From Petrotoga sp. 9PWA.NaAc.5.4 (GTDB taxonomy: Bacteria; Thermotogota; Thermotogae; Petrotogales; Petrotogaceae): a DNA stretch of 64,000 bases. Made by a program: the position numbers and the translations under genes. The stretch lies in contig NZ_AZRK01000022.1 in NCBI RefSeq assembly GCF_002895485.1, positions 1-64,000 of the forward strand, written 5' to 3'. Numbering within the stretch: the first letter of the stretch is position 1; every line of letters begins with the position of its first letter. Positions 1 to 64,000 of the stretch are shown here, piece after piece. The notes below the pieces were generated by a model. That model saw only the letters and a list, made by a program, of their open reading frames with translations, ran no database searches and was not told where the DNA came from.

Positions 1-435
1 ACTATGGTATTGACTTTTACAATAATATTCAAGATTGTTGAATATCCCTAACTTGCTTTTTGGTTCTAATATCCTGTTCATTACCATTATTTTCAAAAGC
101 TCTTGTACATCAAACCTTGTCTTTTCATCAATGTTTTTAAAGAATTCATCCATGTCGTACTTTTTAAACAATCTGTCCACTATTACTTTTATCCCGTAAT
201 TCTTCTTTTCTGGTTCTTCTTCTATCTCTTCTATCTTTAAACCTTCTTTTATCCCAAATATCTCTTCTAACTTTCTAATTATATTTTCTGCTTCTTTTAC
301 ACTTATTAAATCAACTCTACCTAAATTAGCTATGATTTTCTGTTTAGTTTTACCGTTTTCTCGATAACTTTCTACTATTCGAAGATACTGTTTACCTTCG
401 TTATTTTTTACAGTTCTAAGAAAGATAAAAATCAC
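1..435 (-). mobile_element. IS1634/IS4-like transposase, N-terminal part, cut by window edge
   Basis: An open frame of 145 codons runs off the left edge. The translation has the N-terminal signature of IS1634-type transposases: FLRTVKNNEGKQYLRIVESY, then RENGKTKQKIIANLGRVD, then a charged helical region ending in KTRFDVQELLKIMVMNRILEPKSK. The DDE catalytic core would lie outside the window. The only in-frame start is a GTG at 433-435 that lies inside an AAGGGGTG ribosome-binding-like sequence, so the true start is uncertain. A good promoter and a 13-bp inverted repeat lie just upstream. There is no stop in the visible part, so the element may be intact. Confidence 0.75.
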
Positions 436-438
436 CCC

Positions 439-490
439 TTGACTTCATAATGTCACTTATATTATACCATGAAAACAATTATGAAGTCAA
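439..490. repeat. 13-bp perfect inverted repeat in the transposase promoter
   Basis: TTGACTTCATAAT at 439-451 is matched by its exact reverse complement at 478-490, 26 bases apart. The outer arm doubles as the -35 box of the transposase promoter and the inner arm abuts the ribosome binding site. It could be an operator, a leader-RNA hairpin or an IS end. The other IS end is not in view. Confidence 0.6.
461..490 (-). promoter_or_regulatory. Promoter of the IS1634-like transposase
   Basis: Read on the minus strand, TTGACT and TATAAT are separated by 18 bases and lie about 25-55 bases upstream of the transposase reading frame. Confidence 0.6.
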
Positions 491-624
491 CAGAAATAAG
501 AAATTATACATACTAATCATGTCACTACACTTGATTTTTTTTCTCTTCTTTTTTGTTATCAAACCCGCTTTCTACCGTTGGGGTTCCTTCAATTTCCCCT
601 CTTAACTGTCAAAGTCAGGAAACA

Positions 625-1451
625 ATGTTGTTAGAGTATGTTATTGCAAGTTATATTGATATTTCTGTATTAAGTCTTGGAAAACCAAATCCTTATTTAT
701 TCTTTGATAACTTCTAATCAAGGTCTGAAAAGTTATAAAAATTTATCTGACGAAACAAGTAGAATTTCAGAAATAGAAATGAATTTTTTTGAAGCAGCTT
801 TAGCTTTAGAAGATTATGTAATATATTATGATGCTGAGACACAAAAAAATTTTTTGATTAATATAAGTAATATAAAAGATGATTTTATGAATGAAGCAAG
901 TGAATCGACGGAAATTGTCAATTTAAAAAGTTACGTAGAAACTTATGAAAGCTTGTTTAATTTAGGTAATTTGGTTCAATTCAGGAAAGGCTTATAGATC
1001 AAGATTTTACAAATATTTCTAATGATTTAAAACAAGTATTTTGAATGTTAAATATCTTGCTGACAAAAAATTTCTTTCAACTTTAGTTTTTTATTCAGAT
1101 AGATCAATTGAAATATTAGATAATATTATGCAACTTTCTTTTATATATTTTTCATCATTAGAAGCAAGCAATAAAATAATGTATTTTCTTCTTTTAATGA
1201 GCTAAATATTCCATTAGAATTGATTAAAGATGGTATGGTAATAGCAACAGAAGAGCTTAAACAAAGTTTTCAAAACACAAAGAATTTATTTACTAGATTA
1301 AATTAATGTGTTCAATCAAATTGTACAAACCATAGAATCCCAAGAGATGATAATACAAGAAACGGAAGAAATGAGAGTAGAAATATTAAACTTATTAGAA
1401 GAACAAAGTGCAGAGTTAAAAGTAAAACAAAACACATTAGGACCGGCCTGA
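625..1451 (+). pseudogene. Decayed chemoreceptor-like (methyl-accepting) gene
   Basis: Consecutive fragments in different frames read as one helical protein broken by frameshifts and stops. A piece begins near 625 (ending PYLFFDNF), the longest open piece spans 677-997, then come LIDQDFTNISNDLKQVF, a piece with YSDRSIEILDNIMQLSF, one with LNIPLELIKDGMVIATEELK, and a last one with QTIESQEMIIQETEEMRVEI before a stop at 1449-1451. The helical, Glu/Ser-rich style resembles the sensor or HAMP-adjacent region of methyl-accepting chemotaxis proteins, but no signalling hairpin motif is seen. The family call is therefore weak. The frame breaks themselves are clear. Confidence 0.4.
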
Positions 1452-1479
1452 TCCTATGTTATTGGAGAATAAATAAGAA

Positions 1480-2010
1480 AATCTCATTTTTTCATAAAAA
1501 ATAGTTTTTGAATTAAAATAAGAATCTGAATTATTCTCGAACATCTTATTAAATTCATTTTGTGTCATATAATTCAAAGAATCACCTTATTCATAAAAAC
1601 TTCAGTTGCTGTTGATTTAAATTGAGAACCGTTATCTGTTCTGATTATGAGTTCTTTAGGATTAGCTTTTCTGTATGAACAGCTTTGATGAAATCGTTTT
1701 CTTTACCTGTATGTCCTATCTGTGAAGGAACAATCGTTTTATCAAAGCATCAATAATATCCAATAGTGGTTCATATTTTTTTAAAGTTCAAGTTCATCCA
1801 TTACTATTCTCAGCTGTAATTCTTTTTCAAGAAGAATCTTTTCATAATAACTAAGTTTTCTTTTAAGATAAACAGAATCATTAGAATTGTTATAATCATC
1901 AGACCTATCTATACCTGCTGATTCATAAATGATAGGATAAATCTTAGAATAATCAGAAATAATAGATTTAGCTCTACCTTTCTTGACACCAAAAACATAG
2001 TCATCATAAT
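1480..2010 (-). pseudogene. Remnant of a DDE (rve-type) integrase/transposase
   Basis: On the minus strand the fragment ELIIRTDNGSQFKSTATEVF (about 1600-1650) is the second catalytic-Asp region of an rve integrase core of the IS3/IS481 kind. Upstream fragments GHTGKENDFIKAVHTEK and KIYPIIYESAGIDRSDDYNN are in other frames, so the gene is broken by several frameshifts. No terminal repeats are evident. With the IS piece at 1-435 and the decayed gene between them, this marks a degraded insertion hot spot. Confidence 0.65.
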
Positions 2011-2402
2011 TTGATCTTTTGTACTTTTTTATTTTTCATGTTCTCACCCTTGACTTTTATTTTATTATTTCCTTCATTTTTCTCCAATCTATATTTGGAG
2101 GGATTATGGGATAAAACAAAAAGTGTAAAGCGTAATCACCCAAATCTGGTTCTCAGTTATTTCTTTTCCAATAACTGGAGATCAGGCTGCATTATCAATC
2201 TTTTAATTTTAATTTATAAACTATCCATATGTAAAAAATAAAAATTTTTAAAAATGAGATTTTTGTATCTAAGCAATTTTAATTATTTTGGGTTGTTTAT
2301 AATTATTCACAACTACTGTTAGTAGTGTTTATATCTTAAATTAAAATTATATATAATAAAGTAAGAAATAATTCATATTTAATTATTTAGGAGGTGTTTT
2401 AA

Positions 2403-3296
2403 ATGAACGTAATTTTGAATCAGGTAAATATTCCAAATGGTGAAACTATTGGATACAGATATAGAAAGGGAGGAGAAAAAATCCTTCTATTAATTCATGG
2501 AAATATGACTTCTTCAAAACATTGGGATGTTTTTATTGATGCGTTAGATCCTAAATACACCGTTTATGCTCCTGACTTAAGAGGATTTGGAATTTCTACA
2601 TATAATACTCCAATAAATTCTTTAGATGACTTTAAAGAAGATTTAAAACTTTTTGTTGATGAAATTGGCATTAAAAAGTTTAGTTTGATCGGTTGGTCAA
2701 CTGGCGGTGGAGTCTGTATGGTTTTTGCAGCAGATTACCCTGAATATGTTGAAAAACTCGTTTTATTGGAATCTGTAGGAACCCGTGGATATCCGATTTT
2801 TAAAAAAGATGTTACAGGAAAACCTATAATAGGAGAATTTTTAAAAACGAAAGAAGAAATAGCACAGGATCCCATTCAAGTACTTCCCATTCTCAGTGCA
2901 TACAAAAATAAAGATAAAGAAATGCTTAAAAGAATATGGGAAGCCACTATATACACCCATAATAAGCCGGATGATGCAAAGTACGAAGAATATCTTGAAG
3001 ATATGCTAACACAAAGAAACTTAGTTGACGTAGACTACGCTTTAGCAACCTTTAATATAAGTAATGAATTTAACGGTGTTAAACACGGCGATAACAGAGC
3101 TTCAAAAATTGAGTGTCCAACATTAATATTGTGGGGAGAAAATGATTTAGTTGTTCCCAAACAGATGGCTCTGGATATTAAAGCAGATATTGGAAATAAT
3201 GCGACTTTAGTTTATTTGGAAAAGTGTGGCCATTCTCCTTTAATAGATGATTTAGAACAATTAGTGAAAGTTGTGGAGAATTTTTTAGAAAAATAA
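2403..3296 (+). CDS. Alpha/beta hydrolase
   Basis: A soluble 297-residue alpha/beta-hydrolase-fold enzyme. Visible landmarks are the oxyanion segment LLLIHGNMTSSKHW (about residues 28-41), the nucleophile elbow GWSTGG with Ser99, the acid in WGENDLVVP (about 245) and the catalytic His in CGHSP (about 277). The triad is complete. Length and cap region fit the epoxide-hydrolase/haloperoxidase-like subgroup, but the substrate cannot be told. An AGGAGGTG ribosome binding site precedes the ATG. The gene stands alone between decayed IS sequence and an FMN-binding protein and ends in its own terminator, so it is probably monocistronic. Confidence 0.85.
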   Translation: MNVILNQVNIPNGETIGYRYRKGGEKILLLIHGNMTSSKHWDVFIDALDPKYTVYAPDLRGFGISTYNTPINSLDDFKEDLKLFVDEIGIKKFSLIGWSTGGGVCMVFAADYPEYVEKLVLLESVGTRGYPIFKKDVTGKPIIGEFLKTKEEIAQDPIQVLPILSAYKNKDKEMLKRIWEATIYTHNKPDDAKYEEYLEDMLTQRNLVDVDYALATFNISNEFNGVKHGDNRASKIECPTLILWGENDLVVPKQMALDIKADIGNNATLVYLEKCGHSPLIDDLEQLVKVVENFLEK

Positions 3297-3349
3297 AAGA
3301 AACAAAAGAAGTTATTAATGATGTTGATAGAAACTCAAAAAATTGATTT

Positions 3350-3392
3350 GGTAATTTCAAATGAATTGCATATTCATTTGAAATTACCTTTT
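3350..3392 (+). terminator. Intrinsic terminator after the hydrolase
   Basis: An almost uninterrupted stem pairs GGTAATTTCAAATGAA with TTCATTTGAAATTACC and is followed by TTTT. It lies about 50 bases after the hydrolase stop codon. Confidence 0.85.
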
Positions 3393-3514
3393 AAAAAATG
3401 ATATAATTATCATAATTAAATATTTCACTTATATTTAGATATTTTCAGAATAGAATTTAAAAGTTTAAGAGTTCAAATAGGTATCTCAAAAAAATTTAAA
3501 CTAAGAATATTGAT

Positions 3515-3560
3515 AAAATCTATTTTTTTGAATTTCTAAGGGGAGTAAAAATTTAAAAAC
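3515..3560 (+). repeat. Probable decayed right end of the interspersed leader element
   Basis: The stretch reading TTGATAAAATC, a T-run, GAATTTCTAAGGGGAGTAAAAA matches the right end seen at intact copies (AATTTYTAAAGTGAGTA) and points toward the downstream plus-strand gene. The GC hairpin is missing. This is a weak assignment. Confidence 0.3.
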
Positions 3561-3575
3561 ATAGGAGGAGAAGGT

Positions 3576-4217
3576 ATGAGTTTGAATAGTAAGGGTGGAA
3601 TGGTTGTTTCATTTATTTTGGCAGTTGCTTTAGGATTTATAATAGGTTTTTTTGTTGCTGCTCCTTCAATTCATGATAATTTGGTAACTCAAGAACAATT
3701 TAATGCATTACAAAAGGACTTAAAAGAAATCGAACAAAAAATAAACGAACTTTCTTTGATTTCGGAGATAATAAAAGAGTTAGAAATGGATATAAAAGCA
3801 GAACTTTCTGAAGTTGAGAAGCTTGTGATGGAATATGAAGATGAAGTTCCAGGAAGTTTTAAGGAAATTTTTCCGAATTCTCAATTTAGAAGATTAGAAG
3901 AGAATATTTATCAAGTTTATAAAGACGGCAAAACTGTGGGGTATATAGGAATAGGTAGCAAGAAAGGATTCATAGATACCATTAAAGTTGCTGTAGGTTT
4001 AAATACCGATGGTACATTAAAAGGAGTTCGTATTATTGAACAAAATGAAACCACAGGTATGGGCGATAAAATAACAGAACGTGAGTTTTTATCGCAATTT
4101 GAGGGATTAAATTACAATAATGTAAATGTTGATACGATAACAGGGGCAACGATAAGTAGTAGGACTGTAGAAAGTATAGTTAAAGAGGTTGCACAGAAGC
4201 TTAGCGAGTATATTTAA
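3576..4217 (+). CDS. FMN-binding domain protein (RnfG/NqrC-like), membrane anchored
   Basis: A 213-residue protein with one N-terminal membrane segment (about residues 10-29), a coiled-coil-like linker (40-85) and a C-terminal FMN_bind domain. The domain shows VGLNTDGTLKGVRIIEQNETTGMGDKI and the DTITGATISS motif, where the second Thr of TGAT is the usual covalent FMN-phosphoester site in RnfG and NqrC. It is probably an extracytoplasmic flavoprotein in electron transfer. No other rnf/nqr genes are nearby, so the partner is unknown. An AGGAGGAG ribosome binding site precedes the ATG and a terminator follows. Confidence 0.85.
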   Translation: MSLNSKGGMVVSFILAVALGFIIGFFVAAPSIHDNLVTQEQFNALQKDLKEIEQKINELSLISEIIKELEMDIKAELSEVEKLVMEYEDEVPGSFKEIFPNSQFRRLEENIYQVYKDGKTVGYIGIGSKKGFIDTIKVAVGLNTDGTLKGVRIIEQNETTGMGDKITEREFLSQFEGLNYNNVNVDTITGATISSRTVESIVKEVAQKLSEYI

Positions 4218-4224
4218 AAGAATA

Positions 4225-4247
4225 AAAACGGGCTATAAGCCCGTTTT
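4225..4247. terminator. Bidirectional terminator between the FMN protein and trpA
   Basis: AAAACGGGC-TATAA-GCCCGTTTT is symmetric, with an A-run before and a T-run after. It can end the FMN-binding gene on the plus strand and the trp operon on the minus strand, 13 bases beyond the trpA stop. Confidence 0.9.
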
Positions 4248-4260
4248 GTATTAATTATAA

Positions 4261-5037
4261 TTACCAAACTTTCAAATTTTTTACAAAACTTCTTAATTCT
4301 TCGAACATTTTATCTTTGTTATCTTTATTTTTATCAATAAGTTTTATAATAGCACTTCCAACAATGATTCCGTCTACATAGTCGATTAAAGATTTAACTT
4401 TTTCTTGATTGTCTATTCCAAAACCGATAGCTATTGGTATATTAATATATTTTCTGATTTTTTGAATATAATCGTTTATGTATTCAACAGGTCCTTTACT
4501 GTCTCCTGTAACTCCCATAAGGGAAACACAATACAAAAATCCCGTTGCATAATTTGAAAGCTTTTTTAATCTTTCTTCAGATGTATTCGGAGCAACCAAC
4601 AATATTCCGTCTATGTCATTTTCTCTTAACTTTTCATAGAATTCTGGTTCTTCATCAAACGGTAAATCCGGTATTATTACTCCCGAAACGTTGGTACGCT
4701 TACAATCTTCCATAAATTTGTCAATTCCATAATTTAAGATAGAATTATAATATCCCATCAACACAATTGGTGTATTGATTCTTCCTTTTAAACTTTCTAA
4801 TGTATTAAATATCTTAGAGAGATTTACTCCTTTTTTTATTGCCATTTGGCTAGCTTCCTGAATTACTGGACCGTCAGCCAATGGATCAGAAAAAGGAATT
4901 CCAATCTCTATTATGTCAACTCCAGCTTTATTAAGTTCAGATATTATTTCTTTTGTGGTTTCTAAATCCGGATTACCGGCAGTTATGTATGTTATAAAAG
5001 CTTTTTTATTATTAAAAATTTGTTGAATTTTAAGCAT
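4261..5037 (-). CDS. trpA: Tryptophan synthase alpha subunit
   Basis: Cleaves indole-3-glycerol phosphate to indole and glyceraldehyde 3-phosphate and passes indole to TrpB. The 258-residue TIM barrel has both catalytic acids: Glu in VDIIEIGIPFSDP and Asp in the following PLADGP. The phosphate-binding end is IGFGIDN...IIVGSAII. It is the last gene of the trp operon. Two copies of the interspersed leader element separate it from trpB, an unusual gap of over 500 bases between genes whose products form one complex. AGGAGG precedes the ATG. Confidence 0.97.
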   Translation of the reverse strand: MLKIQQIFNNKKAFITYITAGNPDLETTKEIISELNKAGVDIIEIGIPFSDPLADGPVIQEASQMAIKKGVNLSKIFNTLESLKGRINTPIVLMGYYNSILNYGIDKFMEDCKRTNVSGVIIPDLPFDEEPEFYEKLRENDIDGILLVAPNTSEERLKKLSNYATGFLYCVSLMGVTGDSKGPVEYINDYIQKIRKYINIPIAIGFGIDNQEKVKSLIDYVDGIIVGSAIIKLIDKNKDNKDKMFEELRSFVKNLKVW

Positions 5038-5045
5038 TTTAAACC

Positions 5046-5560
5046 TCCTAATAATAAATTATATGCTCACTTTAAAAATTCTGAAATTCTTATTATGTGT
5101 ATGGTTTAGCGTTAATTTTTTTACAAAATACCTCCCCACTTCTAACCATTACTAATTCTTAATTTCTTTAGTTTTTCGGTACTTGTACCGAAGGAAGGGG
5201 GAGAGGGCTCCGCCCTGGACCCATTTTAAACTCAAAACTTATTTTCTGAAAAATTATCATTTCTAAAGTCCCTAATAAATTATATGCTCACTTTAGAAAT
5301 TCCAAAATCCTTATTATCTGTATATTTCAGCGTTGATTTTTTTACAAAATACCTCCCCACTTCTAACCATTACTAATTCTTAATTTCTTTAGTTTTTCGG
5401 TACTTGTACCGAAGGAAGGGGGAGAGGGCTCCGCCCTGGACCCATTTTAAATTCAAAACTTATTTTCTGAAAAATTATCATTTCTAAAGTTCCTAATAAA
5501 TTATATGCTCACTTTAGAAATTCCAAAATTCTAATTTGTAAGAAGGGCTTAATTTGGTCT
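5046..5560 (-). repeat. Interspersed leader element, two full tandem copies between trpB and trpA
   Basis: Two copies repeat with a period of 221 bases, anchored at TATATGCTCACTTTAGAAATT (about 5060, 5281 and 5502). In the trpA direction each unit has the left end ACTTTAGAAATGATAA, then GGGTCCAGGGCGGAGCCCTC, the palindrome CTTCGGTACAAGTACCGAA, then AGAAGTGGGGAGGTATTTTG and the right end TTTCTAAAGTGAGC. These copies define the full-length unit. No coding capacity is seen. Confidence 0.9.
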
Positions 5561-5573
5561 AAAGTTTTTTAAA

Positions 5574-6749
5574 TTATTTTTTCCTATTTAGGTTTCTGTA
5601 TGAATCCACATCTTTGTCCCCTCTACCTGAGAGATTAACTACGATTATTTTATTTTTATCTAATTGAGGAGCTAATTTCATAGTATATGCAAGTGCGTGA
5701 GCACTTTCAAATGCTGGTATTATGCCTTCAAGCCTTGTTAGTAGTTCAAAAGCTTCTATTGCTTCTTCATCGGTAACTGCCTTGTATATAGCTCTTTTTA
5801 TTTCATGCAAGTAACTGTGTTCCGGACCTACTCCTGGATAGTCTAATCCAGCTGAAATTGAATAAGCAAGTTGAATTTGACCATCTACATCTTGAAGAAC
5901 ATAAGATTTGCTTCCGTGAAGTACGCCAATTCTTCCTTTAGTCAAAGAAGCAGCATGATATTCTGTTTTTAAGCCCTTTCCAGCGGCTTCCACTCCAATT
6001 AATTTTACTTCCTGATTTTCAACAAATGGATAAAATATTCCCATGGCGTTACTGCCACCACCGACGCAGGCTATTATATAATCTGGTAGTCTCCCTTCTT
6101 TTTGAATAATTTGTTTTTTTGTTTCATCACCGATTATTCTTTGGAAATTTCTAACTATCATAGGATAAGGATGAGGGCCAACAACGGAACCAATAACATA
6201 ATGAGTATCTTCAACATTTGTTACCCAATCTCTAATAGCTTCATTTATAGCTTCTTTCAATGTTTGGCTTCCACTATAAACGGGTACAACTTTTGCTCCC
6301 AACATTTCCATTTTATAAACATTTAAAGCCTGTCTTTTTATATCTTCTGCTCCCATATATACAATACACTCTAATCCAAATCTTGCCGCTGCAGTTGCAG
6401 TTGCAACACCATGTTGGCCCGCCCCCGTTTCTGCAATAATCCTTTTTTTACCCATTTTCTTAGCGAGTAAAACTTGTCCTAAAGCATTATTGATCTTGTG
6501 AGCACCTGTGTGGTTTAGATCTTCTCTCTTTAAATATATTTTTGCGCCGTTTAAATATTCAGCCAATCTATCGGCATAGTAAAGCGGCGTTGGTCTTCCA
6601 CTATAATCAGCCAACAATCCGTTGAACTCTTTTAGGAAATCAGGATTTTTTGAATATTTTTCATATGCTTCCTCTAACTCTTCCAAAGCTGGGATTAGTG
6701 TTTCTGGAACGAAACGACCACCATATTGCCCATAATAACCTTTTTTCAT
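5574..6749 (-). CDS. trpB: Tryptophan synthase beta subunit
   Basis: A PLP enzyme that condenses indole with serine to tryptophan. At 391 residues it is the standard length for the TrpB1 type, which starts with [15 protein letters not shown]. The PLP lysine is in [11 protein letters not shown], the phosphate-binding loop is GGGSNAMG and the indole-site Glu is in [11 protein letters not shown]. The ATG at 6749 is chosen over the TTG one codon earlier because AGGAGG is well spaced to it. It follows trpF by 18 bases, so the two are probably translated from one message. Confidence 0.97.
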
Positions 6750-6767
6750 CAATTTTCCTCCTCACTT

Positions 6768-7388
6768 TTAAGTATTTTTGATAATTTCTAATGTCTTTTT
6801 TATTAAATTTATATTTTTTTTACCAGGACTTTCTTCAACTTTACTATTTAAATCTATTGCAACTGGGTTTAATTCATTTAATGCTTGAATTACATTATCA
6901 GGACCTATACCTCCTGCCAATATAAAGGGCTTATTGATGTTTAATTTTTTGAGAATGTTCCAATCAAAAGTTTTGCCTGTACCTCCTAATTTTTGTTCAA
7001 CCTTTGTATCAAAAAGAAAGTAATCTACAATCTCTTTTAATTCTTCAACATTTAAGTTGTTTGTTGACGTTTCTTTACTGATTTTTATAGCTTTTATTGT
7101 TTTTAATTTGCATCTTTTTATTAAATTTAAATCTTCATTGCCATGAAATTGTACATAATCGAATGCTTTAGAATTTTCTATTGATTCCAATTCCAAAATT
7201 GAAGGATTAACTACAACAGCAACTCTATTTATGAAAGGAGGTAGAAAAGATGAAATTTTTATAGCTTCTGAAAGCTTTATTTTTCTTGGACTATCTGAAA
7301 GTATAAAACCTAAAGCATGTATATTCAATGAGGAAATTTCCAAAGCATCTTTCAAATTAGTTATTCCACAAATTTTTATTCTAACCAT
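6768..7388 (-). CDS. trpF: Phosphoribosylanthranilate isomerase
   Basis: Converts N-(5'-phosphoribosyl)anthranilate to CdRP by Amadori rearrangement. The 206-residue TIM barrel opens with IKICGITN, whose Cys is the catalytic base, and carries the acid in FDTKVEQKLGGTGKTFDW plus the phosphate loop ILAGGIGPDNV. The ATG overlaps the last codons of trpC by 8 bases, which implies translational coupling. It is a separate protein, not the TrpC-TrpF fusion of enterobacteria. Confidence 0.96.
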   Translation of the reverse strand: MVRIKICGITNLKDALEISSLNIHALGFILSDSPRKIKLSEAIKISSFLPPFINRVAVVVNPSILELESIENSKAFDYVQFHGNEDLNLIKRCKLKTIKAIKISKETSTNNLNVEELKEIVDYFLFDTKVEQKLGGTGKTFDWNILKKLNINKPFILAGGIGPDNVIQALNELNPVAIDLNSKVEESPGKKNINLIKKTLEIIKNT

Positions 7389-8145
7389 TTTTTATAAACT
7401 CCTTCTCAGGGAAAAGTTCTTTTATTTTTTCTGAAGGATCTTTCTCTCTCATAAGTGCTTCTCCTATCAAAACTCCATCCACTCCCAAATTTTTAAGATA
7501 AATTATATCATTTCTATCTTTTATCCCACTTTCAGATACTATGTAAAATTCATTTCTTTTTTTTAATTTTTCTAATTTATTTAAAATTTTTTCTGTAGTT
7601 GTAATATCGACAGTAAAGTTTTCTAAATTTCTATTATTTATACCAAGAATTTCTGTTTTTGTATCTAATATCTTTTCAAGATCTTCAAAATCATGGATTT
7701 CTACTATAGCCTCTAATCTTAATTCATGAGATATTTCTAAAAAAATTTCTATATCTTTTTTACTTAAAATTTTAGCGATTAACAAAACTACATCGGCTCC
7801 AAGTAAAAAACTTTCATATATTTGTATAGGATTTATAATAAAATCCTTTCTGAGAATTGGAAGAGTAGTTTTATTTCTCAAATTTTTAAGAATTTCCGGA
7901 CTTCCTTGAAAATATTTTTTATCAGTAAGTATCGAAATAGCGTCTGCTCCGCCCTCTATATATGCATTCAATTGTTTGCAGGGATCAAAATCTTTTGAGA
8001 TAATACCTTTACTTGGTGATGATTTTTTAATTTCTGCAATTAACGTTAGATTTTTCTTTTTCAAAGATTCTTTTAAGGAATTTCTTTTTTCGAATAATTT
8101 TGAGATTTCTTCTTCTTTTGTTTTTATAATATTTTCTAAATACAT
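7381..8145 (-). CDS. trpC: Indole-3-glycerol phosphate synthase
   Basis: Closes the indole ring from CdRP. The 254-residue TIM barrel has the catalytic Lys in LIAEIKKSSPSKG, the Lys/Glu pair in LRKDFI and EAIVEIHD, the substrate Asn in LGINNRNL and SESGI...GVLIGEALM at the end. AAAGGAGG precedes the ATG. Four copies of the interspersed leader element separate it from trpD upstream. It overlaps trpF downstream. Confidence 0.96.
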   Translation of the reverse strand: MYLENIIKTKEEEISKLFEKRNSLKESLKKKNLTLIAEIKKSSPSKGIISKDFDPCKQLNAYIEGGADAISILTDKKYFQGSPEILKNLRNKTTLPILRKDFIINPIQIYESFLLGADVVLLIAKILSKKDIEIFLEISHELRLEAIVEIHDFEDLEKILDTKTEILGINNRNLENFTVDITTTEKILNKLEKLKKRNEFYIVSESGIKDRNDIIYLKNLGVDGVLIGEALMREKDPSEKIKELFPEKEFIKNG

Positions 8146-8154
8146 AAAAATTCC

Positions 8155-8725
8155 TCCTTTAATTAACTAATAGACTCATTTTAAAAATTCTAAACTTCAT
8201 ATTTTATAAATATTTCAACTTTTAACTTTTTACAAAATACCTCCGCACTTCTAGTCCTTACTAATTTTTTTATCTTTTTCTGTAGTTGTAGCGAAAGAGA
8301 GGGGAGGGCTCCGCCCTGAACCCATTTTAAATTCAAAAGCTTATTTTCTAAAAATTATTGTTTCTAAAGTCCACATTTAATTTCTTTAATCTTTTGATGG
8401 TTGTAGCCAAGGGAAGGGGGAGAGGGCTCCGCCCTGGACCCGTTATAAATTCAAAAGCTTATTTTCTAAAAATTATTGTTTCTAAAGTCCACATTTAAAT
8501 TTTTTAATCTTTTGATACTTGTAGCCAAGGGAAGGGGGAGAGGGCTCCGCCCTGAACCCATTTTAAATTTAAAAGCTTATTTTCTAAAAATTATTGTTTC
8601 TAAAGTCCACATTTAATTTCTCTAATCTTTTGATACTTGTAGCCAAGGGAAGGTGGAGAGGGCTTCGCCCTGAACCCATTTTAAATTCAAAAGCTTATTT
8701 TTAGAAAATCTTCATTTCTAAAGTA
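8155..8725 (-). repeat. Interspersed leader element, four tandem units between trpD and trpC
   Basis: Four GC-hairpin units point toward trpC, with GGGCTCCGCCCTG or its GGGCTTCGCCCTG variant near 8307, 8426, 8544 and 8661. The three trpD-proximal units repeat with an exact 118-base period (TCCACATTTAA at about 8370, 8488 and 8606). Only the trpC-proximal unit keeps the long right half. The repeats sit in the middle of the trp operon. Confidence 0.9.
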
Positions 8726-8726
8726 C

Positions 8727-9764
8727 CTAATTAGCAAATTCTTTTTGTAAATATAAAAAATTTGTAAAATCAATCATTTCTTGAAGTTTATTTAATGCTT
8801 TTTTGCTATCTATAATTTCTTGAGCCAATTTTATACCTTCTTGAAATGTATTTACTTTGTTAACAACAATAAAAGCTGCTGCTGAGTTTAACAAAACCAC
8901 ATCTCTTTTTGGACCTTTCTCACCATTAAATATGCTTAAAATTATATTTTTGTTTTCTTCTGGACTTCCTCCTCTAATTTCCTCTAAACTGTATTTTCTT
9001 AGTCCAACATCTTCAGGAGATATTTCAAATTCTTCTATCTCTTCTCCCTTTAGAAACGCTACTTTGTTTTTACCGGCTAAAGAAAATTCGTCTATTCCTC
9101 CAGCTCCATGAACAACCAAAGCTCTTTTAACCCCTAAATTTTTGAGAACTTTTGCAATTGGATAGACGAGGTTAACGTCGTATACGCCCATTAATTGGTA
9201 CTTTACTTTTGCAGGGTTAGTTAAAGGTCCTAATAGATTAAAAATAGTTCTGATTCCTAACTCTCTTCTTACAGTAGAGGCATATTTTGTAGCTTTGTGA
9301 AAATTTGGTGCAAATAAAAAGGCGATATTTATTTCTTTTAGACATTCCTCAATTAACTCATTAGAGAGAGATATATTTATTCCTAATGATTCTAAAACAT
9401 CTGCGCTACCGCTTTTACTTGAAACTGATCTGTTACCATGTTTGGCAACAGGAACTCCGGAAGCTGCTAATACGAAACCAACAGCAGTAGAAATATTAAA
9501 AGTTCCTTTAGCGTCTCCTCCTGTTCCACATGTATCAATAAGATTATCATTTATCAAGTTAAAAGATAGAGCTTTTTCTCTCATAACTCTGGCACTTGCA
9601 GTTATTTCTTCGATGGTTTCTCCTTTCATGTTTAATCCAACTAAAAATCCTGCTAATTGACTGTTAGTTACTTTTCCTTCCATAATCATTCTCATAGCAT
9701 CTTCCATTTCTTCTAAACTCAAATTTTGCTTTTTTATAATTTTTTGTAGATAGTAATTAAACAT
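8727..9764 (-). CDS. trpD: Anthranilate phosphoribosyltransferase
   Basis: Transfers phosphoribose from PRPP to anthranilate. The 345-residue enzyme of the glycosyltransferase family 3 fold shows the PRPP loop DTCGTGGDAKGTFNIST, the anthranilate region HGNRSVSSKSGSADVLE, NLLGPLTNPA and VVHGAGGIDE. It is not fused to TrpG, unlike the TrpGD fusion known from Thermotoga maritima. Its ATG overlaps the trpG end by 8 bases. Confidence 0.96.
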   Translation of the reverse strand: MFNYYLQKIIKKQNLSLEEMEDAMRMIMEGKVTNSQLAGFLVGLNMKGETIEEITASARVMREKALSFNLINDNLIDTCGTGGDAKGTFNISTAVGFVLAASGVPVAKHGNRSVSSKSGSADVLESLGINISLSNELIEECLKEINIAFLFAPNFHKATKYASTVRRELGIRTIFNLLGPLTNPAKVKYQLMGVYDVNLVYPIAKVLKNLGVKRALVVHGAGGIDEFSLAGKNKVAFLKGEEIEEFEISPEDVGLRKYSLEEIRGGSPEENKNIILSIFNGEKGPKRDVVLLNSAAAFIVVNKVNTFQEGIKLAQEIIDSKKALNKLQEMIDFTNFLYLQKEFAN

Positions 9765-10341
9765 AGTTCACACTCCTTTTTATATTAAAAAAATTTTCAA
9801 ATAATTTCAAACCAACAGTAGTAAGTATTGACTCTGGATGAAATTGAAAACCATAAATAGGAAATAATTTATGTTTTATAGCCATAATTTCATCATTTTT
9901 TGTAAGAGCTAAAATCTTTAAGTCAAAGGGAAATTTTTCATGAGAAACTATCAAAGAATGATATCTTGTGGCTATAAATGGATTTTCGATATCTTTAAAA
10001 ATATCATCATCTTCATTAAAAAAGATTTCCGCTGTTTTGCCATGATATATTTCTTTAGCTCTAACTACCTTGCTGCCAAAAGTAGCAGCTATACATTGAT
10101 GCCCTAAACATATTCCTAATATGGGTATTTTTTCTTTAAAATACTCAATAGATTTCATCGAAATTCCTGCATCATATGGCGTTCCAGGTCCGGGAGATAT
10201 TACTATGTGAGAAGGATTCAGAGCTTCTATTTTTTTAAGCGTTAATTTATCGTTTCTAAAAACACAAACTTCATCAAATTGGCTTATATACTGATATATG
10301 TTGTAAGTAAATGAATCATAATTATCTATTAACAAGATCAT
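9757..10341 (-). CDS. trpG: Anthranilate synthase glutamine amidotransferase subunit
   Basis: A class I glutamine amidotransferase of 194 residues that supplies ammonia to TrpE. It opens with ILLIDNYDSFTYNIYQY. The nucleophile Cys is in ILGICLGHQCIA, the His-Glu pair is in YGFQFHPESILT, and the oxyanion segment is ISPGPGTP. It lies 34 bases after trpE with an AAAAGGGGGG ribosome binding site and overlaps trpD downstream. It could also serve PabB if one exists elsewhere, but the operon context favours TrpG. Confidence 0.94.
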   Translation of the reverse strand: MILLIDNYDSFTYNIYQYISQFDEVCVFRNDKLTLKKIEALNPSHIVISPGPGTPYDAGISMKSIEYFKEKIPILGICLGHQCIAATFGSKVVRAKEIYHGKTAEIFFNEDDDIFKDIENPFIATRYHSLIVSHEKFPFDLKILALTKNDEIMAIKHKLFPIYGFQFHPESILTTVGLKLFENFFNIKRSVNYV

Positions 10342-10375
10342 TGAGTTACCCCCCTTTTAGAAATTTTTATTTATA

Positions 10376-11899
10376 TCAAAAATTATTAAAAGCCTCTTCT
10401 GTAATTCCTATAGCTTTAAATAATGCTTTTGCTTTGTTAAGTGTTTCATAGTATTCTTTTTCAGGATCAGAATAAGAAACTATTCCTGCGCCAGCTTGAA
10501 TGATCGCCTTATTTTTTTTACATACGATAGTTCTTATAGCAATACTTGTATCCAAATTTCCATTGTGATCAACATAACCAATAGCTCCAGCATATATCTC
10601 TCTTGGCTCGTCTTCCAATTCATTGATTATTTCTATCGCACGTATTTTTGGAGCTCCTGAGACAGTACCGGCTGGAAAAACTCTTTTTAATACATCCAAT
10701 GAACTAATGGTTTCTTTTTTTATTCCTTCTACTTGGGAATAAATATGCATAACATGTGAGTACTTTTCTATGCCAAACAACTTAGTTACTTTGACACTTT
10801 TTTCTATGCATACCCTTCCTAAATCATTCCTTGCCAAATCAACTAACATAATATGTTCAGCCTTTTCTTTTTCATCATTCAAGAGTTCTTTTTCTACTTG
10901 AAGATCTTTTTCCAAATTTTTATTTCGTGCTTTAGTTCCGGCAAGAGGTCTTGTAATAACTTTGTTTTGTTCAACTTTTACAAGCATTTCAGGAGAGGTT
11001 CCAAAGATTTGAACTTCAGGAGTATTTATATAAAACATGTAGGGTGATGGGTTCATTATTCTTAATGCTTTATATATTTCAAAAGAATTTGAAGTTAATT
11101 CGATAGAAAATTTTTGAGATAAAACTATTTGAAAAGCATCCCCAGAGTTAATATAATCTTTTGCTTTGCATACTTTATCTAAGAATTCATTTTTTTTAGT
11201 ATGAAAAATAAGGTTTTCAACTGAGGTATAATTTGAAGAATTGATAAATATAAAATTCGAATCTTTTTCTTTTTCAAAAGAATCAAGTAATAATTTAATA
11301 TTCTTTTCCATTTGAGTTATTTCAAAATTTGCTTCTAACAATTCCTTTTGAAAATTTTTGTCTTTAGTTAAATAAACACAATTAACAACATGAATTAATC
11401 TTTCACTATGATCAATAATTAAAGAAACTTTTGGAAGAATCATGGTTGTTAGAGGTAGATCACCATATTTTATTTTTTTACCTTTATTTTTATGGTAGAT
11501 ATCTTCCCAAAAGTCAATCATTTCATATCCAAAATACCCAACAAAACTACAATAAAAGTCAGGGATGTTCGGTAAAATAGGTCCCTTTATATAATTCAAT
11601 TCTTTTTTTAAGTATTCTATTGGTTCCTGATCTATAAGATATTGATTACTGGAAGTATGAGCTTGGATTATAAGGGAAAAATGATCATATTTGTCTTTTT
11701 CAAATTTAATAATTTTTTCTGGAATAATCCCAATAAAAGAAAATATTTTTTCTTTAAACCTTATATTTTCAAGAATAAAAGAATATTCAAACATTTGCGC
11801 TAGGCCTTCATAAAGAAGAGCAGGATCTATGGCTTTGTATTTAATAGTTTTAATAATAGGTAAAACATTGTATTTGTTATAATTTGTAATAGTTTTCAT
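10376..11899 (-). CDS. trpE: Anthranilate synthase component I
   Basis: Makes anthranilate from chorismate with ammonia from TrpG. The 507-residue protein has the N-terminal regulatory lobe and the C-terminal chorismate-binding domain, with DAFQIVLSQKFSI, GTSPEMLV, RPLAGTKARNK, DLARNDLGRV, FPAGTVSGAPKIRA and QAGAGIVSYSDPEKEY. The segment FILENIRF near residue 40 is a candidate for the Trp feedback-site motif (LLES in enterobacteria). It is the first structural gene of the operon, downstream of a Trp attenuator and one leader-element copy. Confidence 0.96.
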   Translation of the reverse strand: MKTITNYNKYNVLPIIKTIKYKAIDPALLYEGLAQMFEYSFILENIRFKEKIFSFIGIIPEKIIKFEKDKYDHFSLIIQAHTSSNQYLIDQEPIEYLKKELNYIKGPILPNIPDFYCSFVGYFGYEMIDFWEDIYHKNKGKKIKYGDLPLTTMILPKVSLIIDHSERLIHVVNCVYLTKDKNFQKELLEANFEITQMEKNIKLLLDSFEKEKDSNFIFINSSNYTSVENLIFHTKKNEFLDKVCKAKDYINSGDAFQIVLSQKFSIELTSNSFEIYKALRIMNPSPYMFYINTPEVQIFGTSPEMLVKVEQNKVITRPLAGTKARNKNLEKDLQVEKELLNDEKEKAEHIMLVDLARNDLGRVCIEKSVKVTKLFGIEKYSHVMHIYSQVEGIKKETISSLDVLKRVFPAGTVSGAPKIRAIEIINELEDEPREIYAGAIGYVDHNGNLDTSIAIRTIVCKKNKAIIQAGAGIVSYSDPEKEYYETLNKAKALFKAIGITEEAFNNF

Positions 11900-11924
11900 G
11901 TTTTCCTCCCGTTTATAAAGTTTT

Positions 11925-12165
11925 ATACCTACTTTAGAAATTCCAAAACCTAAGTTTTACCAATCTTTTAGTTTTAAATTTTTTTCAAAAATACCTCCAT
12001 AGCTCTAATCTTCGCTAATTCTTAATTCTTTTAACTTTTTCGGTACTTGTACCGAAGGAGGGGAGGGGGGCTCCGCCCTGAACCCACTTTAAATTCAAAT
12101 GCTTATTTTCTGAAAAATTATCTTTTCTAAAGTCTCTAATAAAGTTTTACTCAATTTAGAAATTC
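11925..12165 (-). repeat. Interspersed leader element between the trp attenuator and trpE
   Basis: One copy points toward trpE, with the right end at TACTTTAGAAATTCC near 11930, the palindrome CGGTACTTGTACCG near 12040, GGGCTCCGCCCTG near 12068 and the left end at TTTTCTAAAGTC near 12130. A second right-end fragment (CTCAATTTAGAAATTC) lies near 12153. It sits after the attenuator, so it is part of the read-through mRNA. Confidence 0.85.
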
Positions 12166-12195
12166 TAAAACCTTCATTTTAAGCGAACATTCAAA

Positions 12196-12270
12196 ATGCC
12201 CTTTTTATAAATAAAAAGAGGTTCTTCGCCCTTTTTAAGGAGGAAGAACCTCTACAAATAAAAAGGGCAT
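12196..12270 (-). ncRNA. Extra RNA pairing around the second trp leader hairpin
   Basis: The 13 bases ATGCCCTTTTTAT at 12196-12208 are fully complementary to 12258-12270, the terminator arm plus its U-tract. They enclose the second hairpin. Pairing would compete with the attenuator hairpin. It may be regulatory or an insertion relic. Confidence 0.45.
12211..12253 (-). terminator. Second terminator-like hairpin in the trp leader
   Basis: On the minus strand AGAGGTTCTTC pairs with GAAGAACCTCT (11 bp, 15-base loop) and is followed by TTTTTAT. It lies directly after the attenuator terminator, so two terminators stand in tandem before trpE. Confidence 0.75.
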
Positions 12271-12345
12271 CCTTTAGAGGGATGCCCTTTTATTAATAAA
12301 AAGCAAACAACGCAGTGGCATCCCTATTAAAGATGCCACCACCAA
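12258..12345 (-). promoter_or_regulatory. trp operon transcription attenuator
   Basis: Four pairing regions are visible on the minus strand. Region 1 (12332-12339), which covers the Trp codons, pairs with region 2 (12315-12322). Region 2 (AGGGATGCC at 12317-12325) can instead pair with region 3 (GGCATCCCT within 12278-12287) as the antiterminator. Regions 3 and 4 (GGGCATCC 12280-12287 with GGATGCCC 12265-12272) form a terminator followed by TTTTTATTT. This is the enterobacterial-type logic: a ribosome stalled at Trp codons frees region 2 and prevents termination. Confidence 0.92.
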
Positions 12346-12413
12346 TTTCTTGTATTAACAATATTTTTATTTTTTTCTACAAAATCAATCTTAGTTATCT
12401 TTTCTTTTTTCAT
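12327..12413 (-). CDS. trpL: trp operon leader peptide (three consecutive Trp codons)
   Basis: A 28-codon reading frame starts ATGAAAAAAGAAAAG after an AGGTTT ribosome binding site and ends RNWWWHL-stop at 12327. The three adjacent TGG codons overlap the first arm of the attenuator. It lies about 20 bases after the start site expected from the consensus promoter. The peptide itself should have no function; its translation rate senses charged tRNA-Trp. The position, codons and RNA foldings agree, so the call is strong although the frame is short. Confidence 0.93.
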   Translation of the reverse strand: MKKEKITKIDFVEKNKNIVNTRNWWWHL

Positions 12414-12440
12414 TTCTAAACCTCAGATTAAATTTTTAAT

Positions 12441-12469
12441 ATTATATCACCTTTTTCAAAATTTGTCAA
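12441..12469 (-). promoter_or_regulatory. trp operon promoter
   Basis: A perfect consensus TTGACA (12464-12469) and TATAAT (12441-12446) with a 17-base spacer, read on the minus strand. It lies about 30 bases before the leader peptide start. No TrpR-like operator is evident. Confidence 0.92.
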
Positions 12470-12484
12470 ACAACTAATAACTTT

Positions 12485-12910
12485 TTAAAACTTATATGCG
12501 AAACCTAAACCACCACCGATGTTGAATTTAAAATCTGGTATAATGCCAATTCCTGGAGCCACTTCTAAAAAGACAACAATAGGTACCTGCGGGAAATCGT
12601 AATTAAATGAAAATGGGAATCTCAATCCTACATTAAAACTTTCTTCTCTTACTCTTGCAACGGCTCCTAAACCATAATGAAAATCAATTCCTTGCAACAA
12701 ATTAGGATAAATCCAGTTGTAATCTCCATACAAATCGAAAGAATTGTGAGAAAAAGACCATGCTGCGGTAAATCCAATGTGATTGTTTCCCATATAATTT
12801 CTTACATAAAGGCCTGTTGGTTCTCCCACTTTAATACCTACAGCAAGTGGAGCTGAAAATATCGAAACAACTAAAACAAGTATTCCTACCATGATCGCTA
12901 TCTTTTTCAT
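12485..12910 (-). CDS. Small secreted beta-rich protein, possibly outer-membrane barrel
   Basis: No named family is recognised. The 141-residue product starts with a signal peptide (MKKIAIMVGILVLVVSIFSA). The rest is short alternating hydrophobic and polar strands rich in Gly, Tyr and Phe, and it ends in GGLGFAYKF with a C-terminal Phe, as many outer-membrane barrels do. It may belong to the Thermotogota toga or outer envelope. A consensus promoter and an AAAAGGGGG ribosome binding site precede it. Confidence 0.7.
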   Translation of the reverse strand: MKKIAIMVGILVLVVSIFSAPLAVGIKVGEPTGLYVRNYMGNNHIGFTAAWSFSHNSFDLYGDYNWIYPNLLQGIDFHYGLGAVARVREESFNVGLRFPFSFNYDFPQVPIVVFLEVAPGIGIIPDFKFNIGGGLGFAYKF

Positions 12911-12982
12911 GTTAAAACCCCCTTTTCAGTTTTGTATACTTCTAATAAGTAAAATAAATTTAGAAAATTATATGTCAAAAAA

Positions 12983-13011
12983 ATTATAGCAAATTATGTA
13001 TCTTCTGTCAA
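12983..13011 (-). promoter_or_regulatory. Promoter of the small secreted protein gene
   Basis: TTGACA (13006-13011) and TATAAT (12983-12988) with a 17-base spacer and an extended -10 TGC, read on the minus strand. This is a near-ideal promoter, which suggests high expression. The 337-base gap up to tRNA-Thr otherwise holds only the tRNA promoter. Confidence 0.88.
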
Positions 13012-13189
13012 ATTTTATAAAAGTTAAAAATAATTTAAATTTCTTTAAAAGGTGTATAGTTAAATATATTATATGATTTTTACATTAAAAATTAATGAAA
13101 TAGCTTTGTTTTTCATAAGTATTTTTAAAAGCAGATTAATGGATTTAAACATAAGTAATAATATAAAGAACATTGTAATGAATAAAATC

Positions 13190-13218
13190 TTGACGGTAAT
13201 GATTAAATATAGTATAAT
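13190..13218 (+). promoter_or_regulatory. Promoter of the tRNA-Thr/tRNA-Gly unit
   Basis: TTGACG and TATAAT with a 17-base spacer, ending 29 bases before tRNA-Thr. Confidence 0.85.
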
Positions 13219-13247
13219 TTATATGATTATGTTGAATATAGTTAATT

Positions 13248-13324
13248 GCAGGTGTAGCTTCAGTCGGTAGAGCGCCGCCTTGGTAAGGCGGAGGTCATGG
13301 GTTCGAGCCCCATCACCTGCTCCA
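13248..13324 (+). tRNA. tRNA-Thr (anticodon GGT)
   Basis: The cloverleaf is complete. The acceptor GCAGGTG pairs with CACCTGC, the anticodon stem CCGCC/GGCGG holds loop TTGGTAA, and the T arm is ATGGG-TTCGAGC-CCCAT. CCA is encoded (13322-13324). It is transcribed with tRNA-Gly 19 bases downstream. Confidence 0.95.
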
Positions 13325-13343
13325 TTATGTATTAGTTGAAAAT

Positions 13344-13418
13344 GCGGATATAGCTCAGCGGTAGAGCACTTGCTTGCCAAGCAAGGGGTCGCGGGTTCGA
13401 ATCCCGTTATCCGCTCCA
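13344..13418 (+). tRNA. tRNA-Gly (anticodon GCC)
   Basis: The acceptor GCGGATA pairs with TATCCGC, the anticodon stem CTTGC/GCAAG holds loop TTGCCAA, and the T arm is GCGGG-TTCGAAT-CCCGT. CCA is encoded (13416-13418). A terminator follows directly. Confidence 0.95.
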
Positions 13419-13420
13419 TA

Positions 13421-13445
13421 GCCCGGGGTAGACCCGGGTTTTTAT
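13421..13445 (+). terminator. Terminator of the tRNA unit
   Basis: GCCCGGG and CCCGGG flank a short loop and are followed by TTTTTATT, immediately after the CCA end of tRNA-Gly. Confidence 0.9.
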
Positions 13446-13489
13446 TCTTTTTTCTTGTCACAAGTCAAAAGGAGCCACGAAACTCAATA

Positions 13490-13905
13490 AGTAAATTATT
13501 TATTAGAAACTTTAGAAATGGGAGTTTTCCAAAAATGAGAATTTGAATTTATAACGGGTCCAGGGTGAAGCCCTCTCTTCTTCGGTACAAGTACCCAAAA
13601 AGTTAAAAAAATTCAGAATTAGTGAGGATTAGAAGCGGGAAGGTATTTTGTAAAAAATCAATTCTAAAACATATATATAATAAGGATTTTGGGATTTCTA
13701 AAGTAAGTATTAGAAATAAATTAGGTACTTTAGAAATGATAATTTTCAGAAAATAAGCTTTTGAATTTATAACGGATCCAGGGCGGAGCCCCCTCTCCTT
13801 CGGTACAAGTATCGAAGAAGTTAAAGAAATAGAGAATTGGTCAAAATTAGAATTCAAAACATTTAATAGGAGTTTCATATTTTCTAAAGATATTATATTA
13901 TTTAT
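13490..13905 (+). repeat. Interspersed leader element, two copies before the nucleoside kinase
   Basis: Copies begin near 13500 (ACTTTAGAAATGGGAG) and 13726 (ACTTTAGAAATGATAA), a period of about 225. The first hairpin is AGGGT-GAA-GCCCT, where a G-U pair keeps the stem; the second is AGGGC-GGA-GCCCC. Both point toward the downstream plus-strand kinase. No promoter was recognised between the tRNA terminator and the copies. Confidence 0.88.
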
Positions 13906-13934
13906 AGAAATTTATAGAAAGGAGATTTTGATAA

Positions 13935-15596
13935 ATGAAATATCAGTTAAAAGATGTTGAAACGGGAGAAATTTATGAAGCCGATGAAAATACAAAGTAT
14001 ATAGAATTAGCAAAAGAATATGAAAAGAGAACAGGTAAGATAGTTTTATATGTAAAAGTAAATAATGATATAAAAGAACTTTTTGCCAAAGTTTCAAAAA
14101 ACGGAAATATTCAGTTTTGTGATATTCAAACGCCTGATGGGGTTAGAATATATAGAAGAGGTTTGTTTTTTATATTTTATATAGCTTTGAAAGAAATTAA
14201 TCCTAAAGACAAATTATACGTTAATAATACTTTAAGTGATGCAATGTACTGTGAATTAAAATTAGGGGAACCTTCTGAGGAGTATTTGAGTTGTTTGGAA
14301 AATAAAATGCGGGATATTGTGGAACAAAATATTGTTTTTGAAAAGAAAACCATTGATAAATTTGATGCGATAGAAATGTTTAAAAGAATTGGAGAAGAAG
14401 ATAAGGCTTTACTCTTTAAATATAGAAAAAAAAGCACAGTTAATATATACTTTGCAGGGAAATATTTTAATTATTTTTATGGATATTTACCATACTCAAC
14501 AGGTTATTTAGAAAAATTCAAATTAAAAAAAGTTGAAAAAGGTTTTGTCATTCTTCATCCTACAGAAAAATCTCCCAATGAAGTTCCCGAATATATACAT
14601 TCTCCAAAGTTGTTTGCTACATTCGAAGAATATAAAAACTGGCTTGATATAATGGACATAGAAACAGTTGGTGAACTTAATTTACTTATTTCTAAGGGTC
14701 CTGAAAGTGTGAGAGAAATTATAAGAGTTTCAGAAGCTTTACATGAAAAAAAGTACGCTCAAATTGCTGATGAAATAGTAAAAAGGGAAAAGATAAGATT
14801 AATAACTATAGCGGGACCTTCATCTTCAGGTAAAACAACGAGTGCTAAAAGAGTAGCTCTTCAATTAAAGGTTCATGGATTAAAACCACTTTCTATCTCT
14901 TTAGACGATTTTTTCCTTGAAAGAGAAAAAACCCCTCGTGATGAGGATGGCAATTATGATTTTGAATCAATAAATGCGTTAGATTTAGACTTGTTTAATA
15001 GAATTATGAAAGATTTAATAGAGGGAAAGGAAGTAATATTACCCAAGTTTGATTTTAGAACAGGCACAAGATCATGGCAAGATAAACCACTAAGGATTGA
15101 CCAAAATCATCCAGTTATTATTGAAGGAATTCATGGATTAAATGAAGCTCTTACTTCGGCTATTCCTAAGGATAAAAAATTTAAAATTTATGTGAGCTCA
15201 TTAACTCAAATGAACTTAGATAGTATGGATAGAATTCCAACGACTGATACAAGGCTTATTAGAAGAATAGTTAGAGATTATCGTTTTAGAGGATATTCTG
15301 CAGAAAGTACTTTAAAAATGTGGCCTTCTGTTGTAAAAGGTGAACATAGAAATATATTTCCTTATCAAGAAGAAGCTGATGTTATGTTCAATTCACATTT
15401 GGTATATGAATTAGCAGTTTTAAAAAATTTTGCGGAACCGCTATTATTATCAATTGATAACTCTATTCCTGAATATACTGAAGCTAAAAGGTTATTGAGA
15501 TTTTTAGATTATTTTCTACCTATTACGGAATTAGACGAAATCCCAAGAACTTCAATAATAAGAGAATTTATTGGTAATAGTTCTTTCAAATATTAG
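13935..15596 (+). CDS. Nucleoside (uridine-type) kinase with TGS/SAD-like N-terminal region
   Basis: The 553-residue protein has two parts. Residues 1 to about 250 resemble the TGS and second additional domain of threonyl-tRNA synthetase (LKDVETGEIYEADENTKYIELA, IHSPKLFATFEEYKNWLDIM). From about 285 it is a phosphoribulokinase/uridine kinase domain with P-loop ITIAGPSSSGKTT, the DDFF motif in SISLDDFFLEREKTP, and LPKFDFRTG. This arrangement is known as a nucleoside kinase in Thermotogota and Firmicutes. It probably phosphorylates uridine or cytidine for pyrimidine salvage. GAAAGGAG precedes the ATG. Confidence 0.88.
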   Translation: MKYQLKDVETGEIYEADENTKYIELAKEYEKRTGKIVLYVKVNNDIKELFAKVSKNGNIQFCDIQTPDGVRIYRRGLFFIFYIALKEINPKDKLYVNNTLSDAMYCELKLGEPSEEYLSCLENKMRDIVEQNIVFEKKTIDKFDAIEMFKRIGEEDKALLFKYRKKSTVNIYFAGKYFNYFYGYLPYSTGYLEKFKLKKVEKGFVILHPTEKSPNEVPEYIHSPKLFATFEEYKNWLDIMDIETVGELNLLISKGPESVREIIRVSEALHEKKYAQIADEIVKREKIRLITIAGPSSSGKTTSAKRVALQLKVHGLKPLSISLDDFFLEREKTPRDEDGNYDFESINALDLDLFNRIMKDLIEGKEVILPKFDFRTGTRSWQDKPLRIDQNHPVIIEGIHGLNEALTSAIPKDKKFKIYVSSLTQMNLDSMDRIPTTDTRLIRRIVRDYRFRGYSAESTLKMWPSVVKGEHRNIFPYQEEADVMFNSHLVYELAVLKNFAEPLLLSIDNSIPEYTEAKRLLRFLDYFLPITELDEIPRTSIIREFIGNSSFKY

Positions 15597-15600
15597 CATT

Positions 15601-15636
15601 AAAAAATATCGGTTCAATAAGAACCGATATTTTTTA
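15601..15636. terminator. Bidirectional terminator between nucleoside kinase and malG
   Basis: AAAAAATATCGGTTC-AATAA-GAACCGATATTTTTT is a long symmetric stem with an A-run before and a T-run after. It serves the convergent genes on both sides. Confidence 0.92.
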
Positions 15637-15652
15637 AATTACTTTAATTTCT

Positions 15653-18265
15653 TTAACCTTTTACGGAACCCTGCGTTAGTCCTCCTATTATCCATCTTTG
15701 GAGACATAAGAATAAAATAACCATAGGAATAGCACCTAATAAAGAAGCTGCTGTAAACAATCCCCATTCCGTTTCATATGGACCTGTTGAAAAAGTTTGT
15801 AATCCAACAGCATATGTGTAATTGGATTCACTTTGCAAAATAATTCTTGCAATAACGAATTCGTTGAATATATTCATGAAAGTTAGTATCATAACAACAG
15901 CAACTATCGGTAAAGACAAAGGAAGTACAATTCTCCAAAATGTTTGAAATCTTGTTGCACCGTCTATCATAGCTGATTCTTCTAATGAATCAGGAATCGT
16001 GTCGTAATAACCTTTAAACAACCACATATTATAGGCGACGTTTCCCATATATGCAAAGATCAATCCATCTAAGGAATCTAATCCAAGAATTCCAAAGTAG
16101 TCTCCCATAAATTTTAAAATGCCATATATAGCTATCATGAACATAACTCCCGGAAACATTTGAATTATCATTAAAAAGAATAGACCTTGTTGTCTTCCTG
16201 CAAATCTCATTCTTGAAAAAGGATATGCTCCTATTGATGTCATAAGAACGGTTAATACGGCTACAGTACCAGCTACGATGATAGAATTTAGTAACCACCT
16301 CATGAAAGGCTTTCTTATTTTTGCTGACCAATCTTGTTGCAATAAATAAAGACTTTTATCGATCTCTCTAAGCTTATTTTTTAATTCTTTATATGGAGTG
16401 GTATTTGATAAGTTGCTGACTAATCTTGATGCTCGTGCAATATCAGCCGAAGCACTTCCATATTGTGTATTATATAGATTTTGCATTTCAACAAGAGGTA
16501 ATATTCTCGCTGTAGTTCCTCCAAAATTTAAATTCAGATATTCTTTTAGATTGTTTTTGTACATGTTTAAATTACTGTTCATTTTATTTTGAATTTCTAA
16601 AAGTTTTTCTCTTCCTTGCTCAAACCGTTGAATTGACTCTGTAAAATTGTTATACCAGTTCATTAAAGCGTATCTATTTAAAGCAGGTCTAAAATAAGTA
16701 TAATACCTTGAGTTCATGAACGAAGCATAGTTTGTTGCCTCAAAGTTATTGGTTATTTCTTGAGCAGCTACCTCCAAAGTTACTAATAAATAAGGAATAT
16801 TCTCAATTTTTGATATTTTATTAATAATATCTGTGCTATTCTCCATTATAATGTTTAACGATTCATGGATTTCGTTTCTTTGTTCTCTTAATATTTCAAT
16901 TTGATTACTGTATTTTACAAGTTGCTCCATATTTTCATTATATAAAGTACTTAAAGAAACTAATTCATCTGAAGAGACTGACATTTTTATAGTTGATGTC
17001 TTTATAGCCTGATAAGCAGCCGATATTTCGGTTAAATCTTTTATAGCAAAAACTTTTTGAAAATTATCGTTGAGAAATTTATAAACCTCACTATATAGTT
17101 CCAAAGTCTCTACAAACCCATTTTGAATAAAAGTATCGATAGAATTTAAGTTATCATAAGATACAGACATTATGCTTGCAAATTTTTGAACCGTCTCATA
17201 GAAAAGTTTATCTTCTCCAAATAAAGGTTCTTTACCTTGCACATTTTCATAATTATAATTTTTTAAAATTAAATAAGAAGATTCCACTCTTTCTTTTTCC
17301 ATCATAAAAATTTCAGCAATGGCAGTCAAACTTGTGAATAGTTTACTATTTTGTTGCCACAGAGAAGATTGTTGTGCACTAATTTGTGAAATTTGTGAAT
17401 TGATATTTGAAAGTTGGGTTTGATAATTAGATATCTGATTAAATGTTTCACCATAAATGTTGTTTGCCTGAGTTTGAATATTTTGCTTGAATTTTTCAAT
17501 TTGCTCTTCTATTTGTTTCCATTTTTCTTCTAATAATAAAATATCTTCTCCGTAACTTTCTGCTTCTGGTTCTTCATTTATCCATCTTCTGTATGTTCTA
17601 ACTCTCCAAGTTGAGGTTTTTAATGGAATTTGAAGTAAAGTATTCATTGTTTCTAAGTAATAGGTACTTTCTTTATTCAACGAACTATTTTCAAGTGATT
17701 TTAATAGTTCTTTTCTTTCTAAAAAATATTCATTTATTAAAGATTGTAATTCTGAAATCTCAACATTTATGCCAAGATCTGAGGCTAAAGCAAGTGTGTT
17801 ATTTAATTCCTCTTGCAGTAAATTATAATCTTCTTCTCTTAATTTATTAATATCAGCATATATTTTGTCTTTATATGTGTTTTCATATAGAGATAAGGCA
17901 TCTAAATAAGCCTTTTCGACACTTTCAAAATTTTGGATCGTTTTTGAAAAATAATCCTCTAATTGGTCTATATAATTATTAGAAATTTTAATAGCTTCTT
18001 CTACTGTTATGTCACTATATTTTCCTATATAAGAGCTGATAGCGTTTAATTCGTTTATTATTTCAGGCACATTTGGCGTTTGCAATATTAAATCTTTATA
18101 ATTGTTCAAAGTAACTCTGTTTGAAAAGAGATTAGGTGAGAATGCTGCATTATCCCTTCTTATGGATGTTGATATCAACCACACTAAAGGAAAAAGTATT
18201 ATTATTACACAAATTATCATTATTACGTGTCTTAATGTATAATTCTTCTTTTCTATCATAGCCAT
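15653..18265 (-). CDS. malG: Maltose-type ABC transporter permease MalG with giant extracytoplasmic insert
   Basis: An inner-membrane permease of the MalG class, 870 residues against about 280-300 normally. TM1 is at about residues 12-31. A stretch of roughly 615 residues (35-650) follows that is strongly helical, with coiled-coil-like runs rich in Gln, Asn, Glu and Leu. Then comes the normal core (652-870) with the EAA loop EESAMIDGATRFQTFWRIVLP at about 762. As I recall, Thermotoga MalG proteins are similarly long, so this looks like a family trait rather than an accidental fusion. The insert should face the periplasm under the toga and may act as a spacer or docking arm for MalE. It overlaps malF by 1 base. 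Confidence 0.93.
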   Translation of the reverse strand: MAMIEKKNYTLRHVIMIICVIIILFPLVWLISTSIRRDNAAFSPNLFSNRVTLNNYKDLILQTPNVPEIINELNAISSYIGKYSDITVEEAIKISNNYIDQLEDYFSKTIQNFESVEKAYLDALSLYENTYKDKIYADINKLREEDYNLLQEELNNTLALASDLGINVEISELQSLINEYFLERKELLKSLENSSLNKESTYYLETMNTLLQIPLKTSTWRVRTYRRWINEEPEAESYGEDILLLEEKWKQIEEQIEKFKQNIQTQANNIYGETFNQISNYQTQLSNINSQISQISAQQSSLWQQNSKLFTSLTAIAEIFMMEKERVESSYLILKNYNYENVQGKEPLFGEDKLFYETVQKFASIMSVSYDNLNSIDTFIQNGFVETLELYSEVYKFLNDNFQKVFAIKDLTEISAAYQAIKTSTIKMSVSSDELVSLSTLYNENMEQLVKYSNQIEILREQRNEIHESLNIIMENSTDIINKISKIENIPYLLVTLEVAAQEITNNFEATNYASFMNSRYYTYFRPALNRYALMNWYNNFTESIQRFEQGREKLLEIQNKMNSNLNMYKNNLKEYLNLNFGGTTARILPLVEMQNLYNTQYGSASADIARASRLVSNLSNTTPYKELKNKLREIDKSLYLLQQDWSAKIRKPFMRWLLNSIIVAGTVAVLTVLMTSIGAYPFSRMRFAGRQQGLFFLMIIQMFPGVMFMIAIYGILKFMGDYFGILGLDSLDGLIFAYMGNVAYNMWLFKGYYDTIPDSLEESAMIDGATRFQTFWRIVLPLSLPIVAVVMILTFMNIFNEFVIARIILQSESNYTYAVGLQTFSTGPYETEWGLFTAASLLGAIPMVILFLCLQRWIIGGLTQGSVKG

Positions 18266-20019
18266 TATCTACTCACCTCTTCAAAGGAACCTGAGAATTT
18301 AAAATTAAAATAACTAAATACGGCTATGATGGCAAATATTAAAATGGAAATAGCTGATGCAAATCCAAAATCTTGTCCTTGCGAGCCTTCAAATGCAAGT
18401 TTATAGACATAAGAAATTAATATATCTGTTGATCCTGCAGGTGTATTTGTTCCAACCATAGCAGGGCCTCCTCCAGTTAAAAGATATATGTTTGTAAAGT
18501 TATTAAAGTTGAAAGCAAAACTCATTACAAGTAAAGGAGCAACTGCTACCATCAGCAAAGGAAAAGTAATTTGTCTAAATTGTTTCCATCTTGATGCTCC
18601 ATCTATAACCGCAGCTTCATAAAGCTCACTTGGTATACTTTGTAAAGAACCAAGCGTTATTGTCATCATATATGGAAATCCTAACCATGTATTAGCTATC
18701 AACACCGAAACTTTTGCCCAAAATGGATCATTTAGCCATTTAACAGGACTTATTCCCAAATTTCCGAGTATAAATCTATTTATTATTCCATAGGTTTCGT
18801 TGAAAAAACCATTTCTCCACACTAATACCGATATAAAAGCAGGAATTGCCCAAGGAATTATCAATAATGTCCTGTATATAATCCTTCCTTTAAATTTTGT
18901 ATCATTTAATAACATAGCAAATATTAACCCTATAATAAATGTAAATAGTACACTTAAGGCTGCATATGCAAAAGTCCAACCAAATATTTTAAAAAATGGT
19001 CCTGAAATTCTTGGATCAGTAATAATCTTTGAAAAATTTTCTCCCCCCACATAACTTTTGTACCCTATAAGCCTAACTAGCTTACCATTCTCATTGTAAT
19101 CCCAAAAAGCCGAATCTCTTTCTATAAGTTCTTTATTAGTTAAAGTGTTTACAACTACAGTTTTGTATATTTCTCTTTCTCCATTTATTATAACTTTTAC
19201 AGCAGTATCATAAACTCTATACGCTTCCCCAAATTTTCTAAAAACAGAAGCACTTGAAAGTCTAAAGTTTTGATCTCCAAGTTTCAAATTTAATGATTTT
19301 ATATAATTTTGTCTTAAAACTGAGTTGTAGAATGCAGAATTCGTAAAGGTAGTGGAATCTGTAGGAGAATAAAAATAGGTGTATCTAACATCTCCATTTT
19401 TTTCGATTGCGATTATATGATCATACCCTTTATCACTTGCACTCTCTGCAGGCCTTATTATTTCATAAATATTTCCGTCAATTTCTGATATATTGTTATT
19501 TACTACAAATAATTCTGATTCAGTATATATTAAGTTTCCAGTGGAATCATACTCCAAAATAGTTGGTTTTTCAGCTAAATACATTTCATCTTCATCGTAT
19601 AATAAAAGTAAAAAGTCTTCAGTAGGTCTATATTGTGCATCGTATCTCACAAATACTTTAAAGTCATATGTTTTTGCATCTTCTGGTTCAAAATAATAAG
19701 TAGGATCTTTTAATAAAGTATCTATAGCGTTAGTTCTGGTAAATAAATGTCCAGTTCCATAGTTCGTAAAAGCGGTATCTATTGTGTAATATATAGGATA
19801 TATTGTCAAAATAAATAGAAAAAATAAAGCAGGTAAGGTGTATCTATAAGGATAAGCTTTTTTAGAAAATATAGCCCAGTCTGTTAAGACAAGAAAAGCA
19901 CTTATTACTATACCTAATCCATAGTTTGCAAGAAGGAATAGGACGATAATAGCCCATACTAAAAGGGCATTCAATACGCTTATAATAGTCCATATTAAAA
20001 AGATTTTAACACCTTTCAT
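18265..20019 (-). CDS. malF: Maltose-type ABC transporter permease MalF
   Basis: The partner permease of MalG, 584 residues from the ATG at 20019. That start is chosen because AAGGAGGATTGAA lies directly before it, whereas an upstream in-frame start lies inside repeat sequence. Three N-terminal membrane segments are followed by a large extracytoplasmic loop (about residues 84-340, the P2-type loop of MalF that contacts MalE) and then the permease core with EAA loop YEAAVIDGASRWKQFRQITFP. No MalK ATPase gene is in the window, so it must be supplied from elsewhere. Confidence 0.93.
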   Translation of the reverse strand: MKGVKIFLIWTIISVLNALLVWAIIVLFLLANYGLGIVISAFLVLTDWAIFSKKAYPYRYTLPALFFLFILTIYPIYYTIDTAFTNYGTGHLFTRTNAIDTLLKDPTYYFEPEDAKTYDFKVFVRYDAQYRPTEDFLLLLYDEDEMYLAEKPTILEYDSTGNLIYTESELFVVNNNISEIDGNIYEIIRPAESASDKGYDHIIAIEKNGDVRYTYFYSPTDSTTFTNSAFYNSVLRQNYIKSLNLKLGDQNFRLSSASVFRKFGEAYRVYDTAVKVIINGEREIYKTVVVNTLTNKELIERDSAFWDYNENGKLVRLIGYKSYVGGENFSKIITDPRISGPFFKIFGWTFAYAALSVLFTFIIGLIFAMLLNDTKFKGRIIYRTLLIIPWAIPAFISVLVWRNGFFNETYGIINRFILGNLGISPVKWLNDPFWAKVSVLIANTWLGFPYMMTITLGSLQSIPSELYEAAVIDGASRWKQFRQITFPLLMVAVAPLLVMSFAFNFNNFTNIYLLTGGGPAMVGTNTPAGSTDILISYVYKLAFEGSQGQDFGFASAISILIFAIIAVFSYFNFKFSGSFEEVSR

Positions 20020-20039
20020 TTCAATCCTCCTTGAGTTTG

Positions 20040-20420
20040 ATAATATACTCACTTTAGAAATTCCAAAACCTAAGTTTTGCCAATATTTTAGTTTTAATTT
20101 TTTTCAAAAATACCCCTATAGTTCTAATCTTCACTGATTCTTAATTCTTTTAACTTTTTAAAATATATCTTCACAATTCTAACTTTTAACCCGTTCTCTA
20201 TTTCTTTAACCTCATAGGTACGTATAGCGAAGGAGAAAGGGTGAGATCGATCCAGACTCTTTTAGAAGCTTATTTTTTAAAAATCTCTATTTCTAAAGTT
20301 TCTATCTAATTCTCACAAAATAATGATTTCTTTAACCTCTTCGTACGAATAAAGAAGAGGAGGAGGATTTCATCCTTTATTACTATAAAACCAAAAATTT
20401 ATTTTCGAAAAACTTTCTTT
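20040..20420 (-). repeat. Interspersed leader element, two degenerate copies before malF
   Basis: The right end ACTTTAGAAATTCC near 20048 is intact. The GC hairpins are eroded (GTGAGATCGATCCAG near 20243, GGATTTCATCC near 20366), but flanking blocks such as TTTAACCTC..GTACG and TTCTAAAG near 20300 remain. The orientation is toward malF. These copies look older than those in the trp operon. Confidence 0.65.
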
Positions 20421-20471
20421 CTATTTTTAATATTATACAACCAATTAGATATAAAAAAAACAATTAGATAT

Positions 20472-20506
20472 AAAAAAAAGAGGAGAGGGAAATTCCTCCC
20501 CTCTTT
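20472..20506 (-). terminator. Terminator between malE and malF
   Basis: On the minus strand AAAGAGGGGAGGAA pairs with TTCCCTCTCCTCTTT and is followed by a run of eight T. It lies about 70 bases after the malE stop and before malF. It probably lowers malFG transcription relative to malE, giving binding protein in excess. Confidence 0.88.
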
Positions 20507-20577
20507 CTATAAATAACTCTTTACACTTTGTTTTTCAACGAGCTAACTTTTTGATATTTTAGTGAGTTTCTTCATAA

Positions 20578-21783
20578 TTATTTCAATGCAGATCTTATTT
20601 TAGAAACCGCATCATTTAGTGCTGCTTCTGGAGTTTGCACACCATTTATTATATTATTCAAAGCATCAGCCATTGGTTGCCATACAGATTGCATTTCTGG
20701 TATATTTGGCATAGGTTCTCCACCTGCTGCACTTTCTGTGAAAGCAGCTACTATTTCTGCTGGAACTGGTCCACCTTGTTCTGCTATTATCTGAGCTACG
20801 TCTGTTCTTGATGGTAATCTTGGATCAGCAATGTAGAATTGATATACTCCTTCAGCGGTTGCCAAATAATTAATAACAAATTCCATAGCAAAAGCCTTAT
20901 TTTGGGATCTCGAATTGATCATTAATCCTTGAACTCCAACAAATGGTTTCATGGTCTTACCGGGTTCAACTTCTATTTTTGTTAAAGGAATAACTCCAAA
21001 ATCTATGCCTGCATCTAAGTAATTTTTTACTGCCCATGGTCCGTTTATTATCATTGCAGCTAATCCATCCATGAACATAGAATCCATTATATTATAGTTC
21101 ATTCCTTGAGGCATTATTCCTTCATCGAAGAAGCTCTTTAAAAGATAACCAGCTTTTATTGCACCTTCATTATTCAATCCCAAATTATTTACATTGTAAC
21201 CAGTTCTAGGATCGTATCCAAATACGTAACCTCCAAAGCCTGAAATAAATCCATAAACATGGTAAAAATCACTTGCTGTGACAGCAAATCCTACGGTTTC
21301 ATCTGTTGTAAATTCTTTTGCTAAAGCTTTTATCTCATTAATGTTTGTTGGAACTTCCTCGTCGCTTATATAATCCCTGTTGTAAAATAGTGCGACAGCT
21401 TCGGTAGCATACGGAACTCCATACAACCTTCCTTGATATGTAAATCCTTGAATAGCAGAATCTGCAAACTTGTCAAGTTCTATAGCTGACATTGGTATTG
21501 GTTCTAATAATCCGTTTATTACTAATTCTCCAACCCAGTCATGAGCACCTACTATTATGTCTGGTCCTTCACCTGCTTGAGCAGCTGTTAAAAACTTTGA
21601 TTTAATATCTCCGAATGTAACCATTTGAACGTCAACGTTAATTCCAGTATCTCTTGTAAATTCTTGACCAATCCTTCTCATAAAATTGACTTGTGCTTCT
21701 GATGACCATACAGTTAAAGTGGCTGAAAAAAGAGAAACTGTTCCTAACATAAAGATCAAACCTAGTATTAACACTTTTTTCAT
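20578..21783 (-). CDS. malE: Maltose/maltodextrin-binding periplasmic protein
   Basis: A 401-residue family 1 solute-binding protein. It has a signal peptide (MKKVLILGLIFMLGTVSLFS) and a mature start at about ATLTVWSS. Typical landmarks are FTRDTGINVDVQMVTFGDIKSKF, GEGPDIIVGAHDWVGELV and MIINGPWAVKNYLDAGIDFGVIPL. It binds maltose or related oligosaccharides and delivers them to MalFG. No lipobox is seen. It has its own promoter region with a LacI-type operator, and a terminator separates it from malF. GGGGGT precedes the ATG. Confidence 0.93.
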   Translation of the reverse strand: MKKVLILGLIFMLGTVSLFSATLTVWSSEAQVNFMRRIGQEFTRDTGINVDVQMVTFGDIKSKFLTAAQAGEGPDIIVGAHDWVGELVINGLLEPIPMSAIELDKFADSAIQGFTYQGRLYGVPYATEAVALFYNRDYISDEEVPTNINEIKALAKEFTTDETVGFAVTASDFYHVYGFISGFGGYVFGYDPRTGYNVNNLGLNNEGAIKAGYLLKSFFDEGIMPQGMNYNIMDSMFMDGLAAMIINGPWAVKNYLDAGIDFGVIPLTKIEVEPGKTMKPFVGVQGLMINSRSQNKAFAMEFVINYLATAEGVYQFYIADPRLPSRTDVAQIIAEQGGPVPAEIVAAFTESAAGGEPMPNIPEMQSVWQPMADALNNIINGVQTPEAALNDAVSKIRSALK

Positions 21784-21812
21784 TTTAATACCCCCTTTTG
21801 ATTTGATATTCT

Positions 21813-21832
21813 CAATGGAAACGTTTTTACTA
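21813..21832. promoter_or_regulatory. LacI/CcpA-type operator upstream of malE
   Basis: ATGGAAACGTTTTTAC fits a cre-like/LacI-family operator core (GAAACGTTTT, central CG) with one mismatch at the end. It lies about 35 bases before malE and downstream of a TATAAT (minus strand, about 21840), where a bound repressor would block transcription. A sugar-responsive LacI-family repressor is the likely ligand; none is encoded in the window. Confidence 0.6.
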
Positions 21833-21966
21833 TGAAAATTATATCAAAAAAAGGAAGAATTTCATATTCTAATTATTGACGATTATTATAAATTAATGAT
21901 AATTAAATAGAATTATTCCCGAATAACTAAAAAAATCTCAAAATATCTTGTTTTTTAATAAAATTA

Positions 21967-23355
21967 TTATACCGGGTATATCACAGTATCTTCATTTAAA
22001 AAGGATTTTGCTAAATCAAAATCAATTTTTAATTCTTTTTTGTATTTATTAATTAAAAATTTTTTTCCTACTTCTTTAAATAAAACATAAGTCAAAAGAT
22101 CTTCTTCATTTCGTGCCAATATACCAATTTCTTTTCTTGCTTTTTCAAGTTCTGGTTCTAAATCGTCGGCAGGTCTGTGATTTATAGGTGTAGTATTTGC
22201 CAAAGCCTTTTTATATAATTCTTCGTTAACAGGAGCTGGTGGTTTTCCATATAGCCCCATCAAATAATTTTTGACTTCGTTTGTAATCATGGAATACCTC
22301 TTGCCAGTTAATACATTTAAAGTAGCTTGAACTCCAACTATCTGACTTGTTGGAGTTACTAAAGGTGGATAGCCCAAATCTTTTCTAACTTTTGGAACTT
22401 CTTCTAAAACTTCATCGAGCTTATCTTCGGCTTTTTGTGCTTTTAACTGAGAAATGAGATTAGAAAGCATTCCGCCAGGAATTTGTGCATTTAATATTTT
22501 AGCATCTGTTGAAAGCATTTTTACATCATAAGCTTCATATTTTTTTCTTACCTCCCAAAGATGATCAACTAACTCGATTATTTTATTACCATCTAAATCT
22601 AAATCAAATGCATGTTTGAATGGTTCCACAGCTGGTTCAGAAGTACCATTCGCAAAAGGACTAAGTGCTAAATCAACAATATCCGCTCCAGCTTCAATTG
22701 ATGCATAGTAAGCCATGGAAGCTAATCCTGTCGTAGCGTGAGAGTGTAGATTAACAGGTATAGCAAACTTTTTCTTAATCTCTTTAACGATGTTATAAGC
22801 ATCTTTTGGTTTAAGTAAACCCGCCATATCTTTTATAGCAATAGAATCTACGCCTCTTTCAACAAGTTCTTTTGTATAATTCAAATAAAAATCTACGCTA
22901 TGTACAGGACTTACAGTGTATGAAATCGCCCCCTGAACATGAATACCTCTTTTTTTTGCAACTTCTATAGACTTTTCTAAATTTCTGATATCGTTTAGAG
23001 CATCAAATACTCTTATTATATCCATATTGTAATCCGCAACTTTATTTACAAACAATTCTACAACATCATCTGCGTAATTACGGTATCCCACTAAATTTTG
23101 ACCTCTCAAGAGCATTTGTATTTTTGTGTTTTTAAGATTTTCCCTGATTATTTTTAATCTTTCCCAAGGGTCCTCATCAAGATATCTTATACAAGAATCA
23201 TAAGTTGCTCCTCCCCAAACTTCCATAGCATAAAAACCTACTTCATCAAAGGTTGTAAGTTTATTTTCAAAATCTTCACGTTTTAGTCTTGTAGCTATCA
23301 AAGATTGTTGACCATCTCTCAAAGTTGTATCAACAATAAAGGGTTTTCTATTCAA
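21967..23355 (-). CDS. oadA: Oxaloacetate decarboxylase / pyruvate carboxylase carboxyltransferase subunit
   Basis: An HMGL-like TIM-barrel carboxyltransferase with the conserved start FIVDTTLRDGQQSLIATR, the metal-binding HSHATTG, the carboxylation Lys in VDSIAIKDMAGLL, and the PYC/OADA domain (PGGMLSNLISQL). At about 462 residues it ends before a biotinyl domain; no MKM motif is seen, so biotin must sit on a separate protein. The TTG at 23355 is preferred over the GTG at 23364 because that GTG lies inside the AGAGGTG ribosome binding site. It follows queT directly. Confidence 0.88.
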   Translation of the reverse strand: MNRKPFIVDTTLRDGQQSLIATRLKREDFENKLTTFDEVGFYAMEVWGGATYDSCIRYLDEDPWERLKIIRENLKNTKIQMLLRGQNLVGYRNYADDVVELFVNKVADYNMDIIRVFDALNDIRNLEKSIEVAKKRGIHVQGAISYTVSPVHSVDFYLNYTKELVERGVDSIAIKDMAGLLKPKDAYNIVKEIKKKFAIPVNLHSHATTGLASMAYYASIEAGADIVDLALSPFANGTSEPAVEPFKHAFDLDLDGNKIIELVDHLWEVRKKYEAYDVKMLSTDAKILNAQIPGGMLSNLISQLKAQKAEDKLDEVLEEVPKVRKDLGYPPLVTPTSQIVGVQATLNVLTGKRYSMITNEVKNYLMGLYGKPPAPVNEELYKKALANTTPINHRPADDLEPELEKARKEIGILARNEEDLLTYVLFKEVGKKFLINKYKKELKIDFDLAKSFLNEDTVIYPV

Positions 23356-23360
23356 TGAAA

Positions 23361-23819
23361 TCACCTCTTTTTATAAATATTTTTTTCGAATAAAAGTAAT
23401 ATAGGTAAACCGATAGCATATGTTGCAATTGTTTCACCAATTGCTATCCATAATACAGAAGCGATATAAGGAAAGCCATAAAGAGGAGCAACGTAAGCTG
23501 ATACACCAAAACTATTGATTATTATAGGTGGAATAGGTGCTAGAAATTTATTAGGCATTTTCCACGTTAAAAAGGCGGAAATCAAAGTTAAAAAGCTTCC
23601 AAACCATATATCCCAAGCACCCAAGCCCCCTATCATATTTGCAAGTAATACTCCTATGTATAATCCTGGAATATAAGCTGCGTCTAAAAAAGGAAGTACA
23701 GTAAAAGCTTCCGCTATTCTTACTTGAATTGGTCCAAAGCTTATTGGTTGAAATATTAAACATAGCACAATATACAGTGTAGCTACTAATGCAGATCTTA
23801 CAATTCTTTTAGATTCCAT
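23361..23819 (-). CDS. queT: QueT-family transporter (predicted queuosine-precursor uptake)
   Basis: A small integral membrane protein of about 152 residues with five or six hydrophobic segments. The family landmarks are ISFGPIQVRIAEAFTVLPFLD, GLYIGVLLANMIGGLGAWDIWFGS and the Pro-rich APIPPIIINSFGVSAYV. QueT proteins are predicted ECF-type S components or permeases for queuosine precursors. queA lies about 25 kb away in this window. The ATG at 23819 is chosen because GGAGGGG lies just before it. No preQ1 riboswitch is visible in the short upstream gap. Confidence 0.82.
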   Translation of the reverse strand: MESKRIVRSALVATLYIVLCLIFQPISFGPIQVRIAEAFTVLPFLDAAYIPGLYIGVLLANMIGGLGAWDIWFGSFLTLISAFLTWKMPNKFLAPIPPIIINSFGVSAYVAPLYGFPYIASVLWIAIGETIATYAIGLPILLLFEKNIYKKR

Positions 23820-23839
23820 AACCCCTCCAAACAACAAAA

Positions 23840-23870
23840 TCTGGTAAAGTAATTTTTCAACTTTACCAGA
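23840..23870 (-). terminator. Terminator after the PpiC-type foldase gene
   Basis: TCTGGTAAAGT pairs with ACTTTACCAGA (11 bp) and TTTTGTTG follows on the minus strand. It separates the foldase gene from queT. Confidence 0.85.
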
Positions 23871-23894
23871 ATATTTTGATTTTTATGGATAATG

Positions 23895-25559
23895 TTACAT
23901 TTTTATTAATTCATCTATTTGATTTATTATTTCGTACTTTTTGGTTGCTCTATTTGATTCTAATTCTTGATCTGGTAATGAATTCATAATGCTTCTAAGT
24001 GTATTAAGGCCATCTTTTATAGACTTTAAATCTCCGGTAGCATTATAATAATCTATATATGATGAATAAAGTGTTTTATAGTAATCAAAAGCAATATTAG
24101 GATCATTTGGTTTTAATTGATAAAGTTTACCGATTATATTTATAGAATTAGGATTTAAATCTATTAAATCTTTGAGGGCTTTCTCTAAAGCTAAATTCAT
24201 ATTTTCAATATCTTTATTTAATTCTTCGTATTTTGAAGTAGCTTCAGAAATAGTCATTCTTCCGTACTTATATTGGATTTGAATAAATTCCTGTATTGCA
24301 TATTGTTTTTCAGCGGCTTGATTTCTGAGATCAGTTGATTCAGCAGAGTATTTTATTTGTAAATAATATTCCAATTCTGTTTGTAATTCATCTTCGTTGT
24401 ATTCAATAAGTTCCGGATAATTATCAACTATGTTTAAATAATTTTCTAAATCAAATCTTTCGTTATCTTTCACATAATATAAATTTTCTGCTAAATAAAT
24501 ATATGAAATATACCATTCTTCTGGAATAGTCTCGGTATTTTCTGATAAAATAATTGGTCTGTAATTTTTTTCAATTTCTAATAAATCTTCAATACTTCGA
24601 GCTTTATAAACTTCATATTCAAACATCAAGGGTTTATACGAAACAACAAAATCAAAATTTAACAAGTATTCATTGTACCAATTTGTTAATAAATAATCTA
24701 AATAGATATTTTTAATTTGAGAATTAATTTCTGGTTCTGATAATAATTCCTCAACAGTTTGATAAACCTTTTTTTCTTCTACTTCTACTATTTGATAATT
24801 CGAGAAAGTTCGTATTGGACCAATTATATCTCCTATATTTGCCGAAATAGACGCTTCAAAAACTTCATTGGAAACATCTCCACGTTTTACCCATCCTAAT
24901 GAACCACCATCAATAGAATTTTTAGAAACGGCATCAGTAAACGAAATTTCATTATTAATCAATTGTTCTTTTAGGATTTTTGCATTACTTTCATCATTCA
25001 AAACTATTATATTTATTTTTACGCTTTCAAATTGTGATTTCAAAGCATCAAAATTTTCAGATACAAAATTCGATAAGTCTTCATTCGAAAAATCAGAGAA
25101 ATATTGTATTATTTTATTATAAATTTCATCTCTATAAACTAAGCTTTTAACAAATCCCTTAAAAATATCTTCACTCTCAAAAAACTGCAAAAACATTTGC
25201 TTTGTTGTTTCATTTCCCATATATGAATCAAATATTTCTTGAGTTCTTTGATTCATTCCTGTAGCATCTAAAGTTATTGAGTTGTCGTTTAAAAATTTTT
25301 CCATAGCTTTATACTCCATAAGAACGTCGGTTATAAGTAAAAGATCTGCAGGTTTGTTAAAATATGTGTCGTATGTCTGATTTTGCAGGCTTATAGTTAA
25401 TATTGCATTATAATATTCGCCCATTAATTCATTGTACTCAAGAAAATAAGATTCATATATATTGCCTTCTTTTGAGGATAAATAAGCAATACTCTGTGAA
25501 AAAACAAATGAACTCAAAATAATTGTGAAAATACCAAATAAAACAATACTTTTTTTCAT
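23895..25559 (-). CDS. Secreted PpiC-type peptidyl-prolyl isomerase / foldase
   Basis: A 554-residue exported protein with a signal peptide (MKKSIVLFGIFTIILSSFVFS). An N-terminal helical SurA/PrsA-like region comes first, then a PpiC rotamase domain (about 150-270) with SIDGGSLGWVKRGDVSNEVFE and IGDIIGPIRTFSNYQIVEVEEKK. The C-terminal half is helical, TPR-like repeats (for example LKDLIDLNPNSINIIGKLYQL). It probably folds periplasmic or outer-envelope proteins. It ends in its own terminator, and an AAGGAGGT site precedes the ATG. Confidence 0.85.
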   Translation of the reverse strand: MKKSIVLFGIFTIILSSFVFSQSIAYLSSKEGNIYESYFLEYNELMGEYYNAILTISLQNQTYDTYFNKPADLLLITDVLMEYKAMEKFLNDNSITLDATGMNQRTQEIFDSYMGNETTKQMFLQFFESEDIFKGFVKSLVYRDEIYNKIIQYFSDFSNEDLSNFVSENFDALKSQFESVKINIIVLNDESNAKILKEQLINNEISFTDAVSKNSIDGGSLGWVKRGDVSNEVFEASISANIGDIIGPIRTFSNYQIVEVEEKKVYQTVEELLSEPEINSQIKNIYLDYLLTNWYNEYLLNFDFVVSYKPLMFEYEVYKARSIEDLLEIEKNYRPIILSENTETIPEEWYISYIYLAENLYYVKDNERFDLENYLNIVDNYPELIEYNEDELQTELEYYLQIKYSAESTDLRNQAAEKQYAIQEFIQIQYKYGRMTISEATSKYEELNKDIENMNLALEKALKDLIDLNPNSINIIGKLYQLKPNDPNIAFDYYKTLYSSYIDYYNATGDLKSIKDGLNTLRSIMNSLPDQELESNRATKKYEIINQIDELIKM

Positions 25560-25584
25560 ATGAAACCTCCTTAAATTTTATTCT

Positions 25585-25760
25585 TTTACTGTCTTTAGAA
25601 ATTATAAAATAGCTCTATAACTATAATCTTTATTGACTATGAATTTTTTAACTTTTCGATACCTGTACCTAAAAGTGGTGGAGAGCACTTCACCTTGAAT
25701 TCACTTTAAATACAAAAACTTATTTTTGGAAAGATCTCTGTTTCTAAAGTCCTTCTAAGA
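25585..25760 (-). repeat. Interspersed leader element, one eroded copy before the foldase gene
   Basis: The right end CTGTCTTTAGAAATTATAAA (about 25588) and left end GTTTCTAAAGTCC (about 25740) bracket an eroded GC hairpin (GAGCACTTCACCTTG). It points toward the foldase gene. The rest of the 448-base gap to 26008 is AT-rich with one promoter. Confidence 0.7.
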
Positions 25761-25923
25761 TAACTTATAAATTAAAACGCTTATTTTTGTATAATTTTCA
25801 TTTATAGAGATCATATTTTGTTCAAGATGATTTTAAAAACATAACACTATTTTATATTTTTTAAACTTAAAATAAGATTAAAATTTTTCTTAGATTTGAT
25901 TATTTTTACAAAAAAAAGAAAAA

Positions 25924-25952
25924 TTGACGAATTTTAAATAATATGTTATAAT
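25924..25952 (+). promoter_or_regulatory. Promoter of the small gene at 26008
   Basis: TTGACG and TATAAT with a 17-base spacer, about 55 bases before the start codon. Confidence 0.85.
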
Positions 25953-26007
25953 AAATTAAACAAAGAGTTTGTAAATTAAGATTAACGAAAAAATGGGGGT
26001 AATATAA

Positions 26008-26343
26008 TTGATAAAATTAAAAGAAAAACTCATTTTTGACAGTTTATTCTATAAATTTAACTTCAATAAGTCTATACTTTTTAAAGAAATAGGTTATAAA
26101 AGAAAGAATAAATATTTATTCTTAATTTTTTTATGCTTATCAGATGTTGATCAAAACAAAATAAAATATAATTTTAAAAAAAATAATGAAGATCTAATCT
26201 TTGAAATTTATATTAACAAAAACGAGAGTTATGAACTAACAATTAATGAAAATGAAAAAAAATCTTGCAAATCTTTTTATTTTGTGATAGTTAACAAAAA
26301 AATTCAAATAGAAAATGTCTTTGAGTTAACAGATATTCCCTGA
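26008..26343 (+). CDS. Small protein of unknown function
   Basis: The 111-residue product is not recognised. It is very rich in Lys, Asn, Ile and Phe, has a central hydrophobic strand (KYLFLIFLCLSDV), no signal peptide and no clear motif. Expression is supported by a consensus promoter, a GGGGGT ribosome binding site and a TTG start 7 bases later. Its stop lies only 17 bases from the end of the convergent GNAT gene, with no terminator seen between them. Confidence 0.65.
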   Translation: MIKLKEKLIFDSLFYKFNFNKSILFKEIGYKRKNKYLFLIFLCLSDVDQNKIKYNFKKNNEDLIFEIYINKNESYELTINENEKKSCKSFYFVIVNKKIQIENVFELTDIP

Positions 26344-26360
26344 AATTTTTCAGATTGTAT

Positions 26361-27215
26361 TTAATGTATTTTTCTTTCCATTTCTATTTGTTGTATAAAT
26401 TTATTATATTCATTTCTAATCAAAGCTTCATTTAAAGGGTCATCTTCAGGAACAGAAATAATTATAATTTCTTTATTTTCGCTGAAAAGCTTGAAAGTTA
26501 CGTCTTGTATTAAAACATCGAATTCTATGTTTTCATTTGTAGGAGCAACATCTACAATAAAACAATTATCTTTATTACTTCCCCATACTAAGTATCCTAC
26601 CTTGCCTATTTTTTGTGAACTGATAGTTTCGTAATTATATCTTTCGCCACTTAATTTTAAAGTTAAAGGGTCTCTTTGCCAATTCGGACTCCTTTTTAAC
26701 TTGAACTTAGCTTCAATTGCCATATCATATATGATATCACTCGTAGTTTTTTCATAATAGAAGGATATATGGGAATTTTTTTGAGTATCTTTTTTCTTAA
26801 AATATGAAATCAGTTTCCTTTTTTCTCTAAATCCATGTTTTTCATAGAACCTTATAGACCTTTTATCAAGATCAACAACTTCAAGAATAAGAGTTTCTAT
26901 TCCCTTCCACTTCAAATTTTCAATTGTTTTAAACATGATTTCAGAGGCAAGACCGCTTCCTCTAAATTCTTCTTTTACACCAATTGAGTCAATTCTTCCA
27001 ATTTTATTTCTTGTAGAAATTATACTGAAACCAACCGCTTTCTCATTTAAAAATACAACAAAAGAATCCTCCAGAGATATAGAATATTCTCTTATATCTT
27101 TTTCAAAACTTTCTAAAGTCCAGTTAACTGGAACTAAGTAATCTTTAAAAACTTCATTTACAAATTCTATTACAGTTGTAGTTGGAACTTCTTTAAGAGG
27201 CTTATAAGTATACAA
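26361..27215 (-). CDS. GNAT-family N-acetyltransferase
   Basis: A soluble protein of about 284 residues. Residues 45-140 form the GNAT fold with RIDSIGVKEEFRGSGLASEIMF, the acetyl-CoA-binding RGSGLA loop, and LILEVVDLDKRSIRFYEKHGF. A second C-terminal region of about 140 residues may be a degenerate second acetyltransferase half. The substrate is unknown. The TTG at 27215 is preferred because the GTG at 27227 lies inside the AAGGTGGGAG ribosome binding site. Confidence 0.82.
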   Translation of the reverse strand: MYTYKPLKEVPTTTVIEFVNEVFKDYLVPVNWTLESFEKDIREYSISLEDSFVVFLNEKAVGFSIISTRNKIGRIDSIGVKEEFRGSGLASEIMFKTIENLKWKGIETLILEVVDLDKRSIRFYEKHGFREKRKLISYFKKKDTQKNSHISFYYEKTTSDIIYDMAIEAKFKLKRSPNWQRDPLTLKLSGERYNYETISSQKIGKVGYLVWGSNKDNCFIVDVAPTNENIEFDVLIQDVTFKLFSENKEIIIISVPEDDPLNEALIRNEYNKFIQQIEMERKIH

Positions 27216-27328
27216 AAAAGCTCCCACCTTTCCTTATTTTCTTCTTAAGATCTTATTATATTTTAACATAAAATATCTAAAAAATATAATTTAACAACAT
27301 TTAAGTTGTTTAACAAGGACCAAAACAA

Positions 27329-27354
27329 AAAACCACCGATAGGTGGTTTTTTGG
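27329..27354 (-). terminator. Terminator of the pgk-tpiA unit
   Basis: AAAAAACCACC-GATA-GGTGGTTTTTT is a symmetric hairpin 9 bases beyond the tpiA stop. It may also act on the other strand. Confidence 0.9.
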
Positions 27355-27362
27355 TTAAAAGA

Positions 27363-28133
27363 TTAAAGGAGAACTTCAGACATGATTTTAGCAAGTTCTA
27401 TGAATTCTTCGGTGAGAGAAGCTCCTCCAACTAAGCCGCCATCTATATCCGGTTTTGTAAATAATCCAAGATAATTGTTTGCTTTTATACTGCCTCCATA
27501 TAGGATTGTTACACATTCAGATAATTGGTTGCTATAAATTTCTTTTAACAAATCTCTTATAAACTTATGTACTTCTTGAGCTTGATTAGGAGTAGCAACT
27601 TTGCCAGTACCTATTGCCCAGACAGGTTCATAAGCAATAACAATTTTTTTAACTTCTTCTTCAGTCAAACCATACAATGCTTCTTTTATTTGCCTTTCAA
27701 TTACGTTGAAAGTAAGGTCTTTTTCTCTTTCTTCTAATTTTTCTCCCACACATAAAATAGGTGTCATATCAAAACTCAATACTTTTTTAATTTTTTTATT
27801 GATTGTTTCGTCACATTCTCCAAAAATATGTCTTCTTTCAGAGTGACCTATTATTACGTAATTAACTCCCAAACTTTTTAACATTTCTGCAGATATTTCT
27901 CCTGTAAAAGCACCTTTATCTTCGTAAAAAACATTTTGAGCACCAACTTTTATAGTTGAACTTCTTACTATATCTATAACTTTTTCAATAGCTGTAAATG
28001 GTGGGCATACAATTATTTCAAATTTATTTTCTTGACCCATACTTCCAATAATTTTAGAGACAAATTCAGCTGCTTGAATATTAGTTTTATTCATTTTCCA
28101 GTTTCCAGCTAAAATATATTTTCTCTCATTCAA
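27363..28133 (-). CDS. tpiA: Triosephosphate isomerase
   Basis: Interconverts dihydroxyacetone phosphate and glyceraldehyde 3-phosphate. The 256-residue TIM barrel has AGNWKMNKT (Asn and Lys), the electrophile His in VIIGHSERR, the catalytic Glu in [14 protein letters not shown] and the phosphate loop ILYGGSIK. It overlaps pgk by 4 bases. It is separate here, unlike the Pgk-TpiA fusion described in Thermotoga maritima. Confidence 0.97.
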
Positions 28134-29332
28134 TTTTTTTTTACACTTAATGATGAAATTCCCGGTAGTTCTTTTCCTTCAAGGAACTCTAAAGATGCAC
28201 CTCCGCCTGTTGAAACATGTGAAAATTGATCAGCCAGCCCAAATTTTTCAGCAGCAGCTGCTGAGTCTCCTCCTCCAACTATAGTAACTGCACCTTTTTT
28301 AGTTGCTTCTGCGATTGCTAAAGCAATCTTTTTTGTTCCTTCTGCAAAATCTTCTATCTCAAAGACTCCCATAGGTCCATTCCAAAAAATGGTTTTTGCA
28401 TTTGATAATTTTTGAGTAAATAATTGTACAGTTTCTGGACCTATATCTAAACCCATCCATCCTGCAGGTATTCCATCATCAATCTTTATAAGTTTCTTTT
28501 CTGCATTAGCTTCTATTTTTTGTGCAGCAATTGTATCTATCGGTAAAACTAATTCAACATTTTTTTCTTTAGCTTTTTCTAGAATATCTTTAGCTACATC
28601 TAATTTATCCTCTTCTACTTTTGATGACCCAACGTTTTTACCTAAAGCTTTTAAGAAAGTAAACATCATAGCTCCACCAATTAATATCTTATCCGCTTTA
28701 TTAAGTAAATTATTAATAACCCCAATTTTATCAGAAACTTTTGCTCCTCCAAGCACAACTACATAAGGCTTTTCAGGATTCAAAGCAGCTGTTGACAAAA
28801 AGCGAATTTCTTTTTCCATAAGAAATCCTGCAACACTTGGTATATAATTTGCAATCCCAACATTCGATGCGTGAGCACGATGAGCAGTACCAAAAGCATC
28901 GTTTACATGAATATCAGCTAAATTAGCCCAATATTTAGCAAGTTCTTGGTCGTTTTTAGTTTCTCCTTTTTCAAATCTTGTGTTTTCTAATACAAGTATC
29001 TCACCTTTTTTCAATTCAGAAACCGCTTTTTCTACTTTCTCTCCACGCGTTTCATCGACAAAGAAGACATTGACATTTTTCAAGAGGTTTTTTAATCGTT
29101 CTGATACGGGTTTAAGAGAAAATTGAGGATCTTTTTCTCCATCAGGCCTTCCTAAATGAGATAAGAGTATAACCTTTGCTCCTTTTTCTAAAGCATAATT
29201 AATTGTTGGCAAAGCTGCTTTAATGCGAGTGTCATCTGTTATTTCACCATTTTTAATTGGTACATTAAAATCTACTCTCATTATAACTGTTTTGTTTTCT
29301 AAATCAATATCTTTTATTGTTAGTTTATCCAT
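28130..29332 (-). CDS. pgk: Phosphoglycerate kinase
   Basis: Transfers phosphate from 1,3-bisphosphoglycerate to ADP. At 400 residues it is full length for a stand-alone enzyme. It opens with [21 protein letters not shown] and carries the substrate loop [26 protein letters not shown], the nucleotide region [11 protein letters not shown] and the C-terminal [13 protein letters not shown] with [14 protein letters not shown] weak leader-element remnant (ACTTTAGAAAATATAG near 29388) lies upstream. A hairpin separates it from gap. Confidence 0.97.
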
Positions 29333-29453
29333 TTACTTTTGCACCCCCTGTTTAATAATTTTATTTATATTATTAATTTCAAAAAACACTTTAGAAAATA
29401 TAGATATTTTTTAGAAAAATTTTTCTTTCTAAGAAAGTTTTATAACTTCAAAT

Positions 29454-29479
29454 AAAGAAGGGGATAAAATCCCCTCTTT
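29454..29479 (-). terminator. Terminator between gap and pgk
   Basis: On the minus strand AAAGAGGGGATTTTATCCCC then TTCTTTATTT, a 6-8 bp GC-rich stem about 27 bases beyond gap. It may be partial, allowing read-through into pgk and tpiA, as no clear promoter lies before pgk. Confidence 0.78.
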
Positions 29480-29505
29480 CTAACTCACCAAATTTTAATT
29501 ATTAT

Positions 29506-30513
<1,008 letters not shown>

Positions 30514-30614
30514 CTAATACACCTCCTGCTAAGTTTAATGTTATTTTTTTCTCTAACTTTATTATACCTGTTCGATGATAATTTTTTGAAAATAAAAAGT
30601 TAAAATTTATAAGT

Positions 30615-31001
30615 TTAATAACCAAAATCAGGAATTTGTCCCAAATACTTTTGCGAAATTTCGTTTGTTTTGCTTTCTTTCATATCTTGAACCTTTTGAA
30701 TGACTTCATTTGTAGCCGCAATTATTAAATCTTTAATTGTATCAAAGTCTTCTTCTTGAATCTCTTCAGATAATATAATATCTTTGATCTTCATGTTTCC
30801 AGTAGCAATAACCTTCAAAACTCCTCCACCAGCCGACGCTTCCAATTCCATTTGGGAAAGTTCTTCATCAAGTTTATTTAGTTCTTCTTCCATTTGTGCT
30901 TGGGCTTTTTGAGCTTCGATTAATAGTTTATTCATATCTCCTTTGTTAGAAGGTTTCTTTGCAAGAGATCTTCCACCTAAACTTTTTATTTTTTTAGCCA
31001 T
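30615..31001 (-). CDS. YbaB/EbfC-family nucleoid-associated protein
   Basis: A small DNA-binding protein of 128 residues. The family core is MNKLLIEAQKAQAQMEEELNKLDEELSQMELEASAGGGVLKV, followed by DIILSEEIQEEDFDTIKDLIIAATNEVIQKV. These proteins are usually encoded near recR or dnaX, but neither is here. The ATG at 31001 has an ideal GAGGAGG site; an upstream in-frame start lies in repeat-derived sequence. Four tandem leader elements precede it. Confidence 0.88.
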   Translation of the reverse strand: MAKKIKSLGGRSLAKKPSNKGDMNKLLIEAQKAQAQMEEELNKLDEELSQMELEASAGGGVLKVIATGNMKIKDIILSEEIQEEDFDTIKDLIIAATNEVIQKVQDMKESKTNEISQKYLGQIPDFGY

Positions 31002-31039
31002 CTTGTTCCTCCTCACATAATATATATTTATACTCAATA

Positions 31040-31650
31040 TTTATACCCACTTTAGAAATTACAAAATCCTATATATATATTTTAAAATTAACTTTTTTTA
31101 CAAAATACCTCTTCATTTCTAATTCTTACTAATCGTCTACCTTTTAAACTTTTTCACTGCGTGTAATGAAAGAGAGTGGGGCTCCGCCCTGAACCCATTA
31201 TAAATTCAAAAACTTAATTTTTAGAAAATTCTCATTTCTAAAGGTTATATCTAATCCTTACTAATCGTCTACTTTTTAAACTTTTTCGCTACGTGTAATG
31301 AAAGAGAGTGGGGCTCCGCCCTGAACCCATTATAAATTCAAAAACTTAATTTTTAGAAAATTCTCATTTCTAAAGGTTATATCTAATCCTTACTAATCGT
31401 CTACTTTTTAAACTTTTTCACTACGTGTAATGAAAGAGAGTGGGGCTTCGCCCTGAACCCATTATAAATTCAAAAGCTTAATTTTTAGAAAATTCTCATT
31501 TCTAAAGGTTATATCTAATCCTTACTAATCGTCTACTTTTTAAACTTTTTCGCTACGTGTAGTGAAGGAGAGTGGGGCTCCGCCCTGAACCCATTATAAA
31601 TTCAAAAACTTAATTTTTAGAAAATTCTCATTTCTGAAGGTTATATATAG
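31040..31650 (-). repeat. Interspersed leader element, four tandem units with exact 132-bp period before ybaB
   Basis: The block CTAATCGTCTAC ends at 31140, 31272, 31404 and 31536, an exact 132-base period. Each unit carries GGGGCTCCGCCCTGAACCCA (one has GGGCTTCGCCC) and ends TTCTCATTTCTAAAGG. The ybaB-proximal unit keeps the right half (about 31040-31130). All point toward ybaB. The units are nearly identical, which suggests recent tandem amplification. The rest of the gap to 31843 is AT-rich with a TATAAT near 31770. Confidence 0.92.
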
Positions 31651-31842
31651 TATATGAAAAATATTTTGAAAAACATGAAATTTGAATAACATAAAAATAA
31701 TAAATAATCATTTTTATCAAGTGTCTAAACATGCTAAGAATAATTATAACATATTTATTAAACATATGATATAATTGAATTGTATAAATTGTTTAAGTGT
31801 AAAAACTATACTTTCTGAAATTTAGAGATGGGAGGGGTAAAA

Positions 31843-32574
31843 ATGGCAAAAAAATTTTTATTAGTAACGTTATTAAGTCTCTTTTTAGTTGTTTCTGCAT
31901 TTTCGATAACTTATGTGGTTGGAACAGAAGCTTCTTTTCCTCCTTTTGAATATGTTGAGAAAGGTGAATTTTTAGGATTTGATATTGAATTAATCAAAGA
32001 AATAGGAAAAATAAAAGGATTTGATGTAGAAATTAGAGATATGAGTTTCGATTCTTTAATACCTGCTTTGATATCTGGAAATATCGATATAGTTGTTGCT
32101 GGAATGACCATAACTGAAGAAAGAGCGCGAATGGTAGATTTTACAGTGCCATACTTTAGTGCAAATCAAAGTGTTTTAGTGAGAAAAGATTCTGGGTTTA
32201 ATATAACTGTTTTGTTTGGAAAAAACAAAATAGGTGTTCAGACAGGAACAACTGGAGATTTATGGGTTACGGAAAATCTTGTTGATAAAGGTTTTTTATC
32301 AAAAAACAATATTGTGAGATATGATACATTTAATTTTGCAGTTAGAGATTTAATAAATAAAAATATAGATGCTATAGTTTTAGATAATCCTGTAGCAGAA
32401 AGATTTACCAAAACAGATCCCGTAGAAATTGTAGGAATAATTATCACCAATGAGAATTATGGAATTGCAGTTAAGAAGGATAGAAAAGATCTTTTAAATA
32501 CTCTAAATGAAGGAATATTAGAGTTACAGAAAAATGGTAAGATAGATGAATTAGTGATTAAATATTTTCAATAA
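31843..32574 (+). CDS. Amino-acid ABC transporter substrate-binding protein (family 3)
   Basis: A 243-residue exported binding protein. It has a signal peptide (KKFLLVTLLSLFLVVSAFS) and the SBP_bac_3 core: VVGTEASFPPFEYVEKGEFLGFDIELIKEIGK, then SLIPALISGNIDIVVAGMTITEERARMVDF, and IGVQTGTTGDLWV. The ligand is probably a polar amino acid. The permease and ATPase genes are not adjacent, so this is an orphan component. The ATG at 31843 follows GGGAGGGG; the ATG 15 bases upstream has no such site. Confidence 0.9.
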   Translation: MAKKFLLVTLLSLFLVVSAFSITYVVGTEASFPPFEYVEKGEFLGFDIELIKEIGKIKGFDVEIRDMSFDSLIPALISGNIDIVVAGMTITEERARMVDFTVPYFSANQSVLVRKDSGFNITVLFGKNKIGVQTGTTGDLWVTENLVDKGFLSKNNIVRYDTFNFAVRDLINKNIDAIVLDNPVAERFTKTDPVEIVGIIITNENYGIAVKKDRKDLLNTLNEGILELQKNGKIDELVIKYFQ

Positions 32575-32609
32575 AGAATATTATAAAATAAAGATATATA
32601 AAATTTGAT

Positions 32610-32700
32610 GTAACATTAGGGAGTTTAGAAATGAATACTTTTGAAAAATAAGCTTTTGAATTTAAAGTGGGTACAGAGTTGAATCTTTAGTGAGTATAAA
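32610..32700 (+). repeat. Interspersed leader element, shortened copy before efp
   Basis: GAGTTTAGAAATGAATACTTTTG, AATAAGCTTTTGAATTTAAAG and GGGTACAGAGTTGAATC keep the left half. The GC hairpin is destroyed, and GAGTATAAAATC follows as a right-end trace. It points toward efp. Confidence 0.65.
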
Positions 32701-32731
32701 ATCTGATGTAGTATTATAAGGAGGATATTGA

Positions 32732-33292
32732 ATGCTTGATGTTGGTGATTTAAGGAAAGGCGATTATATAGTATATCAAGATGAAGTTTATAGAGTGGTA
32801 GAAGCTAACAAACATTTTATGGGAAGAGGTAAGAGCGGTTTAATAAGAACAAAACTAAAGAATGTTAAAACGGGTCTCATCAAAGAAGTAAGCTTTTCTT
32901 CAGGTGAAAAGGTACAAGAAGCAACTTTAACTTATCGAAAAGCTCAATATTTATATAAGGAAGGAAATGATTATTATTTTATGGTTTTGGATGATTTTGA
33001 ACAATTTGCCCTTCCAGAAGAAGAAGTTGAGGACGCAAAATATTTTTTAAAAGAGAATTTAGAGGTGTCATTGGTCTTTTTTGAAGGGAATCCTATTTCT
33101 ATAGAGCTTCCAACAGTAGTAGAACTAACTGTAGTGGAAACTGAGCCGAATTTTAAAGGCAACACTGTTTCAGGAGGTGGCAAACCAGCTATTCTTGAAA
33201 CCGGATTAAGAACGATGGTTCCTTTTTTTGTAGAACAAGGTCAAAAAATAAAATTGGATACTCGTACAGGTGAATACTTAGAGAGAGCTTAA
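32732..33292 (+). CDS. efp: Elongation factor P
   Basis: A ribosome-binding factor that relieves stalling at polyproline stretches. At 186 residues it is full length with the three beta-barrel domains: KOW-like N-terminal ([30 protein letters not shown]), central ([25 protein letters not shown]) and C-terminal ([18 protein letters not shown]...TGEYLERA). The domain I loop tip carries Lys in GRGKSG, the position that is modified in other bacteria. AAGGAGG precedes the ATG. Confidence 0.95.
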
Positions 33293-33349
33293 AATCAAGA
33301 GTATAAATAAAAATTAATTTTTATAATTTTTAAAGTGAGTAAAGACGAT

Positions 33350-33387
33350 AAAAATAGAGAGACTCAATTGAGCCTCTCTATTTTTTT
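33350..33387. terminator. Bidirectional terminator between efp and the MATE gene
   Basis: AAAAATAGAGAG and CTCTCTATTTTT flank the palindromic ACTCAATTGAGC. T-runs lie on both sides, so it suits the convergent genes. Confidence 0.92.
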
Positions 33388-33401
33388 GTTTTTATTTGTT
33401 A

Positions 33402-34793
33402 TTAAATTTCACATTCTTCTTCATTTAAAGTAATTTTTCTTTTTTCTTTTTTTTCTTGAATGTTAAGTATTCTATATTCCCTAACTACAAAAAATAGAGT
33501 TAACAAAGCAGCTAAGACATCGGATATTGGAAAAGTGTACCATATTCCCATTAGCCCAAAAAAATTAGACAAAATAAAAACCAAAGGAATGAATATTAAA
33601 ATTTGCCTCGACATTGATAAAATTAAGGCCGGAAGAGCTTTACCAATTGCTTGAAACAAAGCGGATCCCACAACTTGAAAACCAACTATCCATATAAACA
33701 TACCATTTATTCTTAAAGCTAAAGTACCTTCTCTAATTAAATTTGGATCGTTTGAAAAGATAGAAATAAGAAAATTAGGGAAAAGTTGTATAAGTAAAAA
33801 ACTTATTACAGACCAAATTGATGAAACTGTTAAAGCCTTTTTTAAAACTTCTTTTACACGTTCATATTTTTGAGCCCCATAATTATAACCGGCAATAGGT
33901 AAAAACCCTTGAGCAATTCCAAACATCGGCATAAAGAAAAAGGTTAAAAGTCTATTTATTACTCCAAATATTGCTATATGCAAAGAACCACCGTATATAC
34001 CAAGTAAATTATTTAAAACAATAGCTAAAATGCTTCCTGCTACTTGTCTTGCAAAAGCCGAGGAACCTACCGCCAATGTTTCAGAGATAATTTTTTTATC
34101 AAATTTAAAATTCTTAATATGGAATTTCAAAGAACTTTTGCCGCTGATAAAATAATAAGCTATATATAAAACACCTATGAATTGTGAAATTACTGTAGCA
34201 ATTGCCGCTCCTTTAACTTCCATATTCAAGGCGAAAATAAATATTGGATCAAGTATAATATTTAAAATAGCAGGTATAAGCATAGAAATCATTGCTTCCT
34301 TGGCTTTTCCTTCAGATCTCATAACATTGTGACTTGACATAGCAATTGTAAAAAATACGCTTCCATATAAGATTATACTCATGTAGTCTTCGGCGTAAGA
34401 TAAAATATCTGGAGTGGCTCCAAATAATTCAAGAATAGGGTCGAGAAATATCGTTCCTATTACGGTAATTACCAAACTAAGAATAAAAACAGATGAAAAA
34501 ATATTTCCTAAAGTTTTTTCAGCTCTTTCTTTATTTTTTGCACCTAAGCTTCTGGATATTAATGTTCCTCCCCCTATTCCTATCATTCCTCCAAAAGCCA
34601 TAATTATCATTTGAATAGGAAAAGCAACGGAAACGCCAGCTATCCCAAGTGTTCCTACACCTCTAGCAATGTAGATTGTATCAACAAAATTGTATAAAGC
34701 TTGGACAAACATAGCAATAATAGCAGGAAGAGAAAGCTTCATTAAAAGTTTACCTATTTTTTCCTGTTCTAATTGTCGTGCATTTTCTTCCAT
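33402..34793 (-). CDS. MATE-family multidrug/Na+ antiporter
   Basis: An integral membrane exporter of 463 residues with about 12 membrane segments in two similar halves. MATE landmarks are LPAIIAMFVQALYNFVDTIYIARGVG, GIGGGTLISRSLGAKNKERAE near the N-terminus, and the second-half equivalent MPMFGIAQGFLPIAGYNYGAQKYERVKE. It exports drugs or cationic compounds using an Na+ or H+ gradient. It directly abuts the marR-type gene upstream, so the pair is a classical regulator-pump operon. Confidence 0.93.
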   Translation of the reverse strand: MEENARQLEQEKIGKLLMKLSLPAIIAMFVQALYNFVDTIYIARGVGTLGIAGVSVAFPIQMIIMAFGGMIGIGGGTLISRSLGAKNKERAEKTLGNIFSSVFILSLVITVIGTIFLDPILELFGATPDILSYAEDYMSIILYGSVFFTIAMSSHNVMRSEGKAKEAMISMLIPAILNIILDPIFIFALNMEVKGAAIATVISQFIGVLYIAYYFISGKSSLKFHIKNFKFDKKIISETLAVGSSAFARQVAGSILAIVLNNLLGIYGGSLHIAIFGVINRLLTFFFMPMFGIAQGFLPIAGYNYGAQKYERVKEVLKKALTVSSIWSVISFLLIQLFPNFLISIFSNDPNLIREGTLALRINGMFIWIVGFQVVGSALFQAIGKALPALILSMSRQILIFIPLVFILSNFFGLMGIWYTFPISDVLAALLTLFFVVREYRILNIQEKKEKRKITLNEEECEI

Positions 34794-35255
34794 TTATTTA
34801 ACCTCCTCTTTAAGTTTTACATTATGCAGATTATTTAACATTTTGTCTAAAACATTTTCAAAAACTTTCAATTCTTCTTCAGAAATACCATATGTCATAA
34901 TTTCTTCCCATTTTATATTCAATTTTTCTATTTCTTTTTCTATTTTACGTGCCTTATCCGTCAGATAAATTCTGTTGATTCTATGATCTTTTGTATCAAC
35001 TTTTTTTATTACATAATTGTTATTTATCAAAACATTTAAGGCTCTGGCGGTAGTACCTTTGTCTATGTTAAGCTCTTCACTTAAGTTTTCTTGGCTTATT
35101 CCATCGCCATTCTTTAACAAATACATAAAAAAAAGGAATTGACCTTTGCCAATATTGTAGCTTTCAAGTTCTTTCTTCATAAATGATCCGGTACTTCTAA
35201 ACAAACAAGATATTTTTCTTAAAATTGTTGCATATTCCTCTGATTTATTTGCCAT
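34794..35255 (-). CDS. MarR-family transcriptional regulator
   Basis: A winged-helix repressor of 153 residues. The DNA-binding region is YLLKNGDGISQENLSEELNIDKGTTARALNVLINNNYVIKK with wing DTKDHRINRIYLTDKARKI, flanked by helical dimerisation segments. It probably controls itself and the MATE pump downstream. A long inverted repeat overlapping a promoter about 470 bases upstream is its likely operator. The ATG at 35255 has GGAGG upstream. Confidence 0.92.
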   Translation of the reverse strand: MANKSEEYATILRKISCLFRSTGSFMKKELESYNIGKGQFLFFMYLLKNGDGISQENLSEELNIDKGTTARALNVLINNNYVIKKVDTKDHRINRIYLTDKARKIEKEIEKLNIKWEEIMTYGISEEELKVFENVLDKMLNNLHNVKLKEEVK

Positions 35256-35274
35256 ATTTGAAATTTACCTCCTC

Positions 35275-35545
35275 AATTTTAATCCTCACTAATTCTTAAT
35301 TTTTTAGCTTCTTTGATACTTGTAGCCAAGGAAGTGGGAGGAGGGCTCCGCCCTAAACCCACTTTAAATTCAAAAGCTTATTTTCTAAAATCTTTATTTA
35401 TAAAATGCTTATGCAATTCTAATTTTGACAAATTAACTATTTTTTAGCTTCTTTGGTACTCTTAGCCAAGGAAGAGAAAGGCTCCGCCCTAAACCCACTT
35501 TAAATTCAAATTCTATTTTTAGAAACGCTTCATTTTTAAAGTTCT
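35275..35545 (-). repeat. Interspersed leader element, two copies before marR
   Basis: GGGCTCCGCCCTAAACCC occurs near 35345 and AGGCTCCGCCCTAAACCC near 35480. Between and beyond are TTTAAATTCAAAAGCTTATTTTCTAAAATC and CATTTTTAAAGTTC. Both point toward marR and lie between its probable promoter/operator and the gene. Confidence 0.85.
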
Positions 35546-35715
35546 AAAAATGTTTACTGTCTTTATAAATTCTAAAATTTGTTTTTGTATATGCTTTAGA
35601 TTTAAACCCTTTATAAAATACGTAAACAATCATAATTGGAGACTCCAAACTGATTGTCTTTACATATTACTTTCATAATAAGCTTGGGATAGTACTTATC
35701 TTAATATTATAATAA

Positions 35716-35745
35716 ATTATAAAAAAAAGAATGTTGCATATACAA
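35716..35745 (-). promoter_or_regulatory. Probable marR-MATE promoter
   Basis: TTGTAT (35740-35745) and TATAAT (35716-35721) with an 18-base spacer on the minus strand. The -35 box lies inside the proximal half of the inverted repeat at 35733-35778. Confidence 0.6.
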
Positions 35746-35778
35746 CGAATTTTTGTTTCAATTTGTTGTATATGCAAC
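35733..35778. promoter_or_regulatory. Long inverted repeat, probable MarR operator
   Basis: GTTGCATATACAAC (35733-35746) and GTTGTATATGCAAC (35765-35778) are exact reverse complements, 18 bases apart. Each half is itself nearly palindromic (GTTG..CAAC), as expected for two dimer sites. It overlaps a promoter directed at marR. The divergent gene at 35894 could also be affected. Confidence 0.75.
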
Positions 35779-35893
35779 TATAAAAACGAAATGACGATGG
35801 TTATTAACTGTTTAGGAGTATTTTCATATCTTTAAATGAATCTAAATTTAAACATGTTATAATTAAAAAAATAAAATTAATGAGGCGAGAGGA

Positions 35894-37117
35894 ATGAAAA
35901 AAAGTTGTTTAATTTTGTTATTTCTTTTTTCAATATTTTCCTTAACTTTTTCTCAGTTACTTCAATCTTCTGATTTAAGAAGAAGCTTTTTATTATTCGT
36001 GGAAGGCGATTCCGAAATTTCTTCATCGTTAGAGCGATCCTTAGAAGTTAAAATAGAAAAGCAAGGGAAATATAAAGTATTAACAAAAGATGATATTTTT
36101 TTTGATAGTATTAGAGAATTTATTGGAGAATACAATCAATCAAATATAAAAAAAGATGTCGATTTTTTAGTTCATATAGAGATTTTGGAATCTTTTCCCA
36201 ATATGAATTGGACAGTTGAATCAAGATGGTGGGAATATAAACTTCTTGTTAAATCAAATGTTATTCAGATATCTTCGGGAGAAAGCATTTCCTCTAAAAT
36301 TTTTTCAACTAAGGGTACTTCATATATTAAACCTTATCAAAATTTTGTGGAAGCCATTTTTATTGCAAGAAGAAATGCAATTGAAAACATCTCTTCTTTA
36401 ATTTTAAGTCAATTAAATTCACTGTTTAAAATAAAAGCGAATATAACGAGAATAGAAGGTGAGTATGCTTACATAGACGCGGGGAAAAACATTGGTGTTT
36501 ACAAAGGAATGATGTTCGAATTTGTTGACAGTAAAGAAATAGATGGAGTCTATTATGATTTATTTGATGGTAAACTTATTGTAGAAGAAGTCTGGGATAA
36601 TGGTAGTAAATTGAAAATTTTAGAAAAACATAAAGAATTTGATTATTCAGGAAAAGATATTTATATTGTAGAGAATTCAGAATTATCTCCAATCAGATCC
36701 ATAATAAGTGTTTATTATGTAAATGAAAACCTTACAAAAAATGGTGTAGGCTTTGAAATGGGTGTCGATACTTATAATAATTTTTATGTAGGAAACTCTT
36801 TTGAAACATTTTTTATGAAGAATATTTTTATCATGGATATTAACTTTAAAATTGCGTATTTACATTATTTTGATGACGCTAATTCTACTTTATTAATGGG
36901 AGCTTTGGTAGGTTTAAAAAGTATTTTTAATTCAAATAATAGTAATCTAGTTTATTTTAAAATAGCTCCTATTATTGATTATAGTCATTATTTTACTGAT
37001 AATTTTGGAATAAATTTTGAGGCAGGATATAATATTTTGATGCCTTTTGAATCGAGTTATGAATTTGATCTGGGAAATAATTTTCGAGTAGGAGCGGGTA
37101 TTTTATTTAGATTCTAA
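35894..37117 (+). CDS. Secreted protein of unknown function with C-terminal beta-rich (barrel-like) region
   Basis: The 407-residue product is not assigned to a family. A signal peptide (MKKSCLILLFLFSIFSLTFS) is followed by an alpha/beta domain (about 25-180; the style FLLFVEGDSEISSSLERSLEVKIEKQGKYKVL resembles FlgT/CsgG-type domains). A small domain comes next (ANITRIEGEYAYIDAGKNIGVYKGMMFEF). The C-terminal 150 residues are alternating strands ending NNFRVGAGILFRF, with the C-terminal Phe typical of outer-membrane barrels. A TATAAT lies about 30 bases upstream; AGGCGAGAGG precedes the ATG. Confidence 0.75.
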   Translation: MKKSCLILLFLFSIFSLTFSQLLQSSDLRRSFLLFVEGDSEISSSLERSLEVKIEKQGKYKVLTKDDIFFDSIREFIGEYNQSNIKKDVDFLVHIEILESFPNMNWTVESRWWEYKLLVKSNVIQISSGESISSKIFSTKGTSYIKPYQNFVEAIFIARRNAIENISSLILSQLNSLFKIKANITRIEGEYAYIDAGKNIGVYKGMMFEFVDSKEIDGVYYDLFDGKLIVEEVWDNGSKLKILEKHKEFDYSGKDIYIVENSELSPIRSIISVYYVNENLTKNGVGFEMGVDTYNNFYVGNSFETFFMKNIFIMDINFKIAYLHYFDDANSTLLMGALVGLKSIFNSNNSNLVYFKIAPIIDYSHYFTDNFGINFEAGYNILMPFESSYEFDLGNNFRVGAGILFRF

Positions 37118-37178
37118 ATAATTTATAACAGACTTGTAATGAAAGCAATTGAAGCTTGCTGTAAGGAGGTGCAAAGAA

Positions 37179-39155
37179 TTGTTTAAACTTTATTCAACTT
37201 ATGAGCCAACAGGTGATCAACCAAAAGCTATAAGGGAGTTAAGTGAAGGAATTGATAAAGAATATAGATTTCAAACGTTGCTTGGTGTAACAGGTTCAGG
37301 TAAAACTTATACTATGGCAAATATTATTGCAAAAGTTGATAGACCAACCTTGGTGCTTTCACCAAATAAAATATTAGCTGTACAACTATATAATGAGTTC
37401 AAAGAATTTTTTCCAGAAAATAAAGTAGAGTTTTTTATTAGTTATTATGATTATTATCAGCCAGAAGCATACATACCATCAAGAGATATTTATATTGAAA
37501 AAAATGCGGATATAAACGATATATTGGTTAAAATGAGACTTTCAACTCTTAAATCTGTTTTAACAAGGAGAGATGTTATTGTCGTATCGAGTGTATCTGC
37601 CATTTATGCTTCTGGTAATCCAGAAGATTTTTCAAATATAAACCTATATTTAAGAGTAGGAGAAAGTTATTCGAGAAGAATTATTTTAGAAAAGTTAGCA
37701 AAAATGCAATATACAAGGCAAGAGAAAGACTTTCTGGGAGGTACGTTTAGATGGAAAGGGGATACTTTAGAAATCTTTCCTCCTTACGAAGATTTTGGAA
37801 TAAGAGTTAGCTTTTTTGATGATGAAGTAGAGAAAATAGAATCTTTGGATGTTTTCAATAGAGTTACAATTGAAGAGTATGATAAAATTACTATTTATCC
37901 TGCGAAAGAGTTTGTAACGAGTGACGAAAAGATTTTAAATGCGATAAAAGAAATAGAAAGAGATCTTGAAAAACAAATAGATTATTTCAAAAGAGAAGGT
38001 AAACTGTTAGAAGCACAGAGAATTGAACAAAGGACTCGACAAGATATAGAATTTCTTGAAACTTTAGGTTATTGTAAAGGAATAGAAAATTATTCAAGAT
38101 ACTTTGATGGCAGAGAACCGGGTGATGCCCCTTGGACGCTTTTAGATTATTTTGATGACGATTTTATAACTTTTATAGATGAATCTCATATAGCTGTTCC
38201 TCAATTAAAAGCAATGTACAGAGGAGATTATGCTCGAAAGAAAAATTTGGTTGATTATGGGTTTAGATTACCTTCAGCTTTGGATAATAGGCCTTTAAGA
38301 TTTGAAGAATTTTTAGAAAAAGTTCATCAACTAATTTTTGTGTCTGCTACACCAGGTCCTTTTGAAATGGAAGTATCTGATCAAATTGTTGAACAGATAA
38401 TAAGGCCAACAGGTTTAATCGATCCTAAAGTGGAAGTTAAAAAAACCGAGGGACAGGTTGATGATTTTGTGTCGGAAGTTAAAGAAGTGGTAGCTCGTGG
38501 AGAGAGAGCGTTAGTTATAGTTTTAACGAAAAAAGACGCAGAAATTTTATCTGATCATTTAAATCTTATGGGAATAAAATCATTATATCTCCATTCAGAA
38601 CTTGATACTATAGAAAGAGCCGAGGTAGTTAAAAAGTTAAGAAATGGTGAAATAGAAGTTGTCGTAGGAGTAAATTTGTTGAGAGAAGGACTTGATCTAC
38701 CTGAAGTTTCTCTCGTTGCTATTATGGATGCTGATAGGGAAGGATTTTTAAGATCTGAGACTACGCTCATTCAAACAATAGGAAGAGCAGCAAGAAACAT
38801 TAATGGTAAAGTATTATTATATGCAGATAGAATAACCGAAGCAATGAAAGCTGCTATATATGAAACTAATAGAAGAAGAGATATACAAATAAAATACAAT
38901 GAAGAAAATAATATTATTCCAAAGAGTATAATAAAAAAATTACCGCAAGATATCTTTGCTCCATTTAAAGATTCTGAAATCAAAGAAGAAGATTTAATGT
39001 TCGCAGTTAAAGAAAATACATCTCCTGAAGATTATATAGCTTTATTAGAAGAAAAAATGTATGAAGCAGCTTCAGAGTTAAGATATGAAGATGCTGCAAG
39101 ATACAGAGATGAAATAAAGAAAATAGAAAGAAAATATAATATAAAACAAAATTGA
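37179..39155 (+). CDS. uvrB: Excinuclease ABC subunit B
   Basis: The damage-verifying helicase of nucleotide excision repair, 658 residues. Walker A is [15 protein letters not shown], the beta-hairpin region is [26 protein letters not shown], and the DEAD-type motif is FIDESHI. Helicase motifs V and VI are [32 protein letters not shown] and QTIGRAARN. The C-terminal UvrC-binding UVR motif is [24 protein letters not shown]. The TTG at 37179 is chosen because AAGGAGGTG lies 7-8 bases before it. The preceding 10 codons have no such site. Confidence 0.96.
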
Positions 39156-39204
39156 TAAAAAGAAGCATAAGTTCTAACTATACAGTATATAAACTGGCAT
39201 AAAA

Positions 39205-39235
39205 AGAAGGTTACTCATTAATTGAGTAACCTTCT
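39205..39235. terminator. Terminator between uvrB and the membrane protein gene
   Basis: AGAAGGTTACTCA-TTAAT-TGAGTAACCTTCT, a 13-bp perfect stem between two convergent genes. The T-tract is only CTTAAATT on the plus strand and TTTTTA on the minus strand, so it suits the minus-strand gene best. Confidence 0.85.
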
Positions 39236-39241
39236 CTTAAA

Positions 39242-39598
39242 TTAAGTGTTTTTAGAATTATTTATATGTCTGGATCTAATAACTTTTTTTAAAAATCTGT
39301 CTGTGTCAAAGAAAAATCTAAAAAGAGCCCAAATAAATATAAAGAAGATGCATAAAGTTAACCATAAAATATCTATACTTCCCATTAACCCAAAAATGCC
39401 AGTTCCTCTAATACCGGTAATTATAAAGGTTAAAAGCCATTCTTTACTTAATAAAGCTATAAAGGTAACTAAAAAAAGAATCCAAGGTTGATTTATAACC
39501 AAAGAAAAAACGATTAACGAAACTATACCAACTACCCAAAGAATTATTCGATAGATTATATTTTTATTTAATTTTTCTTGTTTTTGAGTTTTAGCCAT
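39242..39598 (-). CDS. Small integral membrane protein of unknown function
   Basis: The 118-residue product is not recognised. Three or four hydrophobic segments are visible (about residues 15-31, 33-47, 50-75 and 77-95), with a basic C-terminus (RFLKKVIRSRHINN). GGATC-spaced ribosome binding sequence GGAGGATC precedes the ATG. It follows lepA on the same strand with one leader element between them. Confidence 0.6.
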   Translation of the reverse strand: MAKTQKQEKLNKNIIYRIILWVVGIVSLIVFSLVINQPWILFLVTFIALLSKEWLLTFIITGIRGTGIFGLMGSIDILWLTLCIFFIFIWALFRFFFDTDRFLKKVIRSRHINNSKNT

Positions 39599-39614
39599 GA
39601 AAGATCCTCCTTTT

Positions 39615-39835
39615 ATTTTTTAGTTACTGTCTTTAGAAATTCCAAAATCCTTATTATACGTATATTTTAATGGTGATTCTTTTACAAAATACCTTAACGC
39701 TTTTAGTCTTTACTAATTACCGATTTCTTTACTTTTTCGATACTTGTAGCCAAGGAAGTGGGAGGAGGGCTCCGCCCTGGACCCGTTTTAAATTCAAATG
39801 CTTTTTTTCAAAATCTTTATTTCTAAAGTACCTAT
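39615..39835 (-). repeat. Interspersed leader element, one full copy between lepA and the membrane protein gene
   Basis: The right end CTGTCTTTAGAAATTCCAAAATCC (about 39627) and left end TTTATTTCTAAAGTACC (about 39820) bound one full unit with GATACTTGTAGCCAAGG and GGGCTCCGCCCTGGACCC. The left end reaches the lepA stop codon region. It points toward the gene at 39598. Confidence 0.9.
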
Positions 39836-41658
39836 TTTTTAGTTTCATCTTCGTTTATTTTTAATAATGCTAAAAAGGCATCTTGTGGAATATTGACTTT
39901 ACCTATTTCTCGCATTCTTTTTTTACCTTCTTTTTGCTTTTCTAAAAGTTTCATCTTTCTTGTGACATCGCCACCATAACACTTTTGAAGGACATCTTTT
40001 CTTAAGGCTTTAATAGTTGACCTTGCAATTATTTTTCCTTTACAATACGCTTGAATAGGTATTTCGAATTGATGTTTAGGGATTAATTCTTGTAGTTTAT
40101 CTACTAATTTTCTTGCAATTTCGTAAGCTTGAGATTCATGTACAACATACGAAAGAGCATCAACTTTTTCATGATTTATAAGTATTTCTATTTTTACTAA
40201 TTTAGATTCTCTATAACCGATTATTTCATAGTCCATTGAAGCGTAACCTTTGCTTAAAGCCTTCATTTTATCAAAAAAGTCAAAAATTAGGTCAGCTAAA
40301 GGAATCTCAAAATGTAAAACAACTCTGTTTTTTCCGGCATTAGACACATGTGAAAAAGTACCCCTCTTTTCAACTTGAGTTAAATTGATAAGATCTCCCA
40401 TGTATTCCGGAGGTGTAATTATATCTAATTTAGAATAAGGTTCATATACAGTTTCTAAATAATCTTGCTCAGGAAATTCTGAGGGATTTGTTATTTCTAT
40501 TTCTTTTCCATTTTTTAACCTTGCCTTATATATTACAATTGGTGCTGTTAAAATTACCGCTATTTCAAATTCTCTTTGCAAACGTTCTTTTACAATTTCC
40601 ATATGTAAAAGTCCCAAACATCCTATTCTAAAGCCATATCCCATTGCTGGAGAACTTTCGGGTGTAAAAACAAGGGCTGCATCATTTAACTTTAATTTTT
40701 CAAGCGCTTTTTTTAACTCTTCGTAGTATTCAGGTAAACCTGGATATAACCCTGCGTAAACCATAGGTTTAACTTCTTTATAACCAGGCAAAGGTTTATC
40801 AATAGGATCATTAGCAAAAGTAATTGTATCGCCAATCCTTGCTTCCTCAATATTTTTTATACCAGCTACAATGTATCCTATTTCTCCTGACGATAAGTTA
40901 TCAGTTTCGATCATTTCTGGATGGAAAATACCAATTTCAGTTACTTCATAAGTACTTCCCGTTGCCATTAATTGGATGATATCACCTTTCTTTACAGTAC
41001 CTTTGAAAATTCTTGTATATATTATTATACCTCTATACTTATCATACTTAGCATCAAATATTAATGCTTGTAATTTTTCATTTGATGTACCTTTGAATGT
41101 AGGAGATGGGACCTTGTGAATGATAGTTTCTAATAACTCTAAAACTCCTTCTCCTGTTTTAGCACTAACTTTAACTATAGTTTCAGGATCTATACCAACT
41201 AAATCGTTTATTTCTAATATAGTTTCTTCTATATTGGCACTCGGTAAATCTATTTTATTTACCACTCCGATTATTTCCAAATTATTTTCCAAAGCTAAAT
41301 AAGTATTAGTAACAGTTTGAGCTTGGACACCTTGAGTTGCATCAACTAATAAAATGGCTCCTTCACATGCAGCTAAACTTCTCGATACTTCATAGGTAAA
41401 ATCTATATGACCAGGGGTATCTAAAATATTCATTTCGTACTCTTTACCATTTTTTGCTCTATAAAATACTTTAACAGGATGAGATTTTATAGTAATTCCT
41501 TTTTCTCTTTCTAAATCCATTGAATCTAAATATTGTTCACGCATATTTCTTTTATCTATAGAATGAGTTAATTCCAGTATTCTATCCATTAAAGTTGTTT
41601 TACCGTGATCAACATGAGCAATTATTGCCACGTTTCTTATAAATTCTGGATCAAACAA
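39832..41658 (-). CDS. lepA: Elongation factor 4 (LepA)
   Basis: A ribosome-associated translational GTPase of 608 residues. G1 is IIAHVDHGKTTLMDRIL, G2 is REKGITIKSH, G3 is ILDTPGHIDF, G4 is VVNKIDLPSA and G5 is VSAKTGEG. The LepA-specific C-terminal domain has HQFEIPIQAYCKGKIIARSTIKALRKDVLQKCYGGDVTRKMKLLEKQKEGKKRM. The TTG at 41658 is preferred; the GTG at 41670 lies within the AGGAGGTG ribosome binding site. Confidence 0.95.
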   Translation of the reverse strand: MFDPEFIRNVAIIAHVDHGKTTLMDRILELTHSIDKRNMREQYLDSMDLEREKGITIKSHPVKVFYRAKNGKEYEMNILDTPGHIDFTYEVSRSLAACEGAILLVDATQGVQAQTVTNTYLALENNLEIIGVVNKIDLPSANIEETILEINDLVGIDPETIVKVSAKTGEGVLELLETIIHKVPSPTFKGTSNEKLQALIFDAKYDKYRGIIIYTRIFKGTVKKGDIIQLMATGSTYEVTEIGIFHPEMIETDNLSSGEIGYIVAGIKNIEEARIGDTITFANDPIDKPLPGYKEVKPMVYAGLYPGLPEYYEELKKALEKLKLNDAALVFTPESSPAMGYGFRIGCLGLLHMEIVKERLQREFEIAVILTAPIVIYKARLKNGKEIEITNPSEFPEQDYLETVYEPYSKLDIITPPEYMGDLINLTQVEKRGTFSHVSNAGKNRVVLHFEIPLADLIFDFFDKMKALSKGYASMDYEIIGYRESKLVKIEILINHEKVDALSYVVHESQAYEIARKLVDKLQELIPKHQFEIPIQAYCKGKIIARSTIKALRKDVLQKCYGGDVTRKMKLLEKQKEGKKRMREIGKVNIPQDAFLALLKINEDETKK

Positions 41659-41921
41659 TAAAAATGACACCTCCTACAATAAAATCGCTTTACCCACTTT
41701 AAAAATTCTAATAAACGCTATTCATGATTATAAATTCTTCTAATTATAAATTACTCTAATACATTGGGAATTACACATAAAGATAAAATTCAAATAACTT
41801 CAAATATTATATCATAAATAATAAAATATAATAAAGTTAAATCTGGTAAGATTGAAGTATTTTATGTATGAAAAAATGAAATTAAAATGTAAAGATGCAA
41901 AATACTTTTATTAAATATTTT

Positions 41922-41930
41922 TGCTATAAT
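41922..41930 (+). promoter_or_regulatory. Extended -10 promoter candidate for the hydroxyacid dehydrogenase unit
   Basis: TGCTATAAT is an extended -10 without a good -35 (ATACTT at a 17-base spacing). It lies about 100 bases before the first leader-element unit and about 790 bases before the dehydrogenase gene. Confidence 0.45.
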
Positions 41931-42019
41931 AAGTTTCGTGAAAATTAGGATGATATAGTTCGAATTTTCTAAAAATTATATCGTGATATATTTTACATTT
42001 TTTATGTAGTCTGTTATGA

Positions 42020-42700
42020 ATATTTTAGAAACGTTAGAAATAAAGTTTTTTGAATTTATACCAGGTTCAGGGCGGAGCCCTCCCCTCTTTTCTTGTATAC
42101 ACGCAGTTAAGAAGCCAAAAAGTATACAATTGATAAAAATTTAGATATACACTTTAGAAATAAAGTTTTTGAATTTATACCAGGTTCAGGGCGGAGCCCT
42201 CCCCTCTTTTCTTGTATACACGCAGTTAAGAATTTAAAAAATATACAATTGATAAAAATTAGATATACACTTTAGAAATAAAGTTTTTGAATTTATACCA
42301 GGTCCAGGGCGGAGCCCTCCCCTCTTTTCTTGTGTACACGCAGTTAAGAAGCCAAAAAGTATACAATTGATAAAAATTAGATATACACATTAGAAATAAA
42401 GTTTTTGAATTTATACCAGGTCCAGGGCGGAGCCCTCCCCTCTCTTCTTGTATGCACGCAGTTAAGAATTTAAAAAATATACAATTGATAAAAATTAGAT
42501 ATACACTTTAGAAATAAAGTTTTTGAATTTATACCAGGTCCAGGGCGGAGCCCTTCCCCTCTCTTTCATTACATGTAGCGAAAAAGTTAAAAAATTAGAA
42601 ATTAATGTGGATTAGAACTGAGGAGGTATTTTGTAAAAAAATCAACACTAAAACATATTAAAATACGAATTTTTGAATTTTTAAAGTTATTATATAAATG
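42020..42700 (+). repeat. Interspersed leader element, five tandem units with 118-bp period
   Basis: Units start with ACTTTAGAAATAAAG or a variant near 42033, 42151, 42269, 42387 and 42505, an exact 118-base period after the first. Each carries CAGGGCGGAGCCCT. Only the last unit keeps the long right half ending TTTTTAAAGTTATTATATAAATG before the dehydrogenase gene. The linker GTATACAATTGATAAAAATT is shared by units 1-4. A lone minus-strand right end (ACCCACTTTAAAAATTC, about 41695) sits before lepA. Confidence 0.92.
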
Positions 42701-42724
42701 TTGAGAAAGGAGAGTAGGTTTTTA

Positions 42725-43687
42725 GTGAAAAAGGTATCAATTACTTATAAAATTCCAGAAGCAGGGATAAAAATATTAAAAGAGAAATTTGAGGTGTGGA
42801 TTAATCCAAAGGAAAATCTTTTAACTAAACAGGAGATAAAAAGTCTTGCAAAAACTTCTGATGCTATGATTACTATGTTAGCTGACAATATAGATAAAGA
42901 AATTTTAGAAGAAGGAAAAAATAAATTAAAAATCATTGCAAATTATGCAGTTGGTTATAACAATATTGATGTAGAAAAAGCTAAAGAGTTAGGAATATAT
43001 GTTACTAACACACCTGGTGTATTAACAGAAACAACAGCTGATTTAACATGGGCTTTAATTTTATCAATTGCTAGAAGAATAGTAGAATCAGATAAATTTA
43101 CAAGAAAAGGTAAATTTGAGGGATGGAAACCAGAACTTTTTCTTGGTAGCGATGTTTACGGTAAAACTTTAGGAATTATAGGTTTTGGTAATATAGGGCA
43201 AGCAGTAGCTAAACGTGCATTAGGTTTTAACATGAAGGTTTTGTATAATCAAAGGCACAGAGTTTCTTCTCAAATTGAAAATAATTTAAATGCTTCTTAT
43301 GTAGACCTTAAAGAACTGTTAGAAAGTTCGGATTATATTAGTTTACATGTACCTTTAACCAAAGAAACGTTTCATTTGTTAAATGAGGAAAAATTGTCTC
43401 TTATAAAAAGAAGCTCTTTTCTAATTAATACTTCAAGAGGTGCGGTAATCGATGAAAAGATTTTATATGAAAAATTAAAAAACAAAGAAATCGCAGGAGC
43501 AGCATTAGATGTATACGAAAATGAACCTCAAATAACAGCCGGATTAGTAGAGTTAGATAACGTTATATTAACTCCACACATTGGTTCGGCAACATTCGAA
43601 ACAAGAAGTAAAATGTCCGTGATGGTTGCACAAGATATAATTACAGCTTTAAATGGAGATATTCCTAAAAACCTTATTTGGAGGTAG
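42725..43687 (+). CDS. D-isomer-specific 2-hydroxyacid dehydrogenase (glyoxylate/hydroxypyruvate reductase type)
   Basis: An NAD(P)-dependent oxidoreductase of about 320 residues. The cofactor motif is LGIIGFGNIGQAVAKRA, the active-site Arg is in INTSRGAVID, the Glu is in DVYENEP and the His is in TPHIGSAT. The N-terminal catalytic part shows ANYAVGYNNIDVEKAKELGIYVTNTPGVLTETTADL, typical of glycerate/glyoxylate reductases. The substrate is inferred only. The GTG at 42725 is chosen with GAAAGGAG upstream, although spacing is long; an ATG at 42698 is the alternative. It is followed after 3 bases by the DNA glycosylase gene. Confidence 0.88.
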   Translation: MKKVSITYKIPEAGIKILKEKFEVWINPKENLLTKQEIKSLAKTSDAMITMLADNIDKEILEEGKNKLKIIANYAVGYNNIDVEKAKELGIYVTNTPGVLTETTADLTWALILSIARRIVESDKFTRKGKFEGWKPELFLGSDVYGKTLGIIGFGNIGQAVAKRALGFNMKVLYNQRHRVSSQIENNLNASYVDLKELLESSDYISLHVPLTKETFHLLNEEKLSLIKRSSFLINTSRGAVIDEKILYEKLKNKEIAGAALDVYENEPQITAGLVELDNVILTPHIGSATFETRSKMSVMVAQDIITALNGDIPKNLIWR

Positions 43688-43690
43688 AAG

Positions 43691-44359
43691 GTGAAAAAAA
43701 TCAACAGGGTTCTTAAAATATATGATGCTTTATATAAATATTACGGACCTCAAAGCTGGTGGCCCGGTGACGATTGGTTTGAAGTAACTATAGGGGCTAT
43801 ATTAACACAAAATACCTCGTGGAAAAATGTAGAAAAGGCTATTGAAAATTTAAAAGTTGAAGGGGTTTTGAGTCCACAAAAATTATGTGATTTAGAAGAA
43901 AATAGATTATCAAACCTTATAAAACCTGCAGGTTTTTACAACGTTAAAAGTAAGCGGATAAAGAATTTTTTAAATTGGTTGAAACAATATGATTTTGATT
44001 TAGAAAAAATAAAAGAAAAAGATTTTTTAAGATTGAGAGATGAATTGCTGAGTATAAAAGGAATTGGCAATGAAACAGCGGATTCAATATTACTATATGC
44101 TTTTGAATATCCTATTTTTGTAGTTGATGCCTATACAAAAAGAATGTTTAAGAGATTAGGATTAGTAGATTCAGATACTTATGAAAAGGTACAAACTTTT
44201 TTTGAAGACAATCTAAAAAGAGATCTTAAGCTTTATAACGAATATCATGCTTTGATTGTCAAACATTCAAAAGACATTTGTAAAAAAACGCCAAAATGTG
44301 ACGATTGTTTTTTAAAAGAAGAATGCAGTTATTATCTTGAACAAAAAAATAAACGATAA
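43691..44359 (+). CDS. HhH-GPD DNA glycosylase (endonuclease III-related) with Fe-S cluster
   Basis: A base-excision-repair glycosylase of 222 residues. It has FEVTIGAILTQNTSWKNVE, the helix-hairpin-helix LLSIKGIGNETADSILLYAF, the catalytic Asp in PIFVVDAYTKRMF, and a C-terminal cysteine cluster C-x5-C-x2-C-x5-C (ICKKTPKCDDCFLKEEC). The lysine that gives endonuclease III its lyase activity (GVGRKTA) is Glu here (GIGNETA), so it should be a monofunctional glycosylase of the MagIII-like kind. GGAGGTAGAAG precedes the GTG start, which lies 3 bases after the dehydrogenase stop. Confidence 0.88.
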   Translation: MKKINRVLKIYDALYKYYGPQSWWPGDDWFEVTIGAILTQNTSWKNVEKAIENLKVEGVLSPQKLCDLEENRLSNLIKPAGFYNVKSKRIKNFLNWLKQYDFDLEKIKEKDFLRLRDELLSIKGIGNETADSILLYAFEYPIFVVDAYTKRMFKRLGLVDSDTYEKVQTFFEDNLKRDLKLYNEYHALIVKHSKDICKKTPKCDDCFLKEECSYYLEQKNKR

Positions 44360-44395
44360 AAAAACGATAAAAATGAAAAGGCGGTGTTTTGTTAT

Positions 44396-44743
44396 ATGCA
44401 GATATTAGTGATTGTTTTAAATAGGATTGAAAAATTGAATGACTTGTTATTAGAATTAAGTCAGCACGATATAAGTGGAGGGACTATAATAGACAGCTCA
44501 GGTATGATGAAAACTTTAGTAGATTCTTATCCAGAATCATTTTTATTTAGTGCATTAAGAAGTGCCTTAAGTGAGAGTCGTCCGTTTAATAAAACTCTTT
44601 TTATGGTATTGCCCGACGAAAAAATACCTATAGCAATGGATTGCGTAAGAAAAGTAATTAGCGATTTAAAAGGTAACAACATAGGAGTAATGTTTACTCT
44701 TCCTATAAATGAATTCGAAATTTTATCAAAACAAAGGAGATAG
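44396..44743 (+). CDS. PII-like (ferredoxin-fold) protein, possible antiporter regulator
   Basis: A small soluble protein of 115 residues from the ATG at 44396, with AGGCGGTG upstream. The pattern MQILVIVLNRIEKLNDLLLELSQHDISGGTIIDSSGM, then FMVLPDEKIPIAMDCVRKVI, then GVMFTLPINEFE matches PII-like beta-alpha-beta proteins that sit beside transporters. The T-loop is short. It ends 7 bases before the antiporter start, so the two are cotranscribed and it may sense a nucleotide and gate the antiporter. The fold is inferred from the sequence pattern, and the function is unproven. Confidence 0.65.
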   Translation: MQILVIVLNRIEKLNDLLLELSQHDISGGTIIDSSGMMKTLVDSYPESFLFSALRSALSESRPFNKTLFMVLPDEKIPIAMDCVRKVISDLKGNNIGVMFTLPINEFEILSKQRR

Positions 44744-44750
44744 AACAAAG

Positions 44751-45932
44751 ATGCATATGTTGTTTTACTTGGCAATCATAATATTAACGGGAATTGTTGT
44801 ATCAAAAATATTGGGAAAGTTTAAGCTTCCAAATGTAACAGGATATTTAATTGCTGGTATACTAATAGGACCTTCAATATTAGGATTAATACCAAGTAAT
44901 GTGATAGGAAATTTTTCTGTTATTTCAGAAATGGCTTTGGCTTTTATTGCTTACAGTATTGGTAGTGAACTTAATTTAGAGCGATTAAAAAAAATTGGAA
45001 AAGGTATTTTGCCTATAACTTTTTTTGAATCATTTTTTCCGATGCTTTTTGTATCCTTAGGGACCATATTTATTTTTAAGCAACCAATTTTTATGGGCAT
45101 AATATTAGGTGCTATAAGTGCTGCTACAGCACCTGCAGCCACTATTATGGTTATTAAACAATATCATGCAAGAGGGCCAGTTGTAGAAACTTTACTTCCT
45201 GTTGTTGCTTTGGATGATGCAGCTGCAATAATGTATTTTGGCATTGCTTCTTCAATCGGCAAGGCATTGATTGATAAATCAGCTACAATTTCGATAATTA
45301 ATATGATCTTAATTCCTTTGTTAGAAATAATTCTTGCTTTACTTTTAGGTCTATTAACAGGCATAATTGTTGCTTTTATTTCTAAAAAAGTAAAAGGAGA
45401 AGATGAACTTTTATCTTTAATTATAGCTTTTATCTTTTTAATTTCTGGAATTGCTATTCAGCTTAATCTTTCGTCTCTTTTAACTTGTATGATGTTTGGG
45501 GCAACTTTAGCAAACATCATTCCCAGCAATAGAAAGGTTTTTACCACAATTGAGCAATTCACTCCTCCAATACTTATTTTATTTTTTGTAATTTCTGGCG
45601 TAGAATTGAATTTTTCCGTTTTAAAAACAGTGGGAATCTTAGGAATCGTTTATGTTATTTTAAGGTCTTTGGGAAAGTTTTTTGGAGCGTATATTGGTTC
45701 TGCAATTTCCAACAGTCCAAAAACAGTCAAACAATTTTTAGGATTGACTCTTTTACCTCAAGCGGGAGTTGCGATCGGCTTATCAATGATAGCCCAAAAT
45801 ATACTACCTTCTCCTTATGGAGAACAGATTAGATCGATTGTTTTAGGTGGAGTTATTATTTATGAACTTATTGGTCCATATATAGTTAGAATAACTTTAG
45901 TTAAAGCAGGAGAAATTGTAGAAAAAAATTAA
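44751..45932 (+). CDS. CPA2-family cation:proton antiporter (Kef/Nap type), membrane domain only
   Basis: An integral membrane protein of about 393 residues with roughly 12-13 segments. Landmarks are GKFKLPNVTGYLIAGILIGPSILGLI near the N-terminus, SAATAPAATIMVIKQYHARGPVV, the buried Asp pair in VVALDDAAAIMYFG and FFVISGVELNF. No TrkA-N domain follows. It exchanges Na+ or K+ for protons. The ATG at 44751 has AAAGGAGA upstream; the longer frame overlaps the PII-like gene and is unlikely. It is paired with the PII-like protein. Confidence 0.9.
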   Translation: MHMLFYLAIIILTGIVVSKILGKFKLPNVTGYLIAGILIGPSILGLIPSNVIGNFSVISEMALAFIAYSIGSELNLERLKKIGKGILPITFFESFFPMLFVSLGTIFIFKQPIFMGIILGAISAATAPAATIMVIKQYHARGPVVETLLPVVALDDAAAIMYFGIASSIGKALIDKSATISIINMILIPLLEIILALLLGLLTGIIVAFISKKVKGEDELLSLIIAFIFLISGIAIQLNLSSLLTCMMFGATLANIIPSNRKVFTTIEQFTPPILILFFVISGVELNFSVLKTVGILGIVYVILRSLGKFFGAYIGSAISNSPKTVKQFLGLTLLPQAGVAIGLSMIAQNILPSPYGEQIRSIVLGGVIIYELIGPYIVRITLVKAGEIVEKN

Positions 45933-45974
45933 TTCTAATATTATAACATTATTTATATGAATTACATGAAGTTA

Positions 45975-46765
45975 AAAAATAGTTAATTTGTCAAAATTAG
46001 AATTGCATAAGCATTTTATAAATAAAGATTTTAGAAAGCAAGCTTTTGAATTTAAAGTGAGTTTAGTATTAACTGTATAGGTACTTTAGAAATGAGAAGT
46101 TTTTAAAAATGAGCATTTGAATTTAAGAAGGGTCCAGGGCGAAGCCCTCTACTCTTCCTTTGGTGCGAGTACCAAAGAAGTTAAAAAAATAGTTAATTTG
46201 TTAAAATTAGAATTACATAAGCATTTTATAAATAAAGATTTTAGAAAACAAGCTTTTGAATTTAAAATGGGTTTAGTATTAACTGTATAGGTACTTTAAA
46301 AATACGCTTTTGAATTTAAAACGGGTTCAGGGCGAAGCCCTCTTCCCCCTTACTTGGAAATGAGAAGTTTTTAAAAATGAGCATTTGAATTTAAAACGGG
46401 TCCAGGGCAGAGCCCTCCTCCTTCTTACTTGGCTACAAGTATCGACGAAGCTAAAAAAATAGTTAATTTGTTAAAATTAGAATTGCATAAGCATTTTATA
46501 AATAAAGATTTTAGAAAGCAAGCTTTTGAATTTAAGTGGGTTTAGTATTAACTGTATAGGTACTTTAGAAATGAGAAGTTTTTAAAAATGAGCTTTTGAA
46601 TTTAAGAAGGGTCCAGGGCACGGCCCTCCTCTCTCCTTAGCTACACGTAGCAAAAAAGCTAAAAAAATTTATATTCTGTGAAGATTATAGTTGAGGAAAT
46701 ATTTTTGAAAAAACTAAGATTCAAAACATTTATAAAATCGGAGTTTCATAATTTCCAAAGTAAAT
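45975..46765 (+). repeat. Interspersed leader element, complex array before tsaE
   Basis: At least four GC-hairpin units (about 46130, 46325, 46402 and 46613) alternate with a second block reading TTTAGTATTAACTGTATAGGTACTTTAGAAATGAG at about 46045, 46272 and 46540. The hairpin forms are AGGGC-GAA-GCCCT, AGGGC-AGA-GCCCT and AGGGC-ACG-GCCCT. The second stem varies as CTTTGGTGC/GTACCAAAG and GCTAC/GTAGC. All point toward tsaE. The array fills the 860-base gap; no gene is seen. Confidence 0.88.
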
Positions 46766-46797
46766 AAAAATAATTTGTAAAACGGAGGTTTTTTAAA

Positions 46798-47268
46798 ATA
46801 ATAAAATACCATAAAATTGATATTTCTAAAATGAAAAAATTAGGTTTAATAATTTCAAAAAATCTCTTCCCAGGTGCTAAAATCTTACTATATGGAGAGT
46901 TAGGTACAGGTAAGACAACTTTAGTTTCGTTTATAATAAATGGACTAAGCCATCAGAAAATTAACGTTACCAGCCCAACTTTTTCTTTGATTAAAGTTTA
47001 TGATTTTGATCCAGTTGTTTATCACGTAGATCTTTACAGATTAACGGAGCCTTATGAAATTGAATATTTAGACATTTTTTCTGATCCAAAAGGTATCTAT
47101 TTGGTAGAATGGGCAAATTTATTGGACTATTTGCTACCTGAAAATAGGTTGGATATATATATTTCATATGATATTGATTATAACTTTAGAAATATAGAAA
47201 TAGACGCTAAAGGAAATGATTATAAAAAAATAGAAGATAACATAAAAATATTATTTTATGAAGTTTGA
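46798..47268 (+). CDS. tsaE: tRNA threonylcarbamoyladenosine biosynthesis ATPase TsaE, probable non-AUG start
   Basis: The ATPase partner of TsaB/TsaD in t6A37 tRNA modification. Walker A is ILLYGELGTGKTTLVSFI; VTSPTFSLIKVY, YHVDLYRL and GIYLVEWAN are the family motifs. The only AUG (46831) has no ribosome binding site and starts inside the conserved N-terminal helix. A strong GGAGG at 46784-46788 instead sits 9 bases before an in-frame ATA at 46798, and the intervening residues (KYHKIDISK) fit the family. The start is therefore tentative; 46831 is the conservative choice. Confidence 0.85.
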   Translation: MIKYHKIDISKMKKLGLIISKNLFPGAKILLYGELGTGKTTLVSFIINGLSHQKINVTSPTFSLIKVYDFDPVVYHVDLYRLTEPYEIEYLDIFSDPKGIYLVEWANLLDYLLPENRLDIYISYDIDYNFRNIEIDAKGNDYKKIEDNIKILFYEV

Positions 47269-47287
47269 AAGATAAGGAGAATAAAAA

Positions 47288-48286
47288 TTGTCGCTTCAAA
47301 GAATTTTTAAAGTAATAGACCATAAAGATTATCAAGAACATGCAAAAAAGACTAGAAGTTTAGTAGAAAAAGTAAATAAATTGATCAAATCTCCAAAAGA
47401 ATTAAACGAGAGAAAAATGTTTTGGATATATAGAATCTTAGGGAAAGATGCGGAACTAAAAATTTCGAAAAAGCATATACATGATTTTCAGTTTTTAATT
47501 CTACATATATTGAATAAACCTAAAGAAAATAGATTTTTAGATTTAAAAAATTATTATAAATTGAGCGATGAAGCTATAGAAAATTTAAAGTTTATAATTT
47601 TTCCAGAAAAGTTTCCACCAGGAGGATATAATGAAAAACTAAAAAAATATGGAGTAGAATTTTATGATGCAAAAGTAATTTTAAAAAGGTTAAATTTTAG
47701 AGATTATATAGATATTTATTCATTGATAACCTATATTCCTTTAGAAGCAAAAACGCCTTTTGTACAAAATCTATTAGATGAAATATTAAGTATAGATCCG
47801 CTTGAAACCAAAGTTTCTTTAGTAAAAAAGATAAAAGAAATCTTTCAAAATTTAAGTGAGTATGAAAAACAGATAATTGAGTTTCAGCTTAAAAATATTT
47901 CATATTATCATTATAGACTCATAACTTTTAAACAAATAAAAGGCGTTGTTATAGATGGTAATAACGTAGTGAGATATAACAACATAAATAGTATCAATTT
48001 ATTGTTGGACTTATTAGATAATTTGTATATTGAAAATTTAACTTTCTTTCCTGTCATAATTGTTTTTGATAAAAATATAGAACATGTATTAAAAAAAGAA
48101 GAAGATAAAGATATTTTAAAAAGGATATCTGAAAAAAAGAGAATATATTTTGAATCTCCAGCTGATAAATTAATAGTATATTTTAGTAATAAGCTTGGAT
48201 ATTATATGATTTCTCAAGACAAATTTTCAGAATATTCTTTTGATTCGAATAAACTTTTAGAATTGCGGAGGTTTTTAGATGAATGA
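47288..48286 (+). CDS. Protein with C-terminal NYN/PIN-like nuclease domain
   Basis: A 332-residue soluble protein of unknown role. Residues 1-200 are helical and basic without a recognised domain. The C-terminal 130 residues look like a NYN/PIN ribonuclease fold: IKGVVIDGNNVVRYN (first Asp), PVIIVFDKNIE (second Asp), and FESPADKLIVYFSNKLGYYMISQDKF (third acid and the Ser-x-Asp strand). It lies between tsaE and queA, and its end overlaps queA by 8 bases, so it may act on tRNA or RNA. It starts at TTG with AAGGAGA upstream. Confidence 0.7.
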   Translation: MSLQRIFKVIDHKDYQEHAKKTRSLVEKVNKLIKSPKELNERKMFWIYRILGKDAELKISKKHIHDFQFLILHILNKPKENRFLDLKNYYKLSDEAIENLKFIIFPEKFPPGGYNEKLKKYGVEFYDAKVILKRLNFRDYIDIYSLITYIPLEAKTPFVQNLLDEILSIDPLETKVSLVKKIKEIFQNLSEYEKQIIEFQLKNISYYHYRLITFKQIKGVVIDGNNVVRYNNINSINLLLDLLDNLYIENLTFFPVIIVFDKNIEHVLKKEEDKDILKRISEKKRIYFESPADKLIVYFSNKLGYYMISQDKFSEYSFDSNKLLELRRFLDE

Positions 48287-49304
48287 AAATATATTTAATA
48301 TAGAAAATTATAATTATGATTTACCAGAAGAGTTAATTGCTCAGGAACCTGTAGAACCACGAGACAGTTGCAGATTGATGGTACTTGATAGAAATAAAAG
48401 AACAATAGAACATGCAATATTTAGACAAATTAAAAGTTATTTAAAAAAAGGAGATCTTTTAGTAGTTAACAACACAAAAGTTATACCTGCAAGACTGCAT
48501 GGAAAAAAAGAAACAGGCGCTAAAGTAGAAGTATTACTTTTAGAAAAGGACGGATCTGAAAAAATTTGGAAAGCACTTGTAAAACCTGGTGGAAAAATAA
48601 AAAAGGGTAATAAATTGATTTTTGCAGATGGAATAACATGTCAAGTTATAGATCATCTTGAAGATGGATCAAGAATATTAGAATTTGAAGAAGAAGACTT
48701 TTACTCAAAAATTTTTGAAATAGGTGAAATACCTTTGCCTCCCTACATAAAAAAGTCATTGGATGATCCAAATAAATACCAAACAAAATATGCAAAATAT
48801 GAGGGTGCAGTTGCTGCACCTACAGCAGGTTTACATTTTACAGAAAAATTATTGCAAGAGTTAAGAGAATATGGAATAAATTTTTCTGAAGTAACTCTTC
48901 ACGTTGGTTTAGGAACTTTTAGACCTGTAAAAGAAAAAGATATCAGAAATTACGATATTCATGAAGAATATTACAGCGTTTCAAAAAATACTTTAGAAGA
49001 AATTGCAAAAACAAAAGCCCGAGGGAATAAAGTAGTTGCAGTCGGAACTACAGTTGTTAGAACTTTGGAATCAATCTCCAGAAATCCAGAGAAATTAATA
49101 GGTAAAACAAAACTATACATATATCCTCCTTTTGAATTTAGAATAGTAGATGCTCTTATAACAAATTTTCATCTTCCAAAATCTTCTCTTATTTTTTTAG
49201 TATCGGCATTTGCAGGATATGATTATCTTATGAATGCATATAAACAAGCTATTGATAAGAGTTATAGGTTCTTTTCATTTGGAGATGCGATGCTTATTTT
49301 ATGA
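48279..49304 (+). CDS. queA: S-adenosylmethionine:tRNA ribosyltransferase-isomerase
   Basis: Transfers and isomerises the ribose of S-adenosylmethionine onto preQ1-tRNA to make epoxyqueuosine. The 341-residue protein has the family signatures YDLPEELIAQEPVEPRDSCRL, GDLLVVNNTKVIPARL, GEIPLPPYIK, GAVAAPTAGLHFTEKLL, VTLHVGLGTFRPV and ITNFHLPKSSLIFLVSAF. GCGGAGG within the end of the preceding gene precedes the ATG. With tsaE upstream this forms a small tRNA-modification cluster. Confidence 0.95.
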   Translation: MNENIFNIENYNYDLPEELIAQEPVEPRDSCRLMVLDRNKRTIEHAIFRQIKSYLKKGDLLVVNNTKVIPARLHGKKETGAKVEVLLLEKDGSEKIWKALVKPGGKIKKGNKLIFADGITCQVIDHLEDGSRILEFEEEDFYSKIFEIGEIPLPPYIKKSLDDPNKYQTKYAKYEGAVAAPTAGLHFTEKLLQELREYGINFSEVTLHVGLGTFRPVKEKDIRNYDIHEEYYSVSKNTLEEIAKTKARGNKVVAVGTTVVRTLESISRNPEKLIGKTKLYIYPPFEFRIVDALITNFHLPKSSLIFLVSAFAGYDYLMNAYKQAIDKSYRFFSFGDAMLIL

Positions 49305-49374
49305 TATTATCTGATTAAAGTTATTTTAATTTTAGTCGATACTTATATTGAGTAAAAATTAAATGATAGACATT

Positions 49375-49575
49375 TTAGAAACGAAGAATTTTCTAAAAAC
49401 GAAGTTTTATTTTTATAAGGGTCCATATCATAGCCCCTCCCTCTTCTTTTAGCTGAACGCAGCGAAGAAGTTAAAAAAATCATATTTATTAAGAATTAGA
49501 GTTATTAAGTAATTTTTATAAAATTTAAGCTTAAAATAACAATAAAATCTAATTTTTTGAAATTCCTAAATGAGT
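49375..49575 (+). repeat. Interspersed leader element, one diverged copy before flaG
   Basis: ACATTTTAGAAACGAAG, then GGGTCCATATCATAGCCC in place of the usual GC hairpin, GCTGAACGCAGC (a 4-bp stem kept by different bases), and the right end TTTGAAATTCCTAAATGAGTAAA. It points toward flaG. It fills most of the 300-base gap. Confidence 0.75.
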
Positions 49576-49606
49576 AAACATTAGGTTAAAAAAGGAGTGG
49601 TTATTG

Positions 49607-49993
49607 ATGGAAATACCAAATATTGGGGGGAAGAGTAACACTTCTGATGCAAGTACCATAAATTTTGTTAATAGAAACATTTTAAACCTCCAAAAGAATT
49701 TTGGAGATTCAAATAGTACAAATAGTATAAATAGTATAAAAAAAGAAGATCAACTTACTTTAGAAGACCTGGATAAAATATCAAAAATAATCGCAGATAG
49801 GCTTGAAAAACTGTCACAAATTTTTAAGGGTGAAGCAAGATTTGAAATAGACAGAGATTTGGATATTTTAATAGTAAAAATAGTGGAAAAAAATACTGAA
49901 AAAGTAATACGACAAATTCCTCCCGAGGTTTCTTTAAAACTTGCAAAAGCCTTAAATGATCTTGAAGGTATCTTATTTGATGAAAAAGCTTAG
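49607..49993 (+). CDS. flaG: FlaG-family flagellar protein
   Basis: A 128-residue protein with a disordered, Asn/Ser-rich N-terminal half and the FlaG domain in the second half (FEIDRDLDILIVKIVEKNTEKVIRQIPPEVSLKLAKAL). FlaG affects flagellar filament length and polar flagellum function. No flagellin or fliD gene is adjacent in the window. The ATG at 49607 has AAAGGAG upstream. Its stop overlaps the end of the convergent dus gene by 4 bases, with no terminator between. Confidence 0.88.
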   Translation: MEIPNIGGKSNTSDASTINFVNRNILNLQKNFGDSNSTNSINSIKKEDQLTLEDLDKISKIIADRLEKLSQIFKGEARFEIDRDLDILIVKIVEKNTEKVIRQIPPEVSLKLAKALNDLEGILFDEKA

Positions 49994-50904
49994 TTAGTGT
50001 CTTTCAAAACAAGATTTTTTTCAATAATTTCGCAAACATCATTGTAAGAAAAAATTGATGAAATATTTTTCCTTATTTCATTTACACCTTTTTTTCCAGA
50101 AAAGTATTTTGTTAATACTTTTCTAAATTTTTTTACAGCTTGAGTTTCTGATTCATAAAACTCAATCATATATCTTAAATGTTCTAAGCAGACATTTATT
50201 TGTTCATCTAAGTTTGGAATATAATTGTCCATTCGAAATATCCATGGATTCCCTATAGCACCACGAGCTACAACTACAAAATCTGCTTTGTAATTATTTA
50301 AATAATCGTAAATATCCTCTGTTGAGAAAACATCACCAGTTGCGCCAATAGGTATTTTTATGTGTTCTTTTAATTTTTTAACATAACTTCTATCTGCTTT
50401 TCCATGATAGAATTGTTCCCTTGTTCTACCGTGAACAATAATATAATCGGCTCCAGAATCTTGTATAATTTTTGAAATTTCTTCAATGTTTATTTCTTTG
50501 TACCCTAATCTCACTTTAACACCTATTGGTAACGTTGTATATTTTTTTAATGAATATACAATTTTACTTAAAATTTTAGGATTTTTTAGCAACGCTGCTC
50601 CCGCACCTTTTTTAACAACTTTATTTACAGGGCAAGCAGCATTTATATCTATCCAATCTGCTAAATGTTCTATTTTTTGTACGGCCAAACAAAATTTATC
50701 CGGATCATTTCCAAATAATTGAATTCCTATATTTTTTTCATCCTTTTGTGGTAACATTTTAATAATTTTATCGTTATTTTGTATGATTGAATCTACAGAA
50801 ATCATCTCAGTAAATACAAATTGTGCTCCGTGTTTTTTACATAACTTTCTAAATGGATAATCGGTATAATCAGCCATCGGTGCCAATCCTATTTTATAAT
50901 TCAT
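49990..50904 (-). CDS. dus: tRNA-dihydrouridine synthase
   Basis: A flavoenzyme that reduces uridine in tRNA D-loops. The 304-residue TIM barrel has the start GLAPMADYTDYPFRKLC, FTEMISVD, the catalytic Cys in DINAACPVNKVVKKGAGAALL, VKVRLGY, YIIVHGRTREQFYHGKADR, IGATGDVFS and VVARGAIGNPWIF. It is closest in style to DusB. A tRNA-Pro gene with its own promoter lies on the other strand upstream. Confidence 0.93.
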   Translation of the reverse strand: MNYKIGLAPMADYTDYPFRKLCKKHGAQFVFTEMISVDSIIQNNDKIIKMLPQKDEKNIGIQLFGNDPDKFCLAVQKIEHLADWIDINAACPVNKVVKKGAGAALLKNPKILSKIVYSLKKYTTLPIGVKVRLGYKEINIEEISKIIQDSGADYIIVHGRTREQFYHGKADRSYVKKLKEHIKIPIGATGDVFSTEDIYDYLNNYKADFVVVARGAIGNPWIFRMDNYIPNLDEQINVCLEHLRYMIEFYESETQAVKKFRKVLTKYFSGKKGVNEIRKNISSIFSYNDVCEIIEKNLVLKDTN

Positions 50905-50941
50905 ATTCCTCCACTAACTTTCTACTGTATTTTTTCTATAA

Positions 50942-50970
50942 TTGACGTTTCCGAAAATTTATGTTATAAT
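50942..50970 (+). promoter_or_regulatory. tRNA-Pro promoter
   Basis: TTGACG and TATAAT with a 17-base spacer, ending 30 bases before the tRNA. It has the same -35 and spacing as the tRNA-Thr promoter at 13190. Confidence 0.88.
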
Positions 50971-51000
50971 TTTTTATGTATTTAAAATTATAAAAATATT

Positions 51001-51076
51001 CGGAGCGTAGCGCAGTTGGTAGCGCGTCAGCATGGGGTGTTGAAGGTCGCTGGTTCAAATCCAGTCGCTCCGACCA
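51001..51076 (+). tRNA. tRNA-Pro (anticodon GGG)
   Basis: The acceptor CGGAGCG pairs with CGCTCCG, the anticodon stem TCAGC/GTTGA (one G-U) holds loop ATGGGGT, and the T arm is GCTGG-TTCAAAT-CCAGT. The discriminator A and CCA are encoded. The C1-G72 pair is typical of tRNA-Pro. Confidence 0.95.
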
Positions 51077-51079
51077 TCT

Positions 51080-51103
51080 AAAAGGCATTAAAAATGCCTT
51101 TTA
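51080..51103. terminator. Terminator after tRNA-Pro
   Basis: AAAAGGCATT-AAA-AATGCCTTTT followed by ATTTTTTA. It can serve the tRNA and the convergent hydrolase gene. Confidence 0.9.
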
Positions 51104-51107
51104 TTTT

Positions 51108-51716
51108 TTAAACTATTATTTTCCCAAATTTTTCTTCACAAATCTCTTTTATATCTTTTTTATTTACTGATTTAATATATTCTTTTATCGGAAATATTTT
51201 ATACCCTCTTTTTAACGCATCTTCGATTGTTGCAATAACACACACATCTCCAGCCAAACCTAAAATGATTAAATTTTTTATTTTGTAATCTTTCAATATT
51301 TTGTCTAATCCAGATTCAATTTTTTTATTTATATCAGAATAAAAGGCAGAATAACTATCACTATCCTCATTTTGTCCTTTCAATATTATATGGTCGTAGT
51401 TGTCAATAAATAGTTGATTTCCGTACGTACCTTTTATACAATGAGGTGGCCATATTTTAAAAGATTCATGATTTTCTGGATGATCATCTTTACTTGCAAT
51501 TATTTTAAAATTATTTTTTTTCATAAGATCCAAAAAGACATTAACCTCTCTTATCCAATTCTCATCTGTACCTTCTACAGGAAGCTCTGATAAACATCTT
51601 TCGGTGAATCCATTTTGACAATCAACACAAAGGACAGCGGTATCGTTATGTAATAATTTTAGTTGGTTAATTATAACCTCTAAAATTTGTTGTGGAGTTT
51701 TTGTTTTTACTTCCAT
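51108..51716 (-). CDS. Isochorismatase-family cysteine hydrolase (nicotinamidase-like)
   Basis: A 202-residue enzyme with the isochorismatase fold. The catalytic Asp is in AVLCVDCQNGF, a metal/active-site region is IASKDDHPENHESF with WPPHCIKGTYG, and the nucleophile Cys is in LAGDVCVIATIEDALKRGY. The WPPHC and SKDDHP motifs resemble nicotinamidase PncA (NAD salvage), but the KGxxxxxDSYSAF region is modified (GQNEDSDSYSAF). Nicotinamidase is the best guess. Confidence 0.8.
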   Translation of the reverse strand: MEVKTKTPQQILEVIINQLKLLHNDTAVLCVDCQNGFTERCLSELPVEGTDENWIREVNVFLDLMKKNNFKIIASKDDHPENHESFKIWPPHCIKGTYGNQLFIDNYDHIILKGQNEDSDSYSAFYSDINKKIESGLDKILKDYKIKNLIILGLAGDVCVIATIEDALKRGYKIFPIKEYIKSVNKKDIKEICEEKFGKIIV

Positions 51717-51734
51717 ATTTTTTCCTCCTTGAGA

Positions 51735-51890
51735 CTTTCTCGTTATTCACTTTAAAAATCATAAAACTCATTTTCTATAAATGTTTTTAACGTTTAATCT
51801 TTTTAAAAATATCTTCTCAACTCTAATCCTTGCAAAATACAATTTTTTTTAATTTTTTAGGTATTTTTACCTGTCCGTTTAATTTGAATA
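51735..51890 (-). repeat. Interspersed leader element, right-end part only
   Basis: TATTCACTTTAAAAATCATAAAA, then TTTTTAAAAATATCTTCTCAACTCTAATCCTTGCAAAA matches the right half of the unit. The GC hairpin is absent. It lies between two minus-strand genes and points toward the isochorismatase gene. Confidence 0.65.
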
Positions 51891-51893
51891 AAG

Positions 51894-52670
51894 TTAATTG
51901 GTAACAGCGAATTTTATTAATCCTAAATACTCATGTAAGGCAGCAGCATTTGCTTTTAATGAATCTATCTCAGGTAAAAAGTCGTACCATTTTATTTGTT
52001 CATTAGATACAAGATATCCTGTAGGAAAGGGTATTATGTTTATATCATCAGAAACATTTTCAAAATATTTTAAAGCTCTATGCATATGTACAGCACTTGT
52101 TACCAAAAAAATATTATTATAATTTTTATTTTCTAAATATTCCAAAACAAACATTGCATTTTGTTGTGTGTTTTTTGCCTTTTCTTCTGCGTATATATAA
52201 CTTGGATTTACACCAAAGTTTATAAGTTCTTGTTTCATTATAGTAGCTTCTGGGATATTTGTGCCTCTAAGTTGTCCTCCAGTTACTATAATTGGCAAAT
52301 TATAATTTTTGTGTATCAAATATCCTTCATAAACTCTTTTTAAAGCAGAATCAGATAATTCACCCTCTCCATACCTTGGAGTCATAGGAATTATTCCTCC
52401 ACCCAGAATCACGATAACACTTTCTTCCGAAAAATTTTTTAATGAGTTAATTTCTAATGAAGGATATTTATTTTCTAATGGGGTTACAAAAATTTTAGCA
52501 AACCAACCAGATGATAATATATAAATAGAAAGGCACATTATAAATATAGATAACCAAGAACCCTTTTTTCGAAAAAGCTCTATTAACATTAATATTATAC
52601 CTATTGAAATAAAAATACCAGGTATTTCTAAGAAAGAAGTAAAAATATCATAAAACATAGTATAATCCAC
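51894..52670 (-). CDS. YdcF/ElyC-family DUF218 membrane protein
   Basis: A 258-residue protein with two N-terminal membrane segments (about 10-27 and 36-55) and a DUF218 domain: VIVILGGGIIPMTPRYGEGELSDSALKRVYEGYLIHKNYNLPIIVTGG, then PEATIMKQELINFGVNPSYIYAEEKAKNTQQNAMF and FLVTSAVHMHRALKYFEN. ElyC and SanA relatives affect envelope integrity. Start GTG at 52670 overlaps the upstream prepilin-peptidase gene by 23 bases; the ATG at 52658 is an alternative. Confidence 0.85.
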   Translation of the reverse strand: MDYTMFYDIFTSFLEIPGIFISIGIILMLIELFRKKGSWLSIFIMCLSIYILSSGWFAKIFVTPLENKYPSLEINSLKNFSEESVIVILGGGIIPMTPRYGEGELSDSALKRVYEGYLIHKNYNLPIIVTGGQLRGTNIPEATIMKQELINFGVNPSYIYAEEKAKNTQQNAMFVLEYLENKNYNNIFLVTSAVHMHRALKYFENVSDDINIIPFPTGYLVSNEQIKWYDFLPEIDSLKANAAALHEYLGLIKFAVTN

Positions 52671-53120
52671 TTATTGAGTAAAATATAATAGTACCTAACA
52701 TAGTATAAAAACCCAAAGGTATTTTTTTAGGGTTTGCCTTAAAGTTTATAATAATCACAAGAATAACACTAATTGTTATGATAAAGAATATATCTATTCC
52801 AAACAAAAGGGTTAAAGAAGTTAATAGTTTAACATCTCCAAAACCCATTTTAGCTTTTTTCCAATAATAAAACGTTAAGAAAAAAACAAATAAAGCATAC
52901 ATAAGATTTTCTAAATTAAAATTTAGCAAAGCGATTACAAAAATGACAGCAACTCCTAAATCTGGGATAATAAAATAAAAAAAATCAACTAACCCAATAA
53001 ATAATAGGCTGTTGAATACAATAATTTTCTGCCAAGAAGAATCAATAAAGTAAAGAATAAAATTTAAAAATATAAAAACAATAATTATTAAAAATACTTT
53101 TTTATTGAAAATGTTCTCAC
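52648..53120 (-). CDS. A24 prepilin peptidase (short form), apparently frameshifted at A AAA AAG
   Basis: A membrane aspartyl protease that processes type IV prepilins. The second Asp motif KAKMGFGDVKLL lies in the frame that is open from 52929. The first motif GLVDFFYFIIPD lies upstream in the same frame, so the gene must start earlier, but that frame has no ATG, GTG or TTG before its stop. A GTG at 53118-53120 overlaps the TPR stop (GTGA) and leads after 6 codons into A AAA AAG (53097-53103). A -1 shift there joins both frames into about 157 residues. An ATT start (53110-53112) or a homopolymer sequencing error are alternatives. The N-terminal methylase domain is lacking. Confidence 0.75.
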
Positions 53121-54190
53121 CCTTCTAATTTTTGTAATTCTTCTTTAGAAAGATTTGAATCAATAATTTCTTTTAATCCATAAATGTACCACATATAATT
53201 TTCTTTAATTTGGTTGTATATCTCTTTAGCTTCATATATTTTGCCTGACTTTAAATACGGTATAACTAATAAAAGCTTAAAATGTTCCTGGTCTTTGTTT
53301 TCGTAAATATATTTTTCCAAAAAATTTTGAACTTCTTTATATTTTTTGTTTTCAAACATTACTTTAGCCCAAACTTCGATATCACTTGAATATTCGGGAA
53401 TTTCGTTAAGAATCTCCTCTTTAAGTTTTTCTGCCTCCGTGGTTCTAAGTAGTTTTTCATATATAGAAGATAGTTCGTATCTACCAAGAATGCTTTTTGG
53501 AAACCTATTCAAAAATTTTTCTAATACATGCGCAGCTTTTTCATAATTTTCGATTTGAATATAAGCATCAGCTATCATGAAATAAGTTACATAATTATTG
53601 GGAGAAAGTTCTATTTCTTTTTTCCAGATTTCAGCTGCTTTTTCATATTCTCCTAAATTAAAGTATAATTCACCTAATTCAGATAATGCTGCAATATTCC
53701 AGGGATCAGTTTTAACAGCTTTTTCTAAATATTCTTTTCCCTTTTCAATTTCTCCTTTTTCTATTAATATAGAACCAATTAATTCATACGCTGGAGCAAA
53801 ACCGGGATCCATCTTTAACATAAAGGCAATAATTTTTTCTACAGTCTCATAATTTTTTTTATCGGTTTCTATTAAGACAGCATCAAACAAATTATTCAGG
53901 GAAATATGCTTTAAGTCAGAAGAATTGATTTGAAAATTAGAGAGATAATCTAAAAATTCGGAAAGAATAAAGGGTTCTATTACAAAATCAGAAGTTAAAC
54001 CAGAAAGATGTTTCATAAGTAACTCTACTTTTTCGGTTTCTAAAATAAATTTCGTATTGTTTTTTAAATCCGCCTTCATCAATTCAAAATCTCCTTCGTA
54101 TAGAAACTCGCACAACAATAAAGGAAAAGGAGTTAAATCTGAGATTTCAATCGCTGCTTCTCCTAAATTTACTTTTATTAAATTCTGCAT
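53117..54190 (-). CDS. TPR-repeat protein
   Basis: A 357-residue soluble protein. After an N-terminal helical region of about 120 residues come tandem tetratricopeptide repeats: FAPAYELIGSILIEKGEIEKGKEYLEKAVKTDP, NIAALSELGELYFNLGEYEKAAEIWKKEIELSP and NYVTYFMIADAYIQIENYEKAAHVLEKFLNRFP. It is probably a scaffold. It is coupled to the prepilin peptidase gene downstream through a GTGA overlap, which hints at a link with pilus or secretion assembly. GGGAGGAG precedes the ATG. Confidence 0.88.
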   Translation of the reverse strand: MQNLIKVNLGEAAIEISDLTPFPLLLCEFLYEGDFELMKADLKNNTKFILETEKVELLMKHLSGLTSDFVIEPFILSEFLDYLSNFQINSSDLKHISLNNLFDAVLIETDKKNYETVEKIIAFMLKMDPGFAPAYELIGSILIEKGEIEKGKEYLEKAVKTDPWNIAALSELGELYFNLGEYEKAAEIWKKEIELSPNNYVTYFMIADAYIQIENYEKAAHVLEKFLNRFPKSILGRYELSSIYEKLLRTTEAEKLKEEILNEIPEYSSDIEVWAKVMFENKKYKEVQNFLEKYIYENKDQEHFKLLLVIPYLKSGKIYEAKEIYNQIKENYMWYIYGLKEIIDSNLSKEELQKLEG

Positions 54191-54204
54191 GGTTATCTCC
54201 TCCC

Positions 54205-54245
54205 GTTTATTTTTTTACTTCTTTGGTACTTGCAACCAAGGATGC
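54205..54245 (-). repeat. Fragment of the interspersed leader element before the TPR gene
   Basis: ACTTCTTTGGTACTTGCAACCAAGG is the variable-hairpin segment of the unit (CCTTGGTTGCAAGTACCAAAG in the gene direction; CTTGGT pairs with ACCAAAG). The rest is lost. The 280-base leader also holds a CCCCGCTTATGTGGGG hairpin near 54276, and a TATAAT lies near 54365. Confidence 0.5.
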
Positions 54246-54430
54246 ACAAAATTTTCTAAGGTTTTCAACCTGACACCCCGCTTATGTGGGGAAAAGAACT
54301 TCACCTTAGACACTTAAGCGAACAGGGAAATAAACATATGATTCTTAAAAATACAATTTTTATTATTATATCATATTTAGTTTTTATTAAGAAAATTTAT
54401 TTTTTATTTTTCACATTTAAAATAACTATA

Positions 54431-54466
54431 AAAAAAAATAACAACGGGCATACGCCCGCTGTTATT
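54431..54466 (-). terminator. Terminator after hsp20
   Basis: AATAACAACGGGC-ATAC-GCCCGCTGTTATT; on the minus strand it is followed by a run of eight T. It is 7 bases beyond the hsp20 stop. Confidence 0.9.
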
Positions 54467-54472
54467 GTTAAA

Positions 54473-54910
54473 TTAGTCTATTGATATTTCTTTACTTTCG
54501 CCTTTCGCACTTTCTTTTTTAGGTATAATTACCTTGAGTACACCATTTTCATACTTAGCTTGGATATCATCTTTGTCAATGTATTCTGGCAACCGGATAG
54601 ATCTTTCGATTTTTCCAAAATATCTTTCTTGCCTGTAAATGTTACCTTTTTTAACTTCATCAGAACTTCTTTTTTCTGCAGATATTGTTAAAACATCGTT
54701 GTCCAACTTTACTTTTATATCTCTCTTATCTAATCCTGGTAATTCACATTCTACAACAAAATCATCTTCTGTTTCGTAAACATCCATTTCTCCTCTTTGA
54801 GTTATGCCAACACCAAAAGGAATGGATCTAAAAAAGTCCTCTAACTCTCTGTTGAAAAAATCAAAAGGTGATAAATAATCGTCTCTTTCAGCTCTTCTAA
54901 TTTCTGCCAT
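54473..54910 (-). CDS. Small heat-shock protein, Hsp20/alpha-crystallin family
   Basis: An ATP-independent holdase chaperone of 145 residues. A short N-terminal arm (SPFDFFNRELEDFFRSIPFG) is followed by the alpha-crystallin domain (about 40-132) with DFVVECELPGLDKRDIKVKLDNDVLTI and YENGVLKVIIPKKE, whose I-I-P is the usual dimer/oligomer contact. AGGGGGTGG precedes the ATG. A good sigma-70 type promoter is present; no CIRCE element is seen. Confidence 0.93.
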   Translation of the reverse strand: MAEIRRAERDDYLSPFDFFNRELEDFFRSIPFGVGITQRGEMDVYETEDDFVVECELPGLDKRDIKVKLDNDVLTISAEKRSSDEVKKGNIYRQERYFGKIERSIRLPEYIDKDDIQAKYENGVLKVIIPKKESAKGESKEISID

Positions 54911-54957
54911 TTTACCACCCCCTGATATTTTTCTTATTAATTATTTCTTTCACTAAA

Positions 54958-54987
54958 ATTATACCAAAAAAAAATTACGTTGGTCAA
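54958..54987 (-). promoter_or_regulatory. hsp20 promoter
   Basis: TTGACC (54982-54987) and TATAAT (54958-54963) with an 18-base spacer on the minus strand, about 48 bases before the start codon. Confidence 0.8.
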
Positions 54988-55086
54988 GAATAAAATTATA
55001 AAAAGTGATTTTTATATTAATACCATAAATAAATAGAAATATATGTATTAAATATAAAGGTAACTAAAAATTTAAGCACATGAAAT

Positions 55087-55773
55087 CTATAAACGATAAT
55101 TACTTAGCAACTTATTTTTTTTAATTATCAGATAAGAGATAGTTATCCCATCTGAAAGAGTATGTATTATAATAGGATAAATAATGCTTTGGCTTATTTG
55201 AAAAGTAAATCCAAGAATTAAAGACATTATTATTCTTCCTGGAAGAAGGTTTAAGAACTGATGAAAGCTTTCTTGTCTCATAAAAACATTAAAAAGATGA
55301 ATAATTACGAAGAATAAAGATGAAATTAATGTTGAGTAGTTTAAAAATAATAAAGAACCTTGTATTAATATTTCTAAACTTCCTTGAAAGAATCCTCTGT
55401 AAAAAAACTCTTCAGAGGGTCCTACTAAAAGCCAAACATACAATAACAACATCTTATTATTTTTTGTGTGAATGTAAGGGACCTTAAAAAGTTCGTTATC
55501 CGAAACTTTTTTTATACTAATTATAGATAAAAAAATTAAAAATAAAGAGATAATTATCATAATTATCCCTGCCTTTACATTTCCAAAGGAAAATCCAGCA
55601 TTTTTCCAACTTAATCCAGAAAAATTGATAATAAATAGCGTTAGAAATATGCTCACTAAACCTAATAGAAAATTCGCTTTATATGGATTAACTTTTTTAA
55701 AGAGAAATCTAATACATATAAATATTATAAAATAATAAAAAATTATAAAAACTAAAAATCTTACAAATGTCAT
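55087..55773 (-). CDS. CPBP-family intramembrane metalloprotease (CAAX-type)
   Basis: A 228-residue membrane protein with about seven hydrophobic segments. The glutamate motif VGPSEEFFYRGFFQG carries EE and the Arg. The two His-containing motifs are SSLFFVIIHLFNV and PIIIHTLSDGITIS. The family includes Rce1-like and bacteriocin-immunity-like proteases; the substrate is unknown. AAGGAG precedes the ATG. Confidence 0.85.
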   Translation of the reverse strand: MTFVRFLVFIIFYYFIIFICIRFLFKKVNPYKANFLLGLVSIFLTLFIINFSGLSWKNAGFSFGNVKAGIIMIIISLFLIFLSIISIKKVSDNELFKVPYIHTKNNKMLLLYVWLLVGPSEEFFYRGFFQGSLEILIQGSLLFLNYSTLISSLFFVIIHLFNVFMRQESFHQFLNLLPGRIIMSLILGFTFQISQSIIYPIIIHTLSDGITISYLIIKKNKLLSNYRL

Positions 55774-55794
55774 AAAAAACTCCTTCTTAAATCC

Positions 55795-55845
55795 ATCATA
55801 AATTCAAAACTTTGTTTTTAGAAAATTTTTAATTTCTAAAGCTTC
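55795..55845 (-). repeat. Left-end remnant of the interspersed leader element before the CPBP gene
   Basis: ATAAATTCAAAACTTTGTTTTTAGAAAATTTTTAATTTCTAAAG matches the left end in minus orientation, pointing toward the CPBP gene. The plus-oriented array begins just beyond. Confidence 0.6.
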
Positions 55846-55888
55846 TAAAATAATTCTAAGAGTAATTATACTTTAAATTTCTAATAGT

Positions 55889-55917
55889 TTGACATTATTC
55901 TTATTTTAAACTATAAT
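55889..55917 (+). promoter_or_regulatory. Strong promoter upstream of the leader-element array and amidohydrolase gene
   Basis: TTGACA and TATAAT with a 17-base spacer, a perfect consensus. The only plus-strand gene downstream starts at 56617, so the transcript would begin with about 690 bases made mainly of leader elements. Confidence 0.85.
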
Positions 55918-55959
55918 TAAAATTAGTAAATAAAACTTTTAAAAGTAGAGTTTTATTAG

Positions 55960-56585
55960 GTTCTCTAAAATAATCTTTTGAATTTAAAGTGGGTTTAGTA
56001 TTAACTGTATAGGTGCTTTAGAAATGAGAAATTTTTAAAAATGAGCTTTTGAATTTAAAGTGGGTCCAGGGCGGAGCCCCCCTCCCCCTTACTTTGCTAC
56101 GAGTACCAAAGAAGCTAAAAAATAGTTAATTTGTCAAAATTAGAATTACATAAGCATTTTATAAATAAAGATTTTTAGAAAACAAGCTTTTGAATTTAAA
56201 GTGGGTTTAGTATTAACTGTATAGGTACTTTAGAAATGAGAAATTTTTAAAAATGAGCATTTGAATTTAAAGTGGGTCCAGGGCGGAGCCCTCCTCCCTC
56301 CTTAGATATACGTACCTAAGAACTTAAAAATATAGGTAATTTATCAAAATTAGAATTGCATAAGCATTTTATAAATAAGATTTTAGAAAATAATCTTTTG
56401 AATTTAAAGTGGGTTTAGTATTAACTGTATAGGTATTTTAGAAATGAGAAGTTTTTAAAAATGAGCTTTTGAATTTAAAGTGGGTCCAGGGCGGAGCCCC
56501 CTTCTCTCCTTCCATATGCTTATCGAAAAAGATAAACTCTAAATTATCTCTATAAAATGTGAATTTTATAATTTTTAAAGCAGAT
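55960..56585 (+). repeat. Interspersed leader element, three GC-hairpin units before the amidohydrolase gene
   Basis: CAGGGCGGAGCCC occurs near 56068, 56279 and 56488, spaced about 210 bases. The block TTTAAAGTGGGTTTAGTATTAACTGTATAGGT recurs near 55985, 56198 and 56403, as in the tsaE array. All point toward the amidohydrolase gene. The last right end is TTTATAATTTTTAAAGCAGATG. Confidence 0.9.
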
Positions 56586-56616
56586 GAAATTAAAATCATA
56601 AAGGAGGCATAATTAC

Positions 56617-57774
56617 ATGCATAATTTGTTACTTAAAAAAGGTAAGATATTTCCCGTTTCAAAAAAACCATTTGTAGGAGACATTTTAATTGAGAATGGC
56701 AAAATTTCTAAGATATCAGAAAATATTGAAGAGAGTTCCGCTGAAATAATAGATGCAAGCGAAAAATATATTTTCCCAGGTTTCATCGATGCTCATTCTC
56801 ACATAGGATTGTTTGAAGAAGGTGTTGGAGGATCTTATCAAGATGGCAATGAAGCAACAGATCCGGTAACTTCACAAGTGAGAGCTATAGATGCCTTTTA
56901 TCCAGAAGATGCTGCAATCAAAAGAGCATTAGCTGGAGGCGTAACTACTGTTATGATAGTACCTGGTAGTGCTAATCCAATAGGTGGACAGGGAGCAATT
57001 GTTAAATTTAATTCTCAGATTACTGATGAATCAATAATTAGGGAGCCTGCTGGTTTAAAAATGGCTTTAGGTGAAAATCCTAAAAGAGTGTACGGTTCTA
57101 CAAACAAAATTCCTTCAACCAGGCTCGGAAATGCAGCCATAATTAGAGATTATTTCATAAAAGTAAAAAACTATATGAAGAAAAAAGAATTAGCAAAAAA
57201 AGACGGAAAAGATTTTAGTGAGATTGATATAAAATATGAAATAGGCGAAAAAGTTTTAAAAAAAGAAATTCCTGCACGAATACACGCACATAGGAAAGAC
57301 GATATATTAACAGCCATAAGATTGGCAGAAGAGTTTAATTTTGATCTTATTATAGAGCATGCTACAGAAGCTTATAAAATTGCAGATTACATAAAAGAAA
57401 AAAATATTCCGCTAATATTAGGCCCTTTATTAGGTTTTAGAACAAAATTAGAAACAAGAGATATGAGTTTTGAATCTATATCTATAATAAACGAAAAAGG
57501 CATATTATGTTCTTTAATGTGTGATCATCCAGTTATACACTTAGAATATGCTTCTATTCAAGCGGCCACAGCGTTAAGATATGGTGCGAAAGAAGAAGAT
57601 CTTTTAAAGATGTTAACCATAAATCCAGCTAAAATATTAAAAATAGATAGTAGGGTAGGAACAATTGATGCAGGGAAAGATGCTGATTTAGTCATTTGGA
57701 GTGGTCATCCATTTGAATTTAAAAGTTATGTCGAAAAGACTATTATAGAAGGTAAAATAGTTTATGAAAGATAA
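56617..57774 (+). CDS. Amidohydrolase (metal-dependent, imidazolonepropionase-like)
   Basis: A 385-residue amidohydrolase-superfamily enzyme. The metal-binding motif is FIDAHSHIGLFEEGVG. A Lys/His pair appears in RIHAHRKDD and IEHATEAYKI, and the C-terminal composite domain is LTINPAKILKIDSRVGTIDAGKDADLVIWSGHPFE. GGVTTVMIVPGSANPIGGQGAIVK is typical of an amidohydrolase group whose substrate is poorly defined in bacteria. AAGGAGGC precedes the ATG. It has a distant strong promoter and a long repeat-filled leader. Confidence 0.87.
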   Translation: MHNLLLKKGKIFPVSKKPFVGDILIENGKISKISENIEESSAEIIDASEKYIFPGFIDAHSHIGLFEEGVGGSYQDGNEATDPVTSQVRAIDAFYPEDAAIKRALAGGVTTVMIVPGSANPIGGQGAIVKFNSQITDESIIREPAGLKMALGENPKRVYGSTNKIPSTRLGNAAIIRDYFIKVKNYMKKKELAKKDGKDFSEIDIKYEIGEKVLKKEIPARIHAHRKDDILTAIRLAEEFNFDLIIEHATEAYKIADYIKEKNIPLILGPLLGFRTKLETRDMSFESISIINEKGILCSLMCDHPVIHLEYASIQAATALRYGAKEEDLLKMLTINPAKILKIDSRVGTIDAGKDADLVIWSGHPFEFKSYVEKTIIEGKIVYER

Positions 57775-57871
57775 TTATTAATAATCTTTTGAATTTTTTA
57801 ATTATTTCATATTATTCGGTTCTGATCGCTTTAAATTAGAAATAATTGAGTATTAATAACTCCCCAATGAT

Positions 57872-57900
57872 TTGAAAAATTTTTCATTATGCGTTACACT
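57872..57900 (+). promoter_or_regulatory. tdh promoter
   Basis: TTGAAA and TACACT with a 17-base spacer, 44 bases before the GTG start of tdh. Confidence 0.6.
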
Positions 57901-57944
57901 ATATATGAAAGTTATTATCCTATCAATTAGGAGAGTGAATATAA

Positions 57945-58985
57945 GTGAAAGCTATTGTAAAAAAAGAACCCCAAAAAGGATTTTCATTGGTGGAAATTAA
58001 AGAACCGATTATTAATTCTCCGCATGATGTAAAAATCAAAGTATTAAAGGCTTCCATATGTGGAACAGATGTTCATATTTATAAATGGGACGATTGGGCA
58101 AAAAATAGAATCAAAAAACTTCCTCAAATAGATGGACATGAGTTTGTAGGAAGAGTTATAGAAACAGGTTCAGAAGTTAAAAATGTAAAACCAAATGATT
58201 TAGTCGTTGGAGATAGCCATATCCCTTGTGGTTACTGTTATCATTGTAGAAATGGAAACATGCATGTTTGTCAAAATCTTCAAATATTAGGAGTCGATAG
58301 AGACGGAGTTTTTTCTGAATATACTGTATTACCAGATAAGGTTTTATTAAAAATAGATGACAGTATTCCCTTACAATATGCCTCAGTAATGGAACCACTG
58401 GGGAACGCTTTATTTACCACAACAGTTGCCGATCTTAGAGGAAAGATAGTTTTAATAACAGGTGCTGGTCCAATTGGAGCTATGGCTATCGAAATAGCAA
58501 AAATATCCGGCGCATCTTTTATAGTTGTTAGTGAAGTATCTGAGTACAGAATTAAAATGGCACAAAAATTAGGAGCCAATTTAGTTATAAATCCTTCTAA
58601 AAACTCTTTAGTTGAAGAAATTGACAAATTAACTGATGGCTTAGGCGTAGATGTATTTTTAGAAATGTCTGGGAACGAAAATGCATTGAATGAAGGCATA
58701 AAATCATTAAAAAACACTGGTGTTGCTTCAATTTTGGGGGTCTTTCCTACAGAAAAAATAAATTTTGATATGAATACAGCTGTTTTTAAAAATCTGACTA
58801 TACAGACTATTACAGGTAGAAAAATGTTTGAAACCTGGTATTTAGCAGCTTCATGGTTAAAATATAAGAAATTGGATTTGAGTAAGATAGTTACTCATAA
58901 CTTTGATTTTATGGATTATGAAGAAGCTTTTGAACTAATGAGTAGTGGAATGAGTGGCAAGATTGTTTTAAATTTTTCACAGTAA
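57945..58985 (+). CDS. tdh: L-threonine 3-dehydrogenase
   Basis: A zinc- and NAD-dependent enzyme that oxidises threonine to 2-amino-3-ketobutyrate. The 346-residue medium-chain dehydrogenase has the catalytic zinc site ASICGTDVHIYKWDDWA and DGHEFVGRV, the structural zinc cysteines CGYCYHCRNGNMHVC, and the NAD motif ITGAGPIGAMAIEIAK. The WDDWA and GRKMFETW motifs are specific to threonine dehydrogenases. kbl follows about 200 bases downstream, which supports the function. TTAGGAGAG precedes the GTG. Confidence 0.95.
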   Translation: MKAIVKKEPQKGFSLVEIKEPIINSPHDVKIKVLKASICGTDVHIYKWDDWAKNRIKKLPQIDGHEFVGRVIETGSEVKNVKPNDLVVGDSHIPCGYCYHCRNGNMHVCQNLQILGVDRDGVFSEYTVLPDKVLLKIDDSIPLQYASVMEPLGNALFTTTVADLRGKIVLITGAGPIGAMAIEIAKISGASFIVVSEVSEYRIKMAQKLGANLVINPSKNSLVEEIDKLTDGLGVDVFLEMSGNENALNEGIKSLKNTGVASILGVFPTEKINFDMNTAVFKNLTIQTITGRKMFETWYLAASWLKYKKLDLSKIVTHNFDFMDYEEAFELMSSGMSGKIVLNFSQ

Positions 58986-59019
58986 AGCCTTTCATTATAC
59001 ACGTCTACTATAAAATGTT

Positions 59020-59170
59020 TAAATCTTTTGTTTTAAAAATGAAAAACAAAGTACCGAAAAAGCTAAAAAATAGAGAACAGATCAAAATTACAATTATGAA
59101 GATATTTTATAAAAAGTTAAACATTAAACTATTGATAAAATATGAATTTTAGAATTTATAAAGTGAGTAA
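59020..59170 (+). repeat. Interspersed leader element, right half between tdh and kbl
   Basis: AAAGTACCGAAAAAGCTAAAAAATAGAG, then ATTTTATAAAAAGTTAAACATTAAA and TTTATAAAGTGAGTAAACG keep the right half in plus orientation, directly before the kbl ribosome binding site. The GC hairpin is missing. Confidence 0.65.
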
Positions 59171-59197
59171 ACGTTAAAAATGAAAGGAGGTAAGAAA

Positions 59198-60373
59198 ATG
59201 AATTTTTACGATCAACTTAAACAAGAAATGGAAGACCTTGAACAATCAGGTTTACTTGTTACTATTAGAACCTTAGAAGGTCCCCAAGGGGCATGGATAA
59301 ATATTAACGATAAAAAGTTTTTAAATCTATGTTCCAATAACTATTTAGGACTCGCTAATGACAAAAGGTTAAAAGATGCCGCAATAAAAGCTATTGAAAA
59401 ATGGGGAGTCGGACCAGGAGCCGTAAGGACAATAGCTGGAACTATGAAGATACACGAAGAATTAGAAAAAAAATTAGCGGAATTTAAAAAAGTAGAAGCA
59501 ACGTTAGTAGTACAATCAGGATTCAATGCAAATCAAGCAGTCATTCCAACAATTACATCTGAAGAAGATGCTATTTTGTCTGACGAACTTAACCATGCAA
59601 GCATAATCGATGGTGTAAGACTATCAAAAGCTAAAAGATATGTATGGAAACATAAAGATTTAAATTCATTAGAAGAGCAGCTGAAACAAGCGGCTAATTG
59701 CAGAAGAAAATTGATAATTACCGACGGGGTTTTCAGTATGGATGGTGATATTGCACCATTACCAGGAATTGTGGAATTAGCTAAAAAATATGATGCTTTA
59801 GTGATGATAGATGATGCTCATGGAGAAGGAGTTTTAGGCAAAAACGGTAGAGGAATTGCAGATCATTTTAATTTAACGGATGAAGTTGACATTGAAATAG
59901 GTACTTTATCCAAAGCTTTTGGAATTGTAGGAGGTTTTATTTCCGGTAAAAAACAACTTATTGATTTTTTGAAGCAACGAGCCCGACCTTTTTTGTTCTC
60001 AAGTTCTTTATCTCCTGCTGAGACTGGCGCAGCTTTAGAAGCCGTTAATATATTATCGGAGTCTGAACAATTAGTTAATAGATTGTGGGATAACGCAAGA
60101 TATTTTCAACAAAAAATTAAAGATATGGGATATGATATAGGAGTTACAGAAACTCCGATTACTCCTGTAATGATATATGATGAAAAGAAGACAAAAGAAT
60201 TTAGTTTTGAATTGTATGAAAAAGGTATCTTTGCTTCTGCTATCGTTTACCCAACAGTACCTAAGGGTAAGGCAAGAATAAGGGTAATGATAAGTGCAGT
60301 GCACTCTAAAGAAGATTTAGATTTTGCTTTAGAAAAATTTGAGTATTTAGGTAAAAAATTTAGTATAATATAA
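59198..60373 (+). CDS. kbl: Glycine C-acetyltransferase (2-amino-3-ketobutyrate CoA ligase)
   Basis: A PLP enzyme that splits 2-amino-3-ketobutyrate with CoA into glycine and acetyl-CoA, the second step after Tdh. The 391-residue alpha-oxoamine synthase has [32 protein letters not shown], the PLP-stacking region [11 protein letters not shown], the Asp in [13 protein letters not shown] and the PLP Lys in [16 protein letters not shown]. The ATG at 59198 is chosen because GGAGGT lies just upstream; an earlier ATG at 59180 has none. Confidence 0.95.
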
Positions 60374-60503
60374 AAAAATAGTATGGAATTTTTTGTTTTT
60401 ATATGTTATAATCAAATGAGGTTGATTTTTTGCAACTTCTATGATTTAAATTTATAATTTCTAAGAGAATAATACAATAATTTTATAAAAGATAGGAGGG
60501 ATT

Positions 60504-61658
60504 GTGGTGAAAACCAAAATTTTATCAGTATTAATGTTAGTATTAGGTGTATCTTTTATTTCTATGGCATCTTTGAATTTAGATTGGGGAAGGGTTTATT
60601 CTCTTCCAGGAGCACAAGAGATATTCAGTGTAAAAGCTGTTGAAGATGGTGTATATTTGTTTGGTTATTCCGATGAAAAAGGATTTGACGAAGATATGTT
60701 GATTTTAAAGTTTGATAAAGATGGAAATAAAGTTTATGAAAATAGAATAGGTGGTCGCTATAATGACTGGCTAAGTTACGGAACTGTCACAAAAGACGGT
60801 GATTTGTTTTTAGTTGGAACTTCCGGTTCTTATGGCAAAGATTCTGATATCTATGTAACTAAGATTGGGTCTAATAAGTTTACAACTAACCTTGACAAAT
60901 TGGGTGTAGACAAAGGTAGTGCAGGTGTGGAAGTAGAAGATGGTTTTGTGGTAATAGGCTATGGTTCAGATCCAGATACTCTGAATATGAGAGGCAAAAT
61001 TGTCAAATTAGATAAGCAAGGTAATGTTGTATATGATAAATGGTTGGCTTATTTTGTTCCGGGAAGTGACACAAAACCTTTAAGTATAAAAGAAACTTCA
61101 AAAGGGAATTTTATAATTGCGGGGACTATAGTTCAAATATTCGAAAATTTAACTAAATTTTACCTAACTATGGTAGATAGTGAAGGGGAAGAGATTTGGA
61201 CAAAAGTTTTTGCTCCAAGAGATTATGCTCGCGGATTTGATGTTGTTGAAGTACCGGGCGGATATGTAGCAGTAGGTTATGAAGGTTCTTGGGCTACGGC
61301 ATGGTCGGATATTTACGTAGTAAAATTTAATGAAGAAGGTAATATACTGTGGGAATCTTTCTATGGAGACGTTGAGAGTGATCACGGCTATTCTGTTAAA
61401 TTAGGGCCAAACGGTAATATTTACGTGGCTGGTTATATTACTAACTTAAATGGTGACAAAGATGTTGTAATTTTAGAATACGATAGCGCTGGAAATTTGT
61501 TAAATGCTAAATCTCTTGGTGGGTTTGGAGATGATGTGGCATTTTCATTAGATATAGACCAAAAAGGTAATTTATATGTTGCTGGATATTCTCAATCTGC
61601 TGATTTGGGAGCAGATAAAGATAAAGATGTCTTTTTACTCAAATATACAATAAAATAA
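60504..61658 (+). CDS. Secreted beta-propeller-like repeat protein
   Basis: A 384-residue exported protein. After a signal peptide (KTKILSVLMLVLGVSFISMA) it consists of about six repeats of 45-55 residues of the form DILILKFDKDGNKVYENRIGG...DG-LFLVGTSGS. Further repeats are IYVVKFNEEGNILWESFYG and VVILEYDSAGNLLNAKSLGG. This suggests a beta-propeller in the outer envelope or periplasm; no catalytic site is seen. GTG at 60504 or 60507 may start it; AGGAGG precedes both. A TATAAT lies near 60408 and a strong terminator follows. Confidence 0.82.
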   Translation: MVKTKILSVLMLVLGVSFISMASLNLDWGRVYSLPGAQEIFSVKAVEDGVYLFGYSDEKGFDEDMLILKFDKDGNKVYENRIGGRYNDWLSYGTVTKDGDLFLVGTSGSYGKDSDIYVTKIGSNKFTTNLDKLGVDKGSAGVEVEDGFVVIGYGSDPDTLNMRGKIVKLDKQGNVVYDKWLAYFVPGSDTKPLSIKETSKGNFIIAGTIVQIFENLTKFYLTMVDSEGEEIWTKVFAPRDYARGFDVVEVPGGYVAVGYEGSWATAWSDIYVVKFNEEGNILWESFYGDVESDHGYSVKLGPNGNIYVAGYITNLNGDKDVVILEYDSAGNLLNAKSLGGFGDDVAFSLDIDQKGNLYVAGYSQSADLGADKDKDVFLLKYTIK

Positions 61659-61708
61659 TAAATTATTACTCGCACAAAGAAACGAGTAACTCAAATCTTA
61701 TAAACTTA

Positions 61709-61735
61709 GGGGTAGTTTAAACTACCCCGTTTTTT
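61709..61735 (+). terminator. Terminator after the beta-propeller gene
   Basis: GGGGTAGTTTAAACTACCCC is a perfect palindrome followed by GTTTTTT. A second hairpin, TTACTCG..CGAGTAA, lies just before it (about 61666-61690). Confidence 0.9.
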
Positions 61736-61745
61736 ATTGTTGTAT

Positions 61746-63623
61746 TTAATTAGATTTATTCTTTAGTTTTAAATAAATATTTAAATTAATTACATCTGCG
61801 GGATTTATTCCCGGAATTCTTGACATTTGCCCCAATGTTTCTGGTTTGATATTCTTTAGCTTTTCCTTAGCTTCAAAAGCGAGATTACTTACTTCGTCAT
61901 AATTGATATTTTTTGGGATTCTTTCATTTTCCAACTCTTTCATTTTTAAAACATCCTCATTCATTCTATTAAGATATCCTTCATATTTAAAATAAATGTC
62001 AATTTGTTCTATAACTTCTTTTTCATCAATTGGTTCAAGATCTAAATGTCTCACATCATAATATAAAATTTCCGGCCTTTTCAAAATGTCACCAAATTTA
62101 GTGATTTGAGAAATTTTAGAAGTTCCTTTTTCCATTAAAATATTATTAATTTGTCCGGGCTGAAGTTTTAAATTTTTTAATCTTTCCACGTGGTAGTTTA
62201 TCTTATTTTCAAATTGTAATAATTTTTCATACTGGTCTCTGCTCAATAAGCCATATTTATAACCATACTTATACAACCTTAAATGAGCATTGTCATGTCT
62301 TAATAATAATCTATATTCAGCCCTTGAAGTTAACAAACGATAAGGTTCATCTACACCTTTAGTAATAAGATCATCAACAAGTACTCCTAAATAAGCTTCT
62401 GACCTATCAAGTACAAAAGGCTCTTCGTTTCTTATTTTCAAAGCGGCGTTTATTCCTGCTAAAATACCTTGACCAGCAGCTTCTTCGTATCCACTTGTGC
62501 CATTTATTTGTCCTGCTAAAAATAAACCAGCAATATTTTTACACTCAAGACTATGCTTTAGTTGGTTAGGAAATACAAAATCATATTCTACGGCGTAAGC
62601 AGGTCTTTCAATAACAACATTTTCCAGGCCAGGTATTGTTTTTAACATCTCAATTTGAGCTTCAAAAGGTAGACTAGTACTCAATCCATTTAAATATATT
62701 TCACTTGAGTGTTTCGATTCCGGTTCAAGAAAAAATTGATGAGAATCTTTTCCAAATTTCATAACTTTATCTTCTATAGATGGGCAGTACCTTGGACCTT
62801 TACCTGAGATTAATTTCACGTCTCCATAAAGTGGCGAAAATTTTATATATTTATGAATGATCTCATGAGTTTTTGAATTAGTTCTTCCAAGATAACAAGG
62901 ATAATCCTTAGATAAAACTTTTGGTTCACTCCAATATGAAAAATTTAAGGGTTCATCCGATGTTTCTTGAATCTCAAATTTAGAAAAATCTATAGAGTTT
63001 TTTCTTACCCTTGCGGGTGTTCCAGTTTTAAATCTTCCAATTTCTAAGCCAAGTTCTATAAGAGAAGACGTTAAAGAATTAGCGGGAAGTTCCCCCATCC
63101 TTCCAGATTCAAAAGTATTTCTTCCAATGAAAAGTCTACCTCTAAGAAAAGTTCCTGTTGTTAGTATGATTGCTTTAGATAAATAATTCATACCTAATTC
63201 AGTTTCCAGACCAGTTACTTTTCCATTTTCTGTCAAAATTTTTTTAACGATTCCATACCTGAGTGTTAAATTAGGAGTGTTTTCTAAAATTTCTTTCATT
63301 TTTTTAGAATAATCATATTTATCAATTTGTGCTCTTAGAGCTCTTACTGCTATTCCTTTGCTCGTATTGAGCATACGCATATTTATAGCAGTTTCATCAG
63401 CAACTTTGGCTTGCAATCCTCCCAATGCATCTATTTCCCTTGTGACAATTCCTTTAGCGGGTCCTCCTATTGCAGGATTACAAGGAGCCCATCCAACAGT
63501 ATCTAAATTTATATTTAAAAGTAATGTATTCATATTCATTTTCGCACAAGCAAAAGCAGCCTCAATTCCTGCATGACCTGCTCCTACAACAATTACATCA
63601 AAAGAGTTTTCTTGATTTACCAA
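61746..63623 (-). CDS. mnmG: tRNA uridine-5-carboxymethylaminomethyl modification enzyme MnmG (GidA)
   Basis: The FAD-dependent partner of MnmE that modifies U34 of several tRNAs. The FAD motif is [20 protein letters not shown], followed by [54 protein letters not shown] and the C-terminal tRNA-binding region ending [16 protein letters not shown]. From the TTG at 63623 it has 625 residues, the normal length. That start is chosen because GGAGG lies 8-9 bases before it. The longer frame reads through the ribosome binding site. Confidence 0.95.
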
Positions 63624-63649
63624 AAAGTTCACCTCCAAATAAAACAAGT

Positions 63650-63666
63650 GGGAGGCAAAGCCTCCC
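63650..63666 (-). promoter_or_regulatory. GC-rich hairpin in the mnmG leader
   Basis: GGGAGGC-AAA-GCCTCCC is a 7-bp stem 27 bases before the mnmG start. It has no T-run on the minus strand. A TATAAT lies about 25 bases upstream (minus strand, near 63690). It could affect mRNA stability or translation, or be a relic. Confidence 0.45.
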
Positions 63667-63825
63667 CCGTTTAATCTTTATATATAATTATATCACATTT
63701 TAAAAAAATGTTTGTATCCTACCCGTTTTATATAAATAGTAAATTATAATTTTAGATTCTTAATTATCCATAATCGAACTAATATAATCTCCAAATAACA
63801 ACGGCCCAGTTCATTATAGACCTTT

Positions 63826-64000
63826 TCAAAATATTAAATCTTGAGGTTCACCTTTTTCTATTCCAAAAGTTTCTTTTCTAAAGATTTTTCTCGATTCAAA
63901 GATATACCAAGTGATACTATCTTCTTCTTCCTTCGTAATCTTTTTTATTTGGCGTTTGAGTATTTCAAATTTAGCTTCTGTAATTTCCCCTTCAAGTGCC
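63826..64000 (-). CDS. cas2: CRISPR-associated endonuclease Cas2, C-terminal part, cut by window edge
   Basis: The last 57 codons read ALEGEITEAKFEILKRQIKK, then ITKEEEDSITWYIFESRKIF and RKETFGIEKGEPQDLIF-stop. This is the C-terminal strand-helix-strand and the GxEKGEP tail typical of Cas2, which works with Cas1 in spacer acquisition. The N-terminal half with the catalytic Asp lies beyond the window. No CRISPR repeat is visible in the 180 bases between its stop and mnmG, so the array and other cas genes must lie upstream of it, outside the window. Confidence 0.85.
   Translation of the reverse strand, partial: ALEGEITEAKFEILKRQIKKITKEEEDSITWYIFESRKIFRKETFGIEKGEPQDLIF

Follow-up and report, generated by a model that had tools for sequence, protein, structure and literature searches.

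The 64-kb window analysed here (the whole stretch of 64,000 nucleotides from Petrotoga sp. 9PWA.NaAc.5.4) carries trp genes on the reverse strand at 4261-11899, and arrays of a repeated element lie before trpA, trpC and trpE; two of these arrays appear to be at junctions inside an operon. A repeat search recovered the tandem 221-bp units before trpA reported in the initial annotation (5052-5272 and 5273-5493, 95% identical). A profile built from the copies matched 5066-5271 and 5287-5491 within this tandem and detected the element at every other locus listed in that annotation (Table 1). The proposal of an interspersed family with MITE-like ends was therefore upheld, with the terminal sequences corrected: the unit is ~207 bp long, non-coding and bounded by the terminal inverted repeats TAGGKACTTTAGAAAT and ATTTCTAAAGTGAGTA. 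The supposed remnant at 41695 fell below the profile threshold and consists of a lone 3' terminal repeat, TACCCACTTTAAAAATTCTAA, which faces a Shine-Dalgarno (SD) motif. First-look candidates numbered 432 in the whole genome (2.22 Mb, 29% GC). At many loci tandem 5' sub-units, most commonly model positions 1-112 or 1-131, are followed by a full unit adjoining the gene, and short variants of ~85 bp have the same geometry relative to the SD as full elements. The repeats are short and non-coding, and have inverted-repeat ends, target-site duplications (TSDs) and ends shared with an autonomous insertion sequence (IS) of the same genome. By the features tested they are MITEs, non-autonomous small transposons.

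Table 1. Element copies in the 64-kb window and the genes they precede (SD +n, position of the SD motif relative to the 3' end of the copy)
Position	Strand	Feature	Neighbouring gene	Target and spacing
5038..5065	-	TSD ATATAATTTATT, then trpA SD TTAGGAGG	trpA	12-bp duplication; SD 2 nt beyond
5052..5493	-	two tandem full-length MITEs, plus 43-bp partial copy at 5494-5536	before trpA (4261-5037, -)	
8174..8726	-	three 1-112 sub-units and one full unit	faces SD of trpC (7381-8145, -)	SD +14
11927..12133	-	full MITE	before trpE (10376-11899, -)	11-bp TSD TAAAACTTTAT; SD 3 nt beyond
13509..13889	+	two MITE units	before ORF 13935-15596 (+)	
20047..20418	-	array of partial units	before ORF 18265-20052 (-)	SD +14
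25602..25752	-	3'-truncated copy	before ORF 23895-25559 (-)	profile match
31045..31639	-	three 1-131 sub-units and one full unit	before YbaB-family gene (30615-31037, -)	
32622..32700	+	internally deleted short MITE (~85 bp)	before ORF 32732-33292 (+)	
35255..35635	-	partial copies	before ORF 34794-35255 (-)	profile match
39626..39831	-	single full MITE	between ORF ending at 39832 (-) and ORF 39242-39598 (-)	perfect 11-bp TSD AACTAAAAAAT on both sides; SD 2 nt beyond
41690..41715	-	solitary 3' terminal repeat	faces SD of divergent gene 39832-41670 (-)	
42024..42689	+	array of five units	before ORF 42698-43687 (+)	SD +15
46081..46762	+	array	before tsaE (46831-47268, +)	3' end faces CGGAGG at standard spacing
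49374..49575	+	full MITE	before ORF at 49604 (+)	SD +16
51747..51871	-	5'-truncated MITE	before ORF 51108-51716 (-)	SD +14
55780..55841	-	partial copy	before ORF 55087-55773 (-)	profile match
56014..56534	+	array of partial units	before ORF 56617-57774 (+)	profile match
59049..59168	+	5'-truncated MITE	before ORF 59180-60373 (+)	SD +15

The called start of tsaE lies 65 nt from its array despite the standard spacing to CGGAGG. Elsewhere in the window, 15653-18265 (-) encodes an 870-aa protein in which a match to a MalG-like permease is confined to the last ~220 residues.

Orientation was tabulated in 1.26 Mb from two genera, comprising a discovery set of 464 kb (the window and 20 stretches), 400 kb of held-out sequence and 400 kb from the second genus. 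The window and 800 kb of stretches together cover 864 kb of the 2.22-Mb source genome, and genes were called by our own ORF/SD heuristic rather than taken from annotation. As the initial annotation had claimed, copies point the same way as the downstream gene: 170 arrays were sense and 4 antisense, one of the latter a gene-call error. The discovery set contributed 86 arrays (83 sense, 2 antisense, 1 undetermined), and the antisense call at window position 13509 is the gene-caller error, the gene starting 40 nt downstream. In the held-out set 63 of 65 arrays were sense; the second genus contained 26 arrays, of which all 24 that could be assigned were sense and two were undetermined. Equal sense and antisense counts, which would have told against the claim, were not found in the 1.26 Mb sampled, and random insertion is, as had been argued, unable to explain the one-way pattern. 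Only one gap between convergent genes held a copy. Copies stop 10-50 bases short of the ribosome-binding site, again as described, and the distance between 3' end and start codon is 25-34 nt in most. Of 79 codirectional arrays, 25 begin no more than 15 nt from the stop codon of the preceding gene; the one at 8174-8726 abuts the preceding ORF (8727-9764, -). Elements precede 129 of the 708 genes (~18%) in the sampled genome.

The position of the 3' end varied less relative to the SD than relative to the start codon (variance 1.5 versus 5.1). The position of the SD was nearly independent of SD-start spacing (correlations 0.11 and 0.17), and that of the start codon followed it (0.84 and 0.85). 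The anchor is thus the SD, not the start codon. An SD match of at least 5 bases was present at +11 to +18 of complete 3' ends in 60 of 68 cases in the discovery set, 42 of 49 in the held-out set and 17 of 20 in the second genus, against a background of 3.4-3.8% among intergenic positions and 7.5% among sense positions preceding genes. In a divergent Petrotoga-like family, all 11 intact 3' ends were at an SD. Occupancy was higher the longer the SD match, climbing from 2% to 39% (1/47, 7/127, 13/159, 35/164, 49/149 and 24/62 genes for matches of 0, 4, 5, 6, 7 and 8 bases), a trend possibly confounded with operon position and our own gene calls. AAGGAGG was occupied at 39% of gene SDs and at none of 46 coding sites, and none of 198 AGGAGG motifs in coding sequence was occupied. 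Coding insertions have probably been purged, which is the likely reason for this absence; a requirement for a translation-start context would also explain it. Among copies with a complete 3' end, about 12-15% have no strong SD where one would be expected. One MITE (L084:241-410) has a perfect 11-bp TSD and no SD-like motif nearby.

TSDs were sought by comparing both flanks of 85 copies or arrays, with a duplication score of at least 7 and permuted pairs as control. Duplications of 9-13 bp were found in 33 of the 85, compared to 1.28 expected from the permuted pairs (maximum 5.1), and in 31 of these 33 an SD-like motif followed 2-5 nt after the duplication, matching at least 5 bases in 29. Longer flanking duplications of ~16-19 bp, versus the usual 9-13, occur at L079:15389 and at window position 32622, the latter imperfect and ~19 bp long. 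Comparison of orthologous loci, a check suggested by the initial annotation, revealed empty and occupied alleles of one SD, that of a methylmalonyl-CoA-mutase-like small subunit gene, which is operon-internal with the mutase-subunit genes ~45 nt apart. This SD is empty in three Petrotoga-like species (G002, G014 and G018; ...TTTGCCATATCGAAAGGAGG), is preceded in G012 and G016 by a ~100-bp MITE with a 10-bp duplication (TTTGCCATTT/TTTACCATTT), and in G008 by an IS with a different duplication (TTACCTTCAAAA). A full MITE occupies it in G003, and G009 and G000 carry degenerate remains. The occupants differ, and therefore one SD has been targeted repeatedly and independently. Copies also lie at GGAGG or AGGAGG motifs other than gene SDs. 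Nested MITEs with new duplications have entered before the internal GGAGG of older copies (L046:2762 and L087:6725), and array junctions fall most often at this internal motif (47 of about 100), which explains many of the tandem arrays. At L149 two IS left ends are nested, the outer one inserted before the AGGAGG of the inner IS left arm.

A DDE transposase gene lies between isolated terminal repeats. No second match to its Pfam family was found in the genome, which also contains fragments of further IS copies. The 1.6-kb IS (L080:10415-12044, G000:C2) has the left end TAGTCACTTTAGAAATTCTAAAA, the right end TCATTTCTAAAGTGGGTA and the TSD ATATATATAA, and its left end lies at the AGGAGG SD of an apt-like gene. 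Alignment of the 3' ~90 bp of the MITE with the IS left end scored 59, against a maximum of 45 in 300 shuffles. The homologous part includes the GGAGG motif; the IS version of this motif forms the left arm of a 13-bp inverted repeat that surrounds the transposase SD. The MITE may be mobilised in trans by the transposase of this parent IS. The transposase contains DUF772 (37.5 bits) and DDE_Tnp_1 (34.3 bits), both above cut-off, an architecture in common with the IS1182 family. Its best NCBIfam model is IS1182 at 55.9 bits, far under the curated cut-off of 270, and IS5 was likewise not reached (40.8 bits versus 140); the parent IS is distantly related to IS1182/IS5. The predicted structure had a mean pLDDT of 43.5, too low for a structural search, and no match was found among PDB sequences. 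No relatives were found in viral contigs or phages, and those in plasmids are distant, the nearest in Alicyclobacillus; after it come annotated IS1182 proteins, which share 22-25% identity with the Alicyclobacillus relative.

The left end of the IS, at which the transposase gene starts, had an SD beyond it, spaced as for the MITE, at 16 of 17 distinct sites in Petrotogaceae and one Fervidobacterium-like genome. An eighteenth site, of a 37% identical IS in another family, has AAAGGAGGT ~11 nt from the end, bringing the total to 17 of 18 across Thermotogota. At L193:2069-3397, on an Alicyclobacillus fastidiosus plasmid, the left end of a ~31% identical IS faces AAGGGTGA ~14 nt off, before an ATG, a suggestive hint that the SD rule extends to Bacillota. 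No SD was found at either end of four more distant IS1182-like relatives (two annotated as IS1182, two merely as transposase), so the rule is not generic. IS10 and IS50 are protected from external transcription. A comparable device may exist in the parent IS, where the transposase SD lies in a perfect 13-bp inverted repeat (ACCTCCTTACGAT/ATCGTAAGGAGGT; L080:11880-12044, -) with a left arm that overlaps the transposase -10 region; the repeat is predicted to block translation from read-through transcripts.

We consider SD-directed transposition the best reading of these data, with a probability of roughly 0.85. The transposase would insert ~12-14 bp upstream of an SD-type motif, AAGGAGG, duplicating 9-13 bp of target and always setting the IS-left end, which corresponds to the MITE 3' end, towards the motif. 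Direct recognition of the motif in DNA by the transposase is our inference. SDs would be abundant and tolerated sites, the motif standing before nearly every gene and coding sequence being spared, and the GGGGAGG of the MITE, inherited from the IS left end, would itself be a target and give rise to the many tandem arrays. Such targeting would explain why there are hundreds of copies, why they are in sense orientation at a fixed spacing and why they are nearly absent from convergent gaps. Of the two alternatives raised in the initial annotation, linked insertion and linked retention, the data favour the former.

If elements instead inserted widely and only sense copies providing a promoter or a useful 5' leader were kept, the sense bias and the 5' location would also be expected. 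Other MITEs (Correia) carry outward promoters (PMC10969869), and AT-rich -10-like hexamers occur here in the 3' part, ~33 and 21 nt before the end. However, a built-in outward sigma-70 promoter, assessed as canonical promoter pairs only, was depleted rather than enriched in the gene-proximal end (26 of 101 elements, compared to ~42 in shuffles and 42 of 81 element-free upstream regions). The TATAAT -10 box at the ends of the trpA copies is part of the duplicated target of that locus and not of the element. RNAalifold on 39 copies found no conserved RNA fold (-1.6 kcal/mol, negligible covariation), and Rfam gave no match in the element above the gathering score, the window yielding only three tRNAs. 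Selective retention is also at odds with spacing fixed to the SD within about a base, with copies at non-gene GGAGG and with the many arrays close to an upstream stop codon. In addition, the IS obeys the same orientation and spacing with its transposase gene running away from the SD-bearing neighbour, a rule that it would not need to share if a promoter or leader determined orientation. We therefore regard selective retention as unlikely. A selected leader function, as implied by the initial description of copies acting as gene leaders, is without support here, and the one-way orientation most likely results from target choice by the transposase rather than from a promoter or leader function. 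Copies are probably transcribed as part of mRNAs, and a copy joins the 5' leader anatomically wherever transcription starts upstream of it.

There is a small chance that the SD is found through nucleic-acid pairing or the translation machinery, by an anti-SD guide RNA or an mRNA/30S-coupled step, and not through protein-DNA recognition; if true, target choice would follow a new principle. It is very unlikely that the transpososome is drawn to a promoter, a melted start region or RNA polymerase, with the SD a mere neighbour: the targets are AT-rich and suitably placed for a -10 region or start site, but the anchor is the SD, many sites are operon-internal, as between the mutase-subunit genes, and nested insertions choose the internal GGAGG and not a start site. 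Spread of a common leader by recombination or gene conversion, or local tandem duplication, without transposition is highly improbable, for although locus-specific unit lengths in arrays indicate that local duplication also occurs, this explanation conflicts with the locus-specific TSDs (33 of 85 versus 1.3 expected), the orthologous site that is empty in some species and has a TSD where occupied, and the autonomous IS with the same ends.

SD-directed transposition can be set beside several known systems. Like Correia, BOX, RUP and SPRITE elements, the repeats are short and non-coding with inverted-repeat ends, many copies and TSDs, and their modular sizes are BOX-like; canonical outward sigma-70 promoters of the Correia kind were not enriched in the gene-proximal end (26/101 versus ~42 in shuffles). 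Tn7 inserts directionally at attTn7, a conserved and tolerated place beside a gene. The element described here shares the directional insertion, but Tn7 uses one site (its target is mentioned in PMC10969869) and this family a generic short motif before most genes. IS1272 replaces palindromes and makes no TSD (PMC5678879), in contrast to the 9-13 bp TSDs of this family. In pneumococci, repeats and IS show enrichment in convergent gaps (PMC3049150), whereas here only one such gap held a copy and nearly all copies are set one way at an SD. No description of SD-targeted transposition, and so of this target rule, was found in the open-access literature searched.

If confirmed, this would be a transposon family with the ribosome-binding motif as its target and a one-orientation safe haven beside nearly every gene. 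Target recognition by a DUF772/DDE transposase would become directly testable, and the system is a possible tool for placing cargo immediately before genes. It would also show that target choice alone can give repeats a strong positional and strand bias, which calls for caution in assigning functions to leader repeats. The finding also raises the question of how the ~18% of genes with hundreds of extra bases before their SD are expressed.
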